A stretch of 64,000 nucleotides of DNA, from positions 1 through 64,000 of the IMG/VR virus record IMGVR_UViG_3300010397_000007; one strand, given 5' to 3'. How positions within the stretch are numbered: the first letter of the stretch is position 1; each line of letters begins with the position of its first letter. The notes under the pieces were generated by a model. That model did not search any database and had not been told where the DNA came from. It saw only the letters and a program-made list of their open reading frames with translations. Of the stretch, positions 1 through 64,000 are shown piece after piece. The position numbers and the translations under genes are program-made. The stretch is from a virus.

Positions 1-2
1 CA

Positions 3-143
3 GCTCTCCCACCGATTGACGATAAAACTAACCCTTACGAATACTGCGTAATCTGCGGGAATCACGTAACTGTCGGATGTGATGGACATGATTTTGATCA
101 CGGGCTGGCCGAGTCCGCTTCCAGGCCTGAGGGGGAGAAATGA
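3..143 (+). CDS. C-terminal part of a small Cys/His-containing protein (5' truncated)
   Basis: An open frame enters from the left edge and codes for 46 residues before the stop. It carries a CVIC pair followed by a further Cys and several His residues (CDGHDFDH), which suggests a small metal-binding protein. The stop overlaps the next start as ATGA, the usual spacing in this gene cluster, which supports real translation. The N-terminus lies outside the window and no function can be assigned. Confidence 0.55.
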   Translation, partial: ALPPIDDKTNPYEYCVICGNHVTVGCDGHDFDHGLAESASRPEGEK

Positions 144-346
144 TTACTGCAATCGTCGTTTATTGCGTGGTTACATTCCTGTGCTACGGCGTGTTCCAAG
201 ATGAAAAGGTGGACTTTCCACTCACGTGTGCATTCTTCTGGCCGATGCTGGCAACGTTGTGGCTACTCATAGAATTCGCTAGATTCACTAAACAAATACA
301 GATTGCCAGCAAAGCCAAGCTGAATGCAGCGGACGGTGCTCAATGA
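140..346 (+). CDS. small membrane protein, two predicted TM helices
   Basis: This 68-residue protein has a hydrophobic segment at about residues 2-18 (AIVVYCVVTFLCYGVF) and a second at about 28-46 (CAFFWPMLATLWLLIEF), followed by a short polar tail. The start overlaps the preceding stop as ATGA and the end overlaps the following start, so it sits in a tight operon with two exported proteins. The family is not recognised. The group may act at the host envelope. Confidence 0.6.
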   Translation: MITAIVVYCVVTFLCYGVFQDEKVDFPLTCAFFWPMLATLWLLIEFARFTKQIQIASKAKLNAADGAQ

Positions 347-648
347 AATCCTTAGCGGCTACTTTACTTTTGGTCTTGATGGGGTGTTCGAAGCCAAAAC
401 CTTCTGCTGAGATAACTTGGAAGCTGAACACATCTGATCCTGTTGATTCAGGAATTGTCTACTTTACTTCTGCGTCGCACTGCACAATGCGCCAAGGGTA
501 TGTCGAATGCCGCTGCCCGCCCCATGAACTATGCAAGTCAGGCATGACAACTGCGGATATGGAACGAGAGATAGAGGCGATCAATGACCGACTTGGCAAG
601 GCTTATTTTCCTCCTGCTAAGATACCGATTCCAAAGGAACTTCAATGA
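343..648 (+). CDS. putative phage lipoprotein
   Basis: The 101-residue product begins with MKSLAATLLLVLMGCSK, a lysine-containing n-region, a hydrophobic core and a lipobox (LMGC) with the acylated Cys near residue 15. The mature part has several Cys residues, including a CRCPPHELC cluster, so disulfides are likely in the periplasm. It overlaps both neighbours by 4 nt. Phage lipoproteins often serve in superinfection exclusion or envelope modification, but nothing here shows a specific role. Confidence 0.65.
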   Translation: MKSLAATLLLVLMGCSKPKPSAEITWKLNTSDPVDSGIVYFTSASHCTMRQGYVECRCPPHELCKSGMTTADMEREIEAINDRLGKAYFPPAKIPIPKELQ

Positions 649-1058
649 GAACTTTACTTTTACTTTTGCTGGCGACTGTGGCAGTGGGGCAGGAAATTAC
701 GGGGTCTGATGAAATGACTCGACAAGACATGCCTCGACAAGCCTTACGCGAAGATGGCAGCAAGTGTCAGGTGGGAGACCGTGTATTTTACAAGGTTGAG
801 CACGTTACGGACACGGGGATAGACATTTGGTATGTGTGCGAGCCTAAGCTAGAGACTATCGATGTGTCGGCGGGAACAGAAAAGTATTTGGCCCACCATA
901 AAGGTGATTCCTGTGATCGCACCGAATTCCTAACTCACTGCTATTACGGCATAGATGTTTACGAAAATCGTCCGATATGCTCTGACAAACGTCGAGTTAA
1001 AATGCAATCCGAAGATGGGGCTTGGCACTGCATCCTCTTTCCTAAGGACGTGAAATGA
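645..1058 (+). CDS. putative exported Cys-containing protein
   Basis: The first 15 residues (MRTLLLLLLATVAVG) form a clear Sec signal peptide, followed by a polar 120-residue domain with about seven Cys residues. It is the third envelope-directed gene in a row, with 4-nt overlaps on both sides. No family is recognised. The Cys content fits a disulfide-stabilised periplasmic protein. Confidence 0.6.
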   Translation: MRTLLLLLLATVAVGQEITGSDEMTRQDMPRQALREDGSKCQVGDRVFYKVEHVTDTGIDIWYVCEPKLETIDVSAGTEKYLAHHKGDSCDRTEFLTHCYYGIDVYENRPICSDKRRVKMQSEDGAWHCILFPKDVK

Positions 1059-1987
1059 TCGACACTCAAAAGATCGTTGACGCAATTATTGCTTCTGGAG
1101 TGGGGCCTCTCGCAGTCGAGCAGGGAGCTTCGCTTCTCGATAAATGGATTGACGTCTGCTACGAAGAGGATCTCAAACGTAAAGTCGTAGCTGTCGAGAC
1201 TGGCTTCGTTTGCTTCATTGACGACGCGACGGCCATCATCGGCGTTCAAGACTTGTTGACCGAGGAAGATGGAATCATCGTCGGCGGGGAGCATAAGAGC
1301 ACAAAGGAGAGGACTAAATTCTGGAACGAGAACTCCTGGCTAGACTCAATCTCCGAAGGCTCTCAGCTCGGCGTTTACGCTCTCGCCCTGAAAGAGGGGA
1401 CTTACTACGAGAGGGCGACGGGGAAGGAATTCAAGCCAAACACCCCGCTCTCCTACATCCGCGTCCGCGCAGCGTCGAAGTCTAATCCCCCTGACATCTG
1501 GCCACATGATCCTCTACGATCGCTCGTGCATATTAAGCCCGAGAGAATTGCTAGAGTGAGGCAGAGTCTTCTCGTTAAGGCTGCGAGCGTCAGGGCGATG
1601 AAGAGAAGCGGTGAAGGCGCATGGCAATTGCCAGGAATCTGGTGCGTCAATCAATTCCGCAAGACGTGCCAATTTCATGACGATTGTTTGACAGGTAACG
1701 TGCCGCCGAGTGGAGCGGTTAAGTTTGACAGTAGTGATCCGGCTGCGCAGCTATCGTTGGCACATATTGGCGACAGGATTAACAACCCTGACCTTGTGCT
1801 CCTCTCCGCCTCTCAATATTCCACGGTGAGCGAATGCGCGGAGAAGTATCGTAGGATCAATCTGGTAGATGGTCATACGAAGGACGGGGATAGAGCGCTG
1901 GACGTAGGGTCGGCAATGCACGCTGGCCTAGCTGCGTACTATGAACAATTGAGAGATATTCAACAGAAAAATTTAGTAATTGTTTAA
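1055..1987 (+). CDS. PD-(D/E)XK (RecB/Cas4-like) nuclease, motifs apparently in permuted order
   Basis: The 310-residue protein has the catalytic half of a RecB-type nuclease at its N-terminus: GVQD (63-66, the usual GxxD), GGEHK (77-81, the E-x-K motif) and QLGVY (104-108, the QxxxY motif). Cys 197, 205 and 211 follow. The segment that normally begins such nucleases, LSASQYSTVSECAEKYRR (250-267) followed by GSAMHAGLAAYY, is instead at the C-terminus. Either the domain is circularly permuted or a second copy has been truncated and fused. Next to a RecA-fold ATPase and a putative SSB, it likely supplies the exonuclease of a recombination module. The start overlaps the upstream stop (ATGA). Confidence 0.75.
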   Translation: MIDTQKIVDAIIASGVGPLAVEQGASLLDKWIDVCYEEDLKRKVVAVETGFVCFIDDATAIIGVQDLLTEEDGIIVGGEHKSTKERTKFWNENSWLDSISEGSQLGVYALALKEGTYYERATGKEFKPNTPLSYIRVRAASKSNPPDIWPHDPLRSLVHIKPERIARVRQSLLVKAASVRAMKRSGEGAWQLPGIWCVNQFRKTCQFHDDCLTGNVPPSGAVKFDSSDPAAQLSLAHIGDRINNPDLVLLSASQYSTVSECAEKYRRINLVDGHTKDGDRALDVGSAMHAGLAAYYEQLRDIQQKNLVIV

Positions 1988-1996
1988 CGATTTCCC

Positions 1997-2025
1997 TTGA
2001 CATTACCTTAACGTTATCGTAACGT
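1997..2025 (+). promoter_or_regulatory. promoter of the recombination ATPase, built on 11-bp phased repeats
   Basis: TTGACA (1997-2002), a 17-bp spacer and TAACGT (2020-2025) give a -35/-10 pair. The element also reads as three 11-bp units beginning at 1997, 2008 and 2019 (TTGACATTACC, TTAACGTTATC, GTAACGTTTCC). The expected transcription start is near 2032, only about 7 nt before the ATG at 2039. Confidence 0.6.
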
Positions 2026-2038
2026 TTCCTTACCGACT

Positions 2039-2986
2039 ATGACAGCTACTCTGGATGCAGTCGCGCCAAACAACCCTAATCAAGGGAAAGCTACGACAGA
2101 AGTTCCCTCCCCCACAAAGCCCTCCTCCATAACGGCGGCTGTGAATGCCTCCCTGCAATCCAAGCCGCCGAAGGGCTTTTCAGCCTTCAATACTAAGGAT
2201 TTGGAGACGGGCTCGTTTTTTGGCCTACTCTATAGTGAGACGGGGAGCTACAAGACAACTACGGCTGCCAATTTCGGTGGCCCCGAGAAGACCCTCATCC
2301 TCCTCACCCGCAACGCGAGCCAGATGCGTCCTTTGCAGAACGCCGGCTTCCGTGTTGGGCTCATTCAGGATGGTGAGTCCCTCCAATGGGCGCTCCAATT
2401 CCCTGAACGTGCCGCAGAGCACGCTGGATTTCCCGAGTGGAAAGACTTATCCGATCGTGTCCTAGTCGTGGATGACATGACCGAGGGCTCAGAGATGCTC
2501 GTCGATGAGAACCGAACAAAGGACGACGGGTCGGATCAGAAGAATTTGATGAAGGTCTACGGGGATACGAATGGCGTGATCCGTGACCTTCTCACCTCCC
2601 TCCGACGTAAGAAGATGCATGTCATCTTTACCGCTCTCGCAGATGTTAAAGGGTCGGACATTGATACCGACGAAACAATCTTCCCCAAGATGCCCAAGGG
2701 CGCTCGCCAGCTCATCACCGCTGACATGGACTTCGTCTTCTTTATCAAGAAGGAGACTAAGAGATTCCTAACCGACATGGCCTACATCCCCGTGATGCGG
2801 AAGGATGAGAAGACGGGGAAGCAGATCCCTGGGAAAAGGGAAATATTCGCGAAGCACAAGATCAGTAAGGAACTGGTAGGCATGACGCCTCCGTTCGTGA
2901 GGCTGGAAGAGGAGCTTGGCCCTGCGAATGGAACGGGACTTAGGGATTTCTGGAATCGAATTCAAGCGGCGAAGGTGAAGAAGTGA
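2039..2986 (+). CDS. RecA-fold ATPase, Sak4-like recombination protein
   Basis: This is a 315-residue P-loop protein. After a low-complexity N-terminal 60 residues comes a Walker A-like loop, LLYSETGSYKTTT (about 66-78), in which both glycines of GxxxxGK[ST] are replaced (S and Y) while KT is kept. A Walker B strand, RVLVVDDMTE, follows at about 139-148. Size and context (nuclease upstream, zinc ribbon and SSB candidate downstream) match phage Sak4/RAD51-like annealing proteins, which promote strand annealing with an SSB partner. The ATG has no Shine-Dalgarno and lies about 7 nt from the predicted transcription start. Confidence 0.7.
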   Translation: MTATLDAVAPNNPNQGKATTEVPSPTKPSSITAAVNASLQSKPPKGFSAFNTKDLETGSFFGLLYSETGSYKTTTAANFGGPEKTLILLTRNASQMRPLQNAGFRVGLIQDGESLQWALQFPERAAEHAGFPEWKDLSDRVLVVDDMTEGSEMLVDENRTKDDGSDQKNLMKVYGDTNGVIRDLLTSLRRKKMHVIFTALADVKGSDIDTDETIFPKMPKGARQLITADMDFVFFIKKETKRFLTDMAYIPVMRKDEKTGKQIPGKREIFAKHKISKELVGMTPPFVRLEEELGPANGTGLRDFWNRIQAAKVKK

Positions 2987-3306
2987 CCTACGAGTGCGAA
3001 GTTTGCCACGAAGAATGCGGCGCGGAAGATCGCTATCGCGTCTCCACGCATTCCTACCTTAGAGCCCACAAGAAGTGCGCAGAGCGTTACACAATGCTCC
3101 CCTGGGCGGTGCGGATGTACAGGCTCGGCTGCTGCGTGAATTGCGGAAAGAAGAGAGGGGATTCTCCGTACAAGCGTCATTGTGTTGATTGCCGGAAGTC
3201 GATCACGAGCCAGGAGAGGAAGTATAAGGGCTCGTTGAAATGGATGCCAGGAAAGAAGGGTAGGCCGCCAGCATATGTGACGCAAGAGCGGAGAACATCA
3301 TTATGA
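2983..3306 (+). CDS. zinc-binding protein with two Cys clusters
   Basis: The 107-residue basic protein starts MTYECEVCHEEC (CxxC plus Cys) and has a second cluster, CCVNCGKKRGDSPYKRHCVDC, at about 45-65, a typical four-Cys zinc ribbon. The basic, Gly/Pro-rich tail could contact nucleic acid. It starts with a 4-nt overlap on the recombination ATPase and is probably co-translated with it. A recombination or replication accessory role is inferred from position only. Confidence 0.6.
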   Translation: MTYECEVCHEECGAEDRYRVSTHSYLRAHKKCAERYTMLPWAVRMYRLGCCVNCGKKRGDSPYKRHCVDCRKSITSQERKYKGSLKWMPGKKGRPPAYVTQERRTSL

Positions 3307-3494
3307 CAATTCGGGAAGAAGCCCAGAAACAACTTGACGAACTTCATCGCAACAAGCTTTTACAGCAAGCCAAGTGGTTGCTTGCCAATCAGAAAAAACA
3401 CGTACAAGCAATTGCTGAAATCGATGAACTTTTCAAAGAAATTGAAGCGGGAAGGTTGGTCAACAGTTTTCACGCAAGTGAACCAAACCGCTAG
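3303..3494 (+). CDS. small charged helical protein
   Basis: The 63-residue product is almost entirely charged, helix-forming residues (EEAQKQLDELHRNKLLQQA and following), consistent with a coiled coil. It overlaps the upstream stop by 4 nt. No conserved domain is visible. Confidence 0.5.
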   Translation: MTIREEAQKQLDELHRNKLLQQAKWLLANQKKHVQAIAEIDELFKEIEAGRLVNSFHASEPNR

Positions 3495-3540
3495 TAAGTA
3501 AATCAAAGTTTCCATTTTGGAAAAAGGAGAAATAAAGCAC

Positions 3541-4131
3541 ATGTCTTACGATGACACAGAAGTAGTGGATCAAGTGGTAGAAGTTGATGATGTTTTTGAT
3601 ACGGGCAGCATTCCCGTTCCACCAGCGGATCCAGACGCGCATCTTGGCACGATCGAGGGCGTGACTCAGGTAACGTTTGATTCCGGCTCAGTTGCAATTG
3701 ATATCGGTCTCAAAGCGTCCGACACGCCGGGGTTGGACACGCAAAAACGCCTCTTTATTCCCAAGGCGTTCGTAGAAGATATTTTCTGCGACAAGGCAAG
3801 TTTGCCCGAAATTAAGGGCAATAATCAGAAATTTCTATACCGCACCGCTATTGCCAATGACGACGGTACTGCGGATATTCAGGAACTTCTGAAGATTGCA
3901 AAAGAGAATGGTCGTACGAGTTCTTCTCTTGGCCTGAAGAAAGCAGAGAACTTTGACGACTACGTAACCAACTTAGCAGCAATGCTGACCGGCATTGAGG
4001 TTGTTTTCGTTCGCCGTCCGGGGAAAGACGATTTCAAGACGCGGCTGGAAGTTAAGAAGGTTTACGCTCGCAGCGTGTTGGATAACCCTGGGAAGAAATT
4101 CCGTGACGTTCGCTTGGCTTGGGAAAACTAG
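3541..4131 (+). CDS. putative single-stranded DNA-binding protein
   Basis: The ATG at 3541 is preceded by AAGGAGA (3524-3530) at a good distance, so this start is preferred over an upstream in-frame TTG at 3517 that would place the Shine-Dalgarno inside the gene. The 196-residue protein has an acidic N-terminus, a beta-rich centre (VTFDSGSVAIDIGLKAS) and a segment LTGIEVVFVRRPGKDD near 145-160. It follows the nuclease and Sak4-like ATPase and is immediately followed by a strong terminator, the typical place of the SSB in such modules. The OB-fold assignment is inference without a diagnostic motif. Confidence 0.5.
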   Translation: MSYDDTEVVDQVVEVDDVFDTGSIPVPPADPDAHLGTIEGVTQVTFDSGSVAIDIGLKASDTPGLDTQKRLFIPKAFVEDIFCDKASLPEIKGNNQKFLYRTAIANDDGTADIQELLKIAKENGRTSSSLGLKKAENFDDYVTNLAAMLTGIEVVFVRRPGKDDFKTRLEVKKVYARSVLDNPGKKFRDVRLAWEN

Positions 4132-4153
4132 CTCAACGCCGGCCAATGAAGTC

Positions 4154-4198
4154 AACGCCCCCGGCAGCCATTCGGGGTTGATCCGGGGGCGTTTTTCT
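4154..4198 (+). terminator. rho-independent terminator after the recombination module
   Basis: An 11-bp perfect GC-rich stem (AACGCCCCCGG with CCGGGGGCGTT) closes an 18-nt loop and runs directly into TTTCTC. It follows the putative SSB stop by 22 nt and separates it from the next gene cluster. Confidence 0.9.
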
Positions 4199-4212
4199 CG
4201 AAAGGACTTACC

Positions 4213-4467
4213 GTGAAGATTAAATTATACGACATTTACAGCAAAGAGGAAGTACTTCATGAAGATTTCAGCGGGGTCACGACGCTGGAGTCTGTGCACT
4301 CTGGTAAGAGGGCTGTCAAGGAAATCATTGACATTATCTTCAACCCAGATGGACTCATAATTCTCGTCGAGTTCAAAGAGAAAGCCAACATGTCGGAGCC
4401 GTTACCCGAGCCTTCGCCAGCATACACATCTTCTCAGGAGATATATCTTGACCCCCATCAAATTTGA
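4213..4467 (+). CDS. hypothetical small protein (GTG start)
   Basis: The 84-residue product (MKIKLYDIYSKEEVLHEDFS...) begins at a GTG with an AAAGGA Shine-Dalgarno about 6 nt upstream, just after the terminator. It has a beta/alpha composition and a Pro/Ser-rich tail. No family is recognised. Confidence 0.5.
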   Translation: MKIKLYDIYSKEEVLHEDFSGVTTLESVHSGKRAVKEIIDIIFNPDGLIILVEFKEKANMSEPLPEPSPAYTSSQEIYLDPHQI

Positions 4468-4636
4468 AATCACCGTCGAACGTATCAGGCAGATCGGCAG
4501 CCGAGGGAACATTCAACACATGTCCTCCGATAAGGCTCAAGCCTTCATGACGCTCTATCGTGACGAACTCGAAGGCACCCTGACAACAGCCCTTTGTAAC
4601 TTCATCAACGAGAAGCTACATGGCTCCCTCGAATAG
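4448..4636 (+). CDS. hypothetical small protein (TTG start)
   Basis: The 62-residue product starts at TTG with CAGGAG about 8 nt upstream, inside the end of the previous gene (20-nt overlap), and overlaps the next gene by 17 nt. The sequence is helical (VERIRQIG..., AFMTLYRDELEGTL). Function unknown. Confidence 0.45.
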   Translation: MTPIKFEITVERIRQIGSRGNIQHMSSDKAQAFMTLYRDELEGTLTTALCNFINEKLHGSLE

Positions 4637-4826
4637 CGTCGGGTATCCGGCGGAAATGAGCCGCATCGACCGTGAGTGTCTCTGCAAATCACGCTTTGAC
4701 ACGGAAGAAGAGGCGATGACGTTTGCGAAGAAGAGGATGGATGCGAGGGAATGTTTTGTTCCCCTCAGGGCCTATCCGTGTCGATGGGGAAATCACTTCC
4801 ACTTAACTAAAGCACCTGCGAGGTAA
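4620..4826 (+). CDS. small protein with a C-terminal Cys/His patch
   Basis: The 68-residue protein shows CLCKSRFDTEEEAMTFAKKR and ends YPCRWGNHFHLTKAPAR. The pattern 'CxxKxxFxxxxEAxxxA ... YxC..G.HFHLT' occurs in many short phage and plasmid proteins that read like a reduced zinc finger. One Cys of the usual pair is missing in the C-terminal patch. No function is known. Confidence 0.5.
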   Translation: MAPSNSVGYPAEMSRIDRECLCKSRFDTEEEAMTFAKKRMDARECFVPLRAYPCRWGNHFHLTKAPAR

Positions 4827-4828
4827 AT

Positions 4829-4966
4829 ATGGGAAAAAGTCTGGATGTTGTCGCTTTCATTTGTTCCGCGCTGGCTATAGTGATTTTCGCTTACGCGCAC
4901 AATGTTAACGCCGCTTTTTGGGCAGGCATAGCGTTAGTTTGGCAGATCAACTACCACCTTAAATAG
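4829..4966 (+). CDS. 45-residue membrane protein
   Basis: A short frame from ATG 4829 encodes a peptide whose residues 6-20 and 28-40 are strongly hydrophobic (AFICSALAIVIFAYA; NAAFWAGIALVWQ). It fits between its neighbours with 2-nt gaps, and GCGAGG upstream is a plausible Shine-Dalgarno. Likely a two-helix inner-membrane peptide of unknown role. Confidence 0.5.
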   Translation: MGKSLDVVAFICSALAIVIFAYAHNVNAAFWAGIALVWQINYHLK

Positions 4967-4968
4967 CC

Positions 4969-5784
4969 ATGGATCGCTACTGGCACCGTTTCTCAATCTC
5001 GCGCCATTTCATCGAACTCCGTCTCATCCGTAACGGGGACGTGAGGCGACATTGGGTGAAGGCAACAGACGTTGACGACAAGGCTATGTCTCAACTAGCC
5101 CTCATGAACGACTACGGTTGGAATGTCTACGCTGGCGTTAATCCGCGCCCTCATTCCTGCTCTGACGTCGCCGAGATTGTGGCGCTCCACGTTGACGTTG
5201 ACGGGCTGCCGAAGAAGGCAGATGTGCCGGAGCCTACGCTCATCGTTAATAGTGGACATGGGCTGCATCTTTACTGGGAGCTAGGGAAGGCTGTCCCGCC
5301 AAGCGAGAGCATAGCAGATATCAATCGCGGCCTAGCACAGGCTGTTGGTGGGGATCCGCATTGTTGCGATATCACACGCATCCTTAGGGTGCCAGGGATG
5401 ACGAATCAAAAGGAGCCGAAGAGGGTAGTGACGATCGAGCTTGAGAGTGAGAAGAGATGGCGGGTTGAGGAGTTTGAGGGGCTGGGGATGGCGATTGACG
5501 ATAGGGCCTCCGGCCCGACCCCTCACAAAGAGATGAGGGGGCTTATTTTCGCCGACGCTATTAAGCGTGACTCTTATTTGCGGAGGGCTTGGAACGGAGG
5601 CTTTGGTGACGCGGCTTCAGACTCCCGCCACATCGCAATCCTCCGTCTCCATGCGCTCGGATTCGATCAAAGCGTAATTGAGGAGTTAGTCGGTAGTCAT
5701 CGTTGGTACAACACGAAGACGAAGAGAGTTACGCCCCGCGAGAAGGCAATCGCTGACGTGAGAAGGGTGCTGGCGAAGGCATGA
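4969..5784 (+). CDS. archaeo-eukaryotic-type primase (AEP) domain protein
   Basis: The 271-residue protein carries the three AEP catalytic motifs in order: VALHVDVDG with the metal-binding D76-x-D78, NSGHGLHLYW with the SGH (95-97), and RILRVPGMTN (137-146). The C-terminal 60 residues are helical and resemble a PriCT-like accessory region. It should synthesise primers for replication with the polymerase, helicase and RepA-like ATPase found elsewhere in the window. Oddly, the linker between catalytic and C-terminal parts (RASGPTPHKE) is encoded by a copy of the dispersed hairpin repeat at 5501-5534. Confidence 0.8.
   Translation: MDRYWHRFSISRHFIELRLIRNGDVRRHWVKATDVDDKAMSQLALMNDYGWNVYAGVNPRPHSCSDVAEIVALHVDVDGLPKKADVPEPTLIVNSGHGLHLYWELGKAVPPSESIADINRGLAQAVGGDPHCCDITRILRVPGMTNQKEPKRVVTIELESEKRWRVEEFEGLGMAIDDRASGPTPHKEMRGLIFADAIKRDSYLRRAWNGGFGDAASDSRHIAILRLHALGFDQSVIEELVGSHRWYNTKTKRVTPREKAIADVRRVLAKA
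5501..5534 (+). repeat. dispersed hairpin repeat, forward copy (inside the primase gene)
   Basis: GGGCCTCCGGCCC hairpin followed by GACCCCTCACAAAGAGA. This matches the family consensus: short GC hairpin, then AACCCTCACAAAGRRA. This copy is translated in frame as part of the primase linker. Confidence 0.7.
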
Positions 5785-6323
5785 AAGCTAGAAGAAAATA
5801 CGCAAGAATCGGCGAGAAGGTTAGGGTTATCGCCAACAAGGATTTCGAGCGCTGCGGCTATCCACTAACTACTCTCGATATTCAGAACAAGTATTCGAAA
5901 GAGATTGCGGAAATGGTTGACAAAATAGGAGCGGCTATCGGGGTCGATATTTGGTCGGATCGAAGTCGCCTAGGAAACTGTCTGCATAAAGGCTTAGCTT
6001 CCTATTTCCTTAATAAAGATAAGTTCGGTGGCCCCGAACGTAAGATTTACGAGCGTGACCGAGCCGAGTATGAATTCAATATTGCCGGAAAAGAGGGCAT
6101 TGTCACTGCTCGAAAGTTTGTGAAGACAGGCACCCGCATCCCCGGACATAGCTATACGAGTTACGAGGGAGAACGGGATTACGATCCGCCGTATTTGCAC
6201 AATGAAAAGACACATTGCATTTACACGCTAGAGATTGTTGGTGGGCCGCTATTTCCGGTGAACGTCCCCGCCGAAAACACAAGCTTAGTTTCTCTGTGGG
6301 GTTTTGGGCCGGAGGCCCTATAG
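5781..6323 (+). CDS. hypothetical protein ending in a dispersed repeat
   Basis: The 180-residue protein overlaps the primase stop (ATGA). Its N-terminal half is basic and helical (MKARRKYARIGEKVRVIANKD), and its C-terminal half contains aromatic loops (SYTSYEGERDYDPPYLHN). Its last residues (SLWGFGPEAL) and the stop codon are encoded by a reverse copy of the dispersed hairpin repeat. The natural C-terminus may therefore have been replaced. No family is recognised. Confidence 0.5.
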   Translation: MKARRKYARIGEKVRVIANKDFERCGYPLTTLDIQNKYSKEIAEMVDKIGAAIGVDIWSDRSRLGNCLHKGLASYFLNKDKFGGPERKIYERDRAEYEFNIAGKEGIVTARKFVKTGTRIPGHSYTSYEGERDYDPPYLHNEKTHCIYTLEIVGGPLFPVNVPAENTSLVSLWGFGPEAL

Positions 6324-6324
6324 C
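6290..6324 (-). repeat. dispersed hairpin repeat, reverse copy
   Basis: TCTCTGTGGGGTTTTG followed by GGGCCGGAGGCCC and CTATAGC is the reverse orientation of the family. With the forward copy at 5501 it forms a widely spaced inverted pair around the 5781-6323 gene. Confidence 0.65.
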
Positions 6325-6329
6325 AAAAC

Positions 6330-6437
6330 ATGTGCGATTTTGTTCCGCTAATTCTAATTCTAGTTTTCTTTGCAATTATGTTTTTACTTCCTCGCCCTAA
6401 AGGTAAAAGTAAAGGGCCAGATTCTTGGAGCTTTTAG
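6330..6437 (+). CDS. 35-residue membrane peptide
   Basis: From ATG 6330, the peptide MCDFVPLILILVFFAIMFLL then a basic tail forms a single TM helix. Its stop overlaps the GTG of the helicase as TAGTG, which suggests translational coupling. It lies just outside a reverse copy of the dispersed repeat. Function unknown. Confidence 0.5.
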   Translation: MCDFVPLILILVFFAIMFLLPRPKGKSKGPDSWSF

Positions 6438-7903
6438 TGGCAACCGCAACCTTAGATCGTATCTGGAGCCCTTATCAAGAGGCCATCTTCTCGTGGGCTG
6501 AGAAGGGTCAAGGCTCAGCAGTTATCGAAGCCGCAGCCGGCGCTGCTAAGAGTACGACGATCATTGAGGTAGCAAAACGTTTGCCATCCGATGACTCAAT
6601 CCTCTTCGTCGCGTTCAATAAGCGGATCGCTGACGACCTCAAACGCAAACTCCCTGCCTACATCTGCGCGATGACCCTTAACGCCCTCGGCTTCCGTGCA
6701 TGGCGATCCCACGTTGGTAAGAACGTTGAGGTAGATAGTTACAAGGTCACGGCTCTCATCAAGCAGATGTCGGACGATTCAAGCAGTGACTTCAGGAGTG
6801 GGGTTAAGAAGCTCGTTGACTTAGCAAAGCTGATGGGCATCGTACCCAATGGCATCGATGCGGCAGGTTTGGTGGACGATGATACCGAGACTTGGCGTTG
6901 GCTGATCGATGAGTATGATATCTTCTTCGGCCCTAACGAGAAGAAGGATTGGGCCATCGCTCTCGCCCGTCGTGTCCTCGCTGAGAATATTCGTCTCGGC
7001 TCACAAAAGATCGATTTCAACGATCAACTCTATCTCCCCGTCATCTTCGGCGCAGAGTTTACAAAGTATGATTGGGTCTTTGCGGACGAGGCCCAGGATA
7101 TAAGCAACCTACAACTCGAAATGTTGCGACGCTCCCTGGCCAAGAATGGCCGTTTCGTTGGCGTTGGCGATTCCGCGCAGGCCATTTACGGCTGGCGTGG
7201 GGCGAGCAGAGATGCGATTCCTAATTTGGGCCGCACGTTCGACGCTCAGAAGTTTCCTCTCTCCATTTCTTACCGTTGTCCCCGTTCGGTAGTGGCGCTG
7301 GCTAGGAAGTATAGCCAGAAGATTGAGCCTTGGGAGAAGGCAGCGGATGGAAAGGTTGAGGAGTTAGAAAGCTGGGTTCCTTCACTATTCGGCCCCACAG
7401 ATGTCATCCTCTGCCGTAACAACGCTCCCCTCGTCGCTATGGCGTTCAAGCTCATTCGGGCAGGGAAGCCCTGCAAGGTCTTAGGGAGAGACATTGGGAC
7501 AGGACTCGTTTCTCTGGTAAAGAGAATGCGGGCTATTTCCCTTGACGATTTGAAGGCCAAGCTTGACGCTCACGTTGACAGAGAACGTAAACGTTTAGTT
7601 GACGAACCTGAGAAGATAGTCTCCCTCTTAGATCGCGTCGATACGATACGGATATTCGTATCGGAGATGCCGTGGGGAACTAGCGTGGAGCAGCTTTGTT
7701 CAAAGATCGAGGGGATGTTCGCAGAGGATGGTCAAGAGGGGATGTTACTCCTTAGCACAATCCACAAAGGGAAAGGAATGGAGTGGCCGCGAGTCTTCAT
7801 TCTCGATCAACATTTAATTGGAATGCGAGAGCCGGAGCCTAACCTTTACTACGTTGCGGTAACGCGGGCCATGAAAGAGCTTTACTTTATCAACTCCAAA
7901 TGA
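6437..7903 (+). CDS. superfamily 1 (UvrD/PcrA-like) DNA helicase
   Basis: All main SF1A motifs are present: Q-like SPYQEAIFSW, motif I AAAGAAKSTT, motif II VFADEAQD, motif III VGDSAQAIYGWRGA, motif IV SISYRCPRSV, motif V LSTIHKGKGMEW and motif VI YYVAVTRAMKELYF. The GTG at 6437 overlaps the preceding stop and has GGAG 6 nt upstream; an in-frame TTG at 6425 is the alternative. The product has 488 residues, shorter than PcrA, with reduced 1B/2B regions. It probably unwinds DNA in replication or recombination. The frame continues open past the UGA stop (see 7904-8149). Confidence 0.9.
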   Translation: MATATLDRIWSPYQEAIFSWAEKGQGSAVIEAAAGAAKSTTIIEVAKRLPSDDSILFVAFNKRIADDLKRKLPAYICAMTLNALGFRAWRSHVGKNVEVDSYKVTALIKQMSDDSSSDFRSGVKKLVDLAKLMGIVPNGIDAAGLVDDDTETWRWLIDEYDIFFGPNEKKDWAIALARRVLAENIRLGSQKIDFNDQLYLPVIFGAEFTKYDWVFADEAQDISNLQLEMLRRSLAKNGRFVGVGDSAQAIYGWRGASRDAIPNLGRTFDAQKFPLSISYRCPRSVVALARKYSQKIEPWEKAADGKVEELESWVPSLFGPTDVILCRNNAPLVAMAFKLIRAGKPCKVLGRDIGTGLVSLVKRMRAISLDDLKAKLDAHVDRERKRLVDEPEKIVSLLDRVDTIRIFVSEMPWGTSVEQLCSKIEGMFAEDGQEGMLLLSTIHKGKGMEWPRVFILDQHLIGMREPEPNLYYVAVTRAMKELYFINSK

Positions 7904-8149
7904 CTGCCCCTCTTCAACAGCGACGACGACGCCAAGGCTATCGAGCAGCTTGAACGCATCGCTCCCTATTGGAGAGAGCATTTATGGGACGGAAAGGTTA
8001 TCGATCACATCTACGACATGCTTGACCGGCAGACGATGAAGAAGTGTTCGATTGAGAACTGTATGAATCCTGCGAGGAGAAGGGGAGTGTTGCTTTGTCA
8101 GAGTCATACGAAGTCACTAAGGAGACGAAATGTTAGAGGCTCTAAATGA
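7904..8149 (+). CDS. in-frame extension after the helicase UGA stop, zinc-finger-like
   Basis: After the UGA (followed by C) the helicase frame stays open for 81 codons and looks coding: acidic start (NSDDDAKAIEQLERIAPYWR), a helical middle, then a Cys/His cluster KCSIENCMNPARRRG...CQSH with four metal ligands. No ATG, GTG or TTG lies near its beginning; the first ATG is at 8018, without a Shine-Dalgarno. It may be a readthrough extension, a gene with a CTG or other weak start, or a former C-terminal domain separated by a nonsense mutation. Confidence 0.5.
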   Translation: MPLFNSDDDAKAIEQLERIAPYWREHLWDGKVIDHIYDMLDRQTMKKCSIENCMNPARRRGVLLCQSHTKSLRRRNVRGSK

Positions 8150-8399
8150 CGACCAATTTGTAGAGCTATTCGCCAAGGAGATGAAGCGGAGACAGCATGT
8201 TGGCTTGATCTGCTGCATCATGGACACCCAATCCCTGTTCATCGGCTGCTACCCGAAGGAGTGGAAGGACATGAATAACATGCCCCTTCACGAGCAACTA
8301 AACCTACTCGCTGCTTACACCTCGATTACGGAAGAGAAGCAGAGATATGTGATCGATGAAGTACCGAAATTTGAAATAACCCGAGGAGGAAAGAAGTGA
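8130..8399 (+). CDS. hypothetical protein
   Basis: The 89-residue acidic protein (MLEALNDDQFVELFAKEMKR...) begins with a strong AAGGAGACGAA spacing before ATG 8130. It resembles a small alpha/beta protein with two adjacent Cys residues in LICCIMD. It overlaps the next GTG start (GTGA). No family is recognised. Confidence 0.55.
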   Translation: MLEALNDDQFVELFAKEMKRRQHVGLICCIMDTQSLFIGCYPKEWKDMNNMPLHEQLNLLAAYTSITEEKQRYVIDEVPKFEITRGGKK

Positions 8400-8737
8400 A
8401 ACAAATTGTCTTACTGTTAACCCTATCTACCTTGGCGTTCGCAGCCGATACGCCGAAGCCTGAAAACAAGCCCGAGCCTACGGGCTACGCCATCCCCACA
8501 GCCGACTCCCTTGCCATTCGCGAGGCCCAGGTTGCTTACCTCCGCGCCAAAAGTGACACGACTCAAGCGCAGGCGAACGAGCAAGCCGCGCTCCAACGTC
8601 TTGTGGCCCTAGCTGCCGACGCAATAAAGCATGCCGGCGCTGACCCTGAGAAGTTCCAACTGAATGAAGAGGGCGGGAAGTTTGTTATTAAGGCGATCCC
8701 TCTCCCAGAGGCTCCGAAGAAAGAGGAAAAGAAATGA
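8396..8737 (+). CDS. exported helical protein
   Basis: A signal peptide (MKQIVLLLTLSTLAFA) precedes a Pro/Lys-rich spacer and an Ala/Gln-rich helix (SLAIREAQVAYLRAKSD and following), consistent with a short periplasmic coiled coil. It overlaps neighbours by 4 nt on each side. The role is unknown, but it adds to the many envelope-directed products of this phage. Confidence 0.55.
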   Translation: MKQIVLLLTLSTLAFAADTPKPENKPEPTGYAIPTADSLAIREAQVAYLRAKSDTTQAQANEQAALQRLVALAADAIKHAGADPEKFQLNEEGGKFVIKAIPLPEAPKKEEKK

Positions 8738-8973
8738 AATTCAATATCTCCCGCGTCATCTCAAATACCAAGGGCGTAACCCTTCTCCCCGTCTCCGAGA
8801 ATGGCATCTACGCTGACTATTACGAGACGAAGACGGAGAACAATATGGGCATTGACACTACCCAGATCGAGTTCTACGTCCGCAACGAAACGGGATGGTT
8901 CTTCAAGGACATCGAAGAAGTCAAGATTGCAACAATGTTGCTAATCGGTGACTTTATCGTGGAGAGGGCATGA
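8734..8973 (+). CDS. hypothetical small protein
   Basis: The 79-residue product overlaps both neighbours by 4 nt. It is mixed beta/alpha with several aromatics (IYADYYETKTE, TGWFFKDIEEV). No domain is recognised. Confidence 0.5.
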   Translation: MKFNISRVISNTKGVTLLPVSENGIYADYYETKTENNMGIDTTQIEFYVRNETGWFFKDIEEVKIATMLLIGDFIVERA

Positions 8974-9212
8974 CCGCTCTCTCCGATTACAAGACTCACA
9001 ACGGCACCTCGCTCCAAGCCCTTGCTGATTTCCTACTTGAGCAATGTGCTCAGGGGGGTTGTCGGGGGATATTTCTCATCGTCAAGCCTGAGGGTGGGGT
9101 ATCGATCGTGACCAATGTGAAGGGGCAATTGCTCCCCGATGTGTTGGATGGGATGGCCCTAGAGATGAGGATGTCGTTGGCTACGGAGAAGAAGGCAGAG
9201 GAGCCCTCCTAA
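8970..9212 (+). CDS. hypothetical small protein
   Basis: The 80-residue protein has a helix with two Cys (LLEQCAQGGCRG), then a beta-hairpin-like stretch (GIFLIVKPEGGVSIVTNV). It starts on a 4-nt overlap and ends one base before the glycosylase-exonuclease gene. Confidence 0.5.
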   Translation: MTALSDYKTHNGTSLQALADFLLEQCAQGGCRGIFLIVKPEGGVSIVTNVKGQLLPDVLDGMALEMRMSLATEKKAEEPS

Positions 9213-9213
9213 C

Positions 9214-10338
9214 GTGCAAGGCCCAATCGCGCAAGCCCTCTCGGCTAGACTGGGCCAACCCTCTCAGCATCCCCTCGTCTCTCAGGGATTCAGCCCTAAC
9301 ATCGTTGAACCCTTTGGGAATAATAGCCTCGGCATAATGATCGTCGGCGAAGCCCCAGGGGAACAGGAAGACGATAGCGGCCAACCTTTTGCCCCGTGGG
9401 CTCCAGCCGGCTCCGTCCTCGCTGCCGCAATCCGTAGAGCTGGTTGCCGTCGTGAGCAATTCGTAATCACCAACGTCGTCCCTGCTAGGCCTCCGAAGAA
9501 CTGGCTAGAAGGCGCTCCTTGGGAGGCGGAGGCGATTAGCTGGGGCCTTGAGCATCTTGACGAGGCTGTGAGGGTGTATAAGCCTCGCGCCATAGTGGCG
9601 CTAGGTAGCATTGCGAGCCGGGTAACGACGGGATTAAGCGGCAGTAAGTTAGGCGTATCCCATCTCAGCGGCTACGCCATTCCATCCCCTCGATATAGCA
9701 TCCCCGTCATCCCCTGCTTCCATCCATCCTTCCTCCGTCGTGGCGCGATGGCTCTGCTTGGAGTCATGGTTAATGCTCTAAGGAAAGCGAAGAAGGTCGC
9801 GGCGGGGCAGATTATATGCGTAGAGCCCCCGGTGGATAGCCCTCCTGAAGGCTACATCTTGCATCCTGACCCCAGCGTTGCTGAGTCATTTTTGCGTGAC
9901 GCCAAAGAAGCAAAATATATTTCCTTCGATATTGAGACCCCTTATTCGACAGATGAGGAGAGCGCGGAAGAAGTAGAAGAAGAACATCGCATAAAGTCGA
10001 TTCAGTTCTCTTTGGCGCAAAGCAGTGGAATATTTATGCCTTGGCGTGACGATTTCATTCCCATTGCGAAAGAAATCTTGGCATTACCGAGACCGAAACT
10101 TGGATGGAATATTTGGCATTTTGACAACCCAGTCCTTTATGAGCACAGTTGCAAAATCGCTGGCGAACAACACGACTTGATTTGGGCTTGGCATCACTTA
10201 CAGCCCGATTTGCCGAGAGGGTTGCAGTTTGCTGCCGGCCAGTTGGGTTGGCCGTATCCATGGAAGCATCTTAGCGGCTCCGATCAGGAATTTTACGGAA
10301 TTGTGGACGTGGAGGTACTCCAATGGATGGTTGCTTAA
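9214..10338 (+). CDS. uracil-DNA glycosylase fused to the 3'-5' exonuclease part of DNA polymerase
   Basis: Residues about 1-195 form a family 4/5-type uracil-DNA glycosylase: IMIVGEAPGEQEDDSGQPF (42-60), ITNVVPARPP, and the HPSF loop (PCFHPSFLRRG). Residues about 220-370 are a DnaQ-like exonuclease: YISFDIETP (Exo I), KLGWNIWHFDNPVL (Exo II) and YGIVDVEVLQW (Exo III, Y-x3-D). The frame then stops where a family A polymerase should continue; the polymerase resumes at 10780, beyond an HNH gene. This is the N-terminal piece of a split UDG-Exo-Pol protein. GTG start at 9214. Confidence 0.85.
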   Translation: MQGPIAQALSARLGQPSQHPLVSQGFSPNIVEPFGNNSLGIMIVGEAPGEQEDDSGQPFAPWAPAGSVLAAAIRRAGCRREQFVITNVVPARPPKNWLEGAPWEAEAISWGLEHLDEAVRVYKPRAIVALGSIASRVTTGLSGSKLGVSHLSGYAIPSPRYSIPVIPCFHPSFLRRGAMALLGVMVNALRKAKKVAAGQIICVEPPVDSPPEGYILHPDPSVAESFLRDAKEAKYISFDIETPYSTDEESAEEVEEEHRIKSIQFSLAQSSGIFMPWRDDFIPIAKEILALPRPKLGWNIWHFDNPVLYEHSCKIAGEQHDLIWAWHHLQPDLPRGLQFAAGQLGWPYPWKHLSGSDQEFYGIVDVEVLQWMVA

Positions 10339-10793
10339 TACCTCTTGGCCGAAAAGGTTTTGCAATTGTTGATTCAGAAGATTACGAACGTGCTATGCAA
10401 TACAGTTGGGTTATGGTTCCAAAACGTCGTCGCCTATACGCAAGAAGAGAATGGCGCATTGGAAATAGGCTGCGCCGTTACGAGTATCTACATAGTTTTA
10501 TTATGCGTTCACGCGAGCAAATAGATCACCGAAATCTTGACGGACTTGATTGTAGAAAAGCTAACCTGCGTTTTGCGACCGCGCAACAAAATGCGGCCAA
10601 TAAGGAGCGGCGTCCCGGAGGTTCCAGTAAATACAAGGGAGTGTATTGGTCAAAGTCAATAAACCGTTGGGTTGCGCGACTAAGAACTAAGCACCTCTGT
10701 TCATCTACAAACGAAGAAGATGCGGCGAGAGCATACGACGAGGCAGCCCTAAAAATGTATGGGGAGTTTGCGAGGACAAATGGGTTTGTTTGA
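10323..10793 (+). CDS. HNH homing endonuclease with AP2-like DNA-binding domain
   Basis: The 156-residue protein has an HNH segment (YLHSFIMRSREQIDHRNLDG then DCRKANLRFAT) and a C-terminal AP2/ERF-like module (SKYKGVYWSKSINRWVARLR...AYDEAALKMYGEFARTN). Such proteins cut unoccupied alleles and spread their genes. It starts inside the last codons of the exonuclease piece and ends inside the polymerase piece, so it occupies the whole insertion of about 460 bp. No space is left for a group I intron. Confidence 0.9.
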   Translation: MDGCLIPLGRKGFAIVDSEDYERAMQYSWVMVPKRRRLYARREWRIGNRLRRYEYLHSFIMRSREQIDHRNLDGLDCRKANLRFATAQQNAANKERRPGGSSKYKGVYWSKSINRWVARLRTKHLCSSTNEEDAARAYDEAALKMYGEFARTNGFV

Positions 10794-12228
10794 GCGAATG
10801 CAAAAGGCCAACATTTATAGGGGCTATTTGCAACATGTGGTTAAATTAAATCCTGTGTTAGAGCGGGTTTCTGCTAGAGGCATGCCTGTAAATCAGGAAG
10901 GTTTTGATTCTGTTGTCGCCCGTCTCCGTGGTGATTACATGGCGGAGAAGGAGAAGATGCAAAGCCTCGTGCCTGACGAGATTAAAGCAAAGAAGGTTTA
11001 CAAGAAGACCCCAAAGGCAAGGCTCGAAGAGTGTACACAAGTTGACGGAGTTTGGGTACGTACTCTACCTTGGACTCCTTCGAACAAGGGCCTCTGCGCT
11101 TACATTCGCCACCGTGGCCTCAAGGTTCCAAAGAACTTGAAGACCGAGAAGGACACGACGGCGGCGATCGAGATTGCCCGTCTCTCGCGAAAGACGAAGG
11201 ATCCACTCTATGGAGCCGTGATTCAATACCGTAAGGCTCAAACCGTCCTAACCAACCATGTAAAGAATTGGAAACCTGGGCCTGACCAACGAGTTCATAC
11301 ATCTTTCTATTTCGACCCTGCTACAGGCCAACTATCCTCTCGCCGTCCGAACGTTCAAAACGCCCCAAAGCACGACGATCCCGAGTTCGGAGGCTACGCC
11401 AAAGTTTTCCGTTCCATGATTAAGGCTCGTGAGGGGCATACGATTCTTGAGTTCGACTTCAAGTCCTTCCACGCTCAGACTCTCGCTTTCGAGAGTGAAG
11501 ACAAGGACTACCTCCGTCTCGCCAAGCTTGACATCCATTCCTTCCTCGCATCTCATCTCGTCCACGACCCGAAGGCCGGAGGCTGTCTCGCTTGGTCGGA
11601 TGATGAGCTTCGAGAGTACCTAGCTTGGATCAAGAAGAATCACAAGTTCGTCCGTGACTATAAGGCAAAGCGAGCCATTCTTGGCTACGGCTTTGGCATG
11701 GGCTATCGCAAGCTCTACGACATGAATCGTGAGTCCTTCGACGGGCAGAAGGACGCCAAGAATACCCTCGACATGCTTGACTCTGTCTTTCCCGTGACGA
11801 AAAAATGGCGGGAGACGATACGGCATAAGGCTAACGATCAAGGTTACCTGATCTCCCGTCACGGGTACATTCGTTACTTCTGGGAAGTCTTCAGAGAGAG
11901 GAACGATGGCTGGACGCCAGGAGATGACAGCGAGGCCGCTGTAGCGTTCCTGCCGGCGAATGACGCCTTCGGGGAGATTAAGGATCGAATGCTTACGATC
12001 GCAGAGCGGGGACTCGACGAACGCTATGGCCTCATCAATAACGTCCACGACTCCCTTTTGTTCGAATGCCCCGACCCTTTAGTCGAGGAGGCGGTTGGCA
12101 CAATCAAGCCCCTCATGGAGAGCCGCTCGCAAGTCCTTATTTCTCCTAAGGTTGCACCGCTGGGTTTAAGCGTTGAAGTAGATGTCCAAGCAGGCCGTGA
12201 CTGGGCCAGCCTGCGGGGAGTCGCGTAA
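10780..12228 (+). CDS. family A DNA polymerase, polymerase domain piece
   Basis: The 482-residue piece starts MGLFERMQKANIYRG, which matches the helix that follows Exo III in Pol I-like proteins. It contains motif A (FDFKSFHAQTLAFES), motif B/O-helix (RAILGYGFGMGYRKLYD) and motif C (NNVHDSLLFE, with Ser after the catalytic Asp where Glu is usual). ATG 10780 has GAGG just upstream; an in-frame ATG at 10759 is the alternative. It must work with the exonuclease piece encoded at 9214-10338, which is in the same frame, so both come from one ancestral gene split by HNH insertion. Confidence 0.85.
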   Translation: MGLFERMQKANIYRGYLQHVVKLNPVLERVSARGMPVNQEGFDSVVARLRGDYMAEKEKMQSLVPDEIKAKKVYKKTPKARLEECTQVDGVWVRTLPWTPSNKGLCAYIRHRGLKVPKNLKTEKDTTAAIEIARLSRKTKDPLYGAVIQYRKAQTVLTNHVKNWKPGPDQRVHTSFYFDPATGQLSSRRPNVQNAPKHDDPEFGGYAKVFRSMIKAREGHTILEFDFKSFHAQTLAFESEDKDYLRLAKLDIHSFLASHLVHDPKAGGCLAWSDDELREYLAWIKKNHKFVRDYKAKRAILGYGFGMGYRKLYDMNRESFDGQKDAKNTLDMLDSVFPVTKKWRETIRHKANDQGYLISRHGYIRYFWEVFRERNDGWTPGDDSEAAVAFLPANDAFGEIKDRMLTIAERGLDERYGLINNVHDSLLFECPDPLVEEAVGTIKPLMESRSQVLISPKVAPLGLSVEVDVQAGRDWASLRGVA

Positions 12229-12237
12229 AATATATGT

Positions 12238-12405
12238 ATGCCCTCTCCCTCAGACACGTACCCCCACGATATCCCTGCGGACTTCTTCGACCCTTTGAGG
12301 ACGTTATACCATCCTCCAGACGAAGCGTGTTCGCCTGACGAAATTGAGACGAAAAGGAAGATTTATGTTGACAATAGTGTAACGCTTAGAGTACCTTTAG
12401 GTTAA
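12238..12405 (+). CDS. short acidic hypothetical protein
   Basis: A 55-residue frame from ATG 12238 (MPSPSDTYPHDIPADFFDPL...) lies in the gap between polymerase and phosphoesterase. GGGGAG lies 17 nt upstream, which is far. The composition looks coding but no family is recognised. Confidence 0.4.
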   Translation: MPSPSDTYPHDIPADFFDPLRTLYHPPDEACSPDEIETKRKIYVDNSVTLRVPLG

Positions 12406-12409
12406 CTTA

Positions 12410-13471
12410 ATGGACAACAAATTGAAAGCGAATTTGACGAAGGCTGCGGCCACCAGCGCCATGCAAGAGATGGAAGACCGAGTAGCCCACTATAAAGCTA
12501 AGGCAGAATTGGCCGAAAGTATACTCGGCAAATTGCGAAAAGAGCGTGGTGGACTCCGCGAGATGATGTCCCAATTAACCTCCGCAGTGGCCGCCGCCGA
12601 TCCTTGGGATCGCGTCAAATATTACCCAGGTGACCCTTCCCGTACGCCCGTGTCCGCCGTTGTCAAACTTTCCGATTGGCATATCGGGGAAGTCATTGAG
12701 AAGGGTGAGACGGAAGGTTTCGGAGAGTTCAATTGGGCGATCGCACAGAAGCGAGTGTTCTTTATTGCCGAGAAGTTGATCGAGTGGACAAACATGCATC
12801 GTATTGCTGGGTTCCCGATTGACGAACTTGTAATCCTCTCGGAAGCCGACCTCGTCAGCGGGAATATCCATTACGAGCTTGAAGTCACAAATGAATTCCC
12901 GGTCACGGTGGCGACAGCGAACGCCGGCCTACTCCTCGCCGAATTCACCTCCCGCGTGGCGGGGCATTTTAAGCGCGTAGTGCTCTCTGAAATATCTGCT
13001 GATAACCATGGTCGCCTGACACGCAAGAATCAAGCCAAGCAGGGTGGCCTTAATAACTACTCCTTCCTCGCTCACACGATTGCAAATCAAAGTTTAGTGA
13101 AGCATGAGAATGTGAAGATCCTTGCCCATGAGGGAATTAAGGGACTCGTCTCAATTCAGAAGAAAATATTCCTGACTCAACATGGCCATGGGATCCTTAG
13201 CGCCTTGGGCATCCCATATTATGGGCTGGAAAGAGCCCGCGCCAGGGAAGCTGTCAAACGCTCCCGCACGGACAAAGAGTTCGATTACATCTCAACGGCG
13301 CACTATCACGTACCGGCCATTCTCAGCGAGAACATTTACATGAATGGCTCGTTGTCAGGGACGACGGAGTTCGATCACATGCAGGGTCGTCACGCGAAGC
13401 CATCACAAGTGAGTTTCATGGTTCATCCGAAGCATGGGCCATTCGATTTCACAGCTTGGAAACTTTCATAA
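12410..13471 (+). CDS. calcineurin-like phosphoesterase (SbcD-like nuclease or phosphatase)
   Basis: After an N-terminal coiled coil (about 1-65) the 353-residue protein shows the metallophosphoesterase ligands in order: KLSDWHIGE (DxH), LSEADLVSGN, SADNHGR (the GNH(E/D) position), LTQHGHG and STAHYHVP (HxH). Such enzymes use two metals to cleave phosphodiesters, and phage members are usually annotated as DNA repair exonucleases. It follows the DNA polymerase, consistent with DNA metabolism. Confidence 0.75.
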   Translation: MDNKLKANLTKAAATSAMQEMEDRVAHYKAKAELAESILGKLRKERGGLREMMSQLTSAVAAADPWDRVKYYPGDPSRTPVSAVVKLSDWHIGEVIEKGETEGFGEFNWAIAQKRVFFIAEKLIEWTNMHRIAGFPIDELVILSEADLVSGNIHYELEVTNEFPVTVATANAGLLLAEFTSRVAGHFKRVVLSEISADNHGRLTRKNQAKQGGLNNYSFLAHTIANQSLVKHENVKILAHEGIKGLVSIQKKIFLTQHGHGILSALGIPYYGLERARAREAVKRSRTDKEFDYISTAHYHVPAILSENIYMNGSLSGTTEFDHMQGRHAKPSQVSFMVHPKHGPFDFTAWKLS

Positions 13472-13602
13472 TGCTCCGTGACCAACTTCACATCCTTCGC
13501 GAACGCAAGCGCCTTGGTGAGAGCGATCGCAAGTTAGCAACCTACTTCGGATGCTCGGTGGGGTTCATAAAGGAACTGCTCCTTGCAATCGAAAAGAGGT
13601 AG
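13471..13602 (+). CDS. 43-residue HTH-like protein
   Basis: The frame from ATG 13471 overlaps the upstream stop (TAATG). The peptide reads LRERKRLGESDRKLATYFGC then SVGFIKELLLAIEKR, a helix-turn-helix-like pattern (helix, 'KLATYFGCS' turn, recognition helix). It may be a tiny DNA-binding protein. It overlaps the next gene by 20 nt. Confidence 0.45.
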   Translation: MLRDQLHILRERKRLGESDRKLATYFGCSVGFIKELLLAIEKR

Positions 13603-13807
13603 CGGGGCTGAAGCGTTAAGTAATGTCGTTATCGGTTGGATCATAAATCTGATCGTTTTCAAATATATCCCACCGTTCCTAGGCTTCAGACTCTCAATGA
13701 AGCAGAACGTCGTGATGGGAGTTATTGGAACTGTTGTATCACTGCTACGCAGCTACGCAATTAGACGTACCTTCAATCGCCATGAAAAAGATATTCGACA
13801 AAATTAA
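13583..13807 (+). CDS. small membrane protein of the DUF7220-like type
   Basis: The 74-residue product (TTG start) follows the pattern I associate with a widespread small phage membrane family: QSKRGSGAEALSNVVIGW, hydrophobic stretch, PPFLGF, second hydrophobic stretch, and the end SLLRSYAIRRTFN. Two TM helices are predicted. The role of this family is unknown. The family number is from memory. Confidence 0.6.
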   Translation: MQSKRGSGAEALSNVVIGWIINLIVFKYIPPFLGFRLSMKQNVVMGVIGTVVSLLRSYAIRRTFNRHEKDIRQN

Positions 13808-14006
13808 CGCAAGATTTGAAGCCCCGCCGATTGTCTCTGGCCCAAACGTTTTCAAGGTAGCGGAGTATGCCAAGAGTGTTGGGTTAAAGTACAGCGCTGC
13901 CCGCAATCGTCTCCACAAGCTTGTTCAACAAGGAATCCTTCGTAAGGTCAGAATCCCTGGCGAGTACGGCCCCCGCGAAGGCTACGAATACATCGCAAAG
14001 GACTGA
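13782..14006 (+). CDS. winged-helix DNA-binding protein
   Basis: Starting at ATG 13782, the 74-residue protein has a winged-helix pattern: VFKVAEYAKSVGLKYSAARN, NRLHKLVQQGILRKVR, then a wing (GEYGPREGYEYIA). It overlaps the membrane protein gene by 26 nt. A longer in-frame start at 13725 would add a sequence unlike the family. Possible transcriptional regulator of the early genes. Confidence 0.55.
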   Translation: MKKIFDKINARFEAPPIVSGPNVFKVAEYAKSVGLKYSAARNRLHKLVQQGILRKVRIPGEYGPREGYEYIAKD

Positions 14007-14009
14007 CTA

Positions 14010-14234
14010 GTGGACGGACGCGGGGAGATATTTCTGTGGCGATTGGTCGTGAGGCAAGCGCAAATAGATGCCCGAATTGGCGAAGGCCATCAACGCTATC
14101 TCGCTCGCCGTTGGCTTACGACTACTTCGCGTTCTTTCGTGGCAGTCTGCGCTTACGCTGGGCTTAACAGGGCGGAGACGGAAATCTTACAAGAGAAGAT
14201 GAGGAAGAAATGGAACCCACACAAATCATCGTAG
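14010..14234 (+). CDS. hypothetical helical protein
   Basis: The 74-residue product starts at GTG with AAGGA 8 nt upstream. It contains ARRWLTTTSRSFVAVCAYAG, a pattern (WL x5-6 F xx VC xx AG) found in several short phage proteins of unknown function. It overlaps the kinase gene by 25 nt. Confidence 0.5.
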   Translation: MDGRGEIFLWRLVVRQAQIDARIGEGHQRYLARRWLTTTSRSFVAVCAYAGLNRAETEILQEKMRKKWNPHKSS

Positions 14235-14848
14235 GCCTGGGGCATCAAGCGCAAAACGGGAAGGATTCGGTGGCTGCCGCCATCATTGCTAAGCATCCAC
14301 AGGCTAAGCGTTATGGCTTCTCTGACGCGCTCAAAGCCGAAGTGTATGAGGCCCTGATAAACGACTTTGATCCCTTCTGGCCCCAACATGAAGAGATGTG
14401 GCTTATGTCGTTCCCCTGCCCGACCGATTATACCGGGGACGTTGTTAAGCAAATCGCCTGGATCGACGGCCAAAAACACGAGCCGAGTGTTAGGCGCTTA
14501 CTGCAAGTCTGGGGGACGGAATATCGCCGCGCTGATGATCCCCTCTACTGGGTTTCCGCTCTCTCCAAGCGTCTGCACGCAGATAAGCCAGAGATCGCTC
14601 TCATCGCAGACATGCGATACAGAAATGAATTCTACTGGATCAAAGGGCTAGGGGGAGTAACAGTTAACGTCGTCCGTGTCGGCTACGATAACGGTCTTAC
14701 GCACGCAAGCGAACATGATCTTAACGGCGCTCCTTACGATTACCTGCTCGCTGCGGGGCATGATGATCTTGCGGGATTACAGGCCGGCGCGGTGAAGTTG
14801 TTTGACAAGATTTGTGAGGGAAAATGTCTCGCTACAAAAGGGGCGTAA
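14210..14848 (+). CDS. deoxynucleoside monophosphate kinase
   Basis: The 212-residue protein has a P-loop GHQAQNGKDSVA (11-22), the segment RRLLQVWGTEYRR followed by DDPLYWV, and LIADMRYRNE, all characteristic of T4 gp1-like dNMP kinases. These phosphorylate dNMPs released from host DNA to dNDPs for phage synthesis. It sits at the end of the DNA-metabolism cluster and overlaps both the preceding gene and the following HNH gene by 25 nt. Confidence 0.85.
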   Translation: MEPTQIIVGLGHQAQNGKDSVAAAIIAKHPQAKRYGFSDALKAEVYEALINDFDPFWPQHEEMWLMSFPCPTDYTGDVVKQIAWIDGQKHEPSVRRLLQVWGTEYRRADDPLYWVSALSKRLHADKPEIALIADMRYRNEFYWIKGLGGVTVNVVRVGYDNGLTHASEHDLNGAPYDYLLAAGHDDLAGLQAGAVKLFDKICEGKCLATKGA

Positions 14849-15201
14849 CCCTCAAGACGACAAAAGGCTACCCGCGAATCACTGCCGGCCCACTTCGCAA
14901 TCAATATCTCCATCGTGTCGTAGCGGAAGCCATGTTGGGACGGAAGCTGAATAAGGATGAGGAAGTCCATCATCGTGACGGCGATCGGCTTAACTTCCAC
15001 CACTCCAATTTAATGATCCTCGGAGAGTATGACCATGGCTGGGTGAGCAGCCGGCAAGCATGGTTCATGCGCCAGAAGGATAAGCAGGAAAAGCGAGACT
15101 GGGATGAAGAGATCATCGCAGCCAAGGCGACTGGAAATGCCTGGGCCTACGCCGACGGACACATAGAAGAACGTTGGGAAATAAGAAAGGCAGCCTTTTA
15201 A
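14824..15201 (+). CDS. HNH endonuclease
   Basis: The 125-residue protein contains YLHRVVAEAMLGRKLNKDEE, then VHHRDGDRLNFHHSNLMIL, a standard HNH core (HH...N...H/N). The acidic C-terminal half probably contacts DNA. It overlaps the kinase by 25 nt and is the last plus-strand gene before a strand switch. Probably a free-standing homing endonuclease. The stop lies within the first stem of a hairpin cluster. Confidence 0.8.
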   Translation: MSRYKRGVTLKTTKGYPRITAGPLRNQYLHRVVAEAMLGRKLNKDEEVHHRDGDRLNFHHSNLMILGEYDHGWVSSRQAWFMRQKDKQEKRDWDEEIIAAKATGNAWAYADGHIEERWEIRKAAF

Positions 15202-15272
15202 GCTGCCTTCCGCCGTACCCTGAGTACGGCCCTAAGTGCCTCCGTGGGAGGCTGCCCTCCATTGGGGGAGGG
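15187..15272. terminator. cluster of four hairpins between convergent operons
   Basis: Four consecutive perfect stems: AAGGCAGC/GCTGCCTT (15187-15209), GCCGTAC/GTACGGC (15212-15230), GCCTCC/GGAGGC (15238-15252) and CCCTCC/GGAGGG (15255-15272). They lie between the end of the plus-strand HNH gene and the end of the minus-strand lysis region, the place for a bidirectional terminator. None is followed by a long T run. Confidence 0.5.
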
Positions 15273-15276
15273 AACA

Positions 15277-15648
15277 TTACATAGACGTTGGAGTTGGAAC
15301 CGGCGCGGCGTTGAGAATGGTCACGATGGAACTGATGTAATTCTGCACAGCCGCATCGCTTCCGTCTTTGCCTGCGTCTTTCAAACCCTGTGAAATTAGA
15401 GGGCCAATAGCAGCCACGACAGCCGCCAATTTCTGCGCTCCAGTACCGCTAGACTGCCCAATGGCTGCAAACTTCGCTTCCGTAGTTAGAATCTGCTGAA
15501 CGGTAGCGTTATAAAGCGAGCCATACTGCGGCGCGTATAGACTAATGGCTACGGCTCCAGCCGAGGCTGCCCACGGCATGATGAAGTCAAACACGACCTT
15601 AAAGTCATGCCCAATTGCTTTGAACACATTGATAAACTTATTACTCAC
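15277..15648 (-). CDS. hypothetical lysis-region protein
   Basis: The 123-residue protein (MSNKFINVFKAIGHDFKVVF...) has one moderately hydrophobic stretch (IMPWAASAGAVAISLYA) and a helical Gly/Ala-rich remainder. It is encoded after a one-TM protein and an L,D-transpeptidase-like gene, so a holin or lysis-accessory role is possible. No motif proves it. Confidence 0.45.
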   Translation of the reverse strand: MSNKFINVFKAIGHDFKVVFDFIMPWAASAGAVAISLYAPQYGSLYNATVQQILTTEAKFAAIGQSSGTGAQKLAAVVAAIGPLISQGLKDAGKDGSDAAVQNYISSIVTILNAAPVPTPTSM

Positions 15649-15862
15649 TTTTCACCTCTTTTGGTATGGCTGCGTTAGGATGACGTTCTACAACCTTGTT
15701 TGACACGACATGAAAGAAACGGTACACCCAGTCGTAAAGCTTCTCACCCCATGGACGCGGATCGCCAGGGGCAGGCATCGTCTCAACGGCTGCTACGTAA
15801 AAGTAAAGTAGAGCGCCGCCGATCACGACGTAATGTGCGCTAATGAATTGCGCCAAGTTCAC
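15641..15862 (-). CDS. small single-TM protein, holin candidate
   Basis: The 73-residue protein has a TM helix at about 10-27 (HYVVIGGALLYFYVAAV) and a basic, aromatic C-terminal part (WVYRFFHVVSNKVVERH). It overlaps the next lysis-region gene by 8 nt. Size and location fit a holin or spanin-like partner. This is inferred from context. Confidence 0.45.
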   Translation of the reverse strand: MNLAQFISAHYVVIGGALLYFYVAAVETMPAPGDPRPWGEKLYDWVYRFFHVVSNKVVERHPNAAIPKEVKSE

Positions 15863-15883
15863 TCCTAATTATACCGTAAAACT

Positions 15884-15918
15884 AAAGCGGCTCCGCCGCG
15901 ACCCCTCACAAAGGAAGG
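15884..15918 (+). repeat. dispersed hairpin repeat, forward copy
   Basis: GCGGCTCCGCCGC hairpin followed by GACCCCTCACAAAGGAA. Its reverse partner starts 13 nt downstream, giving a compact inverted pair within the minus-strand lysis region. Confidence 0.75.
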
Positions 15919-15930
15919 GCCACGCGCATC

Positions 15931-15967
15931 ATCTTCTTGTGAGGGTTTGCCCCGGAGGGGCTATAGC
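15931..15967 (-). repeat. dispersed hairpin repeat, reverse copy
   Basis: ATCTTCTTGTGAGGGTTTG, then CCCCGGAGGGG and CTATAGCG. With the forward copy at 15884 it can pair to form one long stem across a short spacer. Confidence 0.75.
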
Positions 15968-15973
15968 GTCTGC

Positions 15974-16330
15974 TCAAATAACATCAAACTCCCTCTCCCC
16001 TGAATCCCACCAAGACTTACGATCCCCTGGGCCCAATACTAAGCAACCCTCGCTGGCATTGTGAGTCTTGTTATCGCCGTGGATCCGAAATGCGCTTCGT
16101 CCAAAGGTGTTAGTCCCGTCGCAAGGGATGAGGTTAATAGTGAAAGGGCCGAGCTTAGGATGATGATATGGCTCTCCGTCCATCCTCCATCGCCCTCTTG
16201 GTAGTGGCCCGTAGTCTTTCGTGGCTTCCCATGAAGGATTATTCCTCCCGAGCCCGCGACCGGAGTAACCTTGAGCAAAGAAGGCTCCGTCACGAAGCAG
16301 TTCTCCAGTCTTTTGTTGGTAGATAAACAT
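15974..16330 (-). CDS. DUF2778/Tlde1-like L,D-transpeptidase fold protein, lysis candidate
   Basis: The 118-residue protein ends with FRIHGDNKTHNASEGCLVLG, the H...SxGC signature of the DUF2778 (Tlde1) branch of L,D-transpeptidases, in which His and Cys are catalytic. Upstream it has GRGLGRNNP and YGPLPRGRWRM, also typical. Tlde1 proteins cleave or exchange peptidoglycan stem peptides. With two small membrane-type genes next to it, it is the best endolysin candidate in the window. No signal peptide is seen, so access to the wall would need a holin. Confidence 0.65.
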   Translation of the reverse strand: MFIYQQKTGELLRDGAFFAQGYSGRGLGRNNPSWEATKDYGPLPRGRWRMDGEPYHHPKLGPFTINLIPCDGTNTFGRSAFRIHGDNKTHNASEGCLVLGPGDRKSWWDSGEREFDVI

Positions 16331-16333
16331 TTC

Positions 16334-19300
16334 CTAATTGCCAATGCATTGATAGAGCAACACGTCCGTTCCAGTACCCGTCAACGCAAACGCAGAGCCG
16401 GAAGATGCCACAAATTTCACTGCATTCGCCGCCGTGGTGTCGATGGCCGTGCAGGAGTAAGAGGAAGAATTAGTGAACACTGCGGAACCTGTCAGGGTTA
16501 CTGAGCAACTCGTTCCCAGAGTGCAGGTATCGATAACGATATGCACGCCAGTTTGTTGCGTTCCGCTGTGATTATAGGTAGTGGGAACCGTCGTCAGATT
16601 GGCCACCGGAGTCGTACTGGTGACCACGAATGGTGCAGTGCCAGTGCCCAGCGTTGACGTAATCTGCGAATTCGTCGTTATCGGAATCTTGAAGGTATGG
16701 AGCGCGGCAGCTATCCGCTCTACCCAATTCGTGCCATCAAAGAGATGGTTGATCTGAAAATCAATTCCAGCGGCTCCACGTAGGCCAAGGAAGGAATTCG
16801 CTGGAGTAAGGACGCTTGAGTTGTCAAGCCCGATTGCCGAATCAGCCGCGTCAGCGAGAGGGCGAAGGCTTCCTCCGGCGGCAGTCTTTGCAAAGTTTGA
16901 GTCGAGGACGGTTATGATGTCGGTGGCAGCGAGTGAGCCCACATTCCCTAGTGTTCCTAGCCACAATCCTTTAGCATTAATCGCCGCGCCGTTATAATGA
17001 ATTTCTGGTGTGATGGATGACGTTCCCACTGCTCCTGCTAGGCTGGGATCGCCAGTTTGGCAGCTCATTACTGCTGAGCCTGTAGCCATTCCTGTAGCAC
17101 AGCTTTGAGCAATAACGGTGGGGCCATTGGCTCCGGCGGTAGAGGCTGCCGAATTATTAGACCCACCCCAGAAATCAGTAATGTATTCCGTTCCTCCGTT
17201 ATGAACGTTGTTTGTGTCAGAGGACGGGCCGAGAACAACGTCGGTAGACCATTGGTCGATTTTGGGAAAGTAAGCTGCCGCTGCTACTGTGTAGGAGGTA
17301 GTGTTGACGGTGATATCGTCGGTAATTGTGCAGGTTCCACCAGAACAGACTGTTCCTTGAGCTTGAGCCAGTGCAACCGATCCGCAGGCGGAAACTGATC
17401 CTCCACCGCAATTCGCAGTATACGGCCCCGACTGAGAGCCGTCGCCGACAATGCGAATAACGTCATAGGTAATCGTTCCAGTTGAACCTATGGCATACCA
17501 CTTGACTGTACACGTTCCAGCCCCCGATGATAGACATTTACCAAGTAGAAGCGGAGCCCCTGTACCGAGGGTCGAAGACTTTGGAACAATGTAATACCAA
17601 AATTGAGTTGATCCCGAGGAGCTGGCCGTGAGAGTTGGGTATTTTCCCGTGGGGCCGACGCCGCCAGTCTTAACGCAGCGCCCGCCTTGACAGATGATGC
17701 CTGCTGTTCCAGTCCCCAAGGGATTAGTGCAGGAGCCTACTTCTTGATAGACGTTGTTAAGTTCGGCAGCAGTATTTACGTCGAATGCGCCTAAAGCCCT
17801 AATGCCCCATTGATTGTAGGCTTGCACAACGCTGTCTCGAATGGAAAAGGTATTTCCAGACTGCCAATCCACGGCGTTCCCGAGACATTGCATCGACATG
17901 TCATTGTGAATGGCGTACCCAACTGCCCCACTGTTTAACGTCGTACCAAATAGTCCAACACCGCACCACGCCGTCGTGCATCTAAGTGGCGGCCCGTTTC
18001 CGCTATTAAATGTGCTGTCCTGTAACGTGAACTTTTCATCATCGTCAACTTTTATCAGGTAGTCGAAAACGTCCGTCGAGTTAATAAACGCAAACCCAAC
18101 ATGGTCGATCGTTAGTTCCTGTCCGTGGTCATGGATCACAACTGTCGAGCCGTTGTCCGTATGGCCAATGCCCGCAAGGGGAGCGAAGTTTACATTGCGA
18201 ATGGCCCCCAGTCGTGGGAAACTGTTTACTCCCGACGAGAGACTATCCCCATATTCCACGCAGGCCATTCCAGAAGTGTTGCAACGAATGGATGCGCCTT
18301 GCCCATCAAGAATGTTGGGTGAAGATGATCCGTGCGCCCAGTTCATATTTAATGGGGCGTTGAAAACTGCGATCTGTGTGAGATCGCTAGTTGGGCTAAG
18401 GAGAACGTGAGCACCAAGGATAGGGTTATGCGTAGAGTCTGTCGGGTAAGCGTCAACGAACGCTTCCTGTACTCCCGCAGTTGCCGTACCGAGCGTAAAG
18501 CCCGCAGCGTGTGTTCCCGCCGCAGTGAAGGTTACGGTGCATGTGCCACTTGAGAGTCCGGTGCAAGTGGTTGCCGTGATAAGTACCCGTTCTGGTGTGC
18601 CGGTTGCGGCGACCCACAGATAATGCTTGAATGGGGTCACGCTGGCAGCAGCAACTCCGCGTACCGCATTAATAGTCACCACGTTTGCGCCGATAGAGAT
18701 CGTCCCAGAGGGCGATTGCACCCAAGCGAACTGATCTGCATATCGAGTCTGTTCGTGAACGTTTGTATTAAAGCTGGTTAGAGTTGGCTGGGTAATTGTC
18801 TGTGCTCCAATTGGAGCCTGAAACACATCTCCCCCACCGCCTCCGCCTGAGAATGTACAATTTGTGCGTTGATTAACAGAGTCGTCAGAGCAACCCGAGG
18901 CGAAATTGATTATCGATCGTTTCGGAAGAGGAATCGCGCCGTTCTCTACCGTCTGATACGCCTGAGTAATGATATGTGAGAAATCAAATGGCGCAGGGGG
19001 CAAAGGCGGCGTAGTGCAAGGAACCGCGCTATTGAGATCGAACGTTGGAGTATTGGGGATGCAGTAGTTCCCACTTGATGTTGCCTTCCCATCGATCCAA
19101 TATTCAACCGTCCACCATGTACAGGCTGTGGCGCTATTTGGATTGCAATTGTTTGGCGTGATGACATCGTTTGAATAGAGATTGGTGGAGAAGTTGCCTT
19201 CAGTGTCCGTCGGCTTAACATCAAATTGTGTCTGTACCAAAATCCCATCCCCACTCACACGCGGAACGAAGCCGGCAAAGTTGCGTAGCCGGAAACGGAC

Positions 19301-20830
19301 AAAGGAGTTTCCCTTGACGCCGGAAGTTGAGCCGGATTGGAGGGTGCCAGTAACAGCGACGGTGCCTGTTCCTATGACAACGGGTTCCGCCATGGTCACA
19401 GAAGTTGGGTTAATGATTGCTGGCTTACCTACCGCCCGTACACGGAATGTGCTGGATGATGGGAGGAAGCTGATATCTACGGAGCCCGTAAGGGCGACAG
19501 GGATGCCAGTGACGCCGACTTGCATTGACGTGCCGTCTGCGCCGTAAAGCACTTCCATGTGATCGAGTGTTGAGAGAGAAGCATAGGTCGCATCGGTGGG
19601 GGTAAGAACCCAGGAGAGAGTAGTCCCGATGATAGTTCCGTTGATTGTGTAACAAGGGTCAATACCAGTCTCAATTTCCGTCCCCTCTTCATAATCGTTC
19701 CATTGAACTTGGACGTAGGGGATCTGACTAGAAGAAGAGTATCCCGCCGCGCCGATTTTCGCAGCGGTTAAATCCATAACCTGTCCGCACTGTTGCGAGG
19801 TTACCTTATTAGTTCCGAATGAAGCATTAGAGTCGTCAAACCCTTTCCCAATGAAGCCGATTGCAAGTTTAGAGGGATTAGCCCGAGCGACGGAGTAGAA
19901 ATTGTCATAGTAACCCGCTAGGCCGTTCCAATTCAATTGGCTGCCTGCCGGAAGATTGTCGAATGTAGAAGCTTGAGACCACGCGAATGATCCGTCAAGT
20001 CCAGTTTGTGTGAACGCGCCTGAGTTGCGGCTAAGAATTAGAACCTGTGCGGTGTACGTACAGCCCCCGCCGCAAGATTGTCCTAAGGCAACGTGGGCGT
20101 GGACATGAGGCCAAACGTTGTTCCAGACGACCGAGGGCCAGTTTGTAGTATCGATGAAGAAAGGGACGACGGGCTTTCCGCCGAAGGTCTCATAGTAGGA
20201 CTGGTAGAGGTAATGAGATGCCATGTAATCAAGGCGATTCTCGATACATGCTTCCATTTGGGCATCATTGATTCCTGCGCCATTTGGGCAAAAGGGTTGA
20301 ATCGCTCCCTGATCCAGCGTGAGCATCAACTTTGGATAGCCAGCGGGATTTCCCGCGATTGCTGTATTGACTGCATTCGTGACACTAAGATTGAATGCCT
20401 TCGATGCGTCATCTCCGTAGTAGTCAATGTCGACTGCATCAATCCCAGATGCCTTCATCGCCGCCAACTGCGCCGCTACCTGTGAAGCATTTGACTCGTC
20501 CATGCCAATGTTAAGGTGCGAGTTACACGGCGAGGAAGAGTTACAGAACCACGGTTGGTAGTGGGCAAGAATTCGTGTCGTTGCGCCGGGATACAAACGG
20601 TTCTTATGCGGCAAGAGACTGTAATTTGCAGGCGCAGGAACAGGCGTCTGCGTAATCGCATTCGTATGGGCAGGATCAGTCGTTAACGCTGTGGTTGCAG
20701 CATTGCAGCCTACGGTGGACGCACCTGGGCCAGTACATCCCGAGCCGTTATGGGCGAGAGGATTGAACGTCTGCGCGGTTAGGGCAAAAGGGAAGAAGAA
20801 GATGACGAGAAATAAGAGTTTACGGGTCAT
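16334..20830 (-). CDS. large fibre/receptor-binding protein with GH71/GH99-like domain and signal peptide
   Basis: The 1498-residue protein begins with a Sec-like signal (MTRKLLFLVIFFFPFALTAQ). Residues about 70-400 resemble a GH99/GH71-type glycoside hydrolase barrel: RILAHYQPWF, MKASGIDAVDIDYYG, and VQWNDYEEGTEIE with acidic residues. A Pro-rich linker and Gly-rich run (about 690) lead to a long beta-rich fibre region with repeats. It is the last gene of the fibre cluster, near lysis genes, as tail fibres often are. It may degrade host surface glycans. The signal peptide is unexpected for a virion protein. Confidence 0.65.
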   Translation of the reverse strand: MTRKLLFLVIFFFPFALTAQTFNPLAHNGSGCTGPGASTVGCNAATTALTTDPAHTNAITQTPVPAPANYSLLPHKNRLYPGATTRILAHYQPWFCNSSSPCNSHLNIGMDESNASQVAAQLAAMKASGIDAVDIDYYGDDASKAFNLSVTNAVNTAIAGNPAGYPKLMLTLDQGAIQPFCPNGAGINDAQMEACIENRLDYMASHYLYQSYYETFGGKPVVPFFIDTTNWPSVVWNNVWPHVHAHVALGQSCGGGCTYTAQVLILSRNSGAFTQTGLDGSFAWSQASTFDNLPAGSQLNWNGLAGYYDNFYSVARANPSKLAIGFIGKGFDDSNASFGTNKVTSQQCGQVMDLTAAKIGAAGYSSSSQIPYVQVQWNDYEEGTEIETGIDPCYTINGTIIGTTLSWVLTPTDATYASLSTLDHMEVLYGADGTSMQVGVTGIPVALTGSVDISFLPSSSTFRVRAVGKPAIINPTSVTMAEPVVIGTGTVAVTGTLQSGSTSGVKGNSFVRFRLRNFAGFVPRVSGDGILVQTQFDVKPTDTEGNFSTNLYSNDVITPNNCNPNSATACTWWTVEYWIDGKATSSGNYCIPNTPTFDLNSAVPCTTPPLPPAPFDFSHIITQAYQTVENGAIPLPKRSIINFASGCSDDSVNQRTNCTFSGGGGGGDVFQAPIGAQTITQPTLTSFNTNVHEQTRYADQFAWVQSPSGTISIGANVVTINAVRGVAAASVTPFKHYLWVAATGTPERVLITATTCTGLSSGTCTVTFTAAGTHAAGFTLGTATAGVQEAFVDAYPTDSTHNPILGAHVLLSPTSDLTQIAVFNAPLNMNWAHGSSSPNILDGQGASIRCNTSGMACVEYGDSLSSGVNSFPRLGAIRNVNFAPLAGIGHTDNGSTVVIHDHGQELTIDHVGFAFINSTDVFDYLIKVDDDEKFTLQDSTFNSGNGPPLRCTTAWCGVGLFGTTLNSGAVGYAIHNDMSMQCLGNAVDWQSGNTFSIRDSVVQAYNQWGIRALGAFDVNTAAELNNVYQEVGSCTNPLGTGTAGIICQGGRCVKTGGVGPTGKYPTLTASSSGSTQFWYYIVPKSSTLGTGAPLLLGKCLSSGAGTCTVKWYAIGSTGTITYDVIRIVGDGSQSGPYTANCGGGSVSACGSVALAQAQGTVCSGGTCTITDDITVNTTSYTVAAAAYFPKIDQWSTDVVLGPSSDTNNVHNGGTEYITDFWGGSNNSAASTAGANGPTVIAQSCATGMATGSAVMSCQTGDPSLAGAVGTSSITPEIHYNGAAINAKGLWLGTLGNVGSLAATDIITVLDSNFAKTAAGGSLRPLADAADSAIGLDNSSVLTPANSFLGLRGAAGIDFQINHLFDGTNWVERIAAALHTFKIPITTNSQITSTLGTGTAPFVVTSTTPVANLTTVPTTYNHSGTQQTGVHIVIDTCTLGTSCSVTLTGSAVFTNSSSYSCTAIDTTAANAVKFVASSGSAFALTGTGTDVLLYQCIGN

Positions 20831-23800
20831 TTAATTACGTATGCTCCCTTTGGTTTTGCCGCCGCGTTTATCTGAGAAGAGAAATTTGGCGAGATGCCGG
20901 TGCCATTCAAAGTAATCGTCTGCGGTGAGTCCGAAGCAGAATCGGTTAATGTAATAGTTGCTGTGCGAGAACCAATGGCCGTCGGAGTAAACGTCACAGT
21001 AATGACGCATGACGACGAAATCCCAAGGTTACCCGCAATGGGGCAGGTATTCGACTGAAAGAAATCAGATGGATTCGTACCACCAAGAACAATTGATGAG
21101 ATTGATAAAACGAAACTTCCCGTATTGGTGAGCGTAATCGGCTGCGAGACGCTCGTTGTCTGCGTCCGCTGTGGGCCAAAGGTTAGAACGTTCGCGGTAA
21201 GCTGTGCGATTGGCACTCCCGGTGCCTGTTCGCCATAGCAAGTCGCTGGATCATAGGCTCCTCCAGATCCCGGCCCTGACGCATAGCAGATCTGTGCGGG
21301 AAGGGCATTCACGCGGGTTCCGGCATTCGGAGCGATCGGGGGAAACGGCACACCCGTCACCGTAAAGAAGTTTGGAGTCGTTGTTAGATATAGAGAATTC
21401 GGAAGCGTCTGCGAGGGGGCATAGGTAGTGACGATGCTCCCTGAGGGAACGTTATTGTTCCAGATGACCGATGCCGAGTTGCAATCCCAGTTGCCGCCGC
21501 GAAGGATCGTCGCGCCTACCTTAGCTGAGAGCGTTAGATTGGGAGATGCTGTACCGCCATCGTCGAAGTAACCTAACTTGTAAATTGTCGCAGAATCAGC
21601 TTGGTCAGCATTTCGTTCGTAATTCGTAGCGGTACATGTCCCGGTATTTGGCCCAAAAACGTTTCCGTAGACGTTGAAGTAGTTATTGTAATAAGCGAGC
21701 GTCAGTGCGTAGAGCCCACCAGTCATCGGCGTTCCTGTGCTCGGATTCGTAGAGAGCAGGGGAACGTAGTTACGGAAGACTGTATTGTGCGAGGCAGAGC
21801 CCGCAACGAAGTCGAAGTTGATATTCGGCGTGTAGTTTCCTTCCCACAAATTCATGTAAGGATGTGCGCCGTGAGTGTTCTTCTCTGGCAGCGAGTTCTG
21901 CGTCAACTGTTGGTAAGAGTCAAACATGTAGTTGTACGCGAAGACGTTGCCAGAGCCACCGATAAGGATCGTTGAGTGACGAGCCTTACGGATGATGTTG
22001 TTGACTACGAGGTTCTCAGAGAGACGGAATTCCCCGTAGATAGCATAGGTCTCGCCGGAGAGATGTGAGTAGCCGTCGAAGAGATAGTTGTTTGAAATTT
22101 CAGAACCGTAAACGTCTGACATGTAGATATTCGCACGGTCTACGGCGAGGTCAGATTCAACGTTGTGAACCCAGCAATGGGCGCAAGCTTCGAGGTTGAT
22201 GTTCTTGAATACGATCCCGGTGCCAGAGGAAACCGTGCTGGCAAGCTTTAGGTTCTCAAGTCCAACATTCTCAATCATCGGGATCTTGTAAACCTGCGGC
22301 GCGTTTGTGTAGTCGATGTAGAGCGGACGTTCGAGGGTCACAACGCTGCCGGCGATGTTAGTGATGCGATCAACCTGAATCATGACCTTCGTCGGCTGGT
22401 TGTGGCCGCAGAAGGTACAGTTCGAAGAGTTACCTTGAGTCTGAACGAGAGGATTGCCATCGGAGTCAATAGGATTCGTCTCGGTGATACCGAGATAATT
22501 GCCGATCGCAAGGCCTGCCACACTAGCGAGAGTGATCGATGTTGATCCCTGGCTCGCGCCCGCCGTGACGTTGATGTAAACCGCGTTCGTACCATTCAGG
22601 TACGTTGTACCCATTGAAATGATGTTTGCGCCGTCACCATAGTTAATGGTCGTCTGATTCGCACCTGCGCCGCGAAGGACTACGGACTTATCCGTAAGGC
22701 AGAGACCGGCTTCATAAACGCCGCCGCCGAAGTCATCTGACTTTCCAGGGCAGACTGTGGGGGTTCCGCCAGTGCGATGGATGGTAAAGGTGCCAGCGTT
22801 CAACTTTACGACTGATCCCGCCGCGCAGTTATTGATCGCAGTTTGAATTGCTGTTGAGTCATCTGCTCCCCCACCGATCGGTGAGAGTGTCGCGCAGATG
22901 GGCCATGCAGCAGAGGGGATACCTCCGGGGATACCTACGTGTGTCCAATCGATTTGTCGAGTCGAAGGGATACCGTTGGTGGTGACGGTGAAATTTGTGC
23001 CTAGCGAAACAAGAGAGCTAACCGTAATAACAACGTTGCCTGTAGTAGCTCCGACGGGGACGGTAAAGGTAATCGATGTATCAGACCAACTGGCAATAGA
23101 TGTAACGTTAGTCCCATTCACTGTAATAGTGCTTGATCCGGCAGCCTGAGAAGCTCCAAAGTTACTTCCAGTAATCGTTACAGACGTACCAACGGGGCCA
23201 AGAACAGGATTGATCGAGGAGATAATTGGAGTAATCGGCCCGCCGCCAGTTTGTACCGGATTTGGATAAACCATTGCCGTGTAGGTATGGGTAGACGAAC
23301 AGGTATCAGTGCTCGTCCAGACACCAAACATTGAGGATGGTTGAGAGCCTGAGACAAAATAATCACGGTTGATGTCTACGCCAGGGTTCTCTCCACCGTC
23401 ACCTTTAATCGCAATCGCCGCGTCATTGTTCCAAATATAGATTGGAGCTGTGTTGCGAGTGCCAGAGGCACAGGTAGAATGTCCATCCGTTTGTCCATTC
23501 CACCCACTCCCAGCCTGATATGCACGCGGCCATGTACCAGTGTCTTCCTCGAACATATCTATGCCAACGTTAGAGGTAGCGTTTGTACCAGAATGCGTGT
23601 TGTCGTGAATGAACCCCGATCCCGCACGAATCTCGATATAGCAGCATTGCTGCGGTGTTGGGCCACCAGAGGAGGCAACCTGACGGAATTCATTGTTATT
23701 GATGTCGAAGAAGCGAGCGCCGACATTTGCGAGACCAGGAGTCCCGTGTTGGTCAATCTGCATGTTGATAAGCAGATTGTGGCGGAAAATTGTGCGGGCC

Positions 23801-24486
23801 CCATTGTAAGACTGGAGGGCGGAGGCTCCGAAGAAGAATGGCTGACCGCTTAGGTCGAGAGAAAAGGTATTGTCTTCGACAACGGTTGTATCGTTCTGAG
23901 AACCATCAGTGACGAGGTTGGTAGTCCAGCCTGTCGTGTTGTTCGTACCGTAGCCCGTGACGTGAATTAGCTCGTTAGGGCCGTTCGCTTGGGTGGTATT
24001 AAATGTATTGTGGTCGATCTCAACTGGGCCATTGCCGGAGACCGTGACACATGTGTTATTCGACGTAGTCGTGGTAAATGTGTTGTGGTCAATGCGGATG
24101 TATCCCTGACCTGGGGAGCCATCTCCCGTAACGGGGTATTGGTTGGCCGTTCCTGCGGGATTGCAATTCGTGACGATGAATCCAGTCATCCGCTGGATTG
24201 CAGAGGAGCTTGGCGGGCTGTTAAGTTGAAAGCCCCAGAGAGAAAGAGTAGTGTTGCCGCCGCCATCAATGGTGATTGCTTTGGAAGCCGCGACAGCGAT
24301 CTTTGCGGAATAGGCAACCGTGCAGGGGCGGTGCGCCGCATCGATGTTTACCGTGTCCCCGCTTACTGCCGTGCTGACTGCGGTAGTCATGTCTGCTTGG
24401 GAACACGTGGGAGCGGTAACGGTTGATGCGAAGGCCGAAGCGCAACCGAATAGGAATACCAGAGCGATGAGTTTAAGAATCTTCAA
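20827..24486 (-). CDS. fibre protein with two beta-helix regions, IPT/TIG and choice-of-anchor-D domains
   Basis: The 1219-residue product starts with a signal peptide (MKILKLIALVFLFGCASAFA). A right-handed beta-helix-type region (about 25-410) has recurring 'IDHNTF/VEDNTF' rungs. An IPT/TIG domain follows (INPVLGPVGTSVTITGSNFG, about 420-505), then a second pectate-lyase-like beta-helix (about 530-1050) and a C-terminal choice-of-anchor-D/ASH-type Ig domain (LTNTGSFVLSISSIVLGGTN...). Beta-helix proteins on phage tails commonly bind or cleave polysaccharide. The domain mix looks borrowed from exported acidobacterial proteins. It overlaps the previous gene by 4 nt. Confidence 0.65.
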   Translation of the reverse strand: MKILKLIALVFLFGCASAFASTVTAPTCSQADMTTAVSTAVSGDTVNIDAAHRPCTVAYSAKIAVAASKAITIDGGGNTTLSLWGFQLNSPPSSSAIQRMTGFIVTNCNPAGTANQYPVTGDGSPGQGYIRIDHNTFTTTTSNNTCVTVSGNGPVEIDHNTFNTTQANGPNELIHVTGYGTNNTTGWTTNLVTDGSQNDTTVVEDNTFSLDLSGQPFFFGASALQSYNGARTIFRHNLLINMQIDQHGTPGLANVGARFFDINNNEFRQVASSGGPTPQQCCYIEIRAGSGFIHDNTHSGTNATSNVGIDMFEEDTGTWPRAYQAGSGWNGQTDGHSTCASGTRNTAPIYIWNNDAAIAIKGDGGENPGVDINRDYFVSGSQPSSMFGVWTSTDTCSSTHTYTAMVYPNPVQTGGGPITPIISSINPVLGPVGTSVTITGSNFGASQAAGSSTITVNGTNVTSIASWSDTSITFTVPVGATTGNVVITVSSLVSLGTNFTVTTNGIPSTRQIDWTHVGIPGGIPSAAWPICATLSPIGGGADDSTAIQTAINNCAAGSVVKLNAGTFTIHRTGGTPTVCPGKSDDFGGGVYEAGLCLTDKSVVLRGAGANQTTINYGDGANIISMGTTYLNGTNAVYINVTAGASQGSTSITLASVAGLAIGNYLGITETNPIDSDGNPLVQTQGNSSNCTFCGHNQPTKVMIQVDRITNIAGSVVTLERPLYIDYTNAPQVYKIPMIENVGLENLKLASTVSSGTGIVFKNINLEACAHCWVHNVESDLAVDRANIYMSDVYGSEISNNYLFDGYSHLSGETYAIYGEFRLSENLVVNNIIRKARHSTILIGGSGNVFAYNYMFDSYQQLTQNSLPEKNTHGAHPYMNLWEGNYTPNINFDFVAGSASHNTVFRNYVPLLSTNPSTGTPMTGGLYALTLAYYNNYFNVYGNVFGPNTGTCTATNYERNADQADSATIYKLGYFDDGGTASPNLTLSAKVGATILRGGNWDCNSASVIWNNNVPSGSIVTTYAPSQTLPNSLYLTTTPNFFTVTGVPFPPIAPNAGTRVNALPAQICYASGPGSGGAYDPATCYGEQAPGVPIAQLTANVLTFGPQRTQTTSVSQPITLTNTGSFVLSISSIVLGGTNPSDFFQSNTCPIAGNLGISSSCVITVTFTPTAIGSRTATITLTDSASDSPQTITLNGTGISPNFSSQINAAAKPKGAYVIK

Positions 24487-25259
24487 TTTTTGAACGCCCC
24501 CGCCACAACGACCCAGTTATCGTTTGAATCCCCAGTCCAAGAAATGCTTGTCGTATTTCCCGCTGCGCGTGAGGCCGCGTGGGTTCCGCAACCGTTATGT
24601 GTGCTGTAGTTAGTGACGTGAATCGATGTGTTACCACTGGTGCCAATTGAATCTCCATTACAAGACTCAGCGAAGACGAGATCATTCGCGCCTGAGGCAC
24701 CAAGGGTTAAGGTCGTTGAAGTCCCAACGCCGTTATTCGATCCTGTCACACTCAAGGCTGTCGTCTGGTTAACGTTGTACGCGGTGATCGCGGTTACGAG
24801 AACGGAAGAGAAAATTGATGGAAGTGCGCCCGCAAGGGTAACGACGACCGTGTTCGATCCAGTCGCAGGTTGTGTTCCGTTCGGAAGCTGCCAGAGGTCG
24901 CAATAGTATTGCGGTGCTCCGACTGCTTTATGTACAGTCTGCGAGAGGGAAACGCTATTGTAAGTAACCGTGGAGACAAGGGGAGCAGTTAAGCCAGTCG
25001 TCGCTCCTACACATACATTCACCACCATCCCACGATTAGCATTTGTCGTAGTAACGTGAGTGAAAGATGCAACGGTGTTTGTCGTACACTGAGGCCCTTG
25101 TCCTGAACCGTCGCATTCGAAGTGAGTAGCGGCATCGAAGGTGACAGTCGTTCCGCCCCCGGCGGATGCTATCTGTCGCCCCGCGAGCGTATTCGTGGGA
25201 ACGTATTGCGCTGGCGCGGTGAGTGCGAAAGCTAAAAGAAATGCGAATATCTTCCTCAT
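24483..25259 (-). CDS. exported beta-rich fibre-associated protein
   Basis: The 258-residue protein has a signal peptide (MRKIFAFLLAFALTAPAQ) and a jelly-roll-like beta domain with paired Cys (HFECDGSGQGPQC, VNVCVG). It ends VVVAGAFKN. The layout 'SFTHVTTTNANRGMVVNVCV...VTYNSVSL...LWQLPNGTQPATGSN' is typical of surface beta-sandwiches in fibre clusters. It overlaps the next gene by 4 nt and is translated with the large fibres. Confidence 0.5.
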   Translation of the reverse strand: MRKIFAFLLAFALTAPAQYVPTNTLAGRQIASAGGGTTVTFDAATHFECDGSGQGPQCTTNTVASFTHVTTTNANRGMVVNVCVGATTGLTAPLVSTVTYNSVSLSQTVHKAVGAPQYYCDLWQLPNGTQPATGSNTVVVTLAGALPSIFSSVLVTAITAYNVNQTTALSVTGSNNGVGTSTTLTLGASGANDLVFAESCNGDSIGTSGNTSIHVTNYSTHNGCGTHAASRAAGNTTSISWTGDSNDNWVVVAGAFKN

Positions 25260-27847
25260 TAGTTCGCCTGTACAGTTAGGAGTCTGGGAACATCAAGAGT
25301 CGCGCCGTAGACACCGACGTTGGTTGCCGTGTCGCTCGTACGGCTTAACTTGACCCAAAGGGTCGAACCTGCGATGCATCCTGTCTTGGTGAGTCCCGTT
25401 AACGTTGCGTTCCATGTACGATTAGCGTTACCGTTGAGCGTGATAGTCCCGAGCGATTGGGCCGTGTTGAAAGCTACGTCATCTGTAGTCGATCCGTCGC
25501 CCTTCGCGCAAACCGTCGCCGCTTGCATGATGATTGTGTGACCGTTGGTAGCGTCGGTTGAGGTTAGGTCGATGGAGAGATCGAGGGATGCCCCGGAATC
25601 CCAATCGTTTGGAAGATGAATTTTGAAGTAGCCAACATCTGACGCTCCCCAAGGGGAGAGCAAGGCGTCCTTGTTATTCGTCCCAGCACGGCAAAGAGCG
25701 GCTGGAGTGGAAGCGCTGCTTAGGCCCGAAGCGGCTGTTCCGTTGACGCAAGAAGCGAAAGGAATATAGAAGGTGGAGGGAAAGTCGATAAAGGTCGGAG
25801 CCCCTGCGCCGCCCGAACGCACCATTTGGCCAGCGGTGCCGGCGGAAAGGACTGCGAGTGCAGAGGCCGTTGAATAGACAATGCCACCGTTCGAGGCGGT
25901 GATATTTGCGTTGGTTCCACCTACACTTAAAGGTACAAGCGTCGTAACGGTTGTCCCGTTGATCTTGAATACGTTCCCAGTACCTTGAGAATCGTAGGTC
26001 TTATTCGTTAGCGTATCCGTTGAAGCGCGGTAGACAAAGGTGTCGGTAACGGCTTGGAGAGTATTCGTTCCTGATCCCGTCGCAGGGCCAGTAACCGAGG
26101 TCGTACCTGAAGTCGCGCCGCCGAAGGCTACAATGCCAGTCGCAGAGCCACCAAGTCCAACTGTTAGGGTCGGAGAGACCCAAGTTAAGTTGGCCGAGCC
26201 TGCGAGTGCGGTAGCCGAGTTAAATTGAACCTGCGTGTTCGATCCGCCTGCCGCTGCGGAACCCGTAATCGCTTGGCAAGCCCATCCACTCACTGCCGTA
26301 TGCGAAAGGGCGTGAGTAGAGTCGCCGCAGTCGCCAATAGCACGATAGGTGGCAGTGTTTGAAGCAGTGATCTCGGGGATCGTCGTCGTTGAGGGGCTGG
26401 CGGCGTAAGACACGCCATTGACCTTTACGACAGTGACAGCATTTGAGGTTGAGGTTGTCGCATCGCCAGAGAGTTCAGCGATTGAATAAACGCCGGAAGA
26501 GTTTGTACGCCATATCCCCGCAGCGATGACGCTGGGATATGTTAAAGCATACGTTGTAACGGAAGCCGGCGCGAGGAGATTGACGGCGTTGGCAACGTTG
26601 GAAGGAGCCGTTCCCTGAATCAAGGAAAGCATTCCAGCGTTTCCGCTGGCGTTTGTGGCAGAATAGGAAGCTGCGGTTACGTTGCCCGCTACGTCAACTG
26701 TGAAAAGATCGGTAGATGCTGCTGCATTGCGGAAGCGGAGAAAGTTCCCCGTAGGCGTCGTATCCGTCGCACGCTTCATAGTGAAAGCGTCAGCGGCGTT
26801 AGCGCCTTGAATCTGGGTAAAGCCAGAGGCGGCAGCGTAGACGAGGTTCGCGGAATCGGTGAGAGCATTCGCGCCCGAGGAGAAGGGGACGCGAGTGGAA
26901 GTTAAGGAACCTGTGAGAATGTTCGTCAAGGCTCCGAATGTATGGGCTGACGTATCGTAGGTAACTGCTGCTGCGCCGCCTGTAGCATTGGTAAGGGCCG
27001 CGCAATTAGGATCGGCGGCGGCGAGTCCATGAAGGACAGTGTCCGCTCCGCAGACGAGAGGAGTGAAAGCGGAAGCGCCCTCTGCGAGAAGGACTCCGTG
27101 GGCTGTGGGGCTGGCGACGCCGGAGCCGCCCTGAGCCGCCGTGACTGCCGCGTTGTCTGTAAGAACATTGGCGGAAGCGTTAGGAAATGTGAAGGTCTTA
27201 ACAGTTGAAGCAGGGCCAGCGACGGTGAAGAAGCCTGAGGCCGTGCCGCCATTGGCGCTATTAAGGATCCCTGTAACCTTTGCAGTAAGATCGATTGTGT
27301 TATTAGCGATGTCGCCGTTTACAACTTGGCCGAAAGCTGGATTGCCAGCGCCGTTACCGTGTAAAAGCGTGGTCGTGGTGCCATTGTTGGCAAAGAGTGC
27401 TCCAGCGAGAGTGAAGGTGCCAGAGGTGATCTTCGCTGCGGAAAGGTTGGGAATGTCGCCAGCCGCCAAGGCACGAAGACTGACGGTTCCAGTCGTCCCA
27501 TCCGGTGTCGCGATTACCTGATTCCCAGTTAGCCCGCTAGTTAGGCCAAGCGCCAGGGTTCCAGCGCTGGTTACGGGGGATCCTGTAATCGTGTACCAAG
27601 TGCTTCCTGTCGCGCTTAATCCAACGCTCGTAACCGTTCCGCTAACGGAACCAAAAGCCACCCAACTACCGGCGATACACTTGTACCAATCTTTTGTCGT
27701 GGTCGACTTGAAGAAGAAACTGCCGTCAGGAGCGCACGAGCCGGGAATTGCCGAGCCGGAACGCACCTGGATATTGAGTACGCTGTTGTACTGCGCTGAC
27801 GCAATTCCCGTTAAGACTAAGATTAAGAAAAGTATTTTTTTCGTCAT
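25259..27847 (-). CDS. tail fibre-like repeat protein with signal peptide
   Basis: The 862-residue protein starts with a signal peptide (MTKKILFLILVLTGIASAQ) and is then rich in Thr, Ser, Ala and Gly. Fibre-type phrases recur, such as GDIPNLSAAKITSG, VNGDIANNTIDLTAKV and TDTFVYRASTDTLTNKTYDS, characteristic of phage tail fibre shafts. The C-terminus (about 690-860) is a separate beta domain (DWDSGASLDLSIDLTSTD...). It probably forms a trimeric host-contact fibre. Confidence 0.7.
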   Translation of the reverse strand: MTKKILFLILVLTGIASAQYNSVLNIQVRSGSAIPGSCAPDGSFFFKSTTTKDWYKCIAGSWVAFGSVSGTVTSVGLSATGSTWYTITGSPVTSAGTLALGLTSGLTGNQVIATPDGTTGTVSLRALAAGDIPNLSAAKITSGTFTLAGALFANNGTTTTLLHGNGAGNPAFGQVVNGDIANNTIDLTAKVTGILNSANGGTASGFFTVAGPASTVKTFTFPNASANVLTDNAAVTAAQGGSGVASPTAHGVLLAEGASAFTPLVCGADTVLHGLAAADPNCAALTNATGGAAAVTYDTSAHTFGALTNILTGSLTSTRVPFSSGANALTDSANLVYAAASGFTQIQGANAADAFTMKRATDTTPTGNFLRFRNAAASTDLFTVDVAGNVTAASYSATNASGNAGMLSLIQGTAPSNVANAVNLLAPASVTTYALTYPSVIAAGIWRTNSSGVYSIAELSGDATTSTSNAVTVVKVNGVSYAASPSTTTIPEITASNTATYRAIGDCGDSTHALSHTAVSGWACQAITGSAAAGGSNTQVQFNSATALAGSANLTWVSPTLTVGLGGSATGIVAFGGATSGTTSVTGPATGSGTNTLQAVTDTFVYRASTDTLTNKTYDSQGTGNVFKINGTTVTTLVPLSVGGTNANITASNGGIVYSTASALAVLSAGTAGQMVRSGGAGAPTFIDFPSTFYIPFASCVNGTAASGLSSASTPAALCRAGTNNKDALLSPWGASDVGYFKIHLPNDWDSGASLDLSIDLTSTDATNGHTIIMQAATVCAKGDGSTTDDVAFNTAQSLGTITLNGNANRTWNATLTGLTKTGCIAGSTLWVKLSRTSDTATNVGVYGATLDVPRLLTVQAN

Positions 27848-27857
27848 GTATTAGTCC

Positions 27858-28238
27858 TTAGAGAACCGCTGAAATTGTTACCGATGCGCCTCCAGAGACG
27901 GCATCAATAGAGGCGGAAACGTAACGGTAGCCCGCTAAAAGAGGAAGCGAATAGGCACCATTCGATTGATCCCAGGTGCCAATGGAGTACCATTTATTTA
28001 GATCGTTGGACGCAAGGAAATTGCCTGAAGCCGTTCCTGCTGAGACGTCAACCTGAAAATAGGCGCTAGGGCTATCTTGTCCGATATGGCTCGGAACGCG
28101 AGCATAGGCGATGGAGTTTGCTGGCAAAGCATTCGCCGCAAAGGCATAACCAGTCGTCGAAGTAACGGCAGACGCAATGGTGTTCAAGCCGCCGCGATCT
28201 GCGGAACGGATATTCGGATTTGGGGCAAACGCGGCCAT
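27858..28238 (-). CDS. small virion-surface-type protein
   Basis: The 126-residue beta-rich protein (SAYFQVDVSAGTASGNFLAS...KWYSIGTWDQSNGAYSLPLL) has no signal peptide. It lies between the fibre genes and the coiled-coil membrane protein. Composition fits a small tail or capsid accessory protein. No family is recognised. Confidence 0.5.
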   Translation of the reverse strand: MAAFAPNPNIRSADRGGLNTIASAVTSTTGYAFAANALPANSIAYARVPSHIGQDSPSAYFQVDVSAGTASGNFLASNDLNKWYSIGTWDQSNGAYSLPLLAGYRYVSASIDAVSGGASVTISAVL

Positions 28239-28273
28239 GTTTATCTCCTAGTTATTACCTAATTATATACGCC

Positions 28274-28489
28274 CTAATGCTTGTGACCTCCGAGGTAGGC
28301 CAGCAATCCGGCCCATGCGATTCCAAGCAGAGCCAACCCTCCCCGCCAAAATGTAATTTGCTCCGTATGCCTCTTCTGGGTTTCCTTAATCGGCTTGATT
28401 TCGTCATTTAGCAGGCGCGTAACTTCGTCATGATAGGCCTTCAAATTCTCCTCAATCCGCGCTACTCTCGTGCTTACTGTTTCACCCAT
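28274..28489 (-). CDS. XhlA-like coiled-coil plus TM protein, holin-type
   Basis: The 71-residue protein has an N-terminal heptad helix (VARIEENLKAYHDEVTRLL...) and a C-terminal TM helix (FWRGGLALLGIAWAGLLAYLG). This is the architecture of XhlA/haemolysin-type phage lysis proteins. It may join the lysis set at 15.3-16.3 kb. It overlaps the upstream gene by 8 nt. Confidence 0.5.
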   Translation of the reverse strand: MGETVSTRVARIEENLKAYHDEVTRLLNDEIKPIKETQKRHTEQITFWRGGLALLGIAWAGLLAYLGGHKH

Positions 28490-29354
28490 TTGCTACCCCT
28501 TTAGAGCCGAAGATGAAGCGGGAATGTGGGTAGCGAGCGTTGTAGTAGCCGTCGAAACCTGAATCACGAACTTCATTTTCAGCGGTATTTAGAGCAATTC
28601 CGTGTGCCGTTTGCTTGTCCTTGCCTTGAGCCAGCGCCTCGGTAAAAGCTGTGACATAGGAGCCCTTGAATTCGTCGGAGTCCGTTGTCGCAAAGGAATA
28701 GTTACCGGAGACACGATGGGCGAATTTTTTCCCAGCCATCTCCGCATCAGGGAGGGAACCGTCTTTGTAGACATGAAATCCTGCGGGGGCTTGGGGGTCG
28801 AGCCTAAGGCGTTGGGCCTCGGAGCCGACGCCGGAAGCTCCGCGACGTGAGCCGTCGATTACGTCAAGCTTCGCGTCGGAGTAATGGGTACCTTGAAACG
28901 GGGCGCGAAGGGGGGTAGCGTTGCGAACAGACTCGAAGCGCTCGTCAAAGGTTGAAGGGACAAAGTCGGGGCGTTGCTCGTCGCCAACGATGGAATGCTC
29001 AGCGCGACCGAGATGATAGATGGTCTTTTCACCCAAGCTGGCTGCGTGTTCGGTTGCGGCTTTCTTAGACGGCGTTACGGCGACAACGTTGAGATGGTGC
29101 AGGCCAGTCTGGGGATCGAAGTGTGTCCCCACGGCTGCATTGCTATGCCGATTAAAGATGTCTTGATGCTGCGCGACGAAGGCGTCGTAATCTTCAGGAG
29201 AGGGAGCTTGATGGGAGATGTACTCGCTCTCAGGCATAGCGGAGGTAGCCCATTCATTGCGGCCATTCATGGACTCGCCGGTACGAGGGTCAGTAGTCGA
29301 GCCGCCTGATCGGTGATGCTCTGCGAGGGGATGTTCTTTAGTCTCCACCTGCAC
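28482..29354 (-). CDS. polyvalent-type internal protein with ART-like segment
   Basis: The 290-residue protein has two segments seen in phage internal or polyvalent proteins: GTHFDPQTGLHHLNVVAVTP with the following helix (about 75-110), and GTHYSDAKLDVIDGSRRG then GVGSEAQRLRL...VYKDGSLPDAEM (about 155-215). The second recalls ADP-ribosyltransferase-like domains injected with phage DNA. No catalytic triad can be confirmed by eye. It overlaps the large internal protein gene by 17 nt. Confidence 0.4.
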   Translation of the reverse strand: MQVETKEHPLAEHHRSGGSTTDPRTGESMNGRNEWATSAMPESEYISHQAPSPEDYDAFVAQHQDIFNRHSNAAVGTHFDPQTGLHHLNVVAVTPSKKAATEHAASLGEKTIYHLGRAEHSIVGDEQRPDFVPSTFDERFESVRNATPLRAPFQGTHYSDAKLDVIDGSRRGASGVGSEAQRLRLDPQAPAGFHVYKDGSLPDAEMAGKKFAHRVSGNYSFATTDSDEFKGSYVTAFTEALAQGKDKQTAHGIALNTAENEVRDSGFDGYYNARYPHSRFIFGSKGVANG

Positions 29355-31659
29355 CTCCCCGAGCCTGCTTCGCTAATTTGGCAGCTTTCTGTAACTGTTC
29401 GCCAAGCGGTAGGTTAGGATTTTCCGTCTTCACTTTCTGTAACATTGCATTGTCAAGTTCCGCGCCTTGCTTCGTCATCGTATGGTTCTCGACACGAGGT
29501 TTATTGCGAGTCTTGAAGTTCTCTGCTTGTTCGGCGCTTGATGTCTTCGCTTTCGGAGTTTTAATTCCCTGCGCTGCAAGTTGGCGATCCTGGGCATCCC
29601 GTAGCTTTTCAAGCGTTTTCATCTTCTCGCCTGTGGTTGCTGCGTTTTCATACTTGTGTTGCAGATTCCTAACCTCGGCATCCAACGCAACGCTATTGTT
29701 ATTTCCCGGCGCTCGACGAGTCGCGAGGTCAACGTCACTCTCAGGCGTCAATGCGCGTTGCACAATATCAGGCGTAACGGGCGTTTGGAATAAGTCACCT
29801 TGAGGAGGAAATTTTCCAGCCGGAAAATCCCCTGGGCTCTCATTTGGGAATAGCAAATCCTGCGGAGGCCCAGCGGGCTTAATCTGCCCTGGCGCTACGA
29901 AAGCGGGAGGCTGTTGGAGAGACGGGCGATATGGGAGTTCGGATTGCGGTGTGCTAGGTTGGCCAATGGGCTCCATCTCCGACCCCATTTGGATCGGTCG
30001 TGACATGCCTGCACGTTCAGGCAGAAGTAATCCTTTGCGTTCTGCTCGGGTAACATTTTCGGCTTCCCCAGGGATGGGCGGTCTTCCCGTTTGAGAAGGT
30101 TCCCCGATGGGTTCCATTTCGGAACCGAGTTCGATCGGAGCAGATGGCAATAGACCTCTAATCTGTGGCGGAATGTAGTTCTGAGAAGACGGAACGCCCT
30201 TTACGTTTCCTGCGTTCAACACTCGGGCTATCCCGGTGCGAACAGGTGCATTCCCGAGGACACGTTGAGCAACCTTTCCAGTGATCCCTGTATGCCCGCC
30301 AAATAAATCCTCACCCTTCGCGGCATTGACCTTCCGCGTGATTCCAGCTTTCGCATCGATCAAATCAGACATGCGCTGATTGAGGTCGGCGGCTTCTGGA
30401 ACCTTCTCGTTAACGGCATTCTTCAACCGATTCGCCGTGTCTCCCATCGCACGAGCGATGCTTGCCTCGATCGGTTGCGTGTTCTTGTAAGCACCGAGGT
30501 CGGAAGCAGCTTTTTGAATATCTGTCTTGAGATTATTGATCTCATAGGGAGTTCCTTGGGTCTTGCCATACTTGGTCTTTAACGCAGTACGGAGTTCTTC
30601 TAAGCGTGAAGTACTCCCTGCGATCTTTTGCGTTTCTCCTATCGCTTTATCAATTGCGCTATCAATAATCGGTTCCGCATCGATAAGCTGCCGAGAATTT
30701 GGATGATTCTGGAGAATGTTGTCAGCGGAGGACTTTAGTTCACCGAGCCTCGCGTCGATTTTTCCTGGCTTATTAGGTGCTCCTGCTAAGCCTTTCTTTG
30801 TCCCTACCAATCCTTCATCTACGATCCCTCGCGCTGGGTCTGTGCCTGTACGAACGTCCGCAGCAGTCTCACCAACATTTTCAAATGTCATTGGAGAAAC
30901 AATCTTCTGGGCGAGCGCGTTGCGAGCAGGGGCCGTAGCATCAGCTACGACTTTGGGAATATTCATTCCGATGTCTGTTAGCTTCCCGGCAATAACCGTT
31001 CCTGCTCCCTGCCCTATAGCTTCAGGAGCTACTTCAAGAGCAGACTCAGGAGTTACTTTAGGGACTGAATCGATGTTTCCAAATGCACCAGAATTTTTGT
31101 CACGATAAGCTGCTTCAGCTACATCCATGGCGTCAACGCCGGAGAGCCGACGAAGGCCTTTGCGGAATGAGTTGCCGCCGTAAACACTGGGGGATTTCTG
31201 CATCTCCTCCGGCGTCGCCTTATCCTTAAAGGCGTGATAAATTGCGGATGGCATTCCGCCAATCATTTCGCCTGTCGATACAGCTCCACGTCCCAACGTT
31301 TTGTAGACCTCAGGATCAACGATTGGATTCGTCGCGAGATCGAGAGCGCGTTTGCCGGTGAAATTGGCAGGATTTTTGGCGAGCGTTTGATCGATGGCTT
31401 CCTTTACAGTCGTCGGCCCCGTGTCCTCCTCCATCTGCATCTTCTGATAAGGAGCCTTCGGCATGGGGGGAGCACCGTTGCCTGCGGAGATGCCAAAGGA
31501 CGTAGGCTTCCCCGTTACATGAGAAAGATAAGCTGCTTGATCTTCCCTGCTCGCCTTAGCGAAGTCGGGATCGAATGAAGACACATATTGCGATTGTTCA
31601 TCAGGGGATGCACTGAGGAACGATTGATCCTTTAGGAGTTGCTTAGGGTCAATGGGCAT
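29338..31659 (-). CDS. large internal virion/ejection-type protein
   Basis: The start chosen (MPIDPKQLLKDQSFLSASPD) has GGAGG 5 nt upstream; longer in-frame starts run back through unrelated sequence in the next gene. The 773-residue protein is helical and Ala/Lys/Pro-rich, with a degenerate internal repeat around 510-570 (ELGSEMEPIGEPSQ and QMGSEMEPIGQPS). Its place after two smaller helical proteins and the tail genes matches ejected internal proteins of podoviruses (analogues of T7 gp14-gp16). No lytic transglycosylase motif was seen. Confidence 0.55.
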   Translation of the reverse strand: MPIDPKQLLKDQSFLSASPDEQSQYVSSFDPDFAKASREDQAAYLSHVTGKPTSFGISAGNGAPPMPKAPYQKMQMEEDTGPTTVKEAIDQTLAKNPANFTGKRALDLATNPIVDPEVYKTLGRGAVSTGEMIGGMPSAIYHAFKDKATPEEMQKSPSVYGGNSFRKGLRRLSGVDAMDVAEAAYRDKNSGAFGNIDSVPKVTPESALEVAPEAIGQGAGTVIAGKLTDIGMNIPKVVADATAPARNALAQKIVSPMTFENVGETAADVRTGTDPARGIVDEGLVGTKKGLAGAPNKPGKIDARLGELKSSADNILQNHPNSRQLIDAEPIIDSAIDKAIGETQKIAGSTSRLEELRTALKTKYGKTQGTPYEINNLKTDIQKAASDLGAYKNTQPIEASIARAMGDTANRLKNAVNEKVPEAADLNQRMSDLIDAKAGITRKVNAAKGEDLFGGHTGITGKVAQRVLGNAPVRTGIARVLNAGNVKGVPSSQNYIPPQIRGLLPSAPIELGSEMEPIGEPSQTGRPPIPGEAENVTRAERKGLLLPERAGMSRPIQMGSEMEPIGQPSTPQSELPYRPSLQQPPAFVAPGQIKPAGPPQDLLFPNESPGDFPAGKFPPQGDLFQTPVTPDIVQRALTPESDVDLATRRAPGNNNSVALDAEVRNLQHKYENAATTGEKMKTLEKLRDAQDRQLAAQGIKTPKAKTSSAEQAENFKTRNKPRVENHTMTKQGAELDNAMLQKVKTENPNLPLGEQLQKAAKLAKQARGGAGGD

Positions 31660-33088
31660 TTCCGCCTCCGTGCTGTTTCTTCCAGTCGGAGAAGGAGGGG
31701 ATAGAGCCGCCACCATGCGGGGCAGTCTGTTTCGCATGGAACGCAGCGTAACCGGCGATCCAATCGTTCGCGTGGTCAAGGCGTTCTAGCAAGTTCTCGG
31801 GAGATTGCGCTTGGCCGAATTGGCTCATCATTTCATTGACAAAGCCTTCGGGGATTTTTGCTCCGAAGTGAGCTTTGCCGAGGGCGGTTGCGTAGAGTGA
31901 GAGGTCGGTGTCGAGAGCTGCGTAGTCGGGATCTTCTGTTCCGCCTTTATTGACCCAATAATCATTCCAACGTCCTGCAACAGGGCCGATCTTCTGCGCG
32001 AGTGCAGTGACTTCATTCTTAATCTTCGGCACCATGGGCTCGATCGTCTGAGCCATTTGTTGTTGTGTACGCATGGAGGAAGTTGGGATGAAGGCAGATT
32101 GCATTTTGTAAGGGACGGGTTGACCGTTGTTGTCAGCAAAGGTAGTGGGGGCCGCGCCACGATTTTGTGCGTCTTCGAGAAATTCTCCAGTCAGGCCATT
32201 CATGCCTGTATTCATCATGGAGTTGTAGCCAGCGAGGGAGGTTCGCGCCTCAGATAGCTGTAAGCGGCGCTGAGCCATTGCGAGGTAGCCTTCGGCCTGC
32301 GTTCGCTTAATCTCTAATGCCTCAATTGCCCTTTTTTGAGTTTCAGACTGTGGACTCGTCAGCGCGTCATACTTCGCTTTGGCAAGTTGCGCTTGGGCGT
32401 TCTTGTAATTCATTGCCGCGCTGGCAATATCACGATTACGGGAGAGGATAGGATCAGCAAGGATTTCATCCTCATTCATGGGACGAGGAGCCCCATTTTC
32501 ATCGGTCGTATAACCTTTCATTCGCCAAGCAGCTTGAGCATTTTGGCGTTGGATATCATTCTTTTCGGAAGTGTTCGCAAGCTGCCCCTGATGGTAAGCG
32601 TTCGTCACGCCAAGGGTCGCTCGCTTTAATTCATTCGTCGCTTCGAGTTCGCGCTGCTTCTCGGGCAACTGCATTGCATAGCTTTTTTGCTCAGGAGTAC
32701 CAAAGGGAGCGGCGGCTTCTGCGAGAGATCCTTGGAGGCCGGTTAGATATTTTCCAAGGTTTGCTCTCTTCTCATCACCTGTCGTCGGGCCTTTGTAGAG
32801 TTGTCCTGGCTCAGGAGTGTCCGCGCTTTGTCCTGCGGCGCGGGAGAAGAGTTTGAGGATTGGATTTGACGGCCCTTGAGGGGCGAGAGACGGAGTCTGC
32901 GAAGGCGCAGTTGCATCTTTAATTGCGCTCGCGACGATGCTAGGGACACCGTTTTGAGTAGGGTCGGTAGGGATTGGGGGAACGACTGGCGGCGCTCCTG
33001 GGTCAGGAACGCTCGTCGTAGATGGCATCATTACGGGGCCATCAATAGGAACCTCAACGCCATTGGGTTGCTTCTTTGTCGTCGCCAT
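31649..33088 (-). CDS. internal virion protein candidate
   Basis: The 479-residue protein starts with a Pro-rich disordered region (about 1-75) and continues as long Gln/Ala-rich helices (NYKNAQAQLAKAKYD, EALEIKRTQAEGYLAMAQRR). It overlaps both neighbours by a few bases and belongs to the three-gene set that resembles podoviral ejection proteins. No enzymatic motif is visible. Confidence 0.5.
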   Translation of the reverse strand: MATTKKQPNGVEVPIDGPVMMPSTTSVPDPGAPPVVPPIPTDPTQNGVPSIVASAIKDATAPSQTPSLAPQGPSNPILKLFSRAAGQSADTPEPGQLYKGPTTGDEKRANLGKYLTGLQGSLAEAAAPFGTPEQKSYAMQLPEKQRELEATNELKRATLGVTNAYHQGQLANTSEKNDIQRQNAQAAWRMKGYTTDENGAPRPMNEDEILADPILSRNRDIASAAMNYKNAQAQLAKAKYDALTSPQSETQKRAIEALEIKRTQAEGYLAMAQRRLQLSEARTSLAGYNSMMNTGMNGLTGEFLEDAQNRGAAPTTFADNNGQPVPYKMQSAFIPTSSMRTQQQMAQTIEPMVPKIKNEVTALAQKIGPVAGRWNDYWVNKGGTEDPDYAALDTDLSLYATALGKAHFGAKIPEGFVNEMMSQFGQAQSPENLLERLDHANDWIAGYAAFHAKQTAPHGGGSIPSFSDWKKQHGGGNAH

Positions 33089-33732
33089 TAGAGTGATTTA
33101 ATACCGTTCCTAGCGCTACTAATTGCGCCGGGGAGCCCCAAGAAAGACTTACCAAGTCCAACGACTCCACCAATTCCATTAACAACGTCACTAAAGCCCG
33201 AGCCCATTTTTCCGCGCTCGACACCAAGTTGGCCCTCTTGGCCTGTTGCGTTTGACGCCTCTTGCAATGGCTTATTCGGGTCGAGTAATTGCGATCCTGT
33301 AATTCCAGCCTGAAGGGTACGATTCTGCGCGTCAGCATAAGCATCACGCTCAGCTTCGCCAGCGTTACGCCCAGCGGTGTTATAGATGGATGCGACGTTG
33401 CCGGAAGGAGCGGAGCCAAAGCCACGCGCTGTAGCGGCTTTCATGCCCGTCGAGGCAATGTCACCGTAGGTCTTGGCAATGTCGGATTTCTGCTTGTCTA
33501 ACTGCGCTTTAACGTAAGGAGAGAGTCCTCCACCAGCGTCGGGGATTAAGCTTTTATTGAATGGTTGGGTATCGTTACGATTCTCTGTAGCCCACTGGGT
33601 TGCGGTGTCGGCGAGTTTGCCTGACTTCTTGGCAGCATCTTCTACAGTCTCTCGTCCCTTTTTCCCGCCTGAGACGGTTCGCCCTTCACGCAGATAACGT
33701 TCAATTTTCTCGCGGTGAGTTTCAACTCTCAT
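33088..33732 (-). CDS. internal virion protein candidate (smallest of three)
   Basis: The 214-residue protein is basic at its N-terminus, then Ala/Gly/Asn-rich (GDIASTGMKAATARGFGS, YADAQNRTLQAGITGSQLLD) with a Gly-rich hydrophobic C-terminus (GIGGVVGLGKSFLGLPGAIS). This resembles small membrane-active ejection proteins such as T7 gp14, by composition and position only. Confidence 0.45.
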   Translation of the reverse strand: MRVETHREKIERYLREGRTVSGGKKGRETVEDAAKKSGKLADTATQWATENRNDTQPFNKSLIPDAGGGLSPYVKAQLDKQKSDIAKTYGDIASTGMKAATARGFGSAPSGNVASIYNTAGRNAGEAERDAYADAQNRTLQAGITGSQLLDPNKPLQEASNATGQEGQLGVERGKMGSGFSDVVNGIGGVVGLGKSFLGLPGAISSARNGIKSL

Positions 33733-33802
33733 GTAGGCTTATCCTTTTCAGGAGGCGGAGGAGTAGCCTACGGAGTCCTGTACGTTCTAATTTTAACAGA
33801 CG

Positions 33803-33841
33803 CTAAAGGTGCTCCGCACCAACCCCTCACAGAAAGAAGGG
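33803..33841 (+). repeat. dispersed hairpin repeat, forward copy
   Basis: GGTGCTCCGCACC hairpin followed by AACCCCTCACAGAAAGAAGG. It lies at the left edge of a plus-strand cassette (33958-34836) that ends at a reverse copy at 34824. Confidence 0.7.
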
Positions 33842-33957
33842 AGGCTTTAGTCAATGGCACTCTAGGGCTATTTACCATAAATTTGGTCTCCTATACCCTT
33901 TCAAGGCATTCTCCCCCTTTGTCTCAAAATTCCTAACGCATCCTTTGGAGTCGCTAG

Positions 33958-34041
33958 ATGATCGTGCAAAAAGTCATGTTCCTTGTGTTTATCCTCGGCT
34001 TGATATTTTTAGTTCTAAGAAAGGCCCGGAAAGCTAGATGA
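33958..34041 (+). CDS. 27-residue membrane peptide
   Basis: The frame from ATG 33958 has TTTGGAG 7 nt upstream and encodes a single TM helix (KVMFLVFILGLIFLVL) with a basic tail (RKARKAR). Its stop overlaps the methyltransferase start as ATGA, so the two are likely coupled. Confidence 0.5.
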   Translation: MIVQKVMFLVFILGLIFLVLRKARKAR

Positions 34042-34616
34042 TTCACCTACTGAAGCGCATCCTAATCCGTATATCGGAAATACCAACTCGCGGATTGCCG
34101 AATTTCCGCGCCCCCAAAGTAGGAGATGGCTGCGATGGCACACTTATCCTGACCAATCCTTCCAGTCCTAACTTCAAGTACGGAGTGAAATACGCAGGCT
34201 GTGAACCAATCCTAGTGAACTACTCGCTTGAAGTTCTGGGCATTGACCATTCGCAATGGTCATTTATCGACATCGGCTGCGGCAAGGGGCGGGTCTTGCT
34301 TCGTGCTGAGAGATATCCATTCAAAGCAATCATCGGGGTGGAATATTCGGAACAACTAGCTGCCGTGGCAAAGTCTCTGGTGAAGCGGTCACTCGTGATT
34401 GTGTCGGATGCAATGGACTTCACTTTTCCCGAAGGCCCTAAAGTTATCTTCATGTATCACCCCTTCGAGAAAAAACTGTTCGATCAATTCATTTCCAAGC
34501 TGCGGGGCGAAATCATTCTCATTTATATCGGCATCGGGCGGAACTGGGCCGGGGAATATGAAAGGTTTAAGGAATTTTGCCGAACAAAGGATGTAGTGAT
34601 CTATCACATGCAATAA
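34038..34616 (+). CDS. class I SAM-dependent methyltransferase (DOT1-like fold)
   Basis: The 192-residue protein has motif I FIDIGCGKGRVLL (about 76-88) and motif II IGVEYSEQLAAVA, followed by SDAMDFTFPEGPKVIFMYHPF. The pattern resembles small DOT1-like class I methyltransferases. Target unknown: DNA, protein or glycan. It is transcribed against the surrounding minus-strand virion genes and bracketed by inverted copies of the dispersed repeat, so it looks like an inserted cassette. Confidence 0.7.
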   Translation: MIHLLKRILIRISEIPTRGLPNFRAPKVGDGCDGTLILTNPSSPNFKYGVKYAGCEPILVNYSLEVLGIDHSQWSFIDIGCGKGRVLLRAERYPFKAIIGVEYSEQLAAVAKSLVKRSLVIVSDAMDFTFPEGPKVIFMYHPFEKKLFDQFISKLRGEIILIYIGIGRNWAGEYERFKEFCRTKDVVIYHMQ

Positions 34617-34629
34617 GAAAGAGCACAAT

Positions 34630-34836
34630 ATGATGAAAGCAAGAGTTAGATTTGCGCTATTCGGCTTTGACTTTCCCTCGTTAGAACAATTCGACTTTAT
34701 CAAAAGTTTCTGTGAGACAAAAAAGTGGGACTGGCAACTCCTAAGTACATACCAAGCGTTGACCGTAAGATCAGCTTGGAAGAAATCACAAAAGAGTAAG
34801 CCCGATCCTAAGCAACAGGGGACGCTCTCTCTGTGA
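34630..34836 (+). CDS. hypothetical basic protein
   Basis: The 68-residue product (MMKARVRFALFGFDFPSLEQ...) follows the methyltransferase by 13 nt. Its last codons (QGTLSL) and stop run into a reverse dispersed repeat. It converges with, and overlaps by 29 nt, the minus-strand gene ending at 34808. Confidence 0.4.
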   Translation: MMKARVRFALFGFDFPSLEQFDFIKSFCETKKWDWQLLSTYQALTVRSAWKKSQKSKPDPKQQGTLSL

Positions 34837-35332
34837 GGGTTTGAGGCGGAGCCTCTTGGACGTCAGCAAGAACTTTATCGCGCTCGGGGCCTAAGCGGCG
34901 ATGGGTTTCGGGGACTAGGGGCCGACGAAGTATTACACATTCCTGACATGTGACTTCGTATCCTGAGCGTTTGACAATTTCAATATAGTCGGTGAGTTGC
35001 TTGGGAACGGCAATGTAAGCCTCCAACGCCCCAGCCGCCGCGCCCTCGTAAGCGAGGATCCGTTCCATGCCCACGACTGCTGCGTAGATGTCAGGCCCTT
35101 TCGCTTCGGGATTATGGATGAAGGGATCAATGACCGCAACGACTGCGACCTTCCCTGTCAAGGAACCAATCAGTTCCTCGCCCTTATCCGATACCACAGT
35201 CTCAACTCCTGGCGCTCTCCAACCATGTACGACTTCAAGGTCAGCGGGGAGATAGCACCAACGCCATTTATCAAGCTGCTCAATATCCTGTTCATCGACA
35301 GGGCGGAAGGTCATCTTTGAGAAGCTGCTCAC
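34808..35332 (-). CDS. GNAT-like hypothetical protein of the virion block
   Basis: The 174-residue protein starts MSSFSKMTFRPVDEQDIEQL, a GNAT-type opening. It has a central beta sheet (KVAVVAVIDPF, DIYAAVVGMERI) and a helix (GALEAYIAVPKQLTDYIEIV), resembling degenerate acetyltransferase-like proteins found beside podoviral tail genes. The acetyl-CoA loop is not clear. Its last residues (EAPPQTLTERA) are encoded by a copy of the dispersed repeat. Confidence 0.4.
   Translation of the reverse strand: MSSFSKMTFRPVDEQDIEQLDKWRWCYLPADLEVVHGWRAPGVETVVSDKGEELIGSLTGKVAVVAVIDPFIHNPEAKGPDIYAAVVGMERILAYEGAAAGALEAYIAVPKQLTDYIEIVKRSGYEVTCQECVILRRPLVPETHRRLGPERDKVLADVQEAPPQTLTERASPVA
34824..34859 (-). repeat. 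dispersed hairpin repeat, reverse copy
   Basis: GCTCTCTCTGTGAGGGTTTG followed by the hairpin GAGGCGGAGCCTC. It closes the inverted pair begun at 33803 and lies inside the 3' end of a minus-strand gene. Confidence 0.7.
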
Positions 35333-35838
35333 AACGTCTCCTTATAACGGCCAAAGCGTGTCAACGCCCTTGTCTGATCGTTCGTCACAATATCCTTTCC
35401 TGTCACGCCACTCCCCGTCGTCGCCTTCACTACGCCCGAGGACGTACCCTTGACCGAATGTGGCTGGGAGTCCGTCCCCGATGTCGTGTGGATGCGGTAG
35501 TGGGCTTGAACGCTGGCCCCTACTGGATCGGTGTAAGACGTTTGGTTAATATCGCGAATGGGAATAGTTTGAACGTCGGAGACAAAGTCGCCAGAGAGGG
35601 ACTTGAGGATCTCGTACCCATCGGCCTTCTGCTTACTCGCGTCAGGCTGAACCTTGGCCCAGGTGATGACGTGGGAAGAGGCCCCAGGGACTACCGTGAA
35701 ATTGAATGGTGGCGGCGCGGGACGGGCGACGCGAACGTTCTTCGTCAGCGCACTCTTCCACTTCGCAAAGAAAGAGACGAGATCTTCAGGCTTGGAGATT
35801 GTCGGGAGCGATCGGGGGCGGACGGCGCTAATTGCCAC
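35329..35838 (-). CDS. fibronectin type III-like virion protein
   Basis: The 169-residue protein has an FN3-like beta sandwich at about 45-130 (FNFTVVPGASSHVITWAKVQ, DGYEILKS, SYTDPVGASVQAHYRIHTTS). FN3 domains are common on phage tails. It overlaps the large tail protein gene by 11 nt and the GNAT-like gene by 4 nt. Confidence 0.55.
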   Translation of the reverse strand: MAISAVRPRSLPTISKPEDLVSFFAKWKSALTKNVRVARPAPPPFNFTVVPGASSHVITWAKVQPDASKQKADGYEILKSLSGDFVSDVQTIPIRDINQTSYTDPVGASVQAHYRIHTTSGTDSQPHSVKGTSSGVVKATTGSGVTGKDIVTNDQTRALTRFGRYKETL

Positions 35839-38674
35839 TAGTTAATCCCTCCGGGTTCCCAATCAATCCTTTGACCTTCTGCGCGACAAGCTTCGCGCCG
35901 CGAATCGCGCCGGCATTTTGTGACGCGTTGGCAGTGACTTCGATGAGAAGGCGGTGACAGAGTGAGCCGCCTTTATTAAACCAGCCGCGATAACGATTGG
36001 CTCCTTTGATTCGCTGTAAGTTAATCTCTGTGCCAGTTCCCGGATTGTCCGCATCTGGAGGATCAAGCCAGAAATTAACGGTGATATCGTCAGGCATGAG
36101 AGAGTTCGAGAATTCAAGTTCAATGTACTGCGCGATGTGCATTGAATCGGGGTCACCGAAATCTACGAGTGCAGGCCGCCACGTTGCAACGGGAAGATCT
36201 GCTGAAGAGGTAAAGGTTCCTGAGATGTCATCGATCACGTAGACATTCCCGTCGTCAGAGCCGCCAACGAGGATTAAAATCCCAGTGTCAAGCTCAAACA
36301 CCGCGAGCGAAGAGAATCCACGTTGAAGTTGAAACCATCCTCGCAAATTAAAGTCATAAACCCACGTTTCGAATATGCCTGTCTCTCCGTTACGGAATCC
36401 CACCAACCACCAGTCGCGCTTATCGTAGAAGTAATGCTTCGTCACCACCTCATCAAGCATGACTCCGCTGGCAATCTTTGAGAGCCGATTGCGAATGGGC
36501 AGACCGATCTCAAGGAGAGCGGCGGTGGCGTTGGTCTGGGGCGTGGCGTTAGAAGGGTAGAGAAGTGCCTTCTTGTCGTGAGAAATAAATGGCAGCCCAT
36601 GCATCGTACTTTCGCCACAGAAACGTCCAGCGAAACCGACAGAGAACGCCGTCACCTGAGAGATTGCAAAGTCGTCGTAGGATTCACCGTAGAGAGGGAA
36701 GACTTGCCGCTCACTTCCAATGTAGAGCGCATCCGCGTGAGAGATCATTCCACGAATCTTATTAGACTGATCGGGGAAGGAGTTCTCACTGACAAGATCG
36801 GAAATCGTGTTCTTTACATCCTGCACCGTTACATCAACGGGCTCAGAGTAAAAGACTCTAATAGTGACATTGCGTACCGACACTGTCCGTTTCCCCGCAG
36901 CCGCTTGTAATTGGAATCCGAAGCTGGAAGCATTGACTGCCGCTGGCGTGAATCCACCGCCAGGAAGAGATGTGGCGCTTCCCAGGGAAAAGCTGGATGG
37001 CGTAGTGCCAAAAGACGCATTGGGGATGTTACCGAGAATGTAAGCGGAACTCCCAATCTTAATGTACCCCTGACAATTGATTGACGCTCCGCCCGCTGGC
37101 GCTGTCGCCTTAATCTCTAAATCAGCCGTAACTCCGACAATCGTAGCGTTGGTGGGGATAGCGAATCCAAAATTGCTCGCGATTAGATATTGGGAAATGT
37201 TTGTAGTCAGCGGTGCAACAAAATCCGCGAAGTTGACACCAGAGGTTACGTTATTTGGAGTCGTCCAAGCAACGTAGAGCGGATTGCCGGGGTCAACAGA
37301 TGTTCCGAGGCCAGCAAGTTCTTGCTCATTATGTTGCTGCGCCGAACCGGAGGCGGTGTAGCTTTGCTCAATTCCGGGGACGCATTCAATCGGATTGCCA
37401 TTCAAGCCTGCTTGAACTTCCTCATTCGCGCAAAAGTTAAAGAGGTTGGGCTTGTTGACCCGAGTACGGAAGAGGCGAGTCTTGTGGACTTCGAGCATTG
37501 TCGAAGGGACTGGTGGGTCGTTACGAACGGGGCGGAAGATGGAGACGAAGGTGTTGAATGGATCGTCGAGGAATGGGGATTCATCGGTGACTGGCGTGGA
37601 ATTTAGATTCTGGGTTACTGGCGTCGAGATGTTGAGGAACTGTCCAACCTTTGATCCGTCGCTCTCACTTGCGTAGAGATTCCAATGTGTGCAGCGAGCA
37701 TCGCAGAGAACGGGGCGGCCATTATTGATTGTTGCCGGGGAATTGGCGACGAGCATTAAAGAGAAATTCCCGCCACCTAAATCTTCCACCCCCTTAATAA
37801 CTCCAATCAATGTTCCATTGATGTAGAGGGTAAGGCCCATGAATGCGCCGGCAAGGGACGCAGGGCCGGAGCCTGTATCGGGGGAGATTGCGCCTAGCGG
37901 AAGCGTGGGGCCCGGGGAGTCGGCGGAGGCAGAGATTGAGATATTGCGAGCGCCACTCGTTACGCTCCAGAGCCCTGGTGTCTGGTAGACCTTGATCTTC
38001 TTATTCGTCACCGCTCCGGTGCTTAGGCCGATGGCACTTGAGGAACCTTCATGTACGGGCCGCGTGGCAGTTTGATCGGAGTTGGTGAACCAATAGTAAC
38101 GCCCTACGACGGCGTCGAATGTTCCTGCGACTGTGTTATCGATCGCAGGTTGCCAAAAGGGCGGGCCGGAGAATTGATTGGTGCGAGTGAAGCCGCCTTG
38201 ATAGGGAATACCGATGCCCGCTTTGAACCAAGCTACGCCGTCAAAGACCCATTCCGTTACCCCGTCAGACATGAAGAGAAGATTCCCGAGGGTACGGAAC
38301 ATTGGGGCTGTGTTTAACTGCCCAACTGCGGTTACCTTTGTCCAGATTCCTGCGCTCTGGATGTAAAGAACGCAGGCGCTTAAAAAGTCTCCTGCGTCAA
38401 CGAAAAATGATGTACGGGAAGCGGCGAAGTAGAAACGAGTGACAGAGCCGTCGGCTTGGGACTGATTAAAGTTGAAAAGGGAGACGACGGGGCCGTCGAG
38501 AACCTGATTGATGAAGAAGGGCTCAGCGGCTTCGCGATGAAGCTGGCCGTCGGCTTCCGGGAGCCATGAGAGGACACGACGAGATGTACCGGGAGCGTTT
38601 GCCGTTTGGGAGGCATAACTTTGCTCAGAAGTTAATAGGTTCCATCTTCCGACAACCTCCCGTCCATGGCTCAT
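35828..38674 (-). CDS. large tail protein (nozzle/tail-tube-B-like candidate)
   Basis: The 948-residue beta-rich protein has repeated blades such as NLLFMSDGVTEWVFDGVAW and LIASNFGFAIPTN, and a C-terminal region (DWWLVGFRNGETGIFETWVY...) that reads like a beta-propeller. It follows the head-tail adaptor directly (TAATG overlap), the position of T7 gp12-type nozzle proteins. Residues about 455-620 hold an inserted beta sandwich. Assignment is by size, composition and order. Confidence 0.55.
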   Translation of the reverse strand: MSHGREVVGRWNLLTSEQSYASQTANAPGTSRRVLSWLPEADGQLHREAAEPFFINQVLDGPVVSLFNFNQSQADGSVTRFYFAASRTSFFVDAGDFLSACVLYIQSAGIWTKVTAVGQLNTAPMFRTLGNLLFMSDGVTEWVFDGVAWFKAGIGIPYQGGFTRTNQFSGPPFWQPAIDNTVAGTFDAVVGRYYWFTNSDQTATRPVHEGSSSAIGLSTGAVTNKKIKVYQTPGLWSVTSGARNISISASADSPGPTLPLGAISPDTGSGPASLAGAFMGLTLYINGTLIGVIKGVEDLGGGNFSLMLVANSPATINNGRPVLCDARCTHWNLYASESDGSKVGQFLNISTPVTQNLNSTPVTDESPFLDDPFNTFVSIFRPVRNDPPVPSTMLEVHKTRLFRTRVNKPNLFNFCANEEVQAGLNGNPIECVPGIEQSYTASGSAQQHNEQELAGLGTSVDPGNPLYVAWTTPNNVTSGVNFADFVAPLTTNISQYLIASNFGFAIPTNATIVGVTADLEIKATAPAGGASINCQGYIKIGSSAYILGNIPNASFGTTPSSFSLGSATSLPGGGFTPAAVNASSFGFQLQAAAGKRTVSVRNVTIRVFYSEPVDVTVQDVKNTISDLVSENSFPDQSNKIRGMISHADALYIGSERQVFPLYGESYDDFAISQVTAFSVGFAGRFCGESTMHGLPFISHDKKALLYPSNATPQTNATAALLEIGLPIRNRLSKIASGVMLDEVVTKHYFYDKRDWWLVGFRNGETGIFETWVYDFNLRGWFQLQRGFSSLAVFELDTGILILVGGSDDGNVYVIDDISGTFTSSADLPVATWRPALVDFGDPDSMHIAQYIELEFSNSLMPDDITVNFWLDPPDADNPGTGTEINLQRIKGANRYRGWFNKGGSLCHRLLIEVTANASQNAGAIRGAKLVAQKVKGLIGNPEGLTSGN

Positions 38675-39393
38675 TAGTCATCGCCCTCGCAGAGGCCTTC
38701 AACGAAAACGGGATCCGAGCCATTGCGCCCATCTGCCCCTTGTGCGATTTCAATAACGTCCTCGCGCCATTTGGCAGACCACATTTGAAACTGTGTCGCA
38801 TCTTGCGTTGCGAGCATGATCGCTTTAGCTGCGTAGGAAGCTATTTTTTTGCTATATGGATAAAGGACTTCATCCACCGGATCAGCGGCCTCAAAATCTG
38901 GGATAGATCGGACGTACCAGATTTGCAGCGTCAAGGCTGCTGGAGGGTAATCCGCGAAGACAATCGTCTTCTTACCGACGACCGTGTAGAGAATGGTCTC
39001 AGGATTATTCGTTATCGCTGTCGTTCCATCATTCGCACCGCGACGAAGGGAACGGAAATCTCCATCTGTAAGGTTACGGAAGGCGAACGTGAGTCCGGTG
39101 AATCCTGGGGTCAGACATTCGATAAACTTAATCTCCCGAAGATCGGTTGGGAGGGCGTATTCCCGAGTCGTGGCGTTAAGAGCGGGGAAGTAGTATGAGC
39201 CGGCAGCATTCGTCGCTTGCGATGGCGTTATGAAATATTCATCTTCGAGATTTTTAAGTATGTTCCAAACGGAGTCCTTGGCTTCATTGAGGAAACCGAG
39301 GAGGTCGTCTTGGGAGACAGCGTTCGCGTAGCCAGAGAGGCGACCGTTTGCGAGATCGATAACGTCTTGTCCAACTAGGGAATCGACGGCCAT
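38674..39393 (-). CDS. head-tail adaptor (tail tubular A-like)
   Basis: The 239-residue protein starts with a helix (VSQDDLLGFLNEAKDSVWNIL) and has YALPTDLREIKFIECLTPG, a pattern frequent in phage adaptor/gatekeeper proteins. The C-terminal helix (YSKKIASYAAKAIMLATQD) is also typical. It sits between head genes and the large tail protein. Confidence 0.6.
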   Translation of the reverse strand: MAVDSLVGQDVIDLANGRLSGYANAVSQDDLLGFLNEAKDSVWNILKNLEDEYFITPSQATNAAGSYYFPALNATTREYALPTDLREIKFIECLTPGFTGLTFAFRNLTDGDFRSLRRGANDGTTAITNNPETILYTVVGKKTIVFADYPPAALTLQIWYVRSIPDFEAADPVDEVLYPYSKKIASYAAKAIMLATQDATQFQMWSAKWREDVIEIAQGADGRNGSDPVFVEGLCEGDD

Positions 39394-39960
39394 TTAGAAT
39401 TCTCCTAACGTGACAAGAGGTTTGTTAGCATGTTCACCATGTAATAGGTAACCGAGGTCACGATGCCCATTCTTCAAAGCGTCCTGGCGACGGCGGGTCA
39501 TGAAATCGATTTGGTCATAGCTCTCGCTATGGAGAGCGAATCTTTTGTTCTCTTCTTGTCTCTCTTGATCCTCTGCAATTCGATCAGCCTCTTGCTCCTG
39601 CGCGTCGCAGAATCTCGCGTAGCCACCATAACGGGCGTGTTCGCCATGACAGAGCATGTCGTAAGCTGCTTGATTGATAGCATCAGGCATAAAAAGGATC
39701 CGTTCCTTGGCCCGCGCTGCGATTAACTCTTCATTCACATTCTTTAGTGCATTCTTATGCTTCGTCGTGGACTCGCTCCCCTTTGGATAAGCGATCCAGT
39801 GTTCTAGCCTTGCACGTCTTTTCTCAAGGTAGTGAATCTCACTCGGATGAATGTAAGCACGCTGCGAGATGACCCACTTCCCAACCCACTCGCCCCAGCG
39901 AACCGAGACGAGCGGATGGTTGAGACGTAGCATACTTACGAACCATTCAGGCGGCTTCAT
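39394..39960 (-). CDS. hypothetical virion-block protein
   Basis: The 188-residue protein is highly charged and helical (YLEKRRARLEHWIAYPKGSE; AQEQEADRIAEDQERQEEN). It overlaps the zinc-finger gene by 4 nt and lies just upstream of the adaptor gene. It may be a head completion or assembly protein. No family is recognised. Confidence 0.45.
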   Translation of the reverse strand: MKPPEWFVSMLRLNHPLVSVRWGEWVGKWVISQRAYIHPSEIHYLEKRRARLEHWIAYPKGSESTTKHKNALKNVNEELIAARAKERILFMPDAINQAAYDMLCHGEHARYGGYARFCDAQEQEADRIAEDQERQEENKRFALHSESYDQIDFMTRRRQDALKNGHRDLGYLLHGEHANKPLVTLGEF

Positions 39961-40451
39961 TCCTCTTCAACTCCAGCCGCTACGGGCTTATCTTCTTCTT
40001 CCCAATCGACAGCCGGCTCGTTAACAACATCCTTGTGAATTTTCATCATGTGGCGAGCGAGACGACCGGGGGTTTCGCAGTCCTTGTCACAGAGAGAGCA
40101 GGCGAATTGAGGACGCGGGGCAACTTGTTCCCCGAGGGCAAATTCCTTAACTACTTCGAGAAAGGGGCAGGAAGGGCTATTGATTGCTTTGGCCCCAACA
40201 ATGATGTGTGCGGAACGTTGGAGAGCCTTGGCAATGGTCTTATCAACCGTAATCGTCTTTCCCTCTCTAAACATGAAGGACTGCCCGTTAAATAGCACGG
40301 GCGCGTAAATGCCATCCTTATCGTTCTTGAAGACGCCATTCTTTTTCATCTGGGCGAGGATCTTATCGCCAGAGACGGTTTCGTCATGATCGACGTCGTG
40401 AAATGAATACTTTTTGTCTATTAGCCGTAAGGTTACTTGAGTGGTTTCCAT
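39957..40451 (-). CDS. protein with a classical C2H2 zinc finger
   Basis: The start METTQVTLRL has AAGGAG 9 nt upstream. The 164-residue protein contains FACSLCDKDC...RLARHMMKIH: C118-x2-C121-x12-H134-x4-H139, which meets the canonical C2H2 spacing and includes a Leu at the core position. The N-terminal 90 residues form a separate alpha/beta domain, and the C-terminus is acidic. It is encoded between capsid and adaptor genes. C2H2 fingers are rare in bacterial viruses; the role could be assembly or DNA binding. Confidence 0.65.
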   Translation of the reverse strand: METTQVTLRLIDKKYSFHDVDHDETVSGDKILAQMKKNGVFKNDKDGIYAPVLFNGQSFMFREGKTITVDKTIAKALQRSAHIIVGAKAINSPSCPFLEVVKEFALGEQVAPRPQFACSLCDKDCETPGRLARHMMKIHKDVVNEPAVDWEEEDKPVAAGVEEE

Positions 40452-40592
40452 GGTTAAACGCTCCTTAATCCTGAGACTCAAGGTAGTAGGAAATTCACCA
40501 CCGAGAGCGTTTGCTAGCGGCGCATTACGGTCAGGACGTAAGGAGGCCAGTCCGAGGCGTTGAGAGTACCTGACTGGTTATTAGTATAGCAG

Positions 40593-41132
40593 TTACGAGG
40601 AAGAGGTAGTCGCAAGGACTTGAAGGGATTGTTGCTGTTTTTCGTGGGGGCAATGGCCTCCGTTGCGTTGGCGGCCACAATTGCAATTGAAACAAAGAGT
40701 ACGAAAACCTGATGGGTAATTATTAGCAATTATCCAAAGATAAACACGAAAACTTCCAACAGTTTTCCCATTTCCTTTGCCGATAAGTTTTTTATGCTGG
40801 GCTCCATCATTGTTTTCGTGGTCAAGTGTTAAAAACATTTCTTCAGTTTCGCCACAACAAACACAAGCGTGGCCATAGTAATCAAAAACTTTGCGTTTAA
40901 CTTCTTCACGCCGCAGTTTTTGTTTTTCTGCGGTATCTTTGCCATGCTTTCGGGCTAAAACAGTTTGACGATATTCTGGATCAGACGCGTAACGTGTCCT
41001 TCTATTTTCTTGCTGAAGCAATTCAGATGCTCTATATTTTTCTGGATTAGTAGCTCGCCACCGCTTTACGGCCTCACGGTGCGCTTGCTTAACGTCTTCT
41101 GGCCACGTCGAATATGCACCTTTATGTGGCAT
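40593..41132 (-). CDS. HNH endonuclease inserted after the capsid gene
   Basis: The 179-residue protein has a basic helical N-terminus, then CVCCGETEEMFLTLDHENND, GFRTLCFNCNCGRQRNGG and CPH. This is the zinc-binding HNH arrangement common in phage homing endonucleases. Its ATG lies at the end of the T run of the capsid-gene terminator, with no clear Shine-Dalgarno. The gene probably arrived as a mobile insertion between the capsid terminator and the zinc-finger gene. Confidence 0.8.
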   Translation of the reverse strand: MPHKGAYSTWPEDVKQAHREAVKRWRATNPEKYRASELLQQENRRTRYASDPEYRQTVLARKHGKDTAEKQKLRREEVKRKVFDYYGHACVCCGETEEMFLTLDHENNDGAQHKKLIGKGNGKTVGSFRVYLWIIANNYPSGFRTLCFNCNCGRQRNGGHCPHEKQQQSLQVLATTSSS

Positions 41133-41164
41133 AAAAAAGGAAGATAACCGTTAAGTTATCTTCC
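41133..41164 (-). terminator. rho-independent terminator after the major capsid gene
   Basis: On the minus strand a 10-bp perfect stem (GGAAGATAAC/GTTATCTTCC) with a 6-nt loop is followed by TTTTTT. It lies 64 nt after the capsid stop. The start codon of the HNH gene immediately follows the T run. Confidence 0.9.
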
Positions 41165-41227
41165 TGATTATACGTCAAGTTAGTCCGTAAAGCAAATTCG
41201 TGAAGATCAATAAGATCTTTAGAATCA

Positions 41228-42514
41228 CTAATCTGCGGTCGTCCCTTGCGTGACCGTGACGGTAATTCCATCGAACCGAACCAACGCATTACCCTGATCG
41301 CACATGTAGTTCTCGTCGATTCTCCAGCGGCCTTCGTAATTCGCTTTGTTAGCGACACGAAGCAGAACTGGATCGCCTTCTGCGCCGCTCCAGCTTCCCT
41401 TGTCCAAAGGAATCTGGAACAGATGGTCAGTGTTTAGACCAACCAAGGTTCCGTAGGCCATGTCCTTATCGGTGCGGAAGCGCCAGCCGTTGAAGGTCAA
41501 GTCCTTGGAGCCCGATCCAGCTTTGGAACCGGAGTCGAAGTTGTGAGCATTCGCATCGGTTACCGTGTAGCGAACATCAGGAGCGATGAGCTTCTGAATT
41601 TCGCGCCGCAGCGAGGAATGGCAGACGAAGGTGTCGATGTACTGACCGGAAACTTCTTCGCAGTTGTCAACGCCGCGCTGAATCACGTCTTGGTTGAGCG
41701 AGCCGACCGAAGTCAGGACTTGCGAACGGAAGAAGCTGTTCGCAGCCAAGGAGCGATCGAGACCGAAGAGAGTGGTGACGTAGGTCGTCGAGTCAGCGAG
41801 ACCGAGGATACCCATTGATTCATCACCGAAGGAGTCTTCGTTGGAACCGAGGGAGTTGGTTCCGAGGGTGACGAGATCAGAAGTGGTCGAGTTGATCGCC
41901 ACGTCCAGGGTGATTGTGGTCGTTGCGACAGCGGTTACTGTCTGCACGCCACGAACGGTCACGCCAGTTGGGTCAACGATGGCAACTAACATTCCAACCT
42001 TAATGAAGCGAGGAATGTTCACAGTGCCGACCACGCCGCCCGGATCCTTAAGAGTCTGGGTCGTGGAGTTCGCGCCCGAGGAAACGACTGCCAAGGTGCC
42101 GGCTCCGAAGCCTGCGAGAGCACGATTGCGCTGACGCGAGACGTCGTTGACGATACCTTTCTGAGCCAAGTCCATAGCACGAATGAATGACCCCTTATCA
42201 GTCTTCGAGACTTTCATCACACGCTCGGACAGTTCAATGCGACCGAAGATGGATTTGACCGGGATGGTCAAGTTCTTGGTCGATTGGCTGCCGGCCACGG
42301 GGAGTCCGCCGCCTTCTGCCACGTACTTCGAACCACTGTAGTCACGAGCGGAGTGGAGGTCGAAGATCAGGTTGCGACCCTGGAACTCGTAACGGCTGAT
42401 GGAGTCCTCAGTAAAAAGGTCGAGTAGGTTGGTTTTCTGGTTGATCTGCTCACGCAGCCCAGGTTGGTAGACGTTCTTCAACGAAGCGTCAAATGCTGTG
42501 GTATCTAATGCCAT
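41228..42514 (-). CDS. major capsid protein (HK97 fold)
   Basis: The 428-residue protein follows a scaffold gene and has capsid features: N-arm (YQPGLREQINQKTNLLDLF), central SIFGRIELSERVMKVSKTD, GFGAGTLAVVSSGANSTTQT, and a C-terminal P-domain-like region ending GITVTVTQGTTAD. An inserted beta segment at about 165-225 (GTVNIPRFIKVGMLVAIVDP) resembles I-domain-like additions. It is closed by a strong terminator. Called by composition and gene order. Confidence 0.8.
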   Translation of the reverse strand: MALDTTAFDASLKNVYQPGLREQINQKTNLLDLFTEDSISRYEFQGRNLIFDLHSARDYSGSKYVAEGGGLPVAGSQSTKNLTIPVKSIFGRIELSERVMKVSKTDKGSFIRAMDLAQKGIVNDVSRQRNRALAGFGAGTLAVVSSGANSTTQTLKDPGGVVGTVNIPRFIKVGMLVAIVDPTGVTVRGVQTVTAVATTTITLDVAINSTTSDLVTLGTNSLGSNEDSFGDESMGILGLADSTTYVTTLFGLDRSLAANSFFRSQVLTSVGSLNQDVIQRGVDNCEEVSGQYIDTFVCHSSLRREIQKLIAPDVRYTVTDANAHNFDSGSKAGSGSKDLTFNGWRFRTDKDMAYGTLVGLNTDHLFQIPLDKGSWSGAEGDPVLLRVANKANYEGRWRIDENYMCDQGNALVRFDGITVTVTQGTTAD

Positions 42515-42571
42515 GGTAGTGCTCTCCTATTGATGTCGTTTACTGCACGCCATCGACGCTTCGGAGTGACG

Positions 42572-43495
42572 TTAGGCTTTGCTGCTACGAACTCGTTCGA
42601 ATTCAGCGAAAGCTTTTTCGTGAAGCGCTTCCATCGGATCTTTGGTACGTCCAGATGGCTTTGCTCCGTCACTCCTCTTCGCCGCTGTTCCCGGCGCAGG
42701 GAGTTTCTTGTTAGCTGCAACGCTACGGGCCTTATCGGCTGCGTAGTTTGACGATGAGGGAGAGACGGGTTGCCAGCCGAGGGATTTCAGGGCGAGATCG
42801 AATCCCTCACGGACTAGGTTGCGTGCTTCCACGCCGCCTTGCCGCCAGCGACCGATGAGTTCCTCGTCGCTATTGATCCAATCTTTGACCAGGGTGCCGA
42901 CTACTTTGGCCTTGGTTCCGTCCTTGTCTTCCAGCTTGGCTTCACTCAGCCACGATGAAAGATTTCCTCTAGCTTCGGCTTCTTGATTACGGAAACGTTG
43001 CTCCTCGGAGGCGGAAGAAGCGCTAGTAAGCGACTTCAACTGCTCACGGAGTTCTTTGAGCTGCGTTTCGGCTTCCTCTTTCGAGAGGTAACCAAGTTCC
43101 GCTGCTTCCTTCTTCAACCATTCCTTCGCGGCCTTCTGCTCAGGTGTGAGCTTTGAGTCGTCTGGTTTGGCTGGCTCTGGCTTTTTCGACGTTAATTCCC
43201 TCAATCGAAGGAGTTCATCGGCGACTGCCTTGAGCTGAGCTGGATCGTCAAGTCCATACTCTTTTGCCTGCTTTTCCCAACGGCTGAGACTTGCGATACG
43301 TTTCCCAGACTCGTCGTAGGCCTTGATCGCGTCTTCCCGAGTACGGTAGACGGAACGATCGTTGACCTTGAGAAAAGGTTCTTGCTCTTTGACTTCGGCT
43401 TCGGAGTTACCTTCGCCTGCGTCGTCTTGCTCTTGCTGTACTGCGTCTAGCTCGACATCAGTGGAGTCATCTAGTAAAGACGCTTCGTCTGACAT
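42572..43495 (-). CDS. capsid scaffolding protein
   Basis: The 307-residue protein is acidic at its N-terminus, then mostly charged helices (EEAETQLKELREQLKSLTSA) and ends with a basic helix (EALHEKAFAEFERVRSSKA). This is typical of scaffolds, whose C-terminal basic helix contacts the capsid protein. It lies directly upstream of the capsid gene. Confidence 0.75.
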   Translation of the reverse strand: MSDEASLLDDSTDVELDAVQQEQDDAGEGNSEAEVKEQEPFLKVNDRSVYRTREDAIKAYDESGKRIASLSRWEKQAKEYGLDDPAQLKAVADELLRLRELTSKKPEPAKPDDSKLTPEQKAAKEWLKKEAAELGYLSKEEAETQLKELREQLKSLTSASSASEEQRFRNQEAEARGNLSSWLSEAKLEDKDGTKAKVVGTLVKDWINSDEELIGRWRQGGVEARNLVREGFDLALKSLGWQPVSPSSSNYAADKARSVAANKKLPAPGTAAKRSDGAKPSGRTKDPMEALHEKAFAEFERVRSSKA

Positions 43496-43547
43496 TTAAC
43501 ACCTACTCATTAACGCGGAGTTGCCGCGTGATTTAACTACAAAACTT

Positions 43548-44000
43548 TTAGCTCACCGAATCCAAGCCAACACCGTAAGTTCCCGTTTCAGTTGCGCCGA
43601 CGGGATCTGCTACCTTGAAACGTTGAATTACAACGGCAATGGCGCAGTCAATGGCTGGCGTGGTGTGGATTGCAGTGTTGACGGCTTGAAGGACGTCTCC
43701 CTTCGCTACGATCGGGAGGTTGCTTGAGACCAAGGTAGCGTAAGTTGGAGTCGTCGAAGTCGTCGCGAAAGAGAGAACGGTGCCGGATGAAGCGATGGTC
43801 GTTCCGTTCTTTAGAATGTCTGTGGTCTGAGTGTTGGTCGTGCCAGCCGTGCCGAGGACAGCGTAGATAGCTTTAATGCGTCCAGCGTAAGGCATCGGGG
43901 GCGAACAGACGCGACCGGCTTGGGACGTGGTCGTGGTGGTCTGGGTTCCTGAGAGTGTCAGGTTGACGACGAACTCTTCTTCGTTCTTTAGTTTAATCAT
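43548..44000 (-). CDS. beta-rich head decoration or fibre-type protein
   Basis: The 150-residue protein is a Thr-rich beta sandwich (NLTLSGTQTTTTTSQAGRV, YAVLGTAGTTNTQTTDI) with the form of head-surface jelly rolls. The ATG at 44000 has AAGGAG 11 nt upstream. It begins the scaffold-capsid unit after a strand switch, so a minus-strand promoter probably lies at 44040-44075 (TTGACT at 44072-44067 with a weak -10). Confidence 0.5.
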   Translation of the reverse strand: MIKLKNEEEFVVNLTLSGTQTTTTTSQAGRVCSPPMPYAGRIKAIYAVLGTAGTTNTQTTDILKNGTTIASSGTVLSFATTSTTPTYATLVSSNLPIVAKGDVLQAVNTAIHTTPAIDCAIAVVIQRFKVADPVGATETGTYGVGLDSVS

Positions 44001-44129
44001 GGCTCGTTTGGCTCCTTAGTTTGGCCGAGCGAGTAGGACTCGCTACTAAGCACAAGTTTAACATAAAGTCAATAACTAAGTAGATAACCTAGACGAGATG
44101 CGGTAGAATGGGAGACCCTTGGAGGGACT

Positions 44130-44333
44130 ATGAAGATTGCTACGATCGTTGTCGTTGCTTTTCTGTTAGGGATGGCGCTGGGGCCGACGCCGAGCGCGAA
44201 GGCTGGGGTATCAGGAACAATTACGGTGACTGAAGTGGATCCGGGGATTACAAGCGTTTATGGGAGTACCGTTGTAGGCTTTTCGTGCGCTAAGGGTGAT
44301 AAGAATATGCATTGTTACATCGCGACAGAATAG
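44130..44333 (+). CDS. small exported protein in opposite orientation
   Basis: The 67-residue product has a signal peptide (MKIATIVVVAFLLGMALGPT...AKA) and a short mature domain with two Cys (GFSCAKGDKNMHC), possibly one disulfide. CTTGGAGGGAC precedes the ATG. It runs against the surrounding virion genes and ends at a copy of the dispersed repeat, like an accessory (moron) gene. Confidence 0.6.
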   Translation: MKIATIVVVAFLLGMALGPTPSAKAGVSGTITVTEVDPGITSVYGSTVVGFSCAKGDKNMHCYIATE

Positions 44334-44334
44334 A

Positions 44335-44373
44335 CAATGAGGGCTCCGCCCTGAAGGCTCACAAAGAGATGGG
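44335..44373 (+). repeat. dispersed hairpin repeat, forward copy
   Basis: GGGCTCCGCCC hairpin with flanking ATGA, followed by TGAAGGCTCACAAAGAGAT. Together with the reverse copy at 44434 it forms an inverted pair with a spacer of about 60 nt, between convergent genes. Confidence 0.75.
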
Positions 44374-44433
44374 GCGGCATATTCCCCAAACGAGACATAA
44401 ATGCACGTTCCGCGTAATATGCCAAAACGTCCA

Positions 44434-44471
44434 TTCTCTTTGTGAGGGTTTGCAGCGGAGCTGCTATAGCG
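44434..44471 (-). repeat. dispersed hairpin repeat, reverse copy
   Basis: TTCTCTTTGTGAGGGTTTG, then CAGCGGAGCTG and CTATAGCG. It overlaps the stop region of the minus-strand gene 44464-44649. Confidence 0.75.
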
Positions 44472-44649
44472 AAACGGCTTGCTCTACGCAATCCTTATGG
44501 AAGAGGAAGTATTGTCCATCACGGACGACAAGGGTTCGTTGTAAAGGGTCGTCAATGTTGAGGAAGCACCAAATGCAACGTGTGCCGTCGTGCTTAATAT
44601 AGAGATCGAGCGCGATCGTGCGCCAGTCTTCGGCTATTTGCACTGACAT
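44464..44649 (-). CDS. small protein with CxxC
   Basis: The 61-residue protein contains TRCIWCFLNI and a later HKDCVEQA, a possible treble-clef-like metal site. It overlaps the glycosyltransferase by 16 nt at the end of the modification cassette. Its last codons lie in a dispersed repeat copy. Confidence 0.45.
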   Translation of the reverse strand: MSVQIAEDWRTIALDLYIKHDGTRCIWCFLNIDDPLQRTLVVRDGQYFLFHKDCVEQAVSL

Positions 44650-45527
44650 CTTTCCACCTCACCATTTGCCCAGATTTGGTGACAGTTCGGGCATGTCCAG
44701 TTGCCGAGATCGTCTGTCTTCCAGATGTTGTGCTTTATTTGGATGCCAAGAATCGTATTAAGATCGGGAACTTTGACACCCTTGTCGCCATACTGTTCCC
44801 GGACAATGTCAAATGCTTTGCGAAGGATGGAGACCATTCCGGCGTTAACTTCTGCGACTCCGATCGTGCGATGATGTTCGCAAATGTAGCCTGTGTGAGT
44901 AAAGAGGCGTAGCCCTGCTTCCTTGGCGTTCGAAGTGAAGTAAATATCTTCGGACATTTTCTGGCCAACTTCGCTATCGTAAATGATCTTGAATGGTGGC
45001 ATTGGAACTTTGTCGAAGACGCGCCGGCGGATACACATTGCGCCCGTCCCACCTGCACCAATTTCGTGCCAATCAACGGAAGCAAAATCGTGAGTTACCA
45101 TTTGCCCGTTAGTCCACTCACCGGCACAAACCATGGGCTTCAAATTGTCAAAAACCCAATATGGAAAAATCGCGATGTCACACTCTTCGGGCATGTTGAG
45201 GATGGCATCGATGAGATCTGCCGGAGGTTCGATATCGTTATCGAACATCACCCAACGGTCTGCGGTAGTTTGTAGAAAATGATTTTGATAGGCCGAATTC
45301 CTGGCAGCGGAAATAGGGTGAATGGAATTTGTAGGGGCAAAGGAGAAGCTATACTTGCCCGCAAAGGATCCAAAAACCCAACGAATAATGTTAGTTGCGA
45401 GTTGGGGATGCACCCAGCCATTGCGCTCACGAGTCGTGAAGACGGAGCAGAAAATGTGCGGAGGGGCCGGCTTATTGATATTGGCTGGGATTGGCCGAGG
45501 AAAGAATCGGCGCTTCGATTTTGACAT
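44634..45527 (-). CDS. glycosyltransferase (GT-A type) with C-terminal zinc ribbon
   Basis: The 297-residue protein has a nucleotide-sugar-like fold: ISAARNSAYQNHF, then RWVMFDNDIEPP with a D-x-D (metal-sugar nucleotide site, about 92-103), and WHEIGAGGTGAMCIRRRVFD, all common in small GT-A enzymes. Residues 275-297 add TCPNCHQIWANGEVERCQC, a zinc ribbon not usual in this family. Located with a methyltransferase, it may modify the capsid, DNA bases or a host glycan. Confidence 0.7.
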   Translation of the reverse strand: MSKSKRRFFPRPIPANINKPAPPHIFCSVFTTRERNGWVHPQLATNIIRWVFGSFAGKYSFSFAPTNSIHPISAARNSAYQNHFLQTTADRWVMFDNDIEPPADLIDAILNMPEECDIAIFPYWVFDNLKPMVCAGEWTNGQMVTHDFASVDWHEIGAGGTGAMCIRRRVFDKVPMPPFKIIYDSEVGQKMSEDIYFTSNAKEAGLRLFTHTGYICEHHRTIGVAEVNAGMVSILRKAFDIVREQYGDKGVKVPDLNTILGIQIKHNIWKTDDLGNWTCPNCHQIWANGEVERCQCK

Positions 45528-46146
45528 TTTTATTCTCGCTGTCTAATAAATATTGGTATGCACGAAATAGGCCGTTGGCATTGTCGGCAAAAATACCTAG
45601 AGCCGAATTGCACCGATGATGTATGAAGCCTCTAACTCTTCCTGTTTTGTGATCGTGATCTAGGACGGCCTTGGAGAACTCTATTGGCTCTCCGCAAGGA
45701 GGGCATATCCCTTGTTGGCTGGCAAATAATTCTTGGGCGGCATCTGGGGAGATCCCATATTCCTTATATCTTCGTTGGCCCAAATAGCGATCGCGATTTT
45801 TAATCCAGTTTTTCTTTCCATGAGCAACGTGCCGGTCTAAATTTTCTTTGTAGACCACGGAACAACATTTACGGCAGCGTGTAGTTTTGCCGTTTGGCCC
45901 ACGGCCCTTGCTAAAATTGTCCCAAGAAAGAAATTCAAAACAGCGTGTACATTTTCTTCCTGCCGATTCAATAACGAACTTGCGTCGGATTTCTTTATCT
46001 GGTTTGCCGTGCAAACAGGAGCGACAAATCGATTGATGTCGATTTTTAGTTCTCGTATGTAAATTAAAAAACTCCCAGAGCTTAAAATGCTTACACCGAG
46101 TACAAACTCGGCCATCCGTACCAATGGGTGTCTTTGATAGGGCCAT
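45472..46146 (-). CDS. recombination endonuclease VII-like (homing) nuclease
   Basis: The 224-residue protein starts at the ATG overlapping the upstream stop (TAATG). Two N-terminal CxxC pairs (CTRCKHF, CTRCFEFLSW) precede an endonuclease VII core: KEYGISPDAAQELFASQQG, CPPCGEPIEFSKAVLDHDH, then GFIHHRCNSALGIFADNANG. In T4 this fold resolves branched DNA; many phage copies are mobile. Its end overlaps the glycosyltransferase start by about 56 nt. Confidence 0.85.
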   Translation of the reverse strand: MALSKTPIGTDGRVCTRCKHFKLWEFFNLHTRTKNRHQSICRSCLHGKPDKEIRRKFVIESAGRKCTRCFEFLSWDNFSKGRGPNGKTTRCRKCCSVVYKENLDRHVAHGKKNWIKNRDRYLGQRRYKEYGISPDAAQELFASQQGICPPCGEPIEFSKAVLDHDHKTGRVRGFIHHRCNSALGIFADNANGLFRAYQYLLDSENKNVKIEAPILSSANPSQYQ

Positions 46147-46661
46147 TATCGCGCCATCCAAATATTCGTGCCTTCAATAATCCTTACTTCGCCAAATTCC
46201 TTGTTGACTGCTTGTTGAACATCCGTCCAATTGGCGTCATGTCCACACAACAATCCCCCGTCTCGCAACTGTGAGCGCCAGTAATGAATGTCTCTAAATA
46301 CACTCTCATAATCATGCGCCCCATCGATGAAGATCATGTCTGCCTCAATGGCTGGTGGCTGCGCGTGATCTCGGACGAAGATTCCAACGTTACGTAAGTG
46401 CGCCGTATTCGCTAAGAAATCGTTAAGTATCTGCGCTCGATCCTCGTCAGGCATATCGATGTCACGGGGGCCGTAGAAGTCATCGACTACGAAGACGTTG
46501 CCCTTAGTATTCTCCGCCATCGCGACTGTGCTACGCCCGCAATAACAGCCGACTTCTACCACGGTCTTATGCTCACTGGCCCGCTCCGCAAGCCAACGCA
46601 ACTCAGGCTCGGTGGGCCAACGGTGATCGGGGATGGTGAGGGCGTGGGAGAGGTTTACCAT
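46146..46661 (-). CDS. class I SAM methyltransferase (Methyltransf_24-like)
   Basis: The 171-residue protein has motif I TVVEVGCYCGRSTVAMA (about 34-50), an acidic motif II (NVFVVDDFYG), and MIFIDGAHDYESVFRDIHYW (about 109-128). This is the signature of small methyltransferases that act on sugars or small molecules. Placed with a glycosyltransferase, glycan methylation is a reasonable inference. Confidence 0.75.
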   Translation of the reverse strand: MVNLSHALTIPDHRWPTEPELRWLAERASEHKTVVEVGCYCGRSTVAMAENTKGNVFVVDDFYGPRDIDMPDEDRAQILNDFLANTAHLRNVGIFVRDHAQPPAIEADMIFIDGAHDYESVFRDIHYWRSQLRDGGLLCGHDANWTDVQQAVNKEFGEVRIIEGTNIWMAR

Positions 46662-46867
46662 GGACGTGGCCCGAACGGATCATACTCAATGATTCTGCCG
46701 GGGCTAAGGGTTGTAACGGTCGCCGAAACCATATTGCATAAACCGAGTATAATTGTTCTTTTTTCGGCGTTTAATTCTTTACAAACGCCCGTAGTACAAA
46801 GTCGTTCCCCGTAAGGAATGATTACTCCACAGGCCATGCAGACATAAATGGGACATTCGTACGTCAC
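46655..46867 (-). CDS. zinc ribbon protein (GTG start, possibly leaderless)
   Basis: The 70-residue protein has CPIYVCMACG and CTTGVC, a zinc ribbon-like arrangement. The GTG at 46867 coincides with the expected transcription start of the promoter at 46902-46874 and has no Shine-Dalgarno. An internal ATG at 46837 is the alternative. It is the first gene of the methyltransferase/endonuclease VII/glycosyltransferase unit. Confidence 0.5.
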   Translation of the reverse strand: MTYECPIYVCMACGVIIPYGERLCTTGVCKELNAEKRTIILGLCNMVSATVTTLSPGRIIEYDPFGPRPW

Positions 46868-46873
46868 TCTAAA

Positions 46874-46902
46874 ACGTTAAACTAACGTCAAGAAAACGTC
46901 AA
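46874..46902 (-). promoter_or_regulatory. promoter of the modification cassette, three 11-bp phased repeats
   Basis: Minus strand: TTGACG (46902-46897), 17 bp, TAACGT (46879-46874). Read as direct repeats it is TTGACGTTTTC, TTGACGTTAGT, TTAACGTTTTA, starting exactly 11 bp apart. The same architecture is seen at 1997 and 55304. Confidence 0.65.
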
Positions 46903-46951
46903 GCATTATTTTTGCCAACGGACTCGAATCCTTTAATAAGGAATAACGCTA

Positions 46952-47134
46952 TTAAAGTTTTCTCCCGACGCCGTGGAAGCCTGATTGGTATTCCTGCTTA
47001 CCTTCGCCAGCTTTCTTTTTCTCAGACATGAAAATGGCGATAGCTTGCTTATGGTTCTTAACCAATGGGCCACTTTTCGAACCGCTGTGCAGTTCTCCGG
47101 CTTTGTACTTGTCGAACACTTTATCGAAGGGCAT
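46952..47134 (-). CDS. DUF6496-like small basic protein
   Basis: The 60-residue protein (MPFDKVFDKYKAGELHSGSK, then GPLVKNHKQAIAIFMSEKKK) matches the pattern I recall for DUF6496, small Lys-rich proteins widespread in phages and environmental bacteria. It follows the portal and DUF6582-like genes. Role unknown. Confidence 0.65.
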   Translation of the reverse strand: MPFDKVFDKYKAGELHSGSKSGPLVKNHKQAIAIFMSEKKKAGEGKQEYQSGFHGVGRKL

Positions 47135-47146
47135 AAATGTATTCCT

Positions 47147-47362
47147 CTATTTCCCGACCCCATAAAATCCCTGTTGGCCGATGCTCGGGTACTTGGAATG
47201 CACCTTCGCACGGACTTTGGATTTCTCCTCGGGCGAACCGAACTCGCTGACACGCGCTAGGGCATTCTTAGCGTGAGATTCATCTTCCACGGGATATCGT
47301 CTCCCTGGCAGAGCGAACTCCCCGGTTGGGATTGCGTTACGGGTTGATGCGGTTAACTTCAT
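47147..47362 (-). CDS. DUF6582-like small protein
   Basis: The start MKLTASTRNA has AAGGAG 6 nt upstream; a longer frame extends back into the portal gene and is unlikely. The 71-residue protein contains FALPGRRYPVEDESHAKNAL and KVRAKVHSKYPSI, a pattern I associate with DUF6582. These are often found near phage structural genes. Confidence 0.65.
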   Translation of the reverse strand: MKLTASTRNAIPTGEFALPGRRYPVEDESHAKNALARVSEFGSPEEKSKVRAKVHSKYPSIGQQGFYGVGK

Positions 47363-47372
47363 ATCATTCTCC

Positions 47373-49793
47373 TTAAGCTTCACTCGACGGCAAGTCAATG
47401 CGGCGCGGACTTCCTTCGGGAGTGATTGAAGGCGGCATTGAGTTACCGAGATAATCCTCTGGTGCTCCGCCAATGTCAGGGAGTTGTTGTTGCGGTTCCC
47501 CATTCGGGCCGAGTCGAGGATCCGGGGCTTGTTGTCCTTGAGGGACTCCTCCACTCTGCGCGAGCGCGGCATCTTGTGCGCCGGCCATTGCTCCAGCTAC
47601 AGCTTCCCCTGAGGGAATCTCAGCGGTCGCTGGGACGTCAGGGTCGATGCCGGCCTGTGTCAACGCTAGTCTGCGAGCGGCTATGTCAGTCGCAAGCATC
47701 TTGCAATATTCAAGCCACGCTTGCTGACGATCTGGAGGAAGTTCATCGTACTCATCCGTCTTCGCGAAGGTCACAGCCTCGCCCATCAGGACGGCGCTAT
47801 TGTCGATGAGCGGGCGAACTTCGGGAATCCACGCAGGCTCCTTGATGAAGCGATCCTGCACCTTAGCTGCGTACTCGATATCTTTATTCATCGCACCCAG
47901 AAGGTCGAGAGCGCCGAAGCGTTTAAGCACTTCCATACGCATCTGATCGTCGGCGGGGTTAATCATGGCGAGTTGGACGAGCTGGGCGATCTTTGCCTGC
48001 TCGGTTGCCATTGACTTAGGCGGGAGAGCGTTGTAGTCGATGATGATGTTTAGGGAACCTTGGAGATCAGCCTTGCTGAACTTCTCCGCCTGCCACTTTC
48101 TATTCTTCCCTGCGATGACACGGATACGCTTCTCATCCCAGTTCTGCCTAGCGATCTCTATGGCGTAAAGGTAGAACTGCATCCACGCTTCGGCCCAGGC
48201 GGCGCGAACGGATGAGAGGGATTGCTGGCCCTTCTCACTTAAGAATGCGAGCGCCGAGGCCGCGGTAACTCCCGGCGGGGCGTCCCCACCTTGGAGGAAG
48301 AATGTCCCCGCGACGCGCTCGATTGCATCGTCGATGCGTTGCATCCAGACCATGAGAGGGCCGAGATTGTTAAGTTCGGCGGGGATGCGTTCGGGCTTGA
48401 CAGGAGTCGTTCCGCCAACTGCTATCGGGTTGTAGTTTATGACTTGTCCACTCTCGCCGGTAATGATGTCCACGCCGGAGCCCTTGGGATTGAACCAGAC
48501 AGGATTGCCCATGCGTTGAACGGTGATATTGATATTCGCTTCGACGACGTTGCGAGTAATTTGGAGGGGGACGACGTCATCGATCGGGGTCTTCGCCCAG
48601 AAGCGTCCGGGGACTTTCTGATAGCCCCAATGGATGAGTGGGAGAAATCTTTGTCCCTGCTTAACTCCCGCGCCGTACACACTCGGAAGCGGTCCCGCAT
48701 CTACAACTGCGGAGGAATTTGAACCGAGGCGGACGGCCTTGATGCCCTCGGGGAAATCATCGGAAGGGAGTTCGTAGAATTCGAACGCGGTGACCTTGGG
48801 AGTTTTACTTGCGCTTGATCCGCTAGCGCTGTTGCTGAATAGCCCCGCGCCGAAGCGATAGGCTGAGGTCGTATTCGCGAGGACGTCGAGATAGTATTGT
48901 CCAGGATCAGAGTCGCCTTCATCGGGGACGATGAGGTCAGGATCGATTCCACCTACCCAATTACCCTTCTCATCTTTCTTTCCGCCCCAACGTTCCTTCG
49001 CCCAATCGAGGTCGTAACGACGTTGGCGGACGAAGCGTTTGAGATGTTTGTAAGAGGTGACACGATGGTCGAGACGGATTTCGAAAGGGCCGCAGACGTC
49101 TAGTTGAATGGCTCCGCGAGGCATCTCATCGATTAACTCTCCGCCCATAGCGTCTGAGACAGGAGGAGCAGGAGCCATGGCGTTTTCGCCGCACTCGGGG
49201 CATGAGCCGCCAGAGGCTACGAGATCTTTAGGAGAGATAGGGCCATAGCCGCAGGCTGTACATTGTTGGAAGGGAACTTGTGCTTGACCAAAGCGATCAT
49301 CGAGATCGTAGTTTGCGATACCGAAACAATTGCCGGTGGAGACAAGCCATGCCGCGACTTCGTGTTGCTTCTCATCTTCCTCGGCTTCTGTCCTAATTAG
49401 GTCAATGAGGGATTCGCCAACTTCGCTAATCCCCACGTCAGCCTCATCATCAGGGTCGCTAGGTTGACAAGAGAGCGGGATGCGTTTCCCTTGGACTAAC
49501 TGCCCAACGAGGTCGTTGTATATTTGGGCTACTTTGTTCGTGTAGGTACGGGGGAAGCCGACGAACGGGACTGACTTACGCTGCCAGCGGCCATTGCGAT
49601 CTTTGATGATCCATTGAGCGCCGGCGATCATTAGGAGATTACGAAACCAACCGGACTCAAAGAGCTGGTGATTCCACTTGTCACTATCTAAGACACGATC
49701 GATGCGGCTACTGACTGCTTGAATATCCTCGTAAGGATTCTCCGACTCGGGAGATAGGGTATTCGAGGTATTGAGATCAAGCTGGTTTGCCAT
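47373..49793 (-). CDS. portal protein (P22-type, large) with inserted zinc ribbon
   Basis: The 806-residue protein follows the terminase genes and has portal features: SSRIDRVLDSDKWNHQLFES, VPFVGFPRTYTNKVAQIYND, HWGYQKVPGRFWAKTPIDDV, then ITRNVVEANINITVQRMGNP and ALAFLSEKGQQSLSSVRAAW. The length is near that of P22 gp1. An insertion at about 175-205 carries CTACGYG...CPECG, a complete four-Cys zinc ribbon (C178, C181, C198, C201). The C-terminal 120 residues are Gln/Pro/Gly-rich. Confidence 0.8.
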   Translation of the reverse strand: MANQLDLNTSNTLSPESENPYEDIQAVSSRIDRVLDSDKWNHQLFESGWFRNLLMIAGAQWIIKDRNGRWQRKSVPFVGFPRTYTNKVAQIYNDLVGQLVQGKRIPLSCQPSDPDDEADVGISEVGESLIDLIRTEAEEDEKQHEVAAWLVSTGNCFGIANYDLDDRFGQAQVPFQQCTACGYGPISPKDLVASGGSCPECGENAMAPAPPVSDAMGGELIDEMPRGAIQLDVCGPFEIRLDHRVTSYKHLKRFVRQRRYDLDWAKERWGGKKDEKGNWVGGIDPDLIVPDEGDSDPGQYYLDVLANTTSAYRFGAGLFSNSASGSSASKTPKVTAFEFYELPSDDFPEGIKAVRLGSNSSAVVDAGPLPSVYGAGVKQGQRFLPLIHWGYQKVPGRFWAKTPIDDVVPLQITRNVVEANINITVQRMGNPVWFNPKGSGVDIITGESGQVINYNPIAVGGTTPVKPERIPAELNNLGPLMVWMQRIDDAIERVAGTFFLQGGDAPPGVTAASALAFLSEKGQQSLSSVRAAWAEAWMQFYLYAIEIARQNWDEKRIRVIAGKNRKWQAEKFSKADLQGSLNIIIDYNALPPKSMATEQAKIAQLVQLAMINPADDQMRMEVLKRFGALDLLGAMNKDIEYAAKVQDRFIKEPAWIPEVRPLIDNSAVLMGEAVTFAKTDEYDELPPDRQQAWLEYCKMLATDIAARRLALTQAGIDPDVPATAEIPSGEAVAGAMAGAQDAALAQSGGVPQGQQAPDPRLGPNGEPQQQLPDIGGAPEDYLGNSMPPSITPEGSPRRIDLPSSEA

Positions 49794-50185
49794 TAGTTAA
49801 TGTCCTTCTGAACACCCATGAGGATTACTTTGATCTCGGGAGAAATTTCTGCATCGCTTTCCAAGTCGTCGAGGCTCTCTGCGTAGAATTGCCCGACGCG
49901 ATCACGGAGTTCCTGCATCTCCGCCTGAGCGGCTTCGTTACTTGCTTCGGATTTCGCTACGCCTAACTCTGTAATCGGAGCGATACCGTTTTGTTGAAGG
50001 AGAGCGTCAGAGGCGCGGTCAGCACGGTTACGTTCTGCATCGATTCTGTCACGTTCGTGGTCGAGGAGATGTTCTAGTTTAGTTATGTATTCTTCACGTT
50101 GACGTAACTGGAGTGTCATGCCTTCGAGTTGAGCTTGGAGGCGAGCAATGTCGATACGCAGTTGACTTTTGGTAATCCAACGCAT
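49793..50185 (-). CDS. coiled-coil protein between terminase and portal
   Basis: The 130-residue protein is a long coiled coil (RLQAQLEGMTLQLRQREEYI, LEHLLDHERDRIDAERNRAD) with an acidic C-terminus. It shares one base with the portal start. Possibly a packaging or assembly accessory. Confidence 0.45.
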   Translation of the reverse strand: MRWITKSQLRIDIARLQAQLEGMTLQLRQREEYITKLEHLLDHERDRIDAERNRADRASDALLQQNGIAPITELGVAKSEASNEAAQAEMQELRDRVGQFYAESLDDLESDAEISPEIKVILMGVQKDIN

Positions 50186-50222
50186 TACAATGAGGCCTCC
50201 GGCCTAACCCCTCACAGAGCAA
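50186..50222 (+). repeat. dispersed hairpin repeat, forward copy (solitary)
   Basis: GAGGCCTCCGGCCT-type hairpin followed by AACCCCTCACAGAGCAAG. It covers the stop region of the minus-strand gene 50204-50650 and the gap before the coiled-coil gene. Confidence 0.65.
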
Positions 50223-50650
50223 GTAAAGCCCTCTGTACTCGAACGGCGGGGATAAAATACTGCTAGCGGCTTGGCTCGTTTGATGAACTTGGTAAACCGA
50301 TAGCGGTAAAGATATCCGCCGCCAGTCATGGGCAAATTTGGAAGTAGCCCAATTTCAAGCTCGCCGCGCATTTCGTTGTGCGGAGCAACATGCCAAGTGA
50401 TTCCAGCCCAGCTAATTCCTAACAGAGGCGTGCGGATAAACCATTCGTCAGCACCCCGGCGCTCAAATGCAAAATAGGCGTGCAGACAAATCCAACGATG
50501 CTTTTTAGGCACCCACTTAGACCAGAACCAACGCGCAGGCCAAGAGCTTCGTTCTTCATGCAACTGTTTTTGTAGAACATCTTTCTCGTCCCATGCCTTT
50601 TTAAGTTCTACTTCCAATTCGTCCCTATCTACGTCCTTTAGGTAGTCCAT
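50204..50650 (-). CDS. hypothetical protein
   Basis: The 148-residue protein has an N-terminal helix (VDRDELEVELKKAWDEKDVL) and a Trp/Tyr-rich beta region (WFIRTPLLGISWAGITWHVA). It overlaps neither terminase nor coiled-coil gene. Its C-terminal residues (CSVRG) come from a dispersed repeat copy. No family is recognised. Confidence 0.4.
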   Translation of the reverse strand: MDYLKDVDRDELEVELKKAWDEKDVLQKQLHEERSSWPARWFWSKWVPKKHRWICLHAYFAFERRGADEWFIRTPLLGISWAGITWHVAPHNEMRGELEIGLLPNLPMTGGGYLYRYRFTKFIKRAKPLAVFYPRRSSTEGFTCSVRG

Positions 50651-50652
50651 GG

Positions 50653-52290
50653 CTAGAAATCCTCATCCGTCTCTTCAATCTTTGCTAACTGTTCCCCGAA
50701 ATCGTAACCGTCTTCGTCCTCTTCGACGCTTTGTAACAGTCCCTTACGGTTCCCTTTTATTTTACTCTGAATTGCGGCTAGTCTTTTGTCGAACGAACGC
50801 CACTCTCGGGCGGCCATGGGATCGGCTGACTCGATCTTCTCGTAGCGGGTGTTATCGAGCGCGGCCTTCGATGGTTCCGGGGCGTCCATGATGATGTAAC
50901 GTTGGGCTTCTACGCTATCGAAGCGTGCTGTCGCCGTTTTGTACATTACGTCAACCTTGTTAGGATCCCACTTAGCCGTGTCATGTTCGCGTCGCCAGAC
51001 TTCGTCATTCTTGAATACGAAGATGCGAGGGGAACCCTTGGCGCGGAACTTTTCGATCTTACGCGGGGGCTGAGTGTCTAAGTACCATTGGGGAAGCGAA
51101 CGCCTCTCGTTAACGTGGAAGTAGCCTTCCATCCTGAGTAAGCCAGGATTGATAGCCTTCTGGGCCGTCTGGCAGTAGATGCCATGCTCAGCGAACTCTG
51201 CCCTCACGGGGAGGTTCTCAGGGTCGATGATGAACTTGCAACGGTTCTCATTCCAAGGGATGTTACGTTTAATCCAGTTGATGACCGGCAATATCTTCCC
51301 CCCACGATCGTGATAAGAGGGAGCGACGATTAAGTTCCCGTACTCGTCGATGTAGTTCGGGACGATTGCCCAAGGGCTATCTCCCCCAACGTCTATACCA
51401 ACGACGCACTCCCAATGACGAGGGATTGTGAAGGGTTCAACGTTATGGACGGAGGAGAAGTTATCGTCAACGATCCCCGCTTCGTAGTCCTTAAATAGCT
51501 TCCCTTTGAAGTCTGCGAACGAGCAGTAAACGTAACGCTGAACCCAGTCTTCCCCATACTGTTCAAGCAGGGAGTCGAAGTATTCATCATCAACGAATCC
51601 GCCATTCGACACTCGATTCTCTTCAGAGTTGATCGCGATGCCGACGACGTTCTTCTCTGGCCTCATCGCTTGATAGAATTCGCCGCCAGGGAGAGCCATC
51701 GTCCTGCCGCTCTCTTTATCCTTCGGCCATTCGCGCATCCCCCGGAAGGCCTTCTCCCAAATCCAGTCCCTTCCTGCGGGATTGAGCGTGGCGAAGCCGA
51801 ACTTGCGAGGGGCGATGGGAAGGGACAAGCGCGAAATCATCGCGTCCCAGTGATGCTTCTCGCATTCCTCAATCTGATCGATCCCAAACCAGCCGAGGTT
51901 CATTCCGATTCGGCGAGTCTTGATCGCTGTTTGGGAGGAAGCGTTGGCGTCGTGGAGGTGATTGAGGATGATGAGGGAGTTATTGCGGAGCGTGTAGGTG
52001 CGATTCTTGACGTGATAAGCCTTGATCCACGACTTAGGGATGATCTGATCTAGCAAGGGCTTTAGACGAGCTTCGACGTCGGTGCCTCGATAGCAGAGGA
52101 GCATTCCGACGTTGTTTGGGATCGCAGCGGAGAGAATGAGCCCCTTGACGCACATGGAATGGGACTTGCCTGACCTAAATCCCCCAGCGATGAAGGAGTA
52201 ACGTTCAGGCGAGGAGATGAATTCGGTCTGAGAAGGGAGGAGCTTGCCGAGGAGATTCTCTCCAATTTCAAAGCTGCGTATATTTGTCAA
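50653..52290 (-). CDS. terminase large subunit
   Basis: The 545-residue protein has Walker A GGFRSGKS (36-43), a Walker B-type NLGWFGIDQIEE (about 131-142), the coupling region FGFATLNPAGRDW, and the RNase H-fold nuclease start VVGIDVGGDSPWAIV. It powers DNA packaging and cuts concatemers. It overlaps the small upstream gene (ATGA) and lies downstream of the putative small subunit. Confidence 0.9.
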   Translation of the reverse strand: MTNIRSFEIGENLLGKLLPSQTEFISSPERYSFIAGGFRSGKSHSMCVKGLILSAAIPNNVGMLLCYRGTDVEARLKPLLDQIIPKSWIKAYHVKNRTYTLRNNSLIILNHLHDANASSQTAIKTRRIGMNLGWFGIDQIEECEKHHWDAMISRLSLPIAPRKFGFATLNPAGRDWIWEKAFRGMREWPKDKESGRTMALPGGEFYQAMRPEKNVVGIAINSEENRVSNGGFVDDEYFDSLLEQYGEDWVQRYVYCSFADFKGKLFKDYEAGIVDDNFSSVHNVEPFTIPRHWECVVGIDVGGDSPWAIVPNYIDEYGNLIVAPSYHDRGGKILPVINWIKRNIPWNENRCKFIIDPENLPVRAEFAEHGIYCQTAQKAINPGLLRMEGYFHVNERRSLPQWYLDTQPPRKIEKFRAKGSPRIFVFKNDEVWRREHDTAKWDPNKVDVMYKTATARFDSVEAQRYIIMDAPEPSKAALDNTRYEKIESADPMAAREWRSFDKRLAAIQSKIKGNRKGLLQSVEEDEDGYDFGEQLAKIEETDEDF

Positions 52291-52466
52291 TCGCTATCCT
52301 CGCCATAGTCAAACTCTTCAAGCGCCGCGTCGGTCAGGGTGATCTTGATCGCGCCGCCCTCCTCGAATAGCAACATCGCGAAGGGCTCCTCACCGGGGTC
52401 ATTGGCGGACACGCAAAGAAGTCTCTGCCCAACGAACTCTTCAAGCAGCTCTCTAACTTTGCTCAT
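52287..52466 (-). CDS. 59-residue acidic protein
   Basis: The frame from ATG 52466 encodes MSKVRELLEEFVGQRLLCVS, then an acidic domain ending EEFDYGEDSD. ATGA overlaps link it to both the terminase and the preceding small gene, which supports translation. No family is recognised. Confidence 0.55.
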   Translation of the reverse strand: MSKVRELLEEFVGQRLLCVSANDPGEEPFAMLLFEEGGAIKITLTDAALEEFDYGEDSD

Positions 52467-52633
52467 CGCTTGTTCCCCTTTGGAGTTCGATAGGCTTGTT
52501 GGACTAGCTCTAATAGCTGCTTCTGCCAGTCATCGTAGCGCGTCACGTTACCGCGCCAGACTTCTTTATCATTAAGTGTCGCTATCGCTTCGTAAGTGCC
52601 TGCTTCTTTGTCGATTATCGTCACGGAGAGCAT
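52463..52633 (-). CDS. 56-residue protein, start abuts a terminator
   Basis: The frame from ATG 52633 encodes MLSVTIIDKEAGTYEAIATL, then VWRGNVTRYDDWQKQLLELV. It overlaps the next gene by 4 nt. Directly upstream is a stem-loop with TTTTTCTT, so the ATG lies at the end of the terminator T tract and no Shine-Dalgarno is visible. Confidence 0.5.
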   Translation of the reverse strand: MLSVTIIDKEAGTYEAIATLNDKEVWRGNVTRYDDWQKQLLELVQQAYRTPKGNKR

Positions 52634-52664
52634 AAGAAAAAGGGAGACTTAGAGTGTCTCCCTT
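52634..52664 (-). terminator. rho-independent terminator or attenuator between terminase subunits
   Basis: Minus strand: AAGGGAGAC/GTCTCCCTT, a perfect 9-bp stem with a 7-nt loop, then TTTTTCTT and immediately the ATG of the next gene. It sits inside the packaging operon, so either partial termination or antitermination is implied. Confidence 0.75.
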
Positions 52665-52763
52665 CTATCTTAGCGCGAAAGGAAGGGCGCGGGGTGGGAG
52701 GAGCAGGAGGGAAGGGCTATAGGCTGAAGTCTATTAGGAGAATGATTGCTGATAGCCTATGGG

Positions 52764-52931
52764 CTAGATATTGCAAGCTTGCCTCATCGCTCCAACACTC
52801 GACCCAACCTGTGTCGGTCTCATCGGCGCGGGCTTATTGTTACTCGGCACCATCGGCTTACGTAGATTCTGAGTCTTCGAGTCCGTCGCTTTCGGTTTCC
52901 TCTGGTTCGCTACGTTCATTAGTCCTTGCAT
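52764..52931 (-). CDS. small basic protein
   Basis: The start MQGLMNVANQRKPKATDSKT has GGAGGA 5-8 nt upstream, inside the end of the preceding gene. The 55-residue product is basic, Pro/Asn-rich and probably disordered. Moderate support only. Confidence 0.4.
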   Translation of the reverse strand: MQGLMNVANQRKPKATDSKTQNLRKPMVPSNNKPAPMRPTQVGSSVGAMRQACNI

Positions 52932-53517
52932 CGTCTTCCTCCTCCTCAATATTATCATTCACCTTGAGGCCCATGCGTTCGAGCAGAGGGCCGGCACCGA
53001 GGAGAGTTAGAGGCTGGGGCTTGTTATCGTAGTCCACCTTCTTATCCATCTGCATCGCCGCGCCGAGCATCTTCATTGACGCAACCCAGCGAGTATCGTT
53101 GCGCTTGTCGTAAGCTTGCCCCCAGTTCAGCGCGACCCAACGTTTCTGCGCGTCGTCGCCGAGGCCTACCTTTTCCAGATGTTGCCGCAACGCTCGCTGG
53201 ATCTGTGGCGAACGTTCGAGAAGCTTAGCGTGACGGATGATGGCTTCGTCAGTTGGAGGCTCCCAACCGTTAGCCTTCGCGGAGGCTTGAAGAATCTTAG
53301 TCGTCGCGGCCTCGTAGTCCATGACGTGATCGAGGAGGATTCGGGCGACGTGGGCGGCTACCTCTGGACGTTGATATCTAATCTTGTAACGATCCTCCCC
53401 TCGTGAGTTCACCCCGTAACCGTCGCCTAGCTGTTCAAGAGTGTAAGGCTTGCGTTGTCTCTTCTTTGGAGGCTTCTCGTCAGGTTGAGGGGCGGGTGGA
53501 AGGAGTTCGTCAGACAT
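52858..53517 (-). CDS. terminase small subunit candidate
   Basis: The 219-residue protein has a Pro/Lys-rich start, a helical core (VAAHVARILLDHVMDYEAAT, DEAIIRHAKLLERSPQIQRA, LGLGDDAQKRWVALNW-type helix) and a highly acidic tail. Helical DNA-binding core plus acidic tail, and position upstream of the large terminase, fit a small terminase. No diagnostic HTH was confirmed. Confidence 0.5.
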   Translation of the reverse strand: MSDELLPPAPQPDEKPPKKRQRKPYTLEQLGDGYGVNSRGEDRYKIRYQRPEVAAHVARILLDHVMDYEAATTKILQASAKANGWEPPTDEAIIRHAKLLERSPQIQRALRQHLEKVGLGDDAQKRWVALNWGQAYDKRNDTRWVASMKMLGAAMQMDKKVDYDNKPQPLTLLGAGPLLERMGLKVNDNIEEEEDDARTNERSEPEETESDGLEDSEST

Positions 53518-53538
53518 GGATCAATTGTAATGGATGCG

Positions 53539-53573
53539 ACAGGGGCTCCGCCCCAAACCCTCACAAAGGAATG
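53539..53573 (+). repeat. dispersed hairpin repeat, forward copy
   Basis: GGGGCTCCGCCCC hairpin followed by AAACCCTCACAAAGGAATGA, close to the family consensus. Paired with the reverse copy at 53638. Confidence 0.8.
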
Positions 53574-53637
53574 ATCGGGGAAAGCTATACTTGACCGTAG
53601 TCTAGATAGAGTAAAGCACGATTGACCGTAGGGCAGC

Positions 53638-53672
53638 CGTCTCTTTGTGAGATCTTGCGGCGGAGCCGCTAC
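53638..53672 (-). repeat. dispersed hairpin repeat, reverse copy
   Basis: CGTCTCTTTGTGAGATCTTG, then GCGGCGGAGCCGC. The 64-nt spacer to the forward copy holds two copies of TTGACCGTAG (53591 and 53622). Confidence 0.75.
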
Positions 53673-53971
53673 CGGGAGTAAGGTTTCTGAATGGACATCT
53701 CATTCCGTTCCCAGAATGTATGCCACCCGACTCCCTTTTAGCGCTTTGGCAAGCCGACGATTTCCGCCTTGAGTGACAGCACCTTCATGATGCGATCTCG
53801 GCTCTACAGGGTGCACTGTTTGCGGCCAAACTTGGTCGAGAAGGCATAGTCCTCGCTACTCCGATAGCATCTCAGCAACGGTATCCGTCTGAAGGTAATC
53901 GTTTCGCTATCCCTATACGTCCTACCGCCCCATTGTGGCGGCTGCTCTGAATGTGAGCTACTTCCCGAACC
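53673..53971. other. intergenic region without a recognisable gene
   Basis: About 300 bases separate the repeat pair from the cationic exported protein gene. Long stretches are open on both strands, but no frame has a usable start with a Shine-Dalgarno. It may be a decayed gene or a structured leader. No promoter or terminator is clear. Confidence 0.3.
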
Positions 53972-54172
53972 TTAGTACAAAACCTTCTCCGCAACTTTCG
54001 CGGACTTCTTTGCCCCATTCACCGCAACCTTCGGGGCCTTAGCAACGACCTTGGTCGCCTTCACAACAACCTTCCCTCCTGGCTGCACAACGTAGTGATA
54101 ACTCAGGCGAGCGAGGCCGGCGTGGGCGAAGGAAGCAACGAATAGCAATGAGACTGCAAAATATTTCTTCAT
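53972..54172 (-). CDS. small cationic exported protein
   Basis: The 66-residue product has a signal peptide (MKKYFAVSLLFVASFAHA) and a mature region dominated by Lys, Val and Ala (KVVVKATKVVAKAPKVAVNG and following), like a histone-H1 tail or an amphipathic cationic peptide. AGGAGA precedes the ATG. It is served by its own promoter and a leader with a hairpin. The role is unknown; membrane action or binding of anionic polymers is possible. Confidence 0.6.
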   Translation of the reverse strand: MKKYFAVSLLFVASFAHAGLARLSYHYVVQPGGKVVVKATKVVAKAPKVAVNGAKKSAKVAEKVLY

Positions 54173-54193
54173 AATCCGTGTCTCCTAAAAAGG

Positions 54194-54229
54194 GGCGAGA
54201 GCATCGACCAGTCCAATGACGCTCTCGCC
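54194..54229 (-). promoter_or_regulatory. leader hairpin of the cationic protein mRNA
   Basis: A perfect 9-bp stem (GGCGAGAGC/GCTCTCGCC) with an 18-nt loop lies in the untranslated leader, about 20 nt before the ATG. It could stabilise or regulate the message. Confidence 0.4.
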
Positions 54230-54250
54230 GGAGGGTTATTTGACCTTCCA

Positions 54251-54279
54251 ATCTTACAATAACGTAACGTCGGGGTCAA
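54251..54279 (-). promoter_or_regulatory. promoter of the cationic exported protein
   Basis: Minus strand TTGACC (54279-54274), 17 bp containing GACGTTACGTTATT, and TAAGAT (54256-54251). The expected transcript start is near 54244, giving a leader of about 72 nt. Confidence 0.6.
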
Positions 54280-54282
54280 GCA

Positions 54283-54642
54283 TTATCTTGACTTTTTAAT
54301 CACCTTCTCCGCCTCGTCCATCCAGTCAGCACACTCTTTGAGGGCCTTCCTTCTCCCCTTAGGGCCAGGATCAAACTGCGCGATACTTTGCTGCCAACGA
54401 TCCTTCTCATCCTCGCCCCTCCTCGTAGCCCAAGCCTCTGCTGTGTATACTAGCGTCCCCTTCGAATCGCCCCCTCGCACACTGAACATAACCAGCTCCA
54501 CGCTGCAACCAAACTTCTCAACCTCCGGAGGAAACGTCGCGAACCGTCCTTCTCCTGCGTAAACGGGCAGAACGGCTAGAGATGAGAGGAAAAATGCGGT
54601 CAAAATGAACTTCTTGAGCATAGTGATTGGGGGCCGGAACAT
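54283..54642 (-). CDS. exported protein with signal peptide
   Basis: The start at 54642 (MFRPPITMLKKFILTAFFLS) has GGGAGA 8 nt upstream; ATG 54621 is a shorter alternative. A signal peptide is followed by a 95-residue domain with two Cys (KFGCSVELV, LKECADW) and a basic C-terminal helix. A -10-like TAAGAT lies at 54669-54664. No family is recognised. Confidence 0.55.
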   Translation of the reverse strand: MFRPPITMLKKFILTAFFLSSLAVLPVYAGEGRFATFPPEVEKFGCSVELVMFSVRGGDSKGTLVYTAEAWATRRGEDEKDRWQQSIAQFDPGPKGRRKALKECADWMDEAEKVIKKSR

Positions 54643-54663
54643 AAGAAATCTCCCTACTTCCAC

Positions 54664-55385
54664 ATCTTACGCCTACTCGACGATGAATGTGACGCTAGCG
54701 TGACGCTAAATTGTTGATCTTATCGATCACTCTCAAGCCCCTGTGGGACGACTAAATTGGTCGTATATCGGGAAATGGCCTTCGTGTTTCTACGTTAATT
54801 CCAATTTCCCCTGGCGGGGTAGAGGGAACTTCGCGTGGAAAACGACCGGGGGCCTATCCTGCCCCTCCCCTACTATCGAAAAGCGAAGGCGCGGCGAAGG
54901 ATGCAAGGCCGGCGGCGGGCGGCGGCGGGGCGCACCGGCGGGGCTCCGAGTGGGCGGCCATTACCCTCAGACTTTCCCAAGCTTCTCATAGTCCAATAGA
55001 ATCATAGCTTTACAGGCGAGTAACTTAGGTTGCGTACCTAAGGTACCGGGGAAACCGGCTCGATTCCGGCTCGATTCCAGCCCGATTAAACGTGGGGAAT
55101 TATCGTGGGGAATTTTGAGGTGCTATGCGACAATTACCGCAGGTTAACAGTGTTAAGTGAGGCGACGTTCCATTAGCATCTCTAATCATTTTTCACTAAT
55201 GTATGAATGAAATTAATGTCTACTAAATTGGTAGACATTCTTCTGGGCAGAGATGTAGTGCAATTCGAGTGCCATCTATTTTTCGTTAGCTTGACGTTTT
55301 AACTTGACGTCTAGTCAACGACTAATTAACGTAGGTGCAAGACCAGACCGAACTAAACGCGGCTGGCAAAAGGAGAATTAAACAA
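54664..55385. promoter_or_regulatory. control region between divergent operons
   Basis: About 720 bases with no credible gene. Contents: two 11-bp repeats GTGACGCTAGC/GTGACGCTAAA (54689-54710); a very GC-rich patch (54890-54965); inverted repeat CTTAGGT/ACCTAAG (55024-55042); tandem CCGGCTCGATT (55056-55077) and CGTGGGGAATT (55091-55115) repeats; a 9-bp inverted repeat AATGTCTAC/GTAGACATT (55215-55239); and the rightward promoter at 55304. It looks like an operator/promoter region, possibly also a recombination or replication site. Confidence 0.5.
55304..55332 (+). promoter_or_regulatory. rightward promoter of the ribozyme-containing operon
   Basis: TTGACG (55304-55309), 17 bp, TAACGT (55327-55332). 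A further TTGACGTTTTAAC sits just upstream at 55291. The predicted start near 55339 gives a leader of about 47 nt for the gene at 55386. Confidence 0.65.
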
Positions 55386-56252
55386 ATGTCATATCTACAC
55401 GATTTCACAGTAGGCGCAAGAGCTAACAGGATTCAGACTCCCCTTACCCTTGACATGGTTCGCCAGTATGCACCCTCTGCTTTCGCCACTCACGCTCACG
55501 AATCGAGATCTGATCGTTACACCTACATTCCAACGATCAACGTTATTGAGGGGATGATTAAGGCGGGTTTTCAACCCTTCTCAGCGTCTCAGTCAAGGTC
55601 ACGCATTGAGGGGAAAGCAGAGTTTACCAAGCATATGATCCGCTTTCGCCATATGGACTTGACCTCTCCAATGGTAGTTGGGGACATTATTCCCGAAGTT
55701 GTGCTCGTTAACTCTCACGATGGCACGAGCGCTTACAAGCTCATTGCTGGCATGTTCCGCCTAGTCTGTTCGAACGGTCTCATGGTGGCGGACTCAACGA
55801 CGGCGAGCGTCTCAGTCATGCACAAGGGGAACATTGTGGCGGATGTCATTGACGCGTCGAATGGGATCATTACTAGCTCACAGAAAGCTTTGAATGCCGC
55901 TAGCGCGTGGTCTAATCTGCAACTGACAGACGGTGAGCAGAGTGCTTTTGCTGAGGCTGCTCATACGGTGAGGTTTGCTGATGCTGAAGGGAAAGTTACG
56001 ACGCCAATCACTGCGGCTCAATTGCTTCGTCCACGGCGCTCTGATGATAATGGGGCTGATCTTTGGAAAACTTTTAATCGCGTGCAAGAGAATGTTATTA
56101 AAGGCGGATTGCATGGTATACAACGTGATGCCAATGGCCGCCGGTTACGCGCTGTCAGCACAAGGCAGGTTAAGGGAATCGATCAGGATGTGAAATTGAA
56201 TCGCGCCCTGTGGACTCTGGCGGAGCGTATGGCAGAGCTTAAGGCAGCGTAA
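55386..56252 (+). CDS. DUF932-family protein
   Basis: The ATG at 55386 has AAGGAG 10 nt upstream, better than the GTG at 55335. The 288-residue protein shows the DUF932 layout: YTYIPTINVIEGMIKAGFQP, RSRIEGKAEFTKHMIRFRHM, then VLVNSHDGTSAYKLIAGMFR and LVCSNGLMVAD. DUF932 proteins are frequent on plasmids and phages and have no settled function. The stop is 1 nt before the first hammerhead ribozyme. Confidence 0.75.
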   Translation: MSYLHDFTVGARANRIQTPLTLDMVRQYAPSAFATHAHESRSDRYTYIPTINVIEGMIKAGFQPFSASQSRSRIEGKAEFTKHMIRFRHMDLTSPMVVGDIIPEVVLVNSHDGTSAYKLIAGMFRLVCSNGLMVADSTTASVSVMHKGNIVADVIDASNGIITSSQKALNAASAWSNLQLTDGEQSAFAEAAHTVRFADAEGKVTTPITAAQLLRPRRSDDNGADLWKTFNRVQENVIKGGLHGIQRDANGRRLRAVSTRQVKGIDQDVKLNRALWTLAERMAELKAA

Positions 56253-56253
56253 A

Positions 56254-56309
56254 AGTCGAAACGTGGCCTAATTGCCACGTCTCAGCGTTAGGCGCTGACT
56301 GATGAGACT
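56254..56309 (+). ncRNA. type II hammerhead ribozyme 1
   Basis: All elements of a hammerhead are present and paired. Stem II is open (AGTC 56254-56257 with GACT 56306-56309). GAAA is at 56258-56261. Stem III is CGTGGC/GCCACG (56262-56267, 56274-56279) plus the A-U core pair, with loop CTAATT. The cleavage triplet GTC is at 56279-56281. Stem I is TCAGCG/CGCTGA (56282-56287, 56293-56298). The core CTGATGA is at 56299-56305. Cleavage is expected after C56281. The RNA fills the gap between the DUF932 stop and the Shine-Dalgarno (GGGAGG) of the next gene. Confidence 0.92.
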
Positions 56310-56325
56310 AAAGGGAGGTTTTCTG

Positions 56326-56577
56326 ATGACTAACTTTCAAAAGTTCTGCACAAGCTGTATCGATTGTGGGGGCTCGACGTCTAAGAGTTTCGCTCGGAGT
56401 AATGGCGGAAAGTGCAAGACTTGCGTTACGGGTGTTGAGCAACCGAAGCGCGGGCCAAAGTGTCCGCAGTGTGGGGCTCCAATCTCTGCTTACAAAGCAG
56501 CACACGGTTACGTGTGTGAGGGTTGCTTTCGTGACAATGATCCTGTTGGCTATGCCAATGAGCTTAGGGGATTCTAA
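56326..56577 (+). CDS. double zinc-ribbon protein flanked by hammerhead ribozymes
   Basis: The ATG at 56326 has GGGAGG 7 nt upstream. The 83-residue protein has CTSCIDCGG, CKTC, CPQCGAPIS and CEGC, enough for two zinc ribbons in tandem. It is basic in the middle. Both ends of its message are expected to be produced by self-cleavage, at 56281 and 56603. The role is unknown; nucleic-acid binding is plausible. Confidence 0.7.
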   Translation: MTNFQKFCTSCIDCGGSTSKSFARSNGGKCKTCVTGVEQPKRGPKCPQCGAPISAYKAAHGYVCEGCFRDNDPVGYANELRGF

Positions 56578-56631
56578 AGTCGAAACTCGGAGCAATCCGA
56601 GTCCTAGCATTACGTGCTAGCTGATGAGACT
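56578..56631 (+). ncRNA. type II hammerhead ribozyme 2
   Basis: Second complete hammerhead, beginning on the base after the zinc-protein stop. Stem II is AGTC (56578-56581) with GACT (56628-56631). GAAA is at 56582-56585. Stem III is CTCGGA/TCCGAG (56586-56591, 56596-56601) with a GCAA tetraloop. The triplet GTC is at 56601-56603. Stem I is CTAGCA/TGCTAG (56604-56609, 56615-56620). The core CTGATGA is at 56621-56627. The predicted cut is after C56603. The core is identical to ribozyme 1, while stems I and III differ and keep pairing. Confidence 0.92.
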
Positions 56632-56678
56632 AGATCTCCTAGATCATTTGAGAGACAATTTGAAAATGGAGTGCCAAT

Positions 56679-56798
56679 ATGCGCAAGATTGCAAAAGATG
56701 TCGCAAAGGATGAGCTTGATTCGCTCAAAGACCAATTGCACGCACTAGGATTCTCAAAACGTGCGATTAGTGCCGCGTTTAGGGAGGTGCAACTGTGA
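56679..56798 (+). CDS. 39-residue helical protein
   Basis: The frame from ATG 56679 has GGAG 7 nt upstream and encodes MRKIAKDVAKDELDSLKDQL, then GFSKRAISAAFREVQL. Its stop overlaps the next start (TGATG), so translation is probably coupled. The pattern is HTH-like but too short to call. Confidence 0.5.
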   Translation: MRKIAKDVAKDELDSLKDQLHALGFSKRAISAAFREVQL

Positions 56799-57046
56799 TG
56801 ACACTAAACGGTAATCGATACAGTGCCAAGGAGGGTAGGTTCGGGACTGTGCTTATTCTCCGTAAAAGTGACATGGCCACCGTATTCCTGCAAGGTGACG
56901 ATGCTATCGAGTTTTTAGACAATCACAAGATACTTGACGCAATGGAGTATCCTTGCGGCCCATTTAAGACTTTGGCCGAACATGTGGACGCTTGCCTTGA
57001 TCAGTATGACGTTGTAATGCAGAACGGAATCGGAGGTGCACTCTAA
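56798..57046 (+). CDS. hypothetical protein
   Basis: Starting at ATG 56798 with GGAGG 9 nt upstream, the 82-residue protein is alpha/beta (MTLNGNRYSAKEGRFGTVLI, VFLQGDDAIEFLDNHKILDA). It overlaps both neighbours (TGATG and TAATG). No family is recognised. Confidence 0.55.
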   Translation: MTLNGNRYSAKEGRFGTVLILRKSDMATVFLQGDDAIEFLDNHKILDAMEYPCGPFKTLAEHVDACLDQYDVVMQNGIGGAL

Positions 57047-57327
57047 TGCAAGCCTATAGCAACCCAAAAAGAAAAGATGATCCTTACGCTTTACCCGACT
57101 TGGAAATTTTCTACCACGAACATGCTAAACGTGAACGTTGCATGTTGAATGCTGGCCATAAGGCGGAACTTTATGGCGAATGCATTCTTGACGATGAGGG
57201 AGATTGCTTAGGTACAGGATGGTACTGGCAATCTTGCTTTCCAGGTTGCTTGCCTGATAGTGAACCAATGGGCCCGTACTTAACTGAGAAGGATGCGCTA
57301 ATTGCTACGGCAGCCTATATCTTGTAA
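57046..57327 (+). CDS. Cys-containing hypothetical protein
   Basis: The 93-residue protein has four to five Cys residues (RERCMLN, GECILDDEGDCLG, SCFPGCLPD) and many aromatics (GTGWYWQSC). It is joined to the upstream gene by a TAATG overlap. Function unknown. Confidence 0.55.
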   Translation: MQAYSNPKRKDDPYALPDLEIFYHEHAKRERCMLNAGHKAELYGECILDDEGDCLGTGWYWQSCFPGCLPDSEPMGPYLTEKDALIATAAYIL

Positions 57328-57441
57328 TCGCCGTCTCGGAATGTCGAACAAGGCAGCCAAAGAAGCAAGTACGGTGTTTGTACCGTTCAAAGCAGAGTAA
57401 AAACCAAATGTACAGATGTGAATAAAAAAGGAGAAAACTTT

Positions 57442-57741
57442 ATGTTTTACAACGTGATTCGTTGGCCAAATGCACAAGGGGAATGGTGGTTGGTCGCTGA
57501 GACGGGCAAAGATGGCAGCTACACGCCATTGCTTGAAATCAAAGGCACCACGGGCAAATGTACAGAGCCTACTTATCCTAATCAACTCTGGCAAGCAGCC
57601 AAGCTGTTAGTTGATAAAGGGATTGAAGCTGTTAACAATCCACACGCCATGACCGGCGAAATATGCGGATGCAACGATTGCTTTTGCTGCGCAGCGAATA
57701 AAGTTTACCAAGCTGCCAAGTCTGTCGAGGTGAGCGCATGA
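57442..57741 (+). CDS. hypothetical protein with Cys cluster
   Basis: ATG 57442 has AAAAGGAG 9 nt upstream; a GTG at 57418 is less likely. The 99-residue protein begins MFYNVIRWPNAQGEWWLVAE and ends with CGCNDCFCC, a compact Cys cluster, and a short helix. It overlaps the next gene by 4 nt. The 115-nt gap upstream contains only a 19-codon frame (57339-57398). Confidence 0.55.
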   Translation: MFYNVIRWPNAQGEWWLVAETGKDGSYTPLLEIKGTTGKCTEPTYPNQLWQAAKLLVDKGIEAVNNPHAMTGEICGCNDCFCCAANKVYQAAKSVEVSA

Positions 57742-58100
57742 GGCCACAATTTGACGAACGTGACACACAAATACTTGCAGAAAGGGAATCAGCATTTAAT
57801 CAACATCATGGCCCTAGAGTGGGAGATTTCCTTCGTACGCAAGACGGTCTATTACGTTTTACCCATGACTGGGATGATTCACTCCAAACCACATGCAAGC
57901 AGTTCGGGAACGGTTCGTTCTATCTCGGTAAGGGATATGCGTCCTATAGCGGAGCACTTGACAGTGCAATCCTCAAGACTAAATTGCGTGACACTGGCAT
58001 GACTGAACTAGGTGCATTTTGGTTCTTTCACCATGACTATTGCACAGCGCATAACGGGGTAGAGTGCAAATTTCCCTGTCGCGTTTATGAGATCGCATAA
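57738..58100 (+). CDS. conserved-type hypothetical protein
   Basis: The 120-residue protein contains GPRVGDFLRTQDGLLRFTHD, NGSFYLGKGYASYSGALDS, GAFWFFHHDYCTAHNGVE and FPCRVYEIA. I recognise this block pattern from small proteins on plasmids and integrated elements, but no function is known. It ends the ribozyme operon. Confidence 0.6.
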   Translation: MRPQFDERDTQILAERESAFNQHHGPRVGDFLRTQDGLLRFTHDWDDSLQTTCKQFGNGSFYLGKGYASYSGALDSAILKTKLRDTGMTELGAFWFFHHDYCTAHNGVECKFPCRVYEIA

Positions 58101-58112
58101 CAAACCCTAATA

Positions 58113-58149
58113 CACGTTAACGCCCTAGCGTCTTAGACGCGTGAACGTG
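58113..58149. other. nested hairpin in the gap after the ribozyme operon
   Basis: CACGTT/AACGTG (58113-58118, 58144-58149) encloses GCGTC/GACGC with a TTA loop (58128-58140). It might end the upstream operon, but no T run follows. The rest of the gap to 58305 has a TCCTGGCG direct repeat and TTTGACGTTTAAG-type motifs. Confidence 0.4.
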
Positions 58150-58305
58150 GCAAGGGACACATTTTGGACCCGAGGGGCTAGAATCGCCTCCTGGCGCAAT
58201 TAAACGCTATCCTGGCGAGGGTCTTTGCCTATTGCCATGGCCGAAGGGGTTTGACAGGCTAATTTGACGTTTAAGCAATCAACAGCGGCTCTGCTAGTTT
58301 ACGTT

Positions 58306-58334
58306 TTGACGCTTTTGCATACCGTAGGTATACA
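58306..58334 (+). promoter_or_regulatory. promoter of the LuxR-type regulator operon
   Basis: TTGACG (58306-58311), 17 bp, TATACA (58329-58334), then AGGAGA and ATG 58352. TTTACGT just upstream resembles the repeated motif of other promoters in the window. Confidence 0.65.
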
Positions 58335-58351
58335 TTTAGGAGACCTTTTTT

Positions 58352-58456
58352 ATGAGATTTAACTTGACAACGGAACGAATGGGCGATATTTCTTATGTCG
58401 CCTTGAATGTATGGGCAATTTTGGCGCTGCTTTTAGTCGCCTACGTGCCGAAATGA
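58352..58456 (+). CDS. 34-residue membrane peptide
   Basis: The frame from ATG 58352 follows AGGAGA. Its C-terminal half is a TM helix (LNVWAILALLLVAYV). The stop overlaps the regulator start (ATGA), so the peptide probably serves as a leader or partner for it. Confidence 0.5.
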   Translation: MRFNLTTERMGDISYVALNVWAILALLLVAYVPK

Positions 58457-58845
58457 CATCCACCATGAGTAAACGCGAGCTTGACGTTCTTGAGGCGATC
58501 GGACAGGGAAGATCGAATGTTCAGATTGCTGAAGAGTTAAACATGACTATTGACACAGTCAACAAGCATATCAAGAGTCTCAAGGCAAAGACAGGGCGAA
58601 GGACGTTGATTGCCCTTGCTAATCATGTCAGGGGGGAGGAGTTTGAGCCGGCGCATCCTGCCCTCAGCCCTCGTGAGCAATGGATCGCCGCCCTCATAGT
58701 GGCTGATGGAACGAATAAGGAGATTGCGGAGGCTTCGAACATTAGCCCACAGACGGTTAAGAATCATCTGACCAATATGTTTAACAAGTTAGGGGTGTGG
58801 TCAAGGTTGGAGCTGGTGACGAGGTTGAGAACAACCAATAATTAA
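58453..58845 (+). CDS. regulator with two tandem LuxR-type HTH domains
   Basis: The 130-residue protein is almost only two GerE/LuxR helix-turn-helix domains: residues 5-58 (LDVLEAIGQGRSNVQIAEEL, TIDTVNKHIKSLKAKTGRR) and 70-126 (LSPREQWIAALIVADGTNKE, SPQTVKNHLTNMFNKLGV). No receiver or ligand domain is present. A tandem arrangement allows one monomer to bind two half-sites. It is a candidate phage gene-expression regulator. The ATG 58453 overlaps the upstream stop. Confidence 0.8.
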   Translation: MTSTMSKRELDVLEAIGQGRSNVQIAEELNMTIDTVNKHIKSLKAKTGRRTLIALANHVRGEEFEPAHPALSPREQWIAALIVADGTNKEIAEASNISPQTVKNHLTNMFNKLGVWSRLELVTRLRTTNN

Positions 58846-58859
58846 TCAAAGGAGACGCT

Positions 58860-59024
58860 ATGGACTACAAATACGCTACGTCAGAGTGTTACGATTTCAT
58901 TGCACGTAAGAGGGGATGGGAGACGGCGAGGCAGCCTCTCTTTGAACGTTACCCTATTCTCTATGGAGTCATTGCGGCTCTGCTGGGATGGGCTCTCATC
59001 GTTGCACCGTTCTTATGGTCTTAA
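58860..59024 (+). CDS. 54-residue membrane protein
   Basis: ATG 58860 has AAAGGAG upstream. The peptide has a polar N-terminus (MDYKYATSECYDFIARKRGW) and a C-terminal TM helix (LYGVIAALLGWALIVAPFLW). It overlaps the next gene by 10 nt. Confidence 0.55.
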   Translation: MDYKYATSECYDFIARKRGWETARQPLFERYPILYGVIAALLGWALIVAPFLWS

Positions 59025-59269
59025 GGTTAGCAAAGTTCTTTGGAGCCTGCCGGCATAGACGCTACTCCTGGCCTCACGCTGTCGCGGTGACTGTGGAAGG
59101 CGAGGAGTTAAGGATTGCGTATGTTGCTTGCCTAAGCTGTGGGGCTGAGCTGCTTTACGATTTAGAGGAGATGAAGGTTGGAGGAACTCTTGACATCAGA
59201 GGAAGAAGTATATCTAAGAAAGCGCGGCTGGAAGCAAGCGGAGACGTTAAGCCCCTATCGCTGGTATGA
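59015..59269 (+). CDS. Cys/His-containing small protein
   Basis: The start at ATG 59015 (MVLRLAKFFGACRHRRYSWP) is preferred over 58988. The 84-residue protein has CRHRR and YVACLSCGAELLYDLEEMKV, a CxH/CxxC metal site pattern common in short proteins of environmental bacteria. It overlaps the following TTG-started gene by 92 nt, so one of the two ends may be shorter than drawn. Confidence 0.55.
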   Translation: MVLRLAKFFGACRHRRYSWPHAVAVTVEGEELRIAYVACLSCGAELLYDLEEMKVGGTLDIRGRSISKKARLEASGDVKPLSLV

Positions 59270-59414
59270 CACTAAGTATCCCGGCGCTTACTACAGGCTG
59301 AGGGATGCCCTCGATGTTGCTAGGGGCTTGGAGAAGGAGCGCTCAGGCGGAGCGCATCAGACAGCGCCCCGACTGAAACCCAAGTTACGCTTGGGGAGGG
59401 CAGACTTGGGCTAA
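59178..59414 (+). CDS. hypothetical small protein (TTG start)
   Basis: The 78-residue product starts at TTG with GAGGAG about 8 nt upstream. It contains LTSEEEVYLRKRGWKQAE and YRWYDTKYPGAYYRLRDALD, a well-formed amphipathic protein. The basic Pro-rich tail may be disordered. Confidence 0.5.
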   Translation: MEELLTSEEEVYLRKRGWKQAETLSPYRWYDTKYPGAYYRLRDALDVARGLEKERSGGAHQTAPRLKPKLRLGRADLG

Positions 59415-59496
59415 ATGGACAATACGGACAGGGTAAGACCTTTGTCAAATCTCAGATGGTACTTATTGATTAAGGCGCATTGAATTAGGAGCAATC

Positions 59497-59700
59497 ATGG
59501 AAAGAATTAGCATCAAGGAGCACCTTGAAACCCTCGATCACGAGAATGCTGAGGCTTATGCCCGTGGGCTCGCAGAGGGTGTGAAGCAGGAAGCTGCAAG
59601 GCAGAAGAAGGCGGACGATTGGATTTGTAGGGAGAGGGAGAAGGAGTTACTTCAGGCTCTAGAGATTGTGGTTAACGTAGCCTTGGAGAGGATCAGGTGA
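59497..59700 (+). CDS. small coiled-coil protein
   Basis: ATG 59497 follows AGGAG. The 67-residue protein is one long charged helix (EAYARGLAEGVKQEAARQKK, REREKELLQALEIVVNVALE). It overlaps the next gene by 4 nt. Function unknown. Confidence 0.5.
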   Translation: MERISIKEHLETLDHENAEAYARGLAEGVKQEAARQKKADDWICREREKELLQALEIVVNVALERIR

Positions 59701-59924
59701 CCCCTCGCCTTATGGCTATCGCGCCCTTCGCTATGCTCATCCTCTTCGCTCTCGTTGGGCTAGCGATTAAGCCCCCTGTACCGCCGGCTCCGCTATTACG
59801 TAAGCCCACCATAATGTGGGTTGAACCTCTAGACATTGAACCCTTCATCGCGCCTCCCAAGGTTAAATGTGGCTGGCGCACGCGCACGCAGCAGACACAG
59901 TATTGCCTAACACAATTTATTTAG
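59697..59924 (+). CDS. membrane-anchored or exported small protein
   Basis: The 75-residue product (GTG start) has an N-terminal hydrophobic helix (LMAIAPFAMLILFALVGLAI), a Pro-rich linker (KPPVPPAPLLRKP), and a short tail with two Cys. It is likely anchored in the inner membrane facing the periplasm. Confidence 0.5.
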   Translation: MTPRLMAIAPFAMLILFALVGLAIKPPVPPAPLLRKPTIMWVEPLDIEPFIAPPKVKCGWRTRTQQTQYCLTQFI

Positions 59925-59937
59925 GAGCCCCCTACCC

Positions 59938-60084
59938 ATGAAAACGAAGATTGAAGAAGAATTAAAGCAACTTGATAAGCAAGGCGACGCGGCGGATATT
60001 AGACAGCTTACCCAACTGTCCATTGCGAAGGCCCTATGGACGATCGCGTTACTACTAAGTGAATATTCTTTGCAGAGTTCGTAA
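59938..60084 (+). CDS. 48-residue helical protein
   Basis: ATG 59938 has AGGAG 11 nt upstream. The peptide has a charged helix (TKIEEELKQLDKQGDAADIR) and a hydrophobic C-terminal helix (IAKALWTIALLLSEYSL). No family is recognised. Confidence 0.45.
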   Translation: MKTKIEEELKQLDKQGDAADIRQLTQLSIAKALWTIALLLSEYSLQSS

Positions 60085-60180
60085 AGTTAGGTAAAGAGCC
60101 CTAGCAGTTAAGTTGCTATTCCCCTAGCACTTTATTGCCATTGTCCAACGGTCACAGATAACTATAAGGTAGCCCCCAAC

Positions 60181-60372
60181 ATGTCCAAGGCCCGCTCGTC
60201 TCGCTCAGGTTGTAAGTTGATTTATACCGAAGGATGTAAATGTGGGAGCCTGAAGAGGTTCGGCTCCCGATGCCCTAAGTGCTCTAAGCCCGCTTCCTTG
60301 CCGGCGCGCGCCCCACATTCGGCGGCTCATAAGATACCGATAGACACCAAGAATTCTCAGTCGGCTGGTTAG
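60181..60372 (+). CDS. small zinc-ribbon protein
   Basis: The 63-residue basic protein has CKCGSLKRFGSRCPKCSK, a four-Cys zinc ribbon. Its 3' end converges with, and overlaps by 89 nt, a minus-strand gene. The Shine-Dalgarno is weak. Confidence 0.45.
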   Translation: MSKARSSRSGCKLIYTEGCKCGSLKRFGSRCPKCSKPASLPARAPHSAAHKIPIDTKNSQSAG

Positions 60373-60646
60373 TCTTGTAAAGCTCGACGACGTAGTCTGA
60401 CTCTAGATGGGCGTCAGCCAGGAGTGTCTTCATTTTGTCCCGCGCTATGCGCCCGACGTTCTTACGATTGATCCTCTTCGCATCCTCTGGCGTGAAGACA
60501 ATCCAGACATCCTCTTGCGGCTTCATCGTCGAGCTAAAGACTTTTGCTCGTAAGTTAAGCCACTCCTGATGCACGTCTAAAACGTCTTTCGACCGTCTCC
60601 CGGCCTGCTTGGGTCGGTCATCCTTACTGCCGAATCCGAATTGCAT
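60284..60646 (-). CDS. hypothetical protein
   Basis: The 120-residue protein is basic at both ends and has a well-formed alpha/beta core (EWLNLRAKVFSSTMKPQEDV, WIVFTPEDAKRINRKNVGRI, SDYVVELYKTNQPTE). It begins next to the origin-like region and may be a replication accessory, but no motif supports this. Confidence 0.5.
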   Translation of the reverse strand: MQFGFGSKDDRPKQAGRRSKDVLDVHQEWLNLRAKVFSSTMKPQEDVWIVFTPEDAKRINRKNVGRIARDKMKTLLADAHLESDYVVELYKTNQPTENSWCLSVSYEPPNVGRAPARKRA

Positions 60647-60659
60647 AAGCTTATCCCCA

Positions 60660-61072
60660 ATCCCCTTTAGTTAAGGGGAGGCAAGATTAGCAGAGGAGAA
60701 AGGACTTGACAAGAAGAAAATGTAGGTATAGGGGGTGGGGAAAAGCTGTATTACCAAAGTATTACGTCGAAAGGGCAAAAATTGATAGTGAACCGTTTCA
60801 ATAGTTTACGAAAGACGAACAAGCCATATTATAGATAGATTTTAGGGGAGGGAGGGTACTTTTTAGGTCAAATTGCCACCTATCCCACGTCCCCTCAATA
60901 TCTTAGGGGCAAAAACGCACTGGGATACTAATGAGACTAATCTCAAAAAAGGGGATTAGTATCCCACCCCTAAAACAAGAGCTAACTTATTGATTATATA
61001 TATATTAAATATAGAAAAGGACATCCATTCCCCCCTCCCTCCCCCCGCCCTGGCTAGGGATACTAATCAGGA
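60660..61072. promoter_or_regulatory. origin-like repeat region beside the RepA-like helicase
   Basis: No gene is visible. An 11-bp inverted repeat (GGGATACTAAT 60922-60932, ATTAGTATCCC 60955-60965) is joined by a third direct copy at 61057-61067. Between them lie a small GAGA/TCTC hairpin, an AT-rich tract (TTATTGATTATATATATATT, 60988-61007) and a C-rich run (61030-61049, G-tracts on the other strand). The minus-strand RepA-like gene ends inside the third copy's flank. Iterons, AT-rich segment and adjacent helicase are typical of replication origins. Confidence 0.5.
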
Positions 61073-62041
61073 CTAAAGGAGACGAAGGTAGCGGGTGTCC
61101 TTGAAGGTGCCTTGCTTCTCCATTAATTTTGCGGTTACTGCTGTTTTGAGGAGATCGCTGGTGAAACGGCGGCTCTTTCCGCAAAGCTTCATTGCTTCGG
61201 AGAATGTGAGAGGTTGGTTGAGGGGAAATTTGAGGATTAATTCCTTTTGAAGTTTCGTTAGGAGTTCGACTCCGGTAAGAGGTTTGTAAGCGATCGGTAA
61301 GCCTGTGTACTCGTCAAAGATTCGCTCTAGTCTCCATGGGCCAATATCGCCAAAGCCTCGACGTGCTGCACGGACTACTACCTGATCCTCTTTATGGGAG
61401 TTCTCGAACCCGATACGGATGTCAGATTGGTTGGTTAGCGCGAGGGAACCGGAAACGTTTTGCATCCAAGTGAGGACTGGAGTAGAGAGGTCTTCGAGTG
61501 GCGCTCGTGGAGCTTCTTCGTTATCTTTACGGAGATGATGAAGGAAGATTGTTGTTGCGCCGTATTTGCCTAATTGTTTCATCCACGTCATACGTAAGGC
61601 TGCGGCATGGGACTCGGTCTCGGCCTTGGGATCCATGTAGCGCAAGGTATCGATTACGATGAGCTTTGGTGAGTAGAGTTTTGCGTCAGCTACTATTTGA
61701 TCCGCTGTGGGAAATTCCAGCCGGCGTAAGTTTTCAGGAATACCAGGGAGACCGATGGCTCCAGATATTTCACCACACTTAATATAGAACTCACGAAGAT
61801 TGTTCTCATAGTCCGCATAGAGCACTGTGCCGGGGCTGATGTTGAAGCCTAGAAAAGGGATTCCAGCGGCAATACAAATACTGAGTTGCATGGCGTAGGG
61901 TGTTTTGCCTTGACCACTATCGCCAGCAAGGAGGCAGAGACTTTGTGAGGGGATGAAGTCTTCGACGAGATAGGAGATTCTATCTAGTTTGTCGATAGCT
62001 TGACTAACTTCTGACGGAGAAAGAGAGTAGGATTTTGACAT
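61073..62041 (-). CDS. RepA-like RecA-fold ATPase/replicative helicase
   Basis: The 322-residue protein has Walker A GDSGQGKT (40-47), YADYENN, Walker B LIVIDTLRYM, the sensor FLHHLRKDN, and a C-terminal winged-helix part (LTFSEAMKLCGKSRRFTSDL). This matches the AAA_25/RepA family of hexameric helicases. With the AEP primase it could form the phage replisome; its gene ends at origin-like repeats. Confidence 0.8.
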   Translation of the reverse strand: MSKSYSLSPSEVSQAIDKLDRISYLVEDFIPSQSLCLLAGDSGQGKTPYAMQLSICIAAGIPFLGFNISPGTVLYADYENNLREFYIKCGEISGAIGLPGIPENLRRLEFPTADQIVADAKLYSPKLIVIDTLRYMDPKAETESHAAALRMTWMKQLGKYGATTIFLHHLRKDNEEAPRAPLEDLSTPVLTWMQNVSGSLALTNQSDIRIGFENSHKEDQVVVRAARRGFGDIGPWRLERIFDEYTGLPIAYKPLTGVELLTKLQKELILKFPLNQPLTFSEAMKLCGKSRRFTSDLLKTAVTAKLMEKQGTFKDTRYLRLL

Positions 62042-62116
62042 TTCTGAGCCATTTGGAAGGCCTACCAGGGCTCAGTCTGGTAAGCCTCCCGAGGTTTAAC
62101 GCGCACGAGCAAGACG

Positions 62117-62125
62117 ATTGTATCA
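62117..62125 (-). promoter_or_regulatory. extended -10 promoter of the RepA-like gene
   Basis: Minus strand TGATACAAT at 62125-62117 is an extended -10 element. The predicted start near 62110 gives a leader of about 70 nt that contains a TACCAG/CTGGTA hairpin and no strong Shine-Dalgarno. Confidence 0.45.
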
Positions 62126-62180
62126 CACGTTATTGGCGCTTTAGTAAACAGTAAATGTAGCTATATGCTGACGATTTTAC

Positions 62181-62209
62181 TTGACAATGCTTGGTGACGG
62201 CGTTAGATT
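62181..62209 (+). promoter_or_regulatory. rightward promoter
   Basis: TTGACA (62181-62186), 17 bp, TAGATT (62204-62209), followed by GGGAGG and the ATG at 62231. Confidence 0.6.
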
Positions 62210-62230
62210 GCGAACTCAGGGAGGATCCAA

Positions 62231-62638
62231 ATGAAATTCAAAGAAGCGAAGGGGCATATCAGGAGTTTCATGCAAGCGCATTACACCGATGAACGGTTGG
62301 CGATGTTGCTGGCACATGCACAGAGTGGAAGGTTAGCGTTCGATTCTTGCTGCTGCTTTATTGGCGTTCCTAACGCTCCCCATGCGCTATGCGGCAATAA
62401 AGAACGTGGGCCTATTGATCCAATTCATCATCGGAACGTTCCAATTAAATTGGAAGAGGAATACTACAAGGCAGAAAATGCTTTCCTGCACTTGGAGACA
62501 AAACATTGGAAAGCATCAGACGGCGACTCCATACGCCGCCGCATTCTCATTCCCATGATTAAGGCGGAGATGAAGAGGCGGGAGCGGGTGAAATTTGTTG
62601 AAGAGTATAAGGCGGAATTGGCACTGGTTACTACGTAG
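62231..62638 (+). CDS. Cys-rich hypothetical protein
   Basis: The 135-residue protein has an N-terminal helix, then DSCCCFIGVPNAPHALCG, a cluster of four Cys, and a long charged C-terminal helix (IKAEMKRRERVKFVEEYKAE). Strong GGAGG before the ATG. No family is recognised. Confidence 0.55.
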   Translation: MKFKEAKGHIRSFMQAHYTDERLAMLLAHAQSGRLAFDSCCCFIGVPNAPHALCGNKERGPIDPIHHRNVPIKLEEEYYKAENAFLHLETKHWKASDGDSIRRRILIPMIKAEMKRRERVKFVEEYKAELALVTT

Positions 62639-62647
62639 AGGCTAGGG

Positions 62648-62686
62648 ACGATGAGCGCTCCGCGCTAAAACCTCACAGAAGAAGGG
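62648..62686 (+). repeat. dispersed hairpin repeat, forward copy
   Basis: GAGCGCTCCGCGCT hairpin followed by AAAACCTCACAGAAGAAGG. No reverse partner is seen before the right edge of the window. Confidence 0.7.
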
Positions 62687-62696
62687 GAGACTTGAG

Positions 62697-63095
62697 ATGA
62701 GATTAAGCGAAGCAATTCGATTGAACGGAATGACGTTGCCGCAGGGGTTTGGTGCGGACTCTGTCGTTAATCCTAATGCCCCTTGTGCCATTGGTGGAGC
62801 ATTGCTTGCCGTTGGGAAAGATCTTACCGCGCTCGATTGGATGATGTACGGAGAGAACAACGTGTATAGCGTTTTTCGTCTAGAGTGGCCATGGATCGCA
62901 TCTGTACGACCCGTCATGTGCCCCGCGTGCTCTGAAGCTCGCGGCGGAGTGGACTATGTAATCTTCCATCTGAATGATGGACATAGATGGACACGTAATC
63001 AGATAGCCGACTGGGTTGCCTCGATAGAACCTCTCGACATTGAGGTTGAGGCTGTGGATCAAGATGAACTCCTTCTCTGTGAGAAGGCACGATGA
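62697..63095 (+). CDS. conserved-type small protein with zinc-binding pattern
   Basis: The 132-residue protein starts MRLSEAIRLNGMTLPQGFGA and has CAIGGALLAVG, CPACSEA and HLNDGHRWTRNQIADWVASI. I recognise this layout from short proteins of acidobacterial and other environmental genomes, of unknown function. It overlaps the next gene by 4 nt. Confidence 0.6.
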   Translation: MRLSEAIRLNGMTLPQGFGADSVVNPNAPCAIGGALLAVGKDLTALDWMMYGENNVYSVFRLEWPWIASVRPVMCPACSEARGGVDYVIFHLNDGHRWTRNQIADWVASIEPLDIEVEAVDQDELLLCEKAR

Positions 63096-63208
63096 ACAAA
63101 CTATGGTGCTGGCTGTTTTGGCATAGTTATTACTCAATGGTCACGTCGGGCGCGTTCGCTTGGCTTGCCTGTTCAAGATGCGGGCGGATTGTGAGGAAGA
63201 ACCTCTAA
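63092..63208 (+). CDS. 38-residue protein with CxxC
   Basis: The frame from ATG 63092 overlaps both neighbours (ATGA and TAATG). It reads MNKLWCWLFWHSYYSMVTSG and ends CSRCGRIVRKNL, a zinc-knuckle-like end. Coupled overlaps support translation. Confidence 0.5.
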   Translation: MNKLWCWLFWHSYYSMVTSGAFAWLACSRCGRIVRKNL

Positions 63209-63597
63209 TGAACAAACTTTGCTGCTTCCTACTTATCTCAACCCTCTCCTTCGCTCAACTCCCTGACGGCCCAAAGCCGCAGGCTCCTCCCCATGATCGC
63301 CTCTTCAATAAAAAGTTCATCCTCTCCACCGCTGCTCTCTTTGGCTCTAGCATCTACGACGCTGAAGTGAGTCACGCTGGGATACAGAGGGGGAATTGCT
63401 TGGAGGCTTATGGGAATCCACGTTCAAGTAGAGGCCAACTCTACGCTCGGATGCTCCCGATCGATGGTGTCATCTTTGGATTCGCTCTCCTCATGAGGAA
63501 AGGGAGAGTGCCGGTGGCTCCTTATGTCATGTTGCTTGGGGGAGCTGGGAGACACCTCTATGTAGGGAGTCAGTGGTTTACGGAGGGATGTCTTTAG
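63208..63597 (+). CDS. exported/membrane protein
   Basis: Starting at ATG 63208 (TAATG overlap), the 129-residue protein has a signal peptide (MNKLCCFLLISTLSFAQ) and a domain with hydrophobic helices (FILSTAALFGSSIYDAEVSH, IDGVIFGFALLMRKGRVPVA). It resembles small envelope proteins of Acidobacteriota by general pattern. Confidence 0.55.
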   Translation: MNKLCCFLLISTLSFAQLPDGPKPQAPPHDRLFNKKFILSTAALFGSSIYDAEVSHAGIQRGNCLEAYGNPRSSRGQLYARMLPIDGVIFGFALLMRKGRVPVAPYVMLLGGAGRHLYVGSQWFTEGCL

Positions 63598-63599
63598 GT

Positions 63600-63899
63600 A
63601 TGTTCAGCAGTAGCCAAGTCGCCTCGATCCTTGGGATCAAACTTTGGAAGTTGAATCGCCTCCTCTCTCATTACATGTTGAAATCATCTGGCAGCCTCGG
63701 GCAAGGCAGAGGTTCTCGACGAATATTCAACGAAGAGGATGTTCGACAGATAGCGATTGTAATGTTCCTTAATCGTGACGGTTTCACGCCGAAGCTGGTG
63801 AATAAAATGCAGCAGACTAGCGTTGAGGACTTGGTCGCACAGGCGGTAGAACTTTCTTACAAGCTAAACCTTTCAGCAATTGCCCCCGCCGAGAAATAA
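63600..63899 (+). CDS. MerR-like winged-helix protein
   Basis: The 99-residue protein begins MFSSSQVASILGIKLWKLNR and includes SRRIFNEEDVRQIAIVMFLN, the HTH-wing-helix order of MerR-type DNA-binding domains. GGAGGG lies 12 nt before ATG 63600; ATG 63588 is an alternative. Its place before a possible integrase suggests an excisionase or regulator. Confidence 0.6.
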   Translation: MFSSSQVASILGIKLWKLNRLLSHYMLKSSGSLGQGRGSRRIFNEEDVRQIAIVMFLNRDGFTPKLVNKMQQTSVEDLVAQAVELSYKLNLSAIAPAEK

Positions 63900-63973
63900 C
63901 ATGGCATCCTTAGACCACTCTTCGATACAATTCCCTCTGGCCGTCGGATCATTAGGTGAAAGAAGGAACCTGA

Positions 63974-64000
63974 TGGCACGCAGACGTTATCAGAGAGGAA
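63974..64000 (+). CDS. N-terminus of a possible integrase (cut by window edge)
   Basis: ATG 63974 has AAGGA 7 nt upstream and encodes MARRRYQRG before the window ends. This opening resembles tyrosine recombinases common in Acidobacteriota. An in-frame ATG at 63901 would add 24 residues. Only nine codons are visible, so the call rests on a short match. Confidence 0.35.

Follow-up and report, generated by a model that had tools for sequence, protein, structure and literature searches.

Here, we describe a viral nuclease gene which, at the level of its sequence, is a circular permutation of a Cas4/RecB-like PD-(D/E)XK nuclease, the segment that opens the canonical protein being found at the C-terminus (Table 1). 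It is located in the window, i.e., the whole analysed stretch of 64,000 nucleotides, covering positions 1 to 64,000 of the IMG/VR record IMGVR_UViG_3300010397_000007. The original prediction of an apparently permuted RecB/Cas4-like nuclease was borne out, as Pfam, HMM, and hhalign analyses all revealed two parts matching one family in swapped order. The gene probably encodes a functional Cas4-like (PDDEXK_1) exonuclease whose first helical segment has moved to the C-terminus, with the tail folding back on its own core and the enzyme resecting DNA for a Sak4-like partner. This explanation is drawn from one permuted sequence.

Table 1. Features of the permuted nuclease locus and of related split genes (positions refer to the window unless a locus is named).
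Feature	Position	Strand	Details and basis
Circularly permuted Cas4/RecB-like PD-(D/E)XK nuclease gene	1055..1987	+	310 aa; ORF, Pfam, alignment, rotation scores
Residues 1-215: helices, PD-(D/E)XK core, C-terminal cysteine cluster	1055..1699	+	PF12705 109-222 over residues 41-177; core-row alignment
Catalytic motif residues D66, E79, K81, Q104, Y108	1250..1378	+	Alignments
C197, C205, C211, predicted iron-sulphur ligands (three of a set of four)	1643..1687	+	Alignments
Residues 216-250: linker from old C-terminus to old N-terminus	1700..1804	+	Matches no family; low confidence in either model
Residues 251-310: relocated N-terminal segment containing C261 and G-x3-H (285-289)	1805..1984	+	PF12705 3-56 alone; 0/1000 shuffles
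Sak4-like recombinase/annealing protein, likely functional partner	2039..2986	+	phrog_124 E 4.2e-16; AAA_24
L080 N-segment gene, 64 aa	L080:1764-1958		Upstream of core; N-segment only
L080 core gene, 225 aa	L080:2633-3310		674 bp downstream of segment gene; core only
L085 (OX376641) segment and core genes			Overlap by 17 bp, different frames
L079 split pair	L079:2995-3222 and 3215-3760		8-bp overlap; slightly later split point

The ATG of the nuclease gene overlaps the stop codon of the upstream gene (ATGA), which is an operon-like arrangement. The catalytic motifs and the Cys cluster come first, as had been claimed: GVQD (D66), GEHK (E79, K81), and QLGVY (Q104, Y108), together spanning residues 66-108, are followed by cysteines 197, 205, and 211. 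The last part of the protein carries SASQYSTVSECAEKYRR (residues 251-267, with C261) and GSAMHAGLAAYY (residues 285-296), the latter ending 14 residues from the stop. According to the alignments, the catalytic D, E/D-x-K, and Q-x3-Y of PDDEXK_1 are all present, and so are the four cysteines of a predicted Cas4-type iron-sulphur site, with C261 in the tail and C197, C205, and C211 in the core, the latter three in an unusual C-x7-C-x5-C spacing. An alignment of the core with 40 natural and split rows (A7) revealed E48, D66, K81, Q104, L105, Y108, C197, and C205 to be invariant and C211 to be nearly so. The tail has a GC3 of 0.50 and the core one of 0.61; the value of the tail falls just under the range of core windows (0.52-0.75).

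In native order, PF12705 (PDDEXK_1) positions 109-222 match residues 41-177 with 49.5 bits (cut-off 22). The last 60 residues alone match PF12705 positions 3-56 (E 8.3e-5, 23.1 bits, cut-off 22), which means that the tail matches RecB/Cas4-type N-termini independently and that the canonical N-terminal segment indeed lies at the C-terminus, as originally predicted. Two PHROG exonuclease families match the tail as well, family 1218 at its extreme N-terminal end (6-59 of 364) and family 69 at 84-138 of 501. Moreover, HMMs built from natural-order proteins recognised both parts, scoring 13.7 bits for the tail with the N-segment HMM and 15.8 bits for the core with the core HMM, and in neither case did any of 1000 shuffles score as high.

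The claim that joining the end to the start would restore a normal order also held. With the tail placed in front, a single stretch covered PF12705 3-222 and scored 52.3 bits versus 49.5 in native order, and the global hhalign score against a profile of 38 natural-order proteins rose from 28.6 to 51-53. Among the 52 rotations scored, the best one started at residue 241 (52.8); rotations starting at 115-145 also reached about 50, because there, too, the tail precedes the core. In the controls, 60 shuffled proteins scored at most 8.4, and 100 shuffled tails joined to the real core at most 31.6 versus 51.1 with the real tail. In a local HMM rotation test, the native order scored 17.1 bits, as did the best rotations, and 499 of 500 shuffled-tail controls were as high; this test is uninformative because the local match never takes in the tail. 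As neither Pfam nor hhalign found the canonical order, N-segment before core, in the native protein, it is regarded as a permuted homologue and not as a standard PDDEXK_1 member.

A tail-first alignment could be built with five normal-order phage nucleases, namely those of D29 (gp69), Gollum, PHL041M10, 019DV004, and phiKSUM, in which two serines, four cysteines, G, H, E, D, Q, L, Y, and a proline are invariant; when the protein was aligned in native order, the tail was misplaced. Mycobacterium phage D29 gp69, a pfam12705 protein, likewise has a PD-(D/E)XK core, QLGVYA, four cysteines, and a segment with S-x-S...C and G-x3-H, but it displays the canonical order with the segment first and about 22% identity in the rearranged alignment. 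The JG054 RecB was rejected as a relative, since by eye it belongs to another subfamily and has the normal order.

An AF2 model built with 40 core rows only had a mean pLDDT of 56.8, with block means of 72-88 for residues 1-80 and values mostly below 50 in the tail. Structural comparison placed residues 1-191 of this model on AdnA 841-1022 (Z 8.3) and on the Cas4-family protein ACE1 from residue 77-83 onwards (Z 7.4-7.8, where Z below 8 can reflect a common arrangement). The structural match thus starts past the N-terminal segment of ACE1, so the protein appears to begin where the canonical N-segment has ended. For a second AF2 model, 24 N-segment rows were aligned to the tail (A9); mean pLDDT was 62.7, pTM rose from 0.45 to 0.60, and the tail helix 281-300 was predicted at pLDDT 89-93. 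Residues 186-238, comprising the cysteine cluster and the linker, stayed below 50, the last core cysteine of the A9 alignment is not at C211, and the structural matches were weaker (AdnA Z 6.8, ACE1 Z 5.9). Because the A9 rows were chosen for the expected register, the second model counts as support for the permuted reading and not as proof of it.

The nuclease domains of ACE1 (Argonaute-associated according to its PDB title), AdnA, AddAB, RecB, and Dna2 share a core fold like that of the model, but in them the segment is N-terminal, as in the canonical fold, and most of them are fused to helicases. CAS-Cas4 (TIGR00372) shares the broad fold and the cysteine plan; the permuted nuclease did not match it, nor any other NCBIfam family at E ≤ 1, and no cas genes were found among the ten other window genes scanned.

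Permutation by duplication is a standard route, and the tail ends soon past the first helix, both of which would suit a truncated tandem duplicate, i.e., a two-copy remnant in which the tail is the non-functional stub of a second copy and the core lacks an N-terminus of its own. We consider this unlikely: S-x-S, the cysteine, and G-x3-H all persist in the tail, whose frame is open, no other N-segment for the core was found in the record, and direct repeats of more than 15 nt are absent from positions 600-3000. A further copy of the nuclease was also not found in the 69,041-base record, where both the protein and PF12705 gave one match. As a history, truncated duplication may well apply; it would leave an identical permuted gene, so it is not the opposite of permutation. 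An assembly chimera or a chance resemblance is very improbable. The arrangement is known from one record only, but the in-frame join, the overlapping start, the intact motifs, and the strong shuffle controls all argue for a real gene. In addition, an identical direct repeat of 123 bp is found at window positions 1-123 and at the end of the record (L002), as in a complete circular assembly. On account of this repeat, the 69-kb record probably represents a whole genome, either circular or terminally redundant.

Other features of the record were noted as well. A DNA polymerase gene is apparently interrupted (window 9214-12228), with a uracil-DNA glycosylase and polymerase-like part, an HNH/AP2 endonuclease ORF, and a PolA domain; no Rfam intron was found there. 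On the minus strand, positions 16334-27847 encode four secreted-looking proteins of 258-1498 aa. One of them ends in a repeat domain common in Acidobacteriota, and the style of these proteins may hint at a host from that phylum.

Searches for relatives of the permuted protein in viral-contig and genome-contig collections, from which very near records may be missing, revealed no kin of the phage. None was found either via Sak4, terminase, integrase (in genome contigs), or the motif pattern, and none of 93 stretches retrieved with alignment A3 was confirmed; the helicase search gave one distant contig of 412 kb. In the phages collection, Sak4 had no match, terminase and helicase had distant ones, and the native protein had none by tblastn at E 0.01. 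The rearranged protein, searched against phages and plasmids at E 10, gave only weak matches to unrelated genes or unannotated places. The PDB contained no sequence match. The top structural matches among the viral proteins of BFVD, A0A6J5MFE0 (E 5e-6, 329 columns) and A0A6J5NSY1, both aligned over more than 300 columns, exceeding their own length; they are perhaps in the same permuted order, though long alignments also arise for weak matches. A permuted or split Cas4-like nuclease was not found in the titles and abstracts of the literature searched, where coverage of subscription papers is thin.

The same two modules, broken at or near the same hinge, occur as two polypeptides in other viruses, with the segment gene upstream; these split nucleases belong to another sequence clade. 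A search with a D29-like alignment yielded 70 loci, L080 among them, and using the cores of L080 and L085 as queries gave 294 relatives, 80 of which were carried forward. Among the 150 loci counted (L015-L164), segment and core share one normally ordered ORF in 80 and occupy two ORFs in 64, and no segment was called in six. Of these six, L084 apparently carries its segment within the same ORF under the threshold (by eye), and the remaining five have a core ORF that starts no more than 332 bases from the locus start. The permuted arrangement was seen in none of the 150, a count in which equally diverged permuted copies would escape, since the counting profiles missed the locus of the permuted protein itself (L007). 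L080 and 61 further contigs among L086-L151 form a large clade of IMG/VR phage contigs with a two-gene nuclease, which we take to be probably freshwater phages.

In all 64 split loci, the segment lies upstream of the core on the same strand, usually with a gap of about 370-750 bp. S-x-S-x7-C and G-x-A-F-H are kept in 62 of the 64 segments, the catalytic motif in 63 of the cores, and the CxxC-x5/6-C pattern in 62 of them; deviations occur in L115 and L151 (truncated at the stretch end), L146 (a frame break), and L079 (an extra residue between the first two cysteines). The split pair of L079 adjoins a RecA-like ATPase gene (by eye). Small genes lie between segment and core, and in four of five inspected loci they include a gene of 72-75 aa that contains Cys, or a similar one (in L080 by eye and in another frame). 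Taken alone, split segments match the start of PF12705 (L085 at E 2.6e-7; L111 at 9.5e-4 and L080 at 7.9e-3, both below the cut-off), while the split cores match the remainder. No Rfam family, introns included, was detected in the window or in five split loci, so no known intron family accounts for the split in these five. Segment and core are both under purifying selection in the tested pairs: dN/dS in ten split pairs was 0.00-0.10 for segments (dS computable in six) and 0.04-0.15 for cores (in eight), with most dS values near saturation. Such short segment genes are easily overlooked in phage annotation.

With both parts carried as separate genes in 64 of 150 related loci, and with split cores beginning at about the same hinge as the permuted protein, the latter may have arisen by fission followed by re-fusion in reverse order, a history that is compatible with the preferred explanation and that we hold only tentatively. 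The first seven residues, MIDTQKI, are common to the permuted protein and the split cores of L080, L086, and L087, but this identity may reflect chance or a common helix start. The permuted protein is also not nested in the split clade: core and tail score 2.7 and 5.1 bits with the split profiles versus 15.8 and 13.7 with the natural ones, 7 of 1000 shuffles reach the 2.7 bits of the core, which thus shows no kinship with split cores, and the invariably upstream position of split segments does not favour a reversed fusion. Outside MIDTQKI, the protein does not come nearer to the split clade, and we therefore see in the split phages a proof of principle for the hinge and not a parent. Since other phages carry the two modules as separate genes split close to the same hinge, new ends are tolerated there.

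The rearrangement places the G-x3-H helix and the first cysteine of the predicted iron-sulphur site at the C-terminus. One cluster is bound in the canonical fold by the N-terminal cysteine together with the three C-terminal ones; judging from that known fold, the old ends should therefore be neighbours within reach of a short linker. Some 35 linker residues would bridge them, the new ends would lie in the loop connecting helices one and two, and the tail would fold back on its own core, completing the cluster and the helical DNA-binding side. The segment can evidently complete a core from another chain, provided that the split genes are active. This would also allow a domain-swapped oligomer, in which the tail completes a neighbouring subunit instead of its own core; we regard this as improbable and favour the fold-back within one chain.

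From its motifs and gene context, the protein is most likely a working recombination exonuclease beside the Sak4-like recombinase gene, and its end resection would most likely feed annealing-type recombination by that neighbour. Cas4-family proteins are described as a nuclease domain with a four-cysteine cluster module, and pfam12705 members as occurring in mycobacteriophages and others (PMC5704561); pairs of an exonuclease and a Sak4-like protein are described in phages (PMC3483164). Before the Sak4-like gene (window 1985-2038), TTGACA...TAACGT with a spacing of 17 bp was noticed by eye and may be a promoter.

The enzyme thus appears to work as two rearrangeable modules. It is conceivable, if doubtful, that N-segment and core are separable and re-joinable, that in split phages two chains have to form a single iron-sulphur site, and that at least one re-fusion in reverse order followed such a fission and produced the permutation, the split clade illustrating a possible intermediate state. 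The permuted and split forms make the interplay of the nuclease core and the cluster with the N-terminal cysteine arm directly testable, since these natural proteins offer the arm removed, supplied by another chain, or moved to the opposite end.

Follow-up and report, generated by a model that had tools for sequence, protein, structure and literature searches.

The 73-nt gap between a DUF932 gene and the small gene that follows it in an IMG/VR virus record was described in an initial annotation as holding a complete type II hammerhead ribozyme, which raises the questions of whether the element is genuine, how such elements are placed in other viruses, and what self-cleavage would do at this junction. 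The window (the whole stretch of DNA analyzed) comprised 64,000 nt, corresponding to bases 1-64000 of the 69,041-base record, which carries a terminase. The DUF932 identity of the upstream gene was confirmed by Pfam (PF06067, E 1.6e-47) and by phrog_12094 (E 4.8e-94). The junction contains the following features.

55335..56252, plus strand: DUF932 gene, GTG at 55335, homologue alignments starting at residue 18 (ATG 55386), stop UAA 56250-56252
56254..56309, plus strand: hammerhead A, type II, found by descriptor, covariance model, and minimum-energy fold
56281..56282, plus strand: predicted cleavage site A, after C56281 of GUC, from the hammerhead class
56313..56318, plus strand: Shine-Dalgarno sequence GGGAGG of the zinc-ribbon-like gene, from the sequence
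56326..56577, plus strand: gene for a zinc-ribbon-like protein of 83 aa with a ribozyme on each side, stop UAA 56575-56577
56578..56631, plus strand: hammerhead B, type II, beginning immediately past the stop codon of the zinc-ribbon-like gene
56603..56604, plus strand: predicted cleavage site B, after C56603 of GUC, from the hammerhead class
56679..56798, plus strand: short ORF of 39 codons downstream of hammerhead B, with GGAG at 56668-56671

The gap is filled as first described, the UAA being followed by one base, the ribozyme, the Shine-Dalgarno sequence, and AUG 56326. This AUG is most likely the start of the zinc-ribbon-like gene, and the start at 56302 given by the ORF caller falls inside CUGAUGA. 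Zinc-finger/ribbon matches of the 83-aa protein were weak and below the cut-off. The DNA of the ribozyme region had no match in annotated phages, and a terminase-based search for a close relative of this phage found none. Since the record encodes a terminase and the neighbors of such ribozymes are small, early-type genes, a phage early operon is a plausible setting. The same gene cluster encodes a small protein with two HTH domains of the LuxR/sigma-70 region 4 type (58411-58845), and a gap at 60647-61072 contains a strong hairpin (GGGATACTAATGAGACTAATCTC...GGGGATTAGTATCCC) with G-rich and C-rich runs nearby.

The invariant letters, the three stems, and the coordinates of copy A were all verified. 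The core consists of GAAA 56258-56261, GUC 56279-56281, and CUGAUGA 56299-56305, and is surrounded by a 4-bp stem II (AGUC 56254-56257 / GACU 56306-56309), stem III (CGUGGC 56262-56267 / GCCACG 56274-56279), and stem I (UCAGCG 56282-56287 / CGCUGA 56293-56298), the last capped by a U-UAG-G loop in which U.G forms a seventh pair. In minimum-energy folding, the 56 nt taken without flanks give the hammerhead structure (z -3.2). A second complete hammerhead, copy B at 56578-56631, had been missed; its stem III (CUCGGA/UCCGAG) and stem I (CUAGCA/UGCUAG) are both perfectly paired. The core and the AGUC/GACU of stem II are common to both copies; in stems I and III the sequences diverge, with full pairing kept in each. 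In both, stem II is open and stems I and III are closed by loops, which is the type II topology; this had been called the rarer one, a description that does not agree with the main text of PMC3088659, where all three types are reported to be equally frequent in bacteria. The two copies lie on the same strand and flank 56326-56577, forming an array of two around a phage gene. The tail of hammerhead B (56632-56660, CUAGAUCUCCUAGAUCA) can form a hairpin that competes with stem II.

An exact-core type II descriptor applied to the 64-kb window returned two sites only, A and B. The same two sites, and no others, were returned by a covariance model (R1) built from 42 copies, none of them from the window, with scores of 55.5 bits for A (E 6e-13) and 53.5 bits for B (E 2e-12), these E-values being rough. 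Viral contigs were searched using the pattern AGTCGAAA-N15..45-CTGATGAGACT, in which the sequence of stem II is fixed, and at least 119 stretches matched; bacterial and archaeal genomes totaling 257 Gb gave 25. The viral loci obtained are metagenomic contigs with mechanically called ORFs, and as a sample drawn with stem II fixed they are not random and yield counts that are lower bounds. Among the viral loci listed, 125 of 130 pattern occurrences could be parsed as hammerheads, with both closed stems at least 4 bp long in 121, and the exact-core descriptor added 52 further type II copies that differ from these in the sequence of stem II.

An alignment of 45 copies was used to assess covariation. 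Closed stems were required of the aligned copies, a mild selection because 125 of the 130 raw matches passed, and stem II is invariant in this alignment because it was fixed in the search pattern. All 585 scored pair cells held standard pairs, 156 of them changed on both sides, and the covariation score was 0.746, against 0.05-0.12 in slid controls, in which 25-41% were paired. In the copies with other stem II sequences, stem II varies with pairing kept, as their descriptor demands. Three helices with covariation thus surround the core, as in the hammerhead class, and the identification of a type II hammerhead at a phage gene junction is borne out by this covariation, by the independent covariance model, and by the second copy.

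A further regularity was found in copies with a 5-nt loop I, where the first base of the loop and the nucleotide preceding stem II were U/A in 41 distinct copies and A/U in 20, with no mixed combinations (Fisher p 1.6e-16, a value that ignores shared ancestry); this relation had not been selected for. The two bases are read as a putative tertiary pair that would dock stem I on stem II, for which novelty is not claimed, further type II contacts being listed in the supplement of PMC3088659. Copies with a stem I hairpin of 21-23 nt show the pseudoknot between loop I and the 3' tail described by Perreault et al., which is absent from A and B, with their 17-nt stem I hairpins and 5-nt loops; in the main text of PMC3088659 this pseudoknot is a majority feature of type II, not a universal one.

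Placement was analyzed in 166 copies among the matches listed, after removal of near-duplicates. Type II hammerheads of viral relatives usually adjoin the upstream stop codon directly: in 129 of the 166 copies an ORF of 40 or more codons terminates no more than 10 nt before GAAA, in 62 its stop codon overlaps the stem II strand, and in 35 a UAG stop draws its U from the nucleotide just ahead of stem II. Within the gap, abutment of the stop codon exceeded uniform placement, at 62 versus 35.1 +/- 3.7 of 76 copies. Downstream, a Shine-Dalgarno sequence and start codon lie within 80 nt in 91 of 121 copies listed, compared with 23% at random positions. The order of stop codon, ribozyme, Shine-Dalgarno sequence, and start codon is thus general among viral relatives. 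Arrays of three to seven copies occur in at least 16 loci, commonly spaced 200-500 nt apart, or about one ribozyme per gene or short gene block. Four loci (L081:1772-6064, L097:1055-3559, L110, and L041) carry five to seven type II hammerheads at about one per gene, and in several of these copies with a different stem II and tertiary subclass are adjacent.

Genes next to the ribozymes are mostly small and of no recognized family; those recognized encode ArdC-type antirestriction proteins, SAM lyase, RusA, GroES, and HNH and RecE-like nucleases, and no structural genes were found among the neighbor-gene matches listed. In one locus (L006:840-1124) a 50-aa gene preceded by a hammerhead is followed, directly past its stop codon, by a type-P5 twister (RF02684; Rfam 44.8 bits). 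Because this twister, of an unrelated fold, takes the same place between stop codon and Shine-Dalgarno sequence, it seems that the trait kept is cutting and not the hammerhead fold.

Self-cleavage was reported by Perreault et al. for 14 of 18 consensus hammerheads tested, and three prophage arrays cleaved in vitro, one of them also in E. coli (main text of PMC3088659); by analogy with these, A and B are likely to be active as self-cleaving RNAs. We infer that they are co-transcribed with their genes and cleave in the cell. On this basis A and B probably separate the cistrons of a polycistronic phage mRNA by cutting it. Each would fold on transcription and, starting at the stop codon of the preceding gene, would cut 26-28 nt further on, after its own GUC. 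The message on the 5' side would retain its stop codon and end in the stem III hairpin with a 2',3'-cyclic phosphate, and the one on the 3' side would carry a 5'-OH and the stem I hairpin ahead of its Shine-Dalgarno sequence and start codon, so that the zinc-ribbon gene would be released as its own mRNA. The purpose may be to allow stability or expression to be set separately for each cistron. The RNase III sites of T7-type early mRNA likewise provide intercistronic cuts in polycistronic early phage messages and leave hairpin 3' ends; there the cut is made by a host protein enzyme, whereas here the RNA would cut itself.

The close fit to the stop codon would also be expected if cutting were coupled to translation, with the ribosome that terminates at the abutting stop codon covering the stem II strand and GAAA, so that cutting would occur only without upstream translation or after termination. 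The overlap of stop codons with the ribozyme and the UAG stops completed by its AG point in this direction, as does the excess of abutment over uniform placement, but much of this abutment could result from compact phage gaps and the space needed for a Shine-Dalgarno sequence. Special pairing of the upstream coding sequence with the ribozyme was also absent, the probability of the hammerhead pairs over 114 copies being 0.667 with the real upstream context and 0.65-0.68 with swapped flanks, and we regard translation-coupled cutting as unlikely. The same comparison led us to reject the upstream coding sequence as a folding switch, a behavior predicted for copy A only, where the addition of about 20 nt of DUF932 coding sequence caused the predicted ensemble to refold away from stems I and II. 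This prediction, the 4-bp length of stem II, and the lack of ribozymes beside DUF932 and zinc-ribbon homologues of other phages (below) count against the cutting role.

Conservation at this junction bears on whether the ribozymes belong to the genes or move independently of them. No hammerhead follows the gene in five DUF932 relatives (87, 84, 78, 52, and 48% identity), R1 found none elsewhere in their records, and an Rfam scan of the gaps returned no ribozyme. The initial annotation had held that loss of the core in close relatives would count against it; absence after DUF932 is indeed the case in these five, but decay of a conserved element is not indicated, because the gap, with other hairpins in it, and the next genes differ as well, which shows gain or loss at the junction. 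A zinc-ribbon homologue in another locus (L162, 61%) lies between short gaps without ribozymes. A gene-specific element kept with the DUF932 or zinc-ribbon gene was therefore rejected, and the ribozymes, not being gene-bound, are gained and lost at junctions as a movable punctuation. Two of the hairpins after DUF932 (L124:5864-5910 and L125:4830-4880) are imperfect, share a UCGCAG apical loop and internal mismatches, and had no match in Rfam; a third, long hairpin past the DUF932 stop codon (L123:5867-5945) has a CUCCC loop that could pair with the downstream Shine-Dalgarno sequence GGGAG. A virus-classed contig (L127:2358-2661) carries RNase P RNA (85.4 bits, below the cut-off) and three tRNAs.

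Such mobility would also fit a selfish or recombination-borne cassette, in which a ribozyme-bracketed gene is transferred as a unit and cutting matters little to the phage. Ribozymes bracket the zinc-ribbon gene in the window and are missing at its homologue in L162, DUF932 relatives have other genes next to them, and the near identity of copies in L050 points to recent spread inside a single genome. Had one flank simply been duplicated, however, A and B would be alike along their whole length, and they are alike in the core and stem II only; the precise placement at stop codons and the covariation show selection on the folded RNA, and this explanation is judged quite improbable. An ordinary intercistronic hairpin, such as an RNase III site or terminator, that mimics a hammerhead by chance is highly improbable even though DUF932 relatives carry other hairpins in the same gap, since the exact core occurs twice, the descriptor gave no matches in 1.32 Mb of reversed viral-locus sequence, and a core-base control (GAAA to GAAT) matched 4 stretches of the viral contigs against at least 119, which exclude chance. 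A terminator was rejected at both copies, as neither is followed by a U tract and a terminator scan listed none at either.

A match of copy A to the Rfam type II family (RF02276), proposed earlier as a check, does exist, at 27.7 bits in a short-stretch search, but lies below the gathering cut-off of 37 bits, which is a database threshold and not a biological criterion; copy B had no match to RF02276, and the search at window scale returned none. The only site returned by RF02276 from the record itself (66992-67035) was discarded as chance-level, having neither exact-core nor R1 support. These results are attributed to insensitivity of the model, which at its gathering threshold recovered 13 of 101 descriptor-defined copies in 48 loci. 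The 51 copies with a short loop I, the subclass to which A and B belong, contributed 1 of these, and the 50 whose loop I is longer contributed 12.

Type II hammerheads in phages, several of them bracketing single genes, were published in 2011 (main text of PMC3088659), and the window is a further example of these known arrays. The two copies agree with the type II of Perreault et al. (RF02276) in CUGAUGA, GAAA, and GUC, in the open stem II and closed stems I and III, and in bracketing genes; they differ in lacking the pseudoknot between loop I and the 3' tail, in a 5-nt U-NNN-G loop I, in an A on both sides of stem II, and in scoring below the Rfam cut-off. As in the Agrobacterium prophage triple hammerhead at ardA, which cleaves in E. 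coli (same main text), the ribozymes lie around small, early genes of an anti-host type, except that here the genes encode DUF932 and zinc-ribbon-like proteins. The main text of PMC3088659 makes no mention of stop-codon abutment, and in the open-licence papers searched we found no statement of the stop-codon placement statistics, of arrays with as many as seven copies, or of how large the Rfam blind spot is. The role of hammerheads in bacteria and phages was termed an open question in a 2017 review (PMC6155905).

Because most phage copies escape the public type II model, counts based on RF02276 are too low. The placement at stop codons, the arrays, and the exchange with a twister make an intercistronic cutting role directly testable. 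It is possible, and we suggest it only tentatively, that in many phages the stop codon is part of the ribozyme and couples termination to mRNA cutting, in operons largely invisible to Rfam models; if this is true, operons in which almost every gene is followed by a ribozyme would be 'self-dicing' polycistronic messages.
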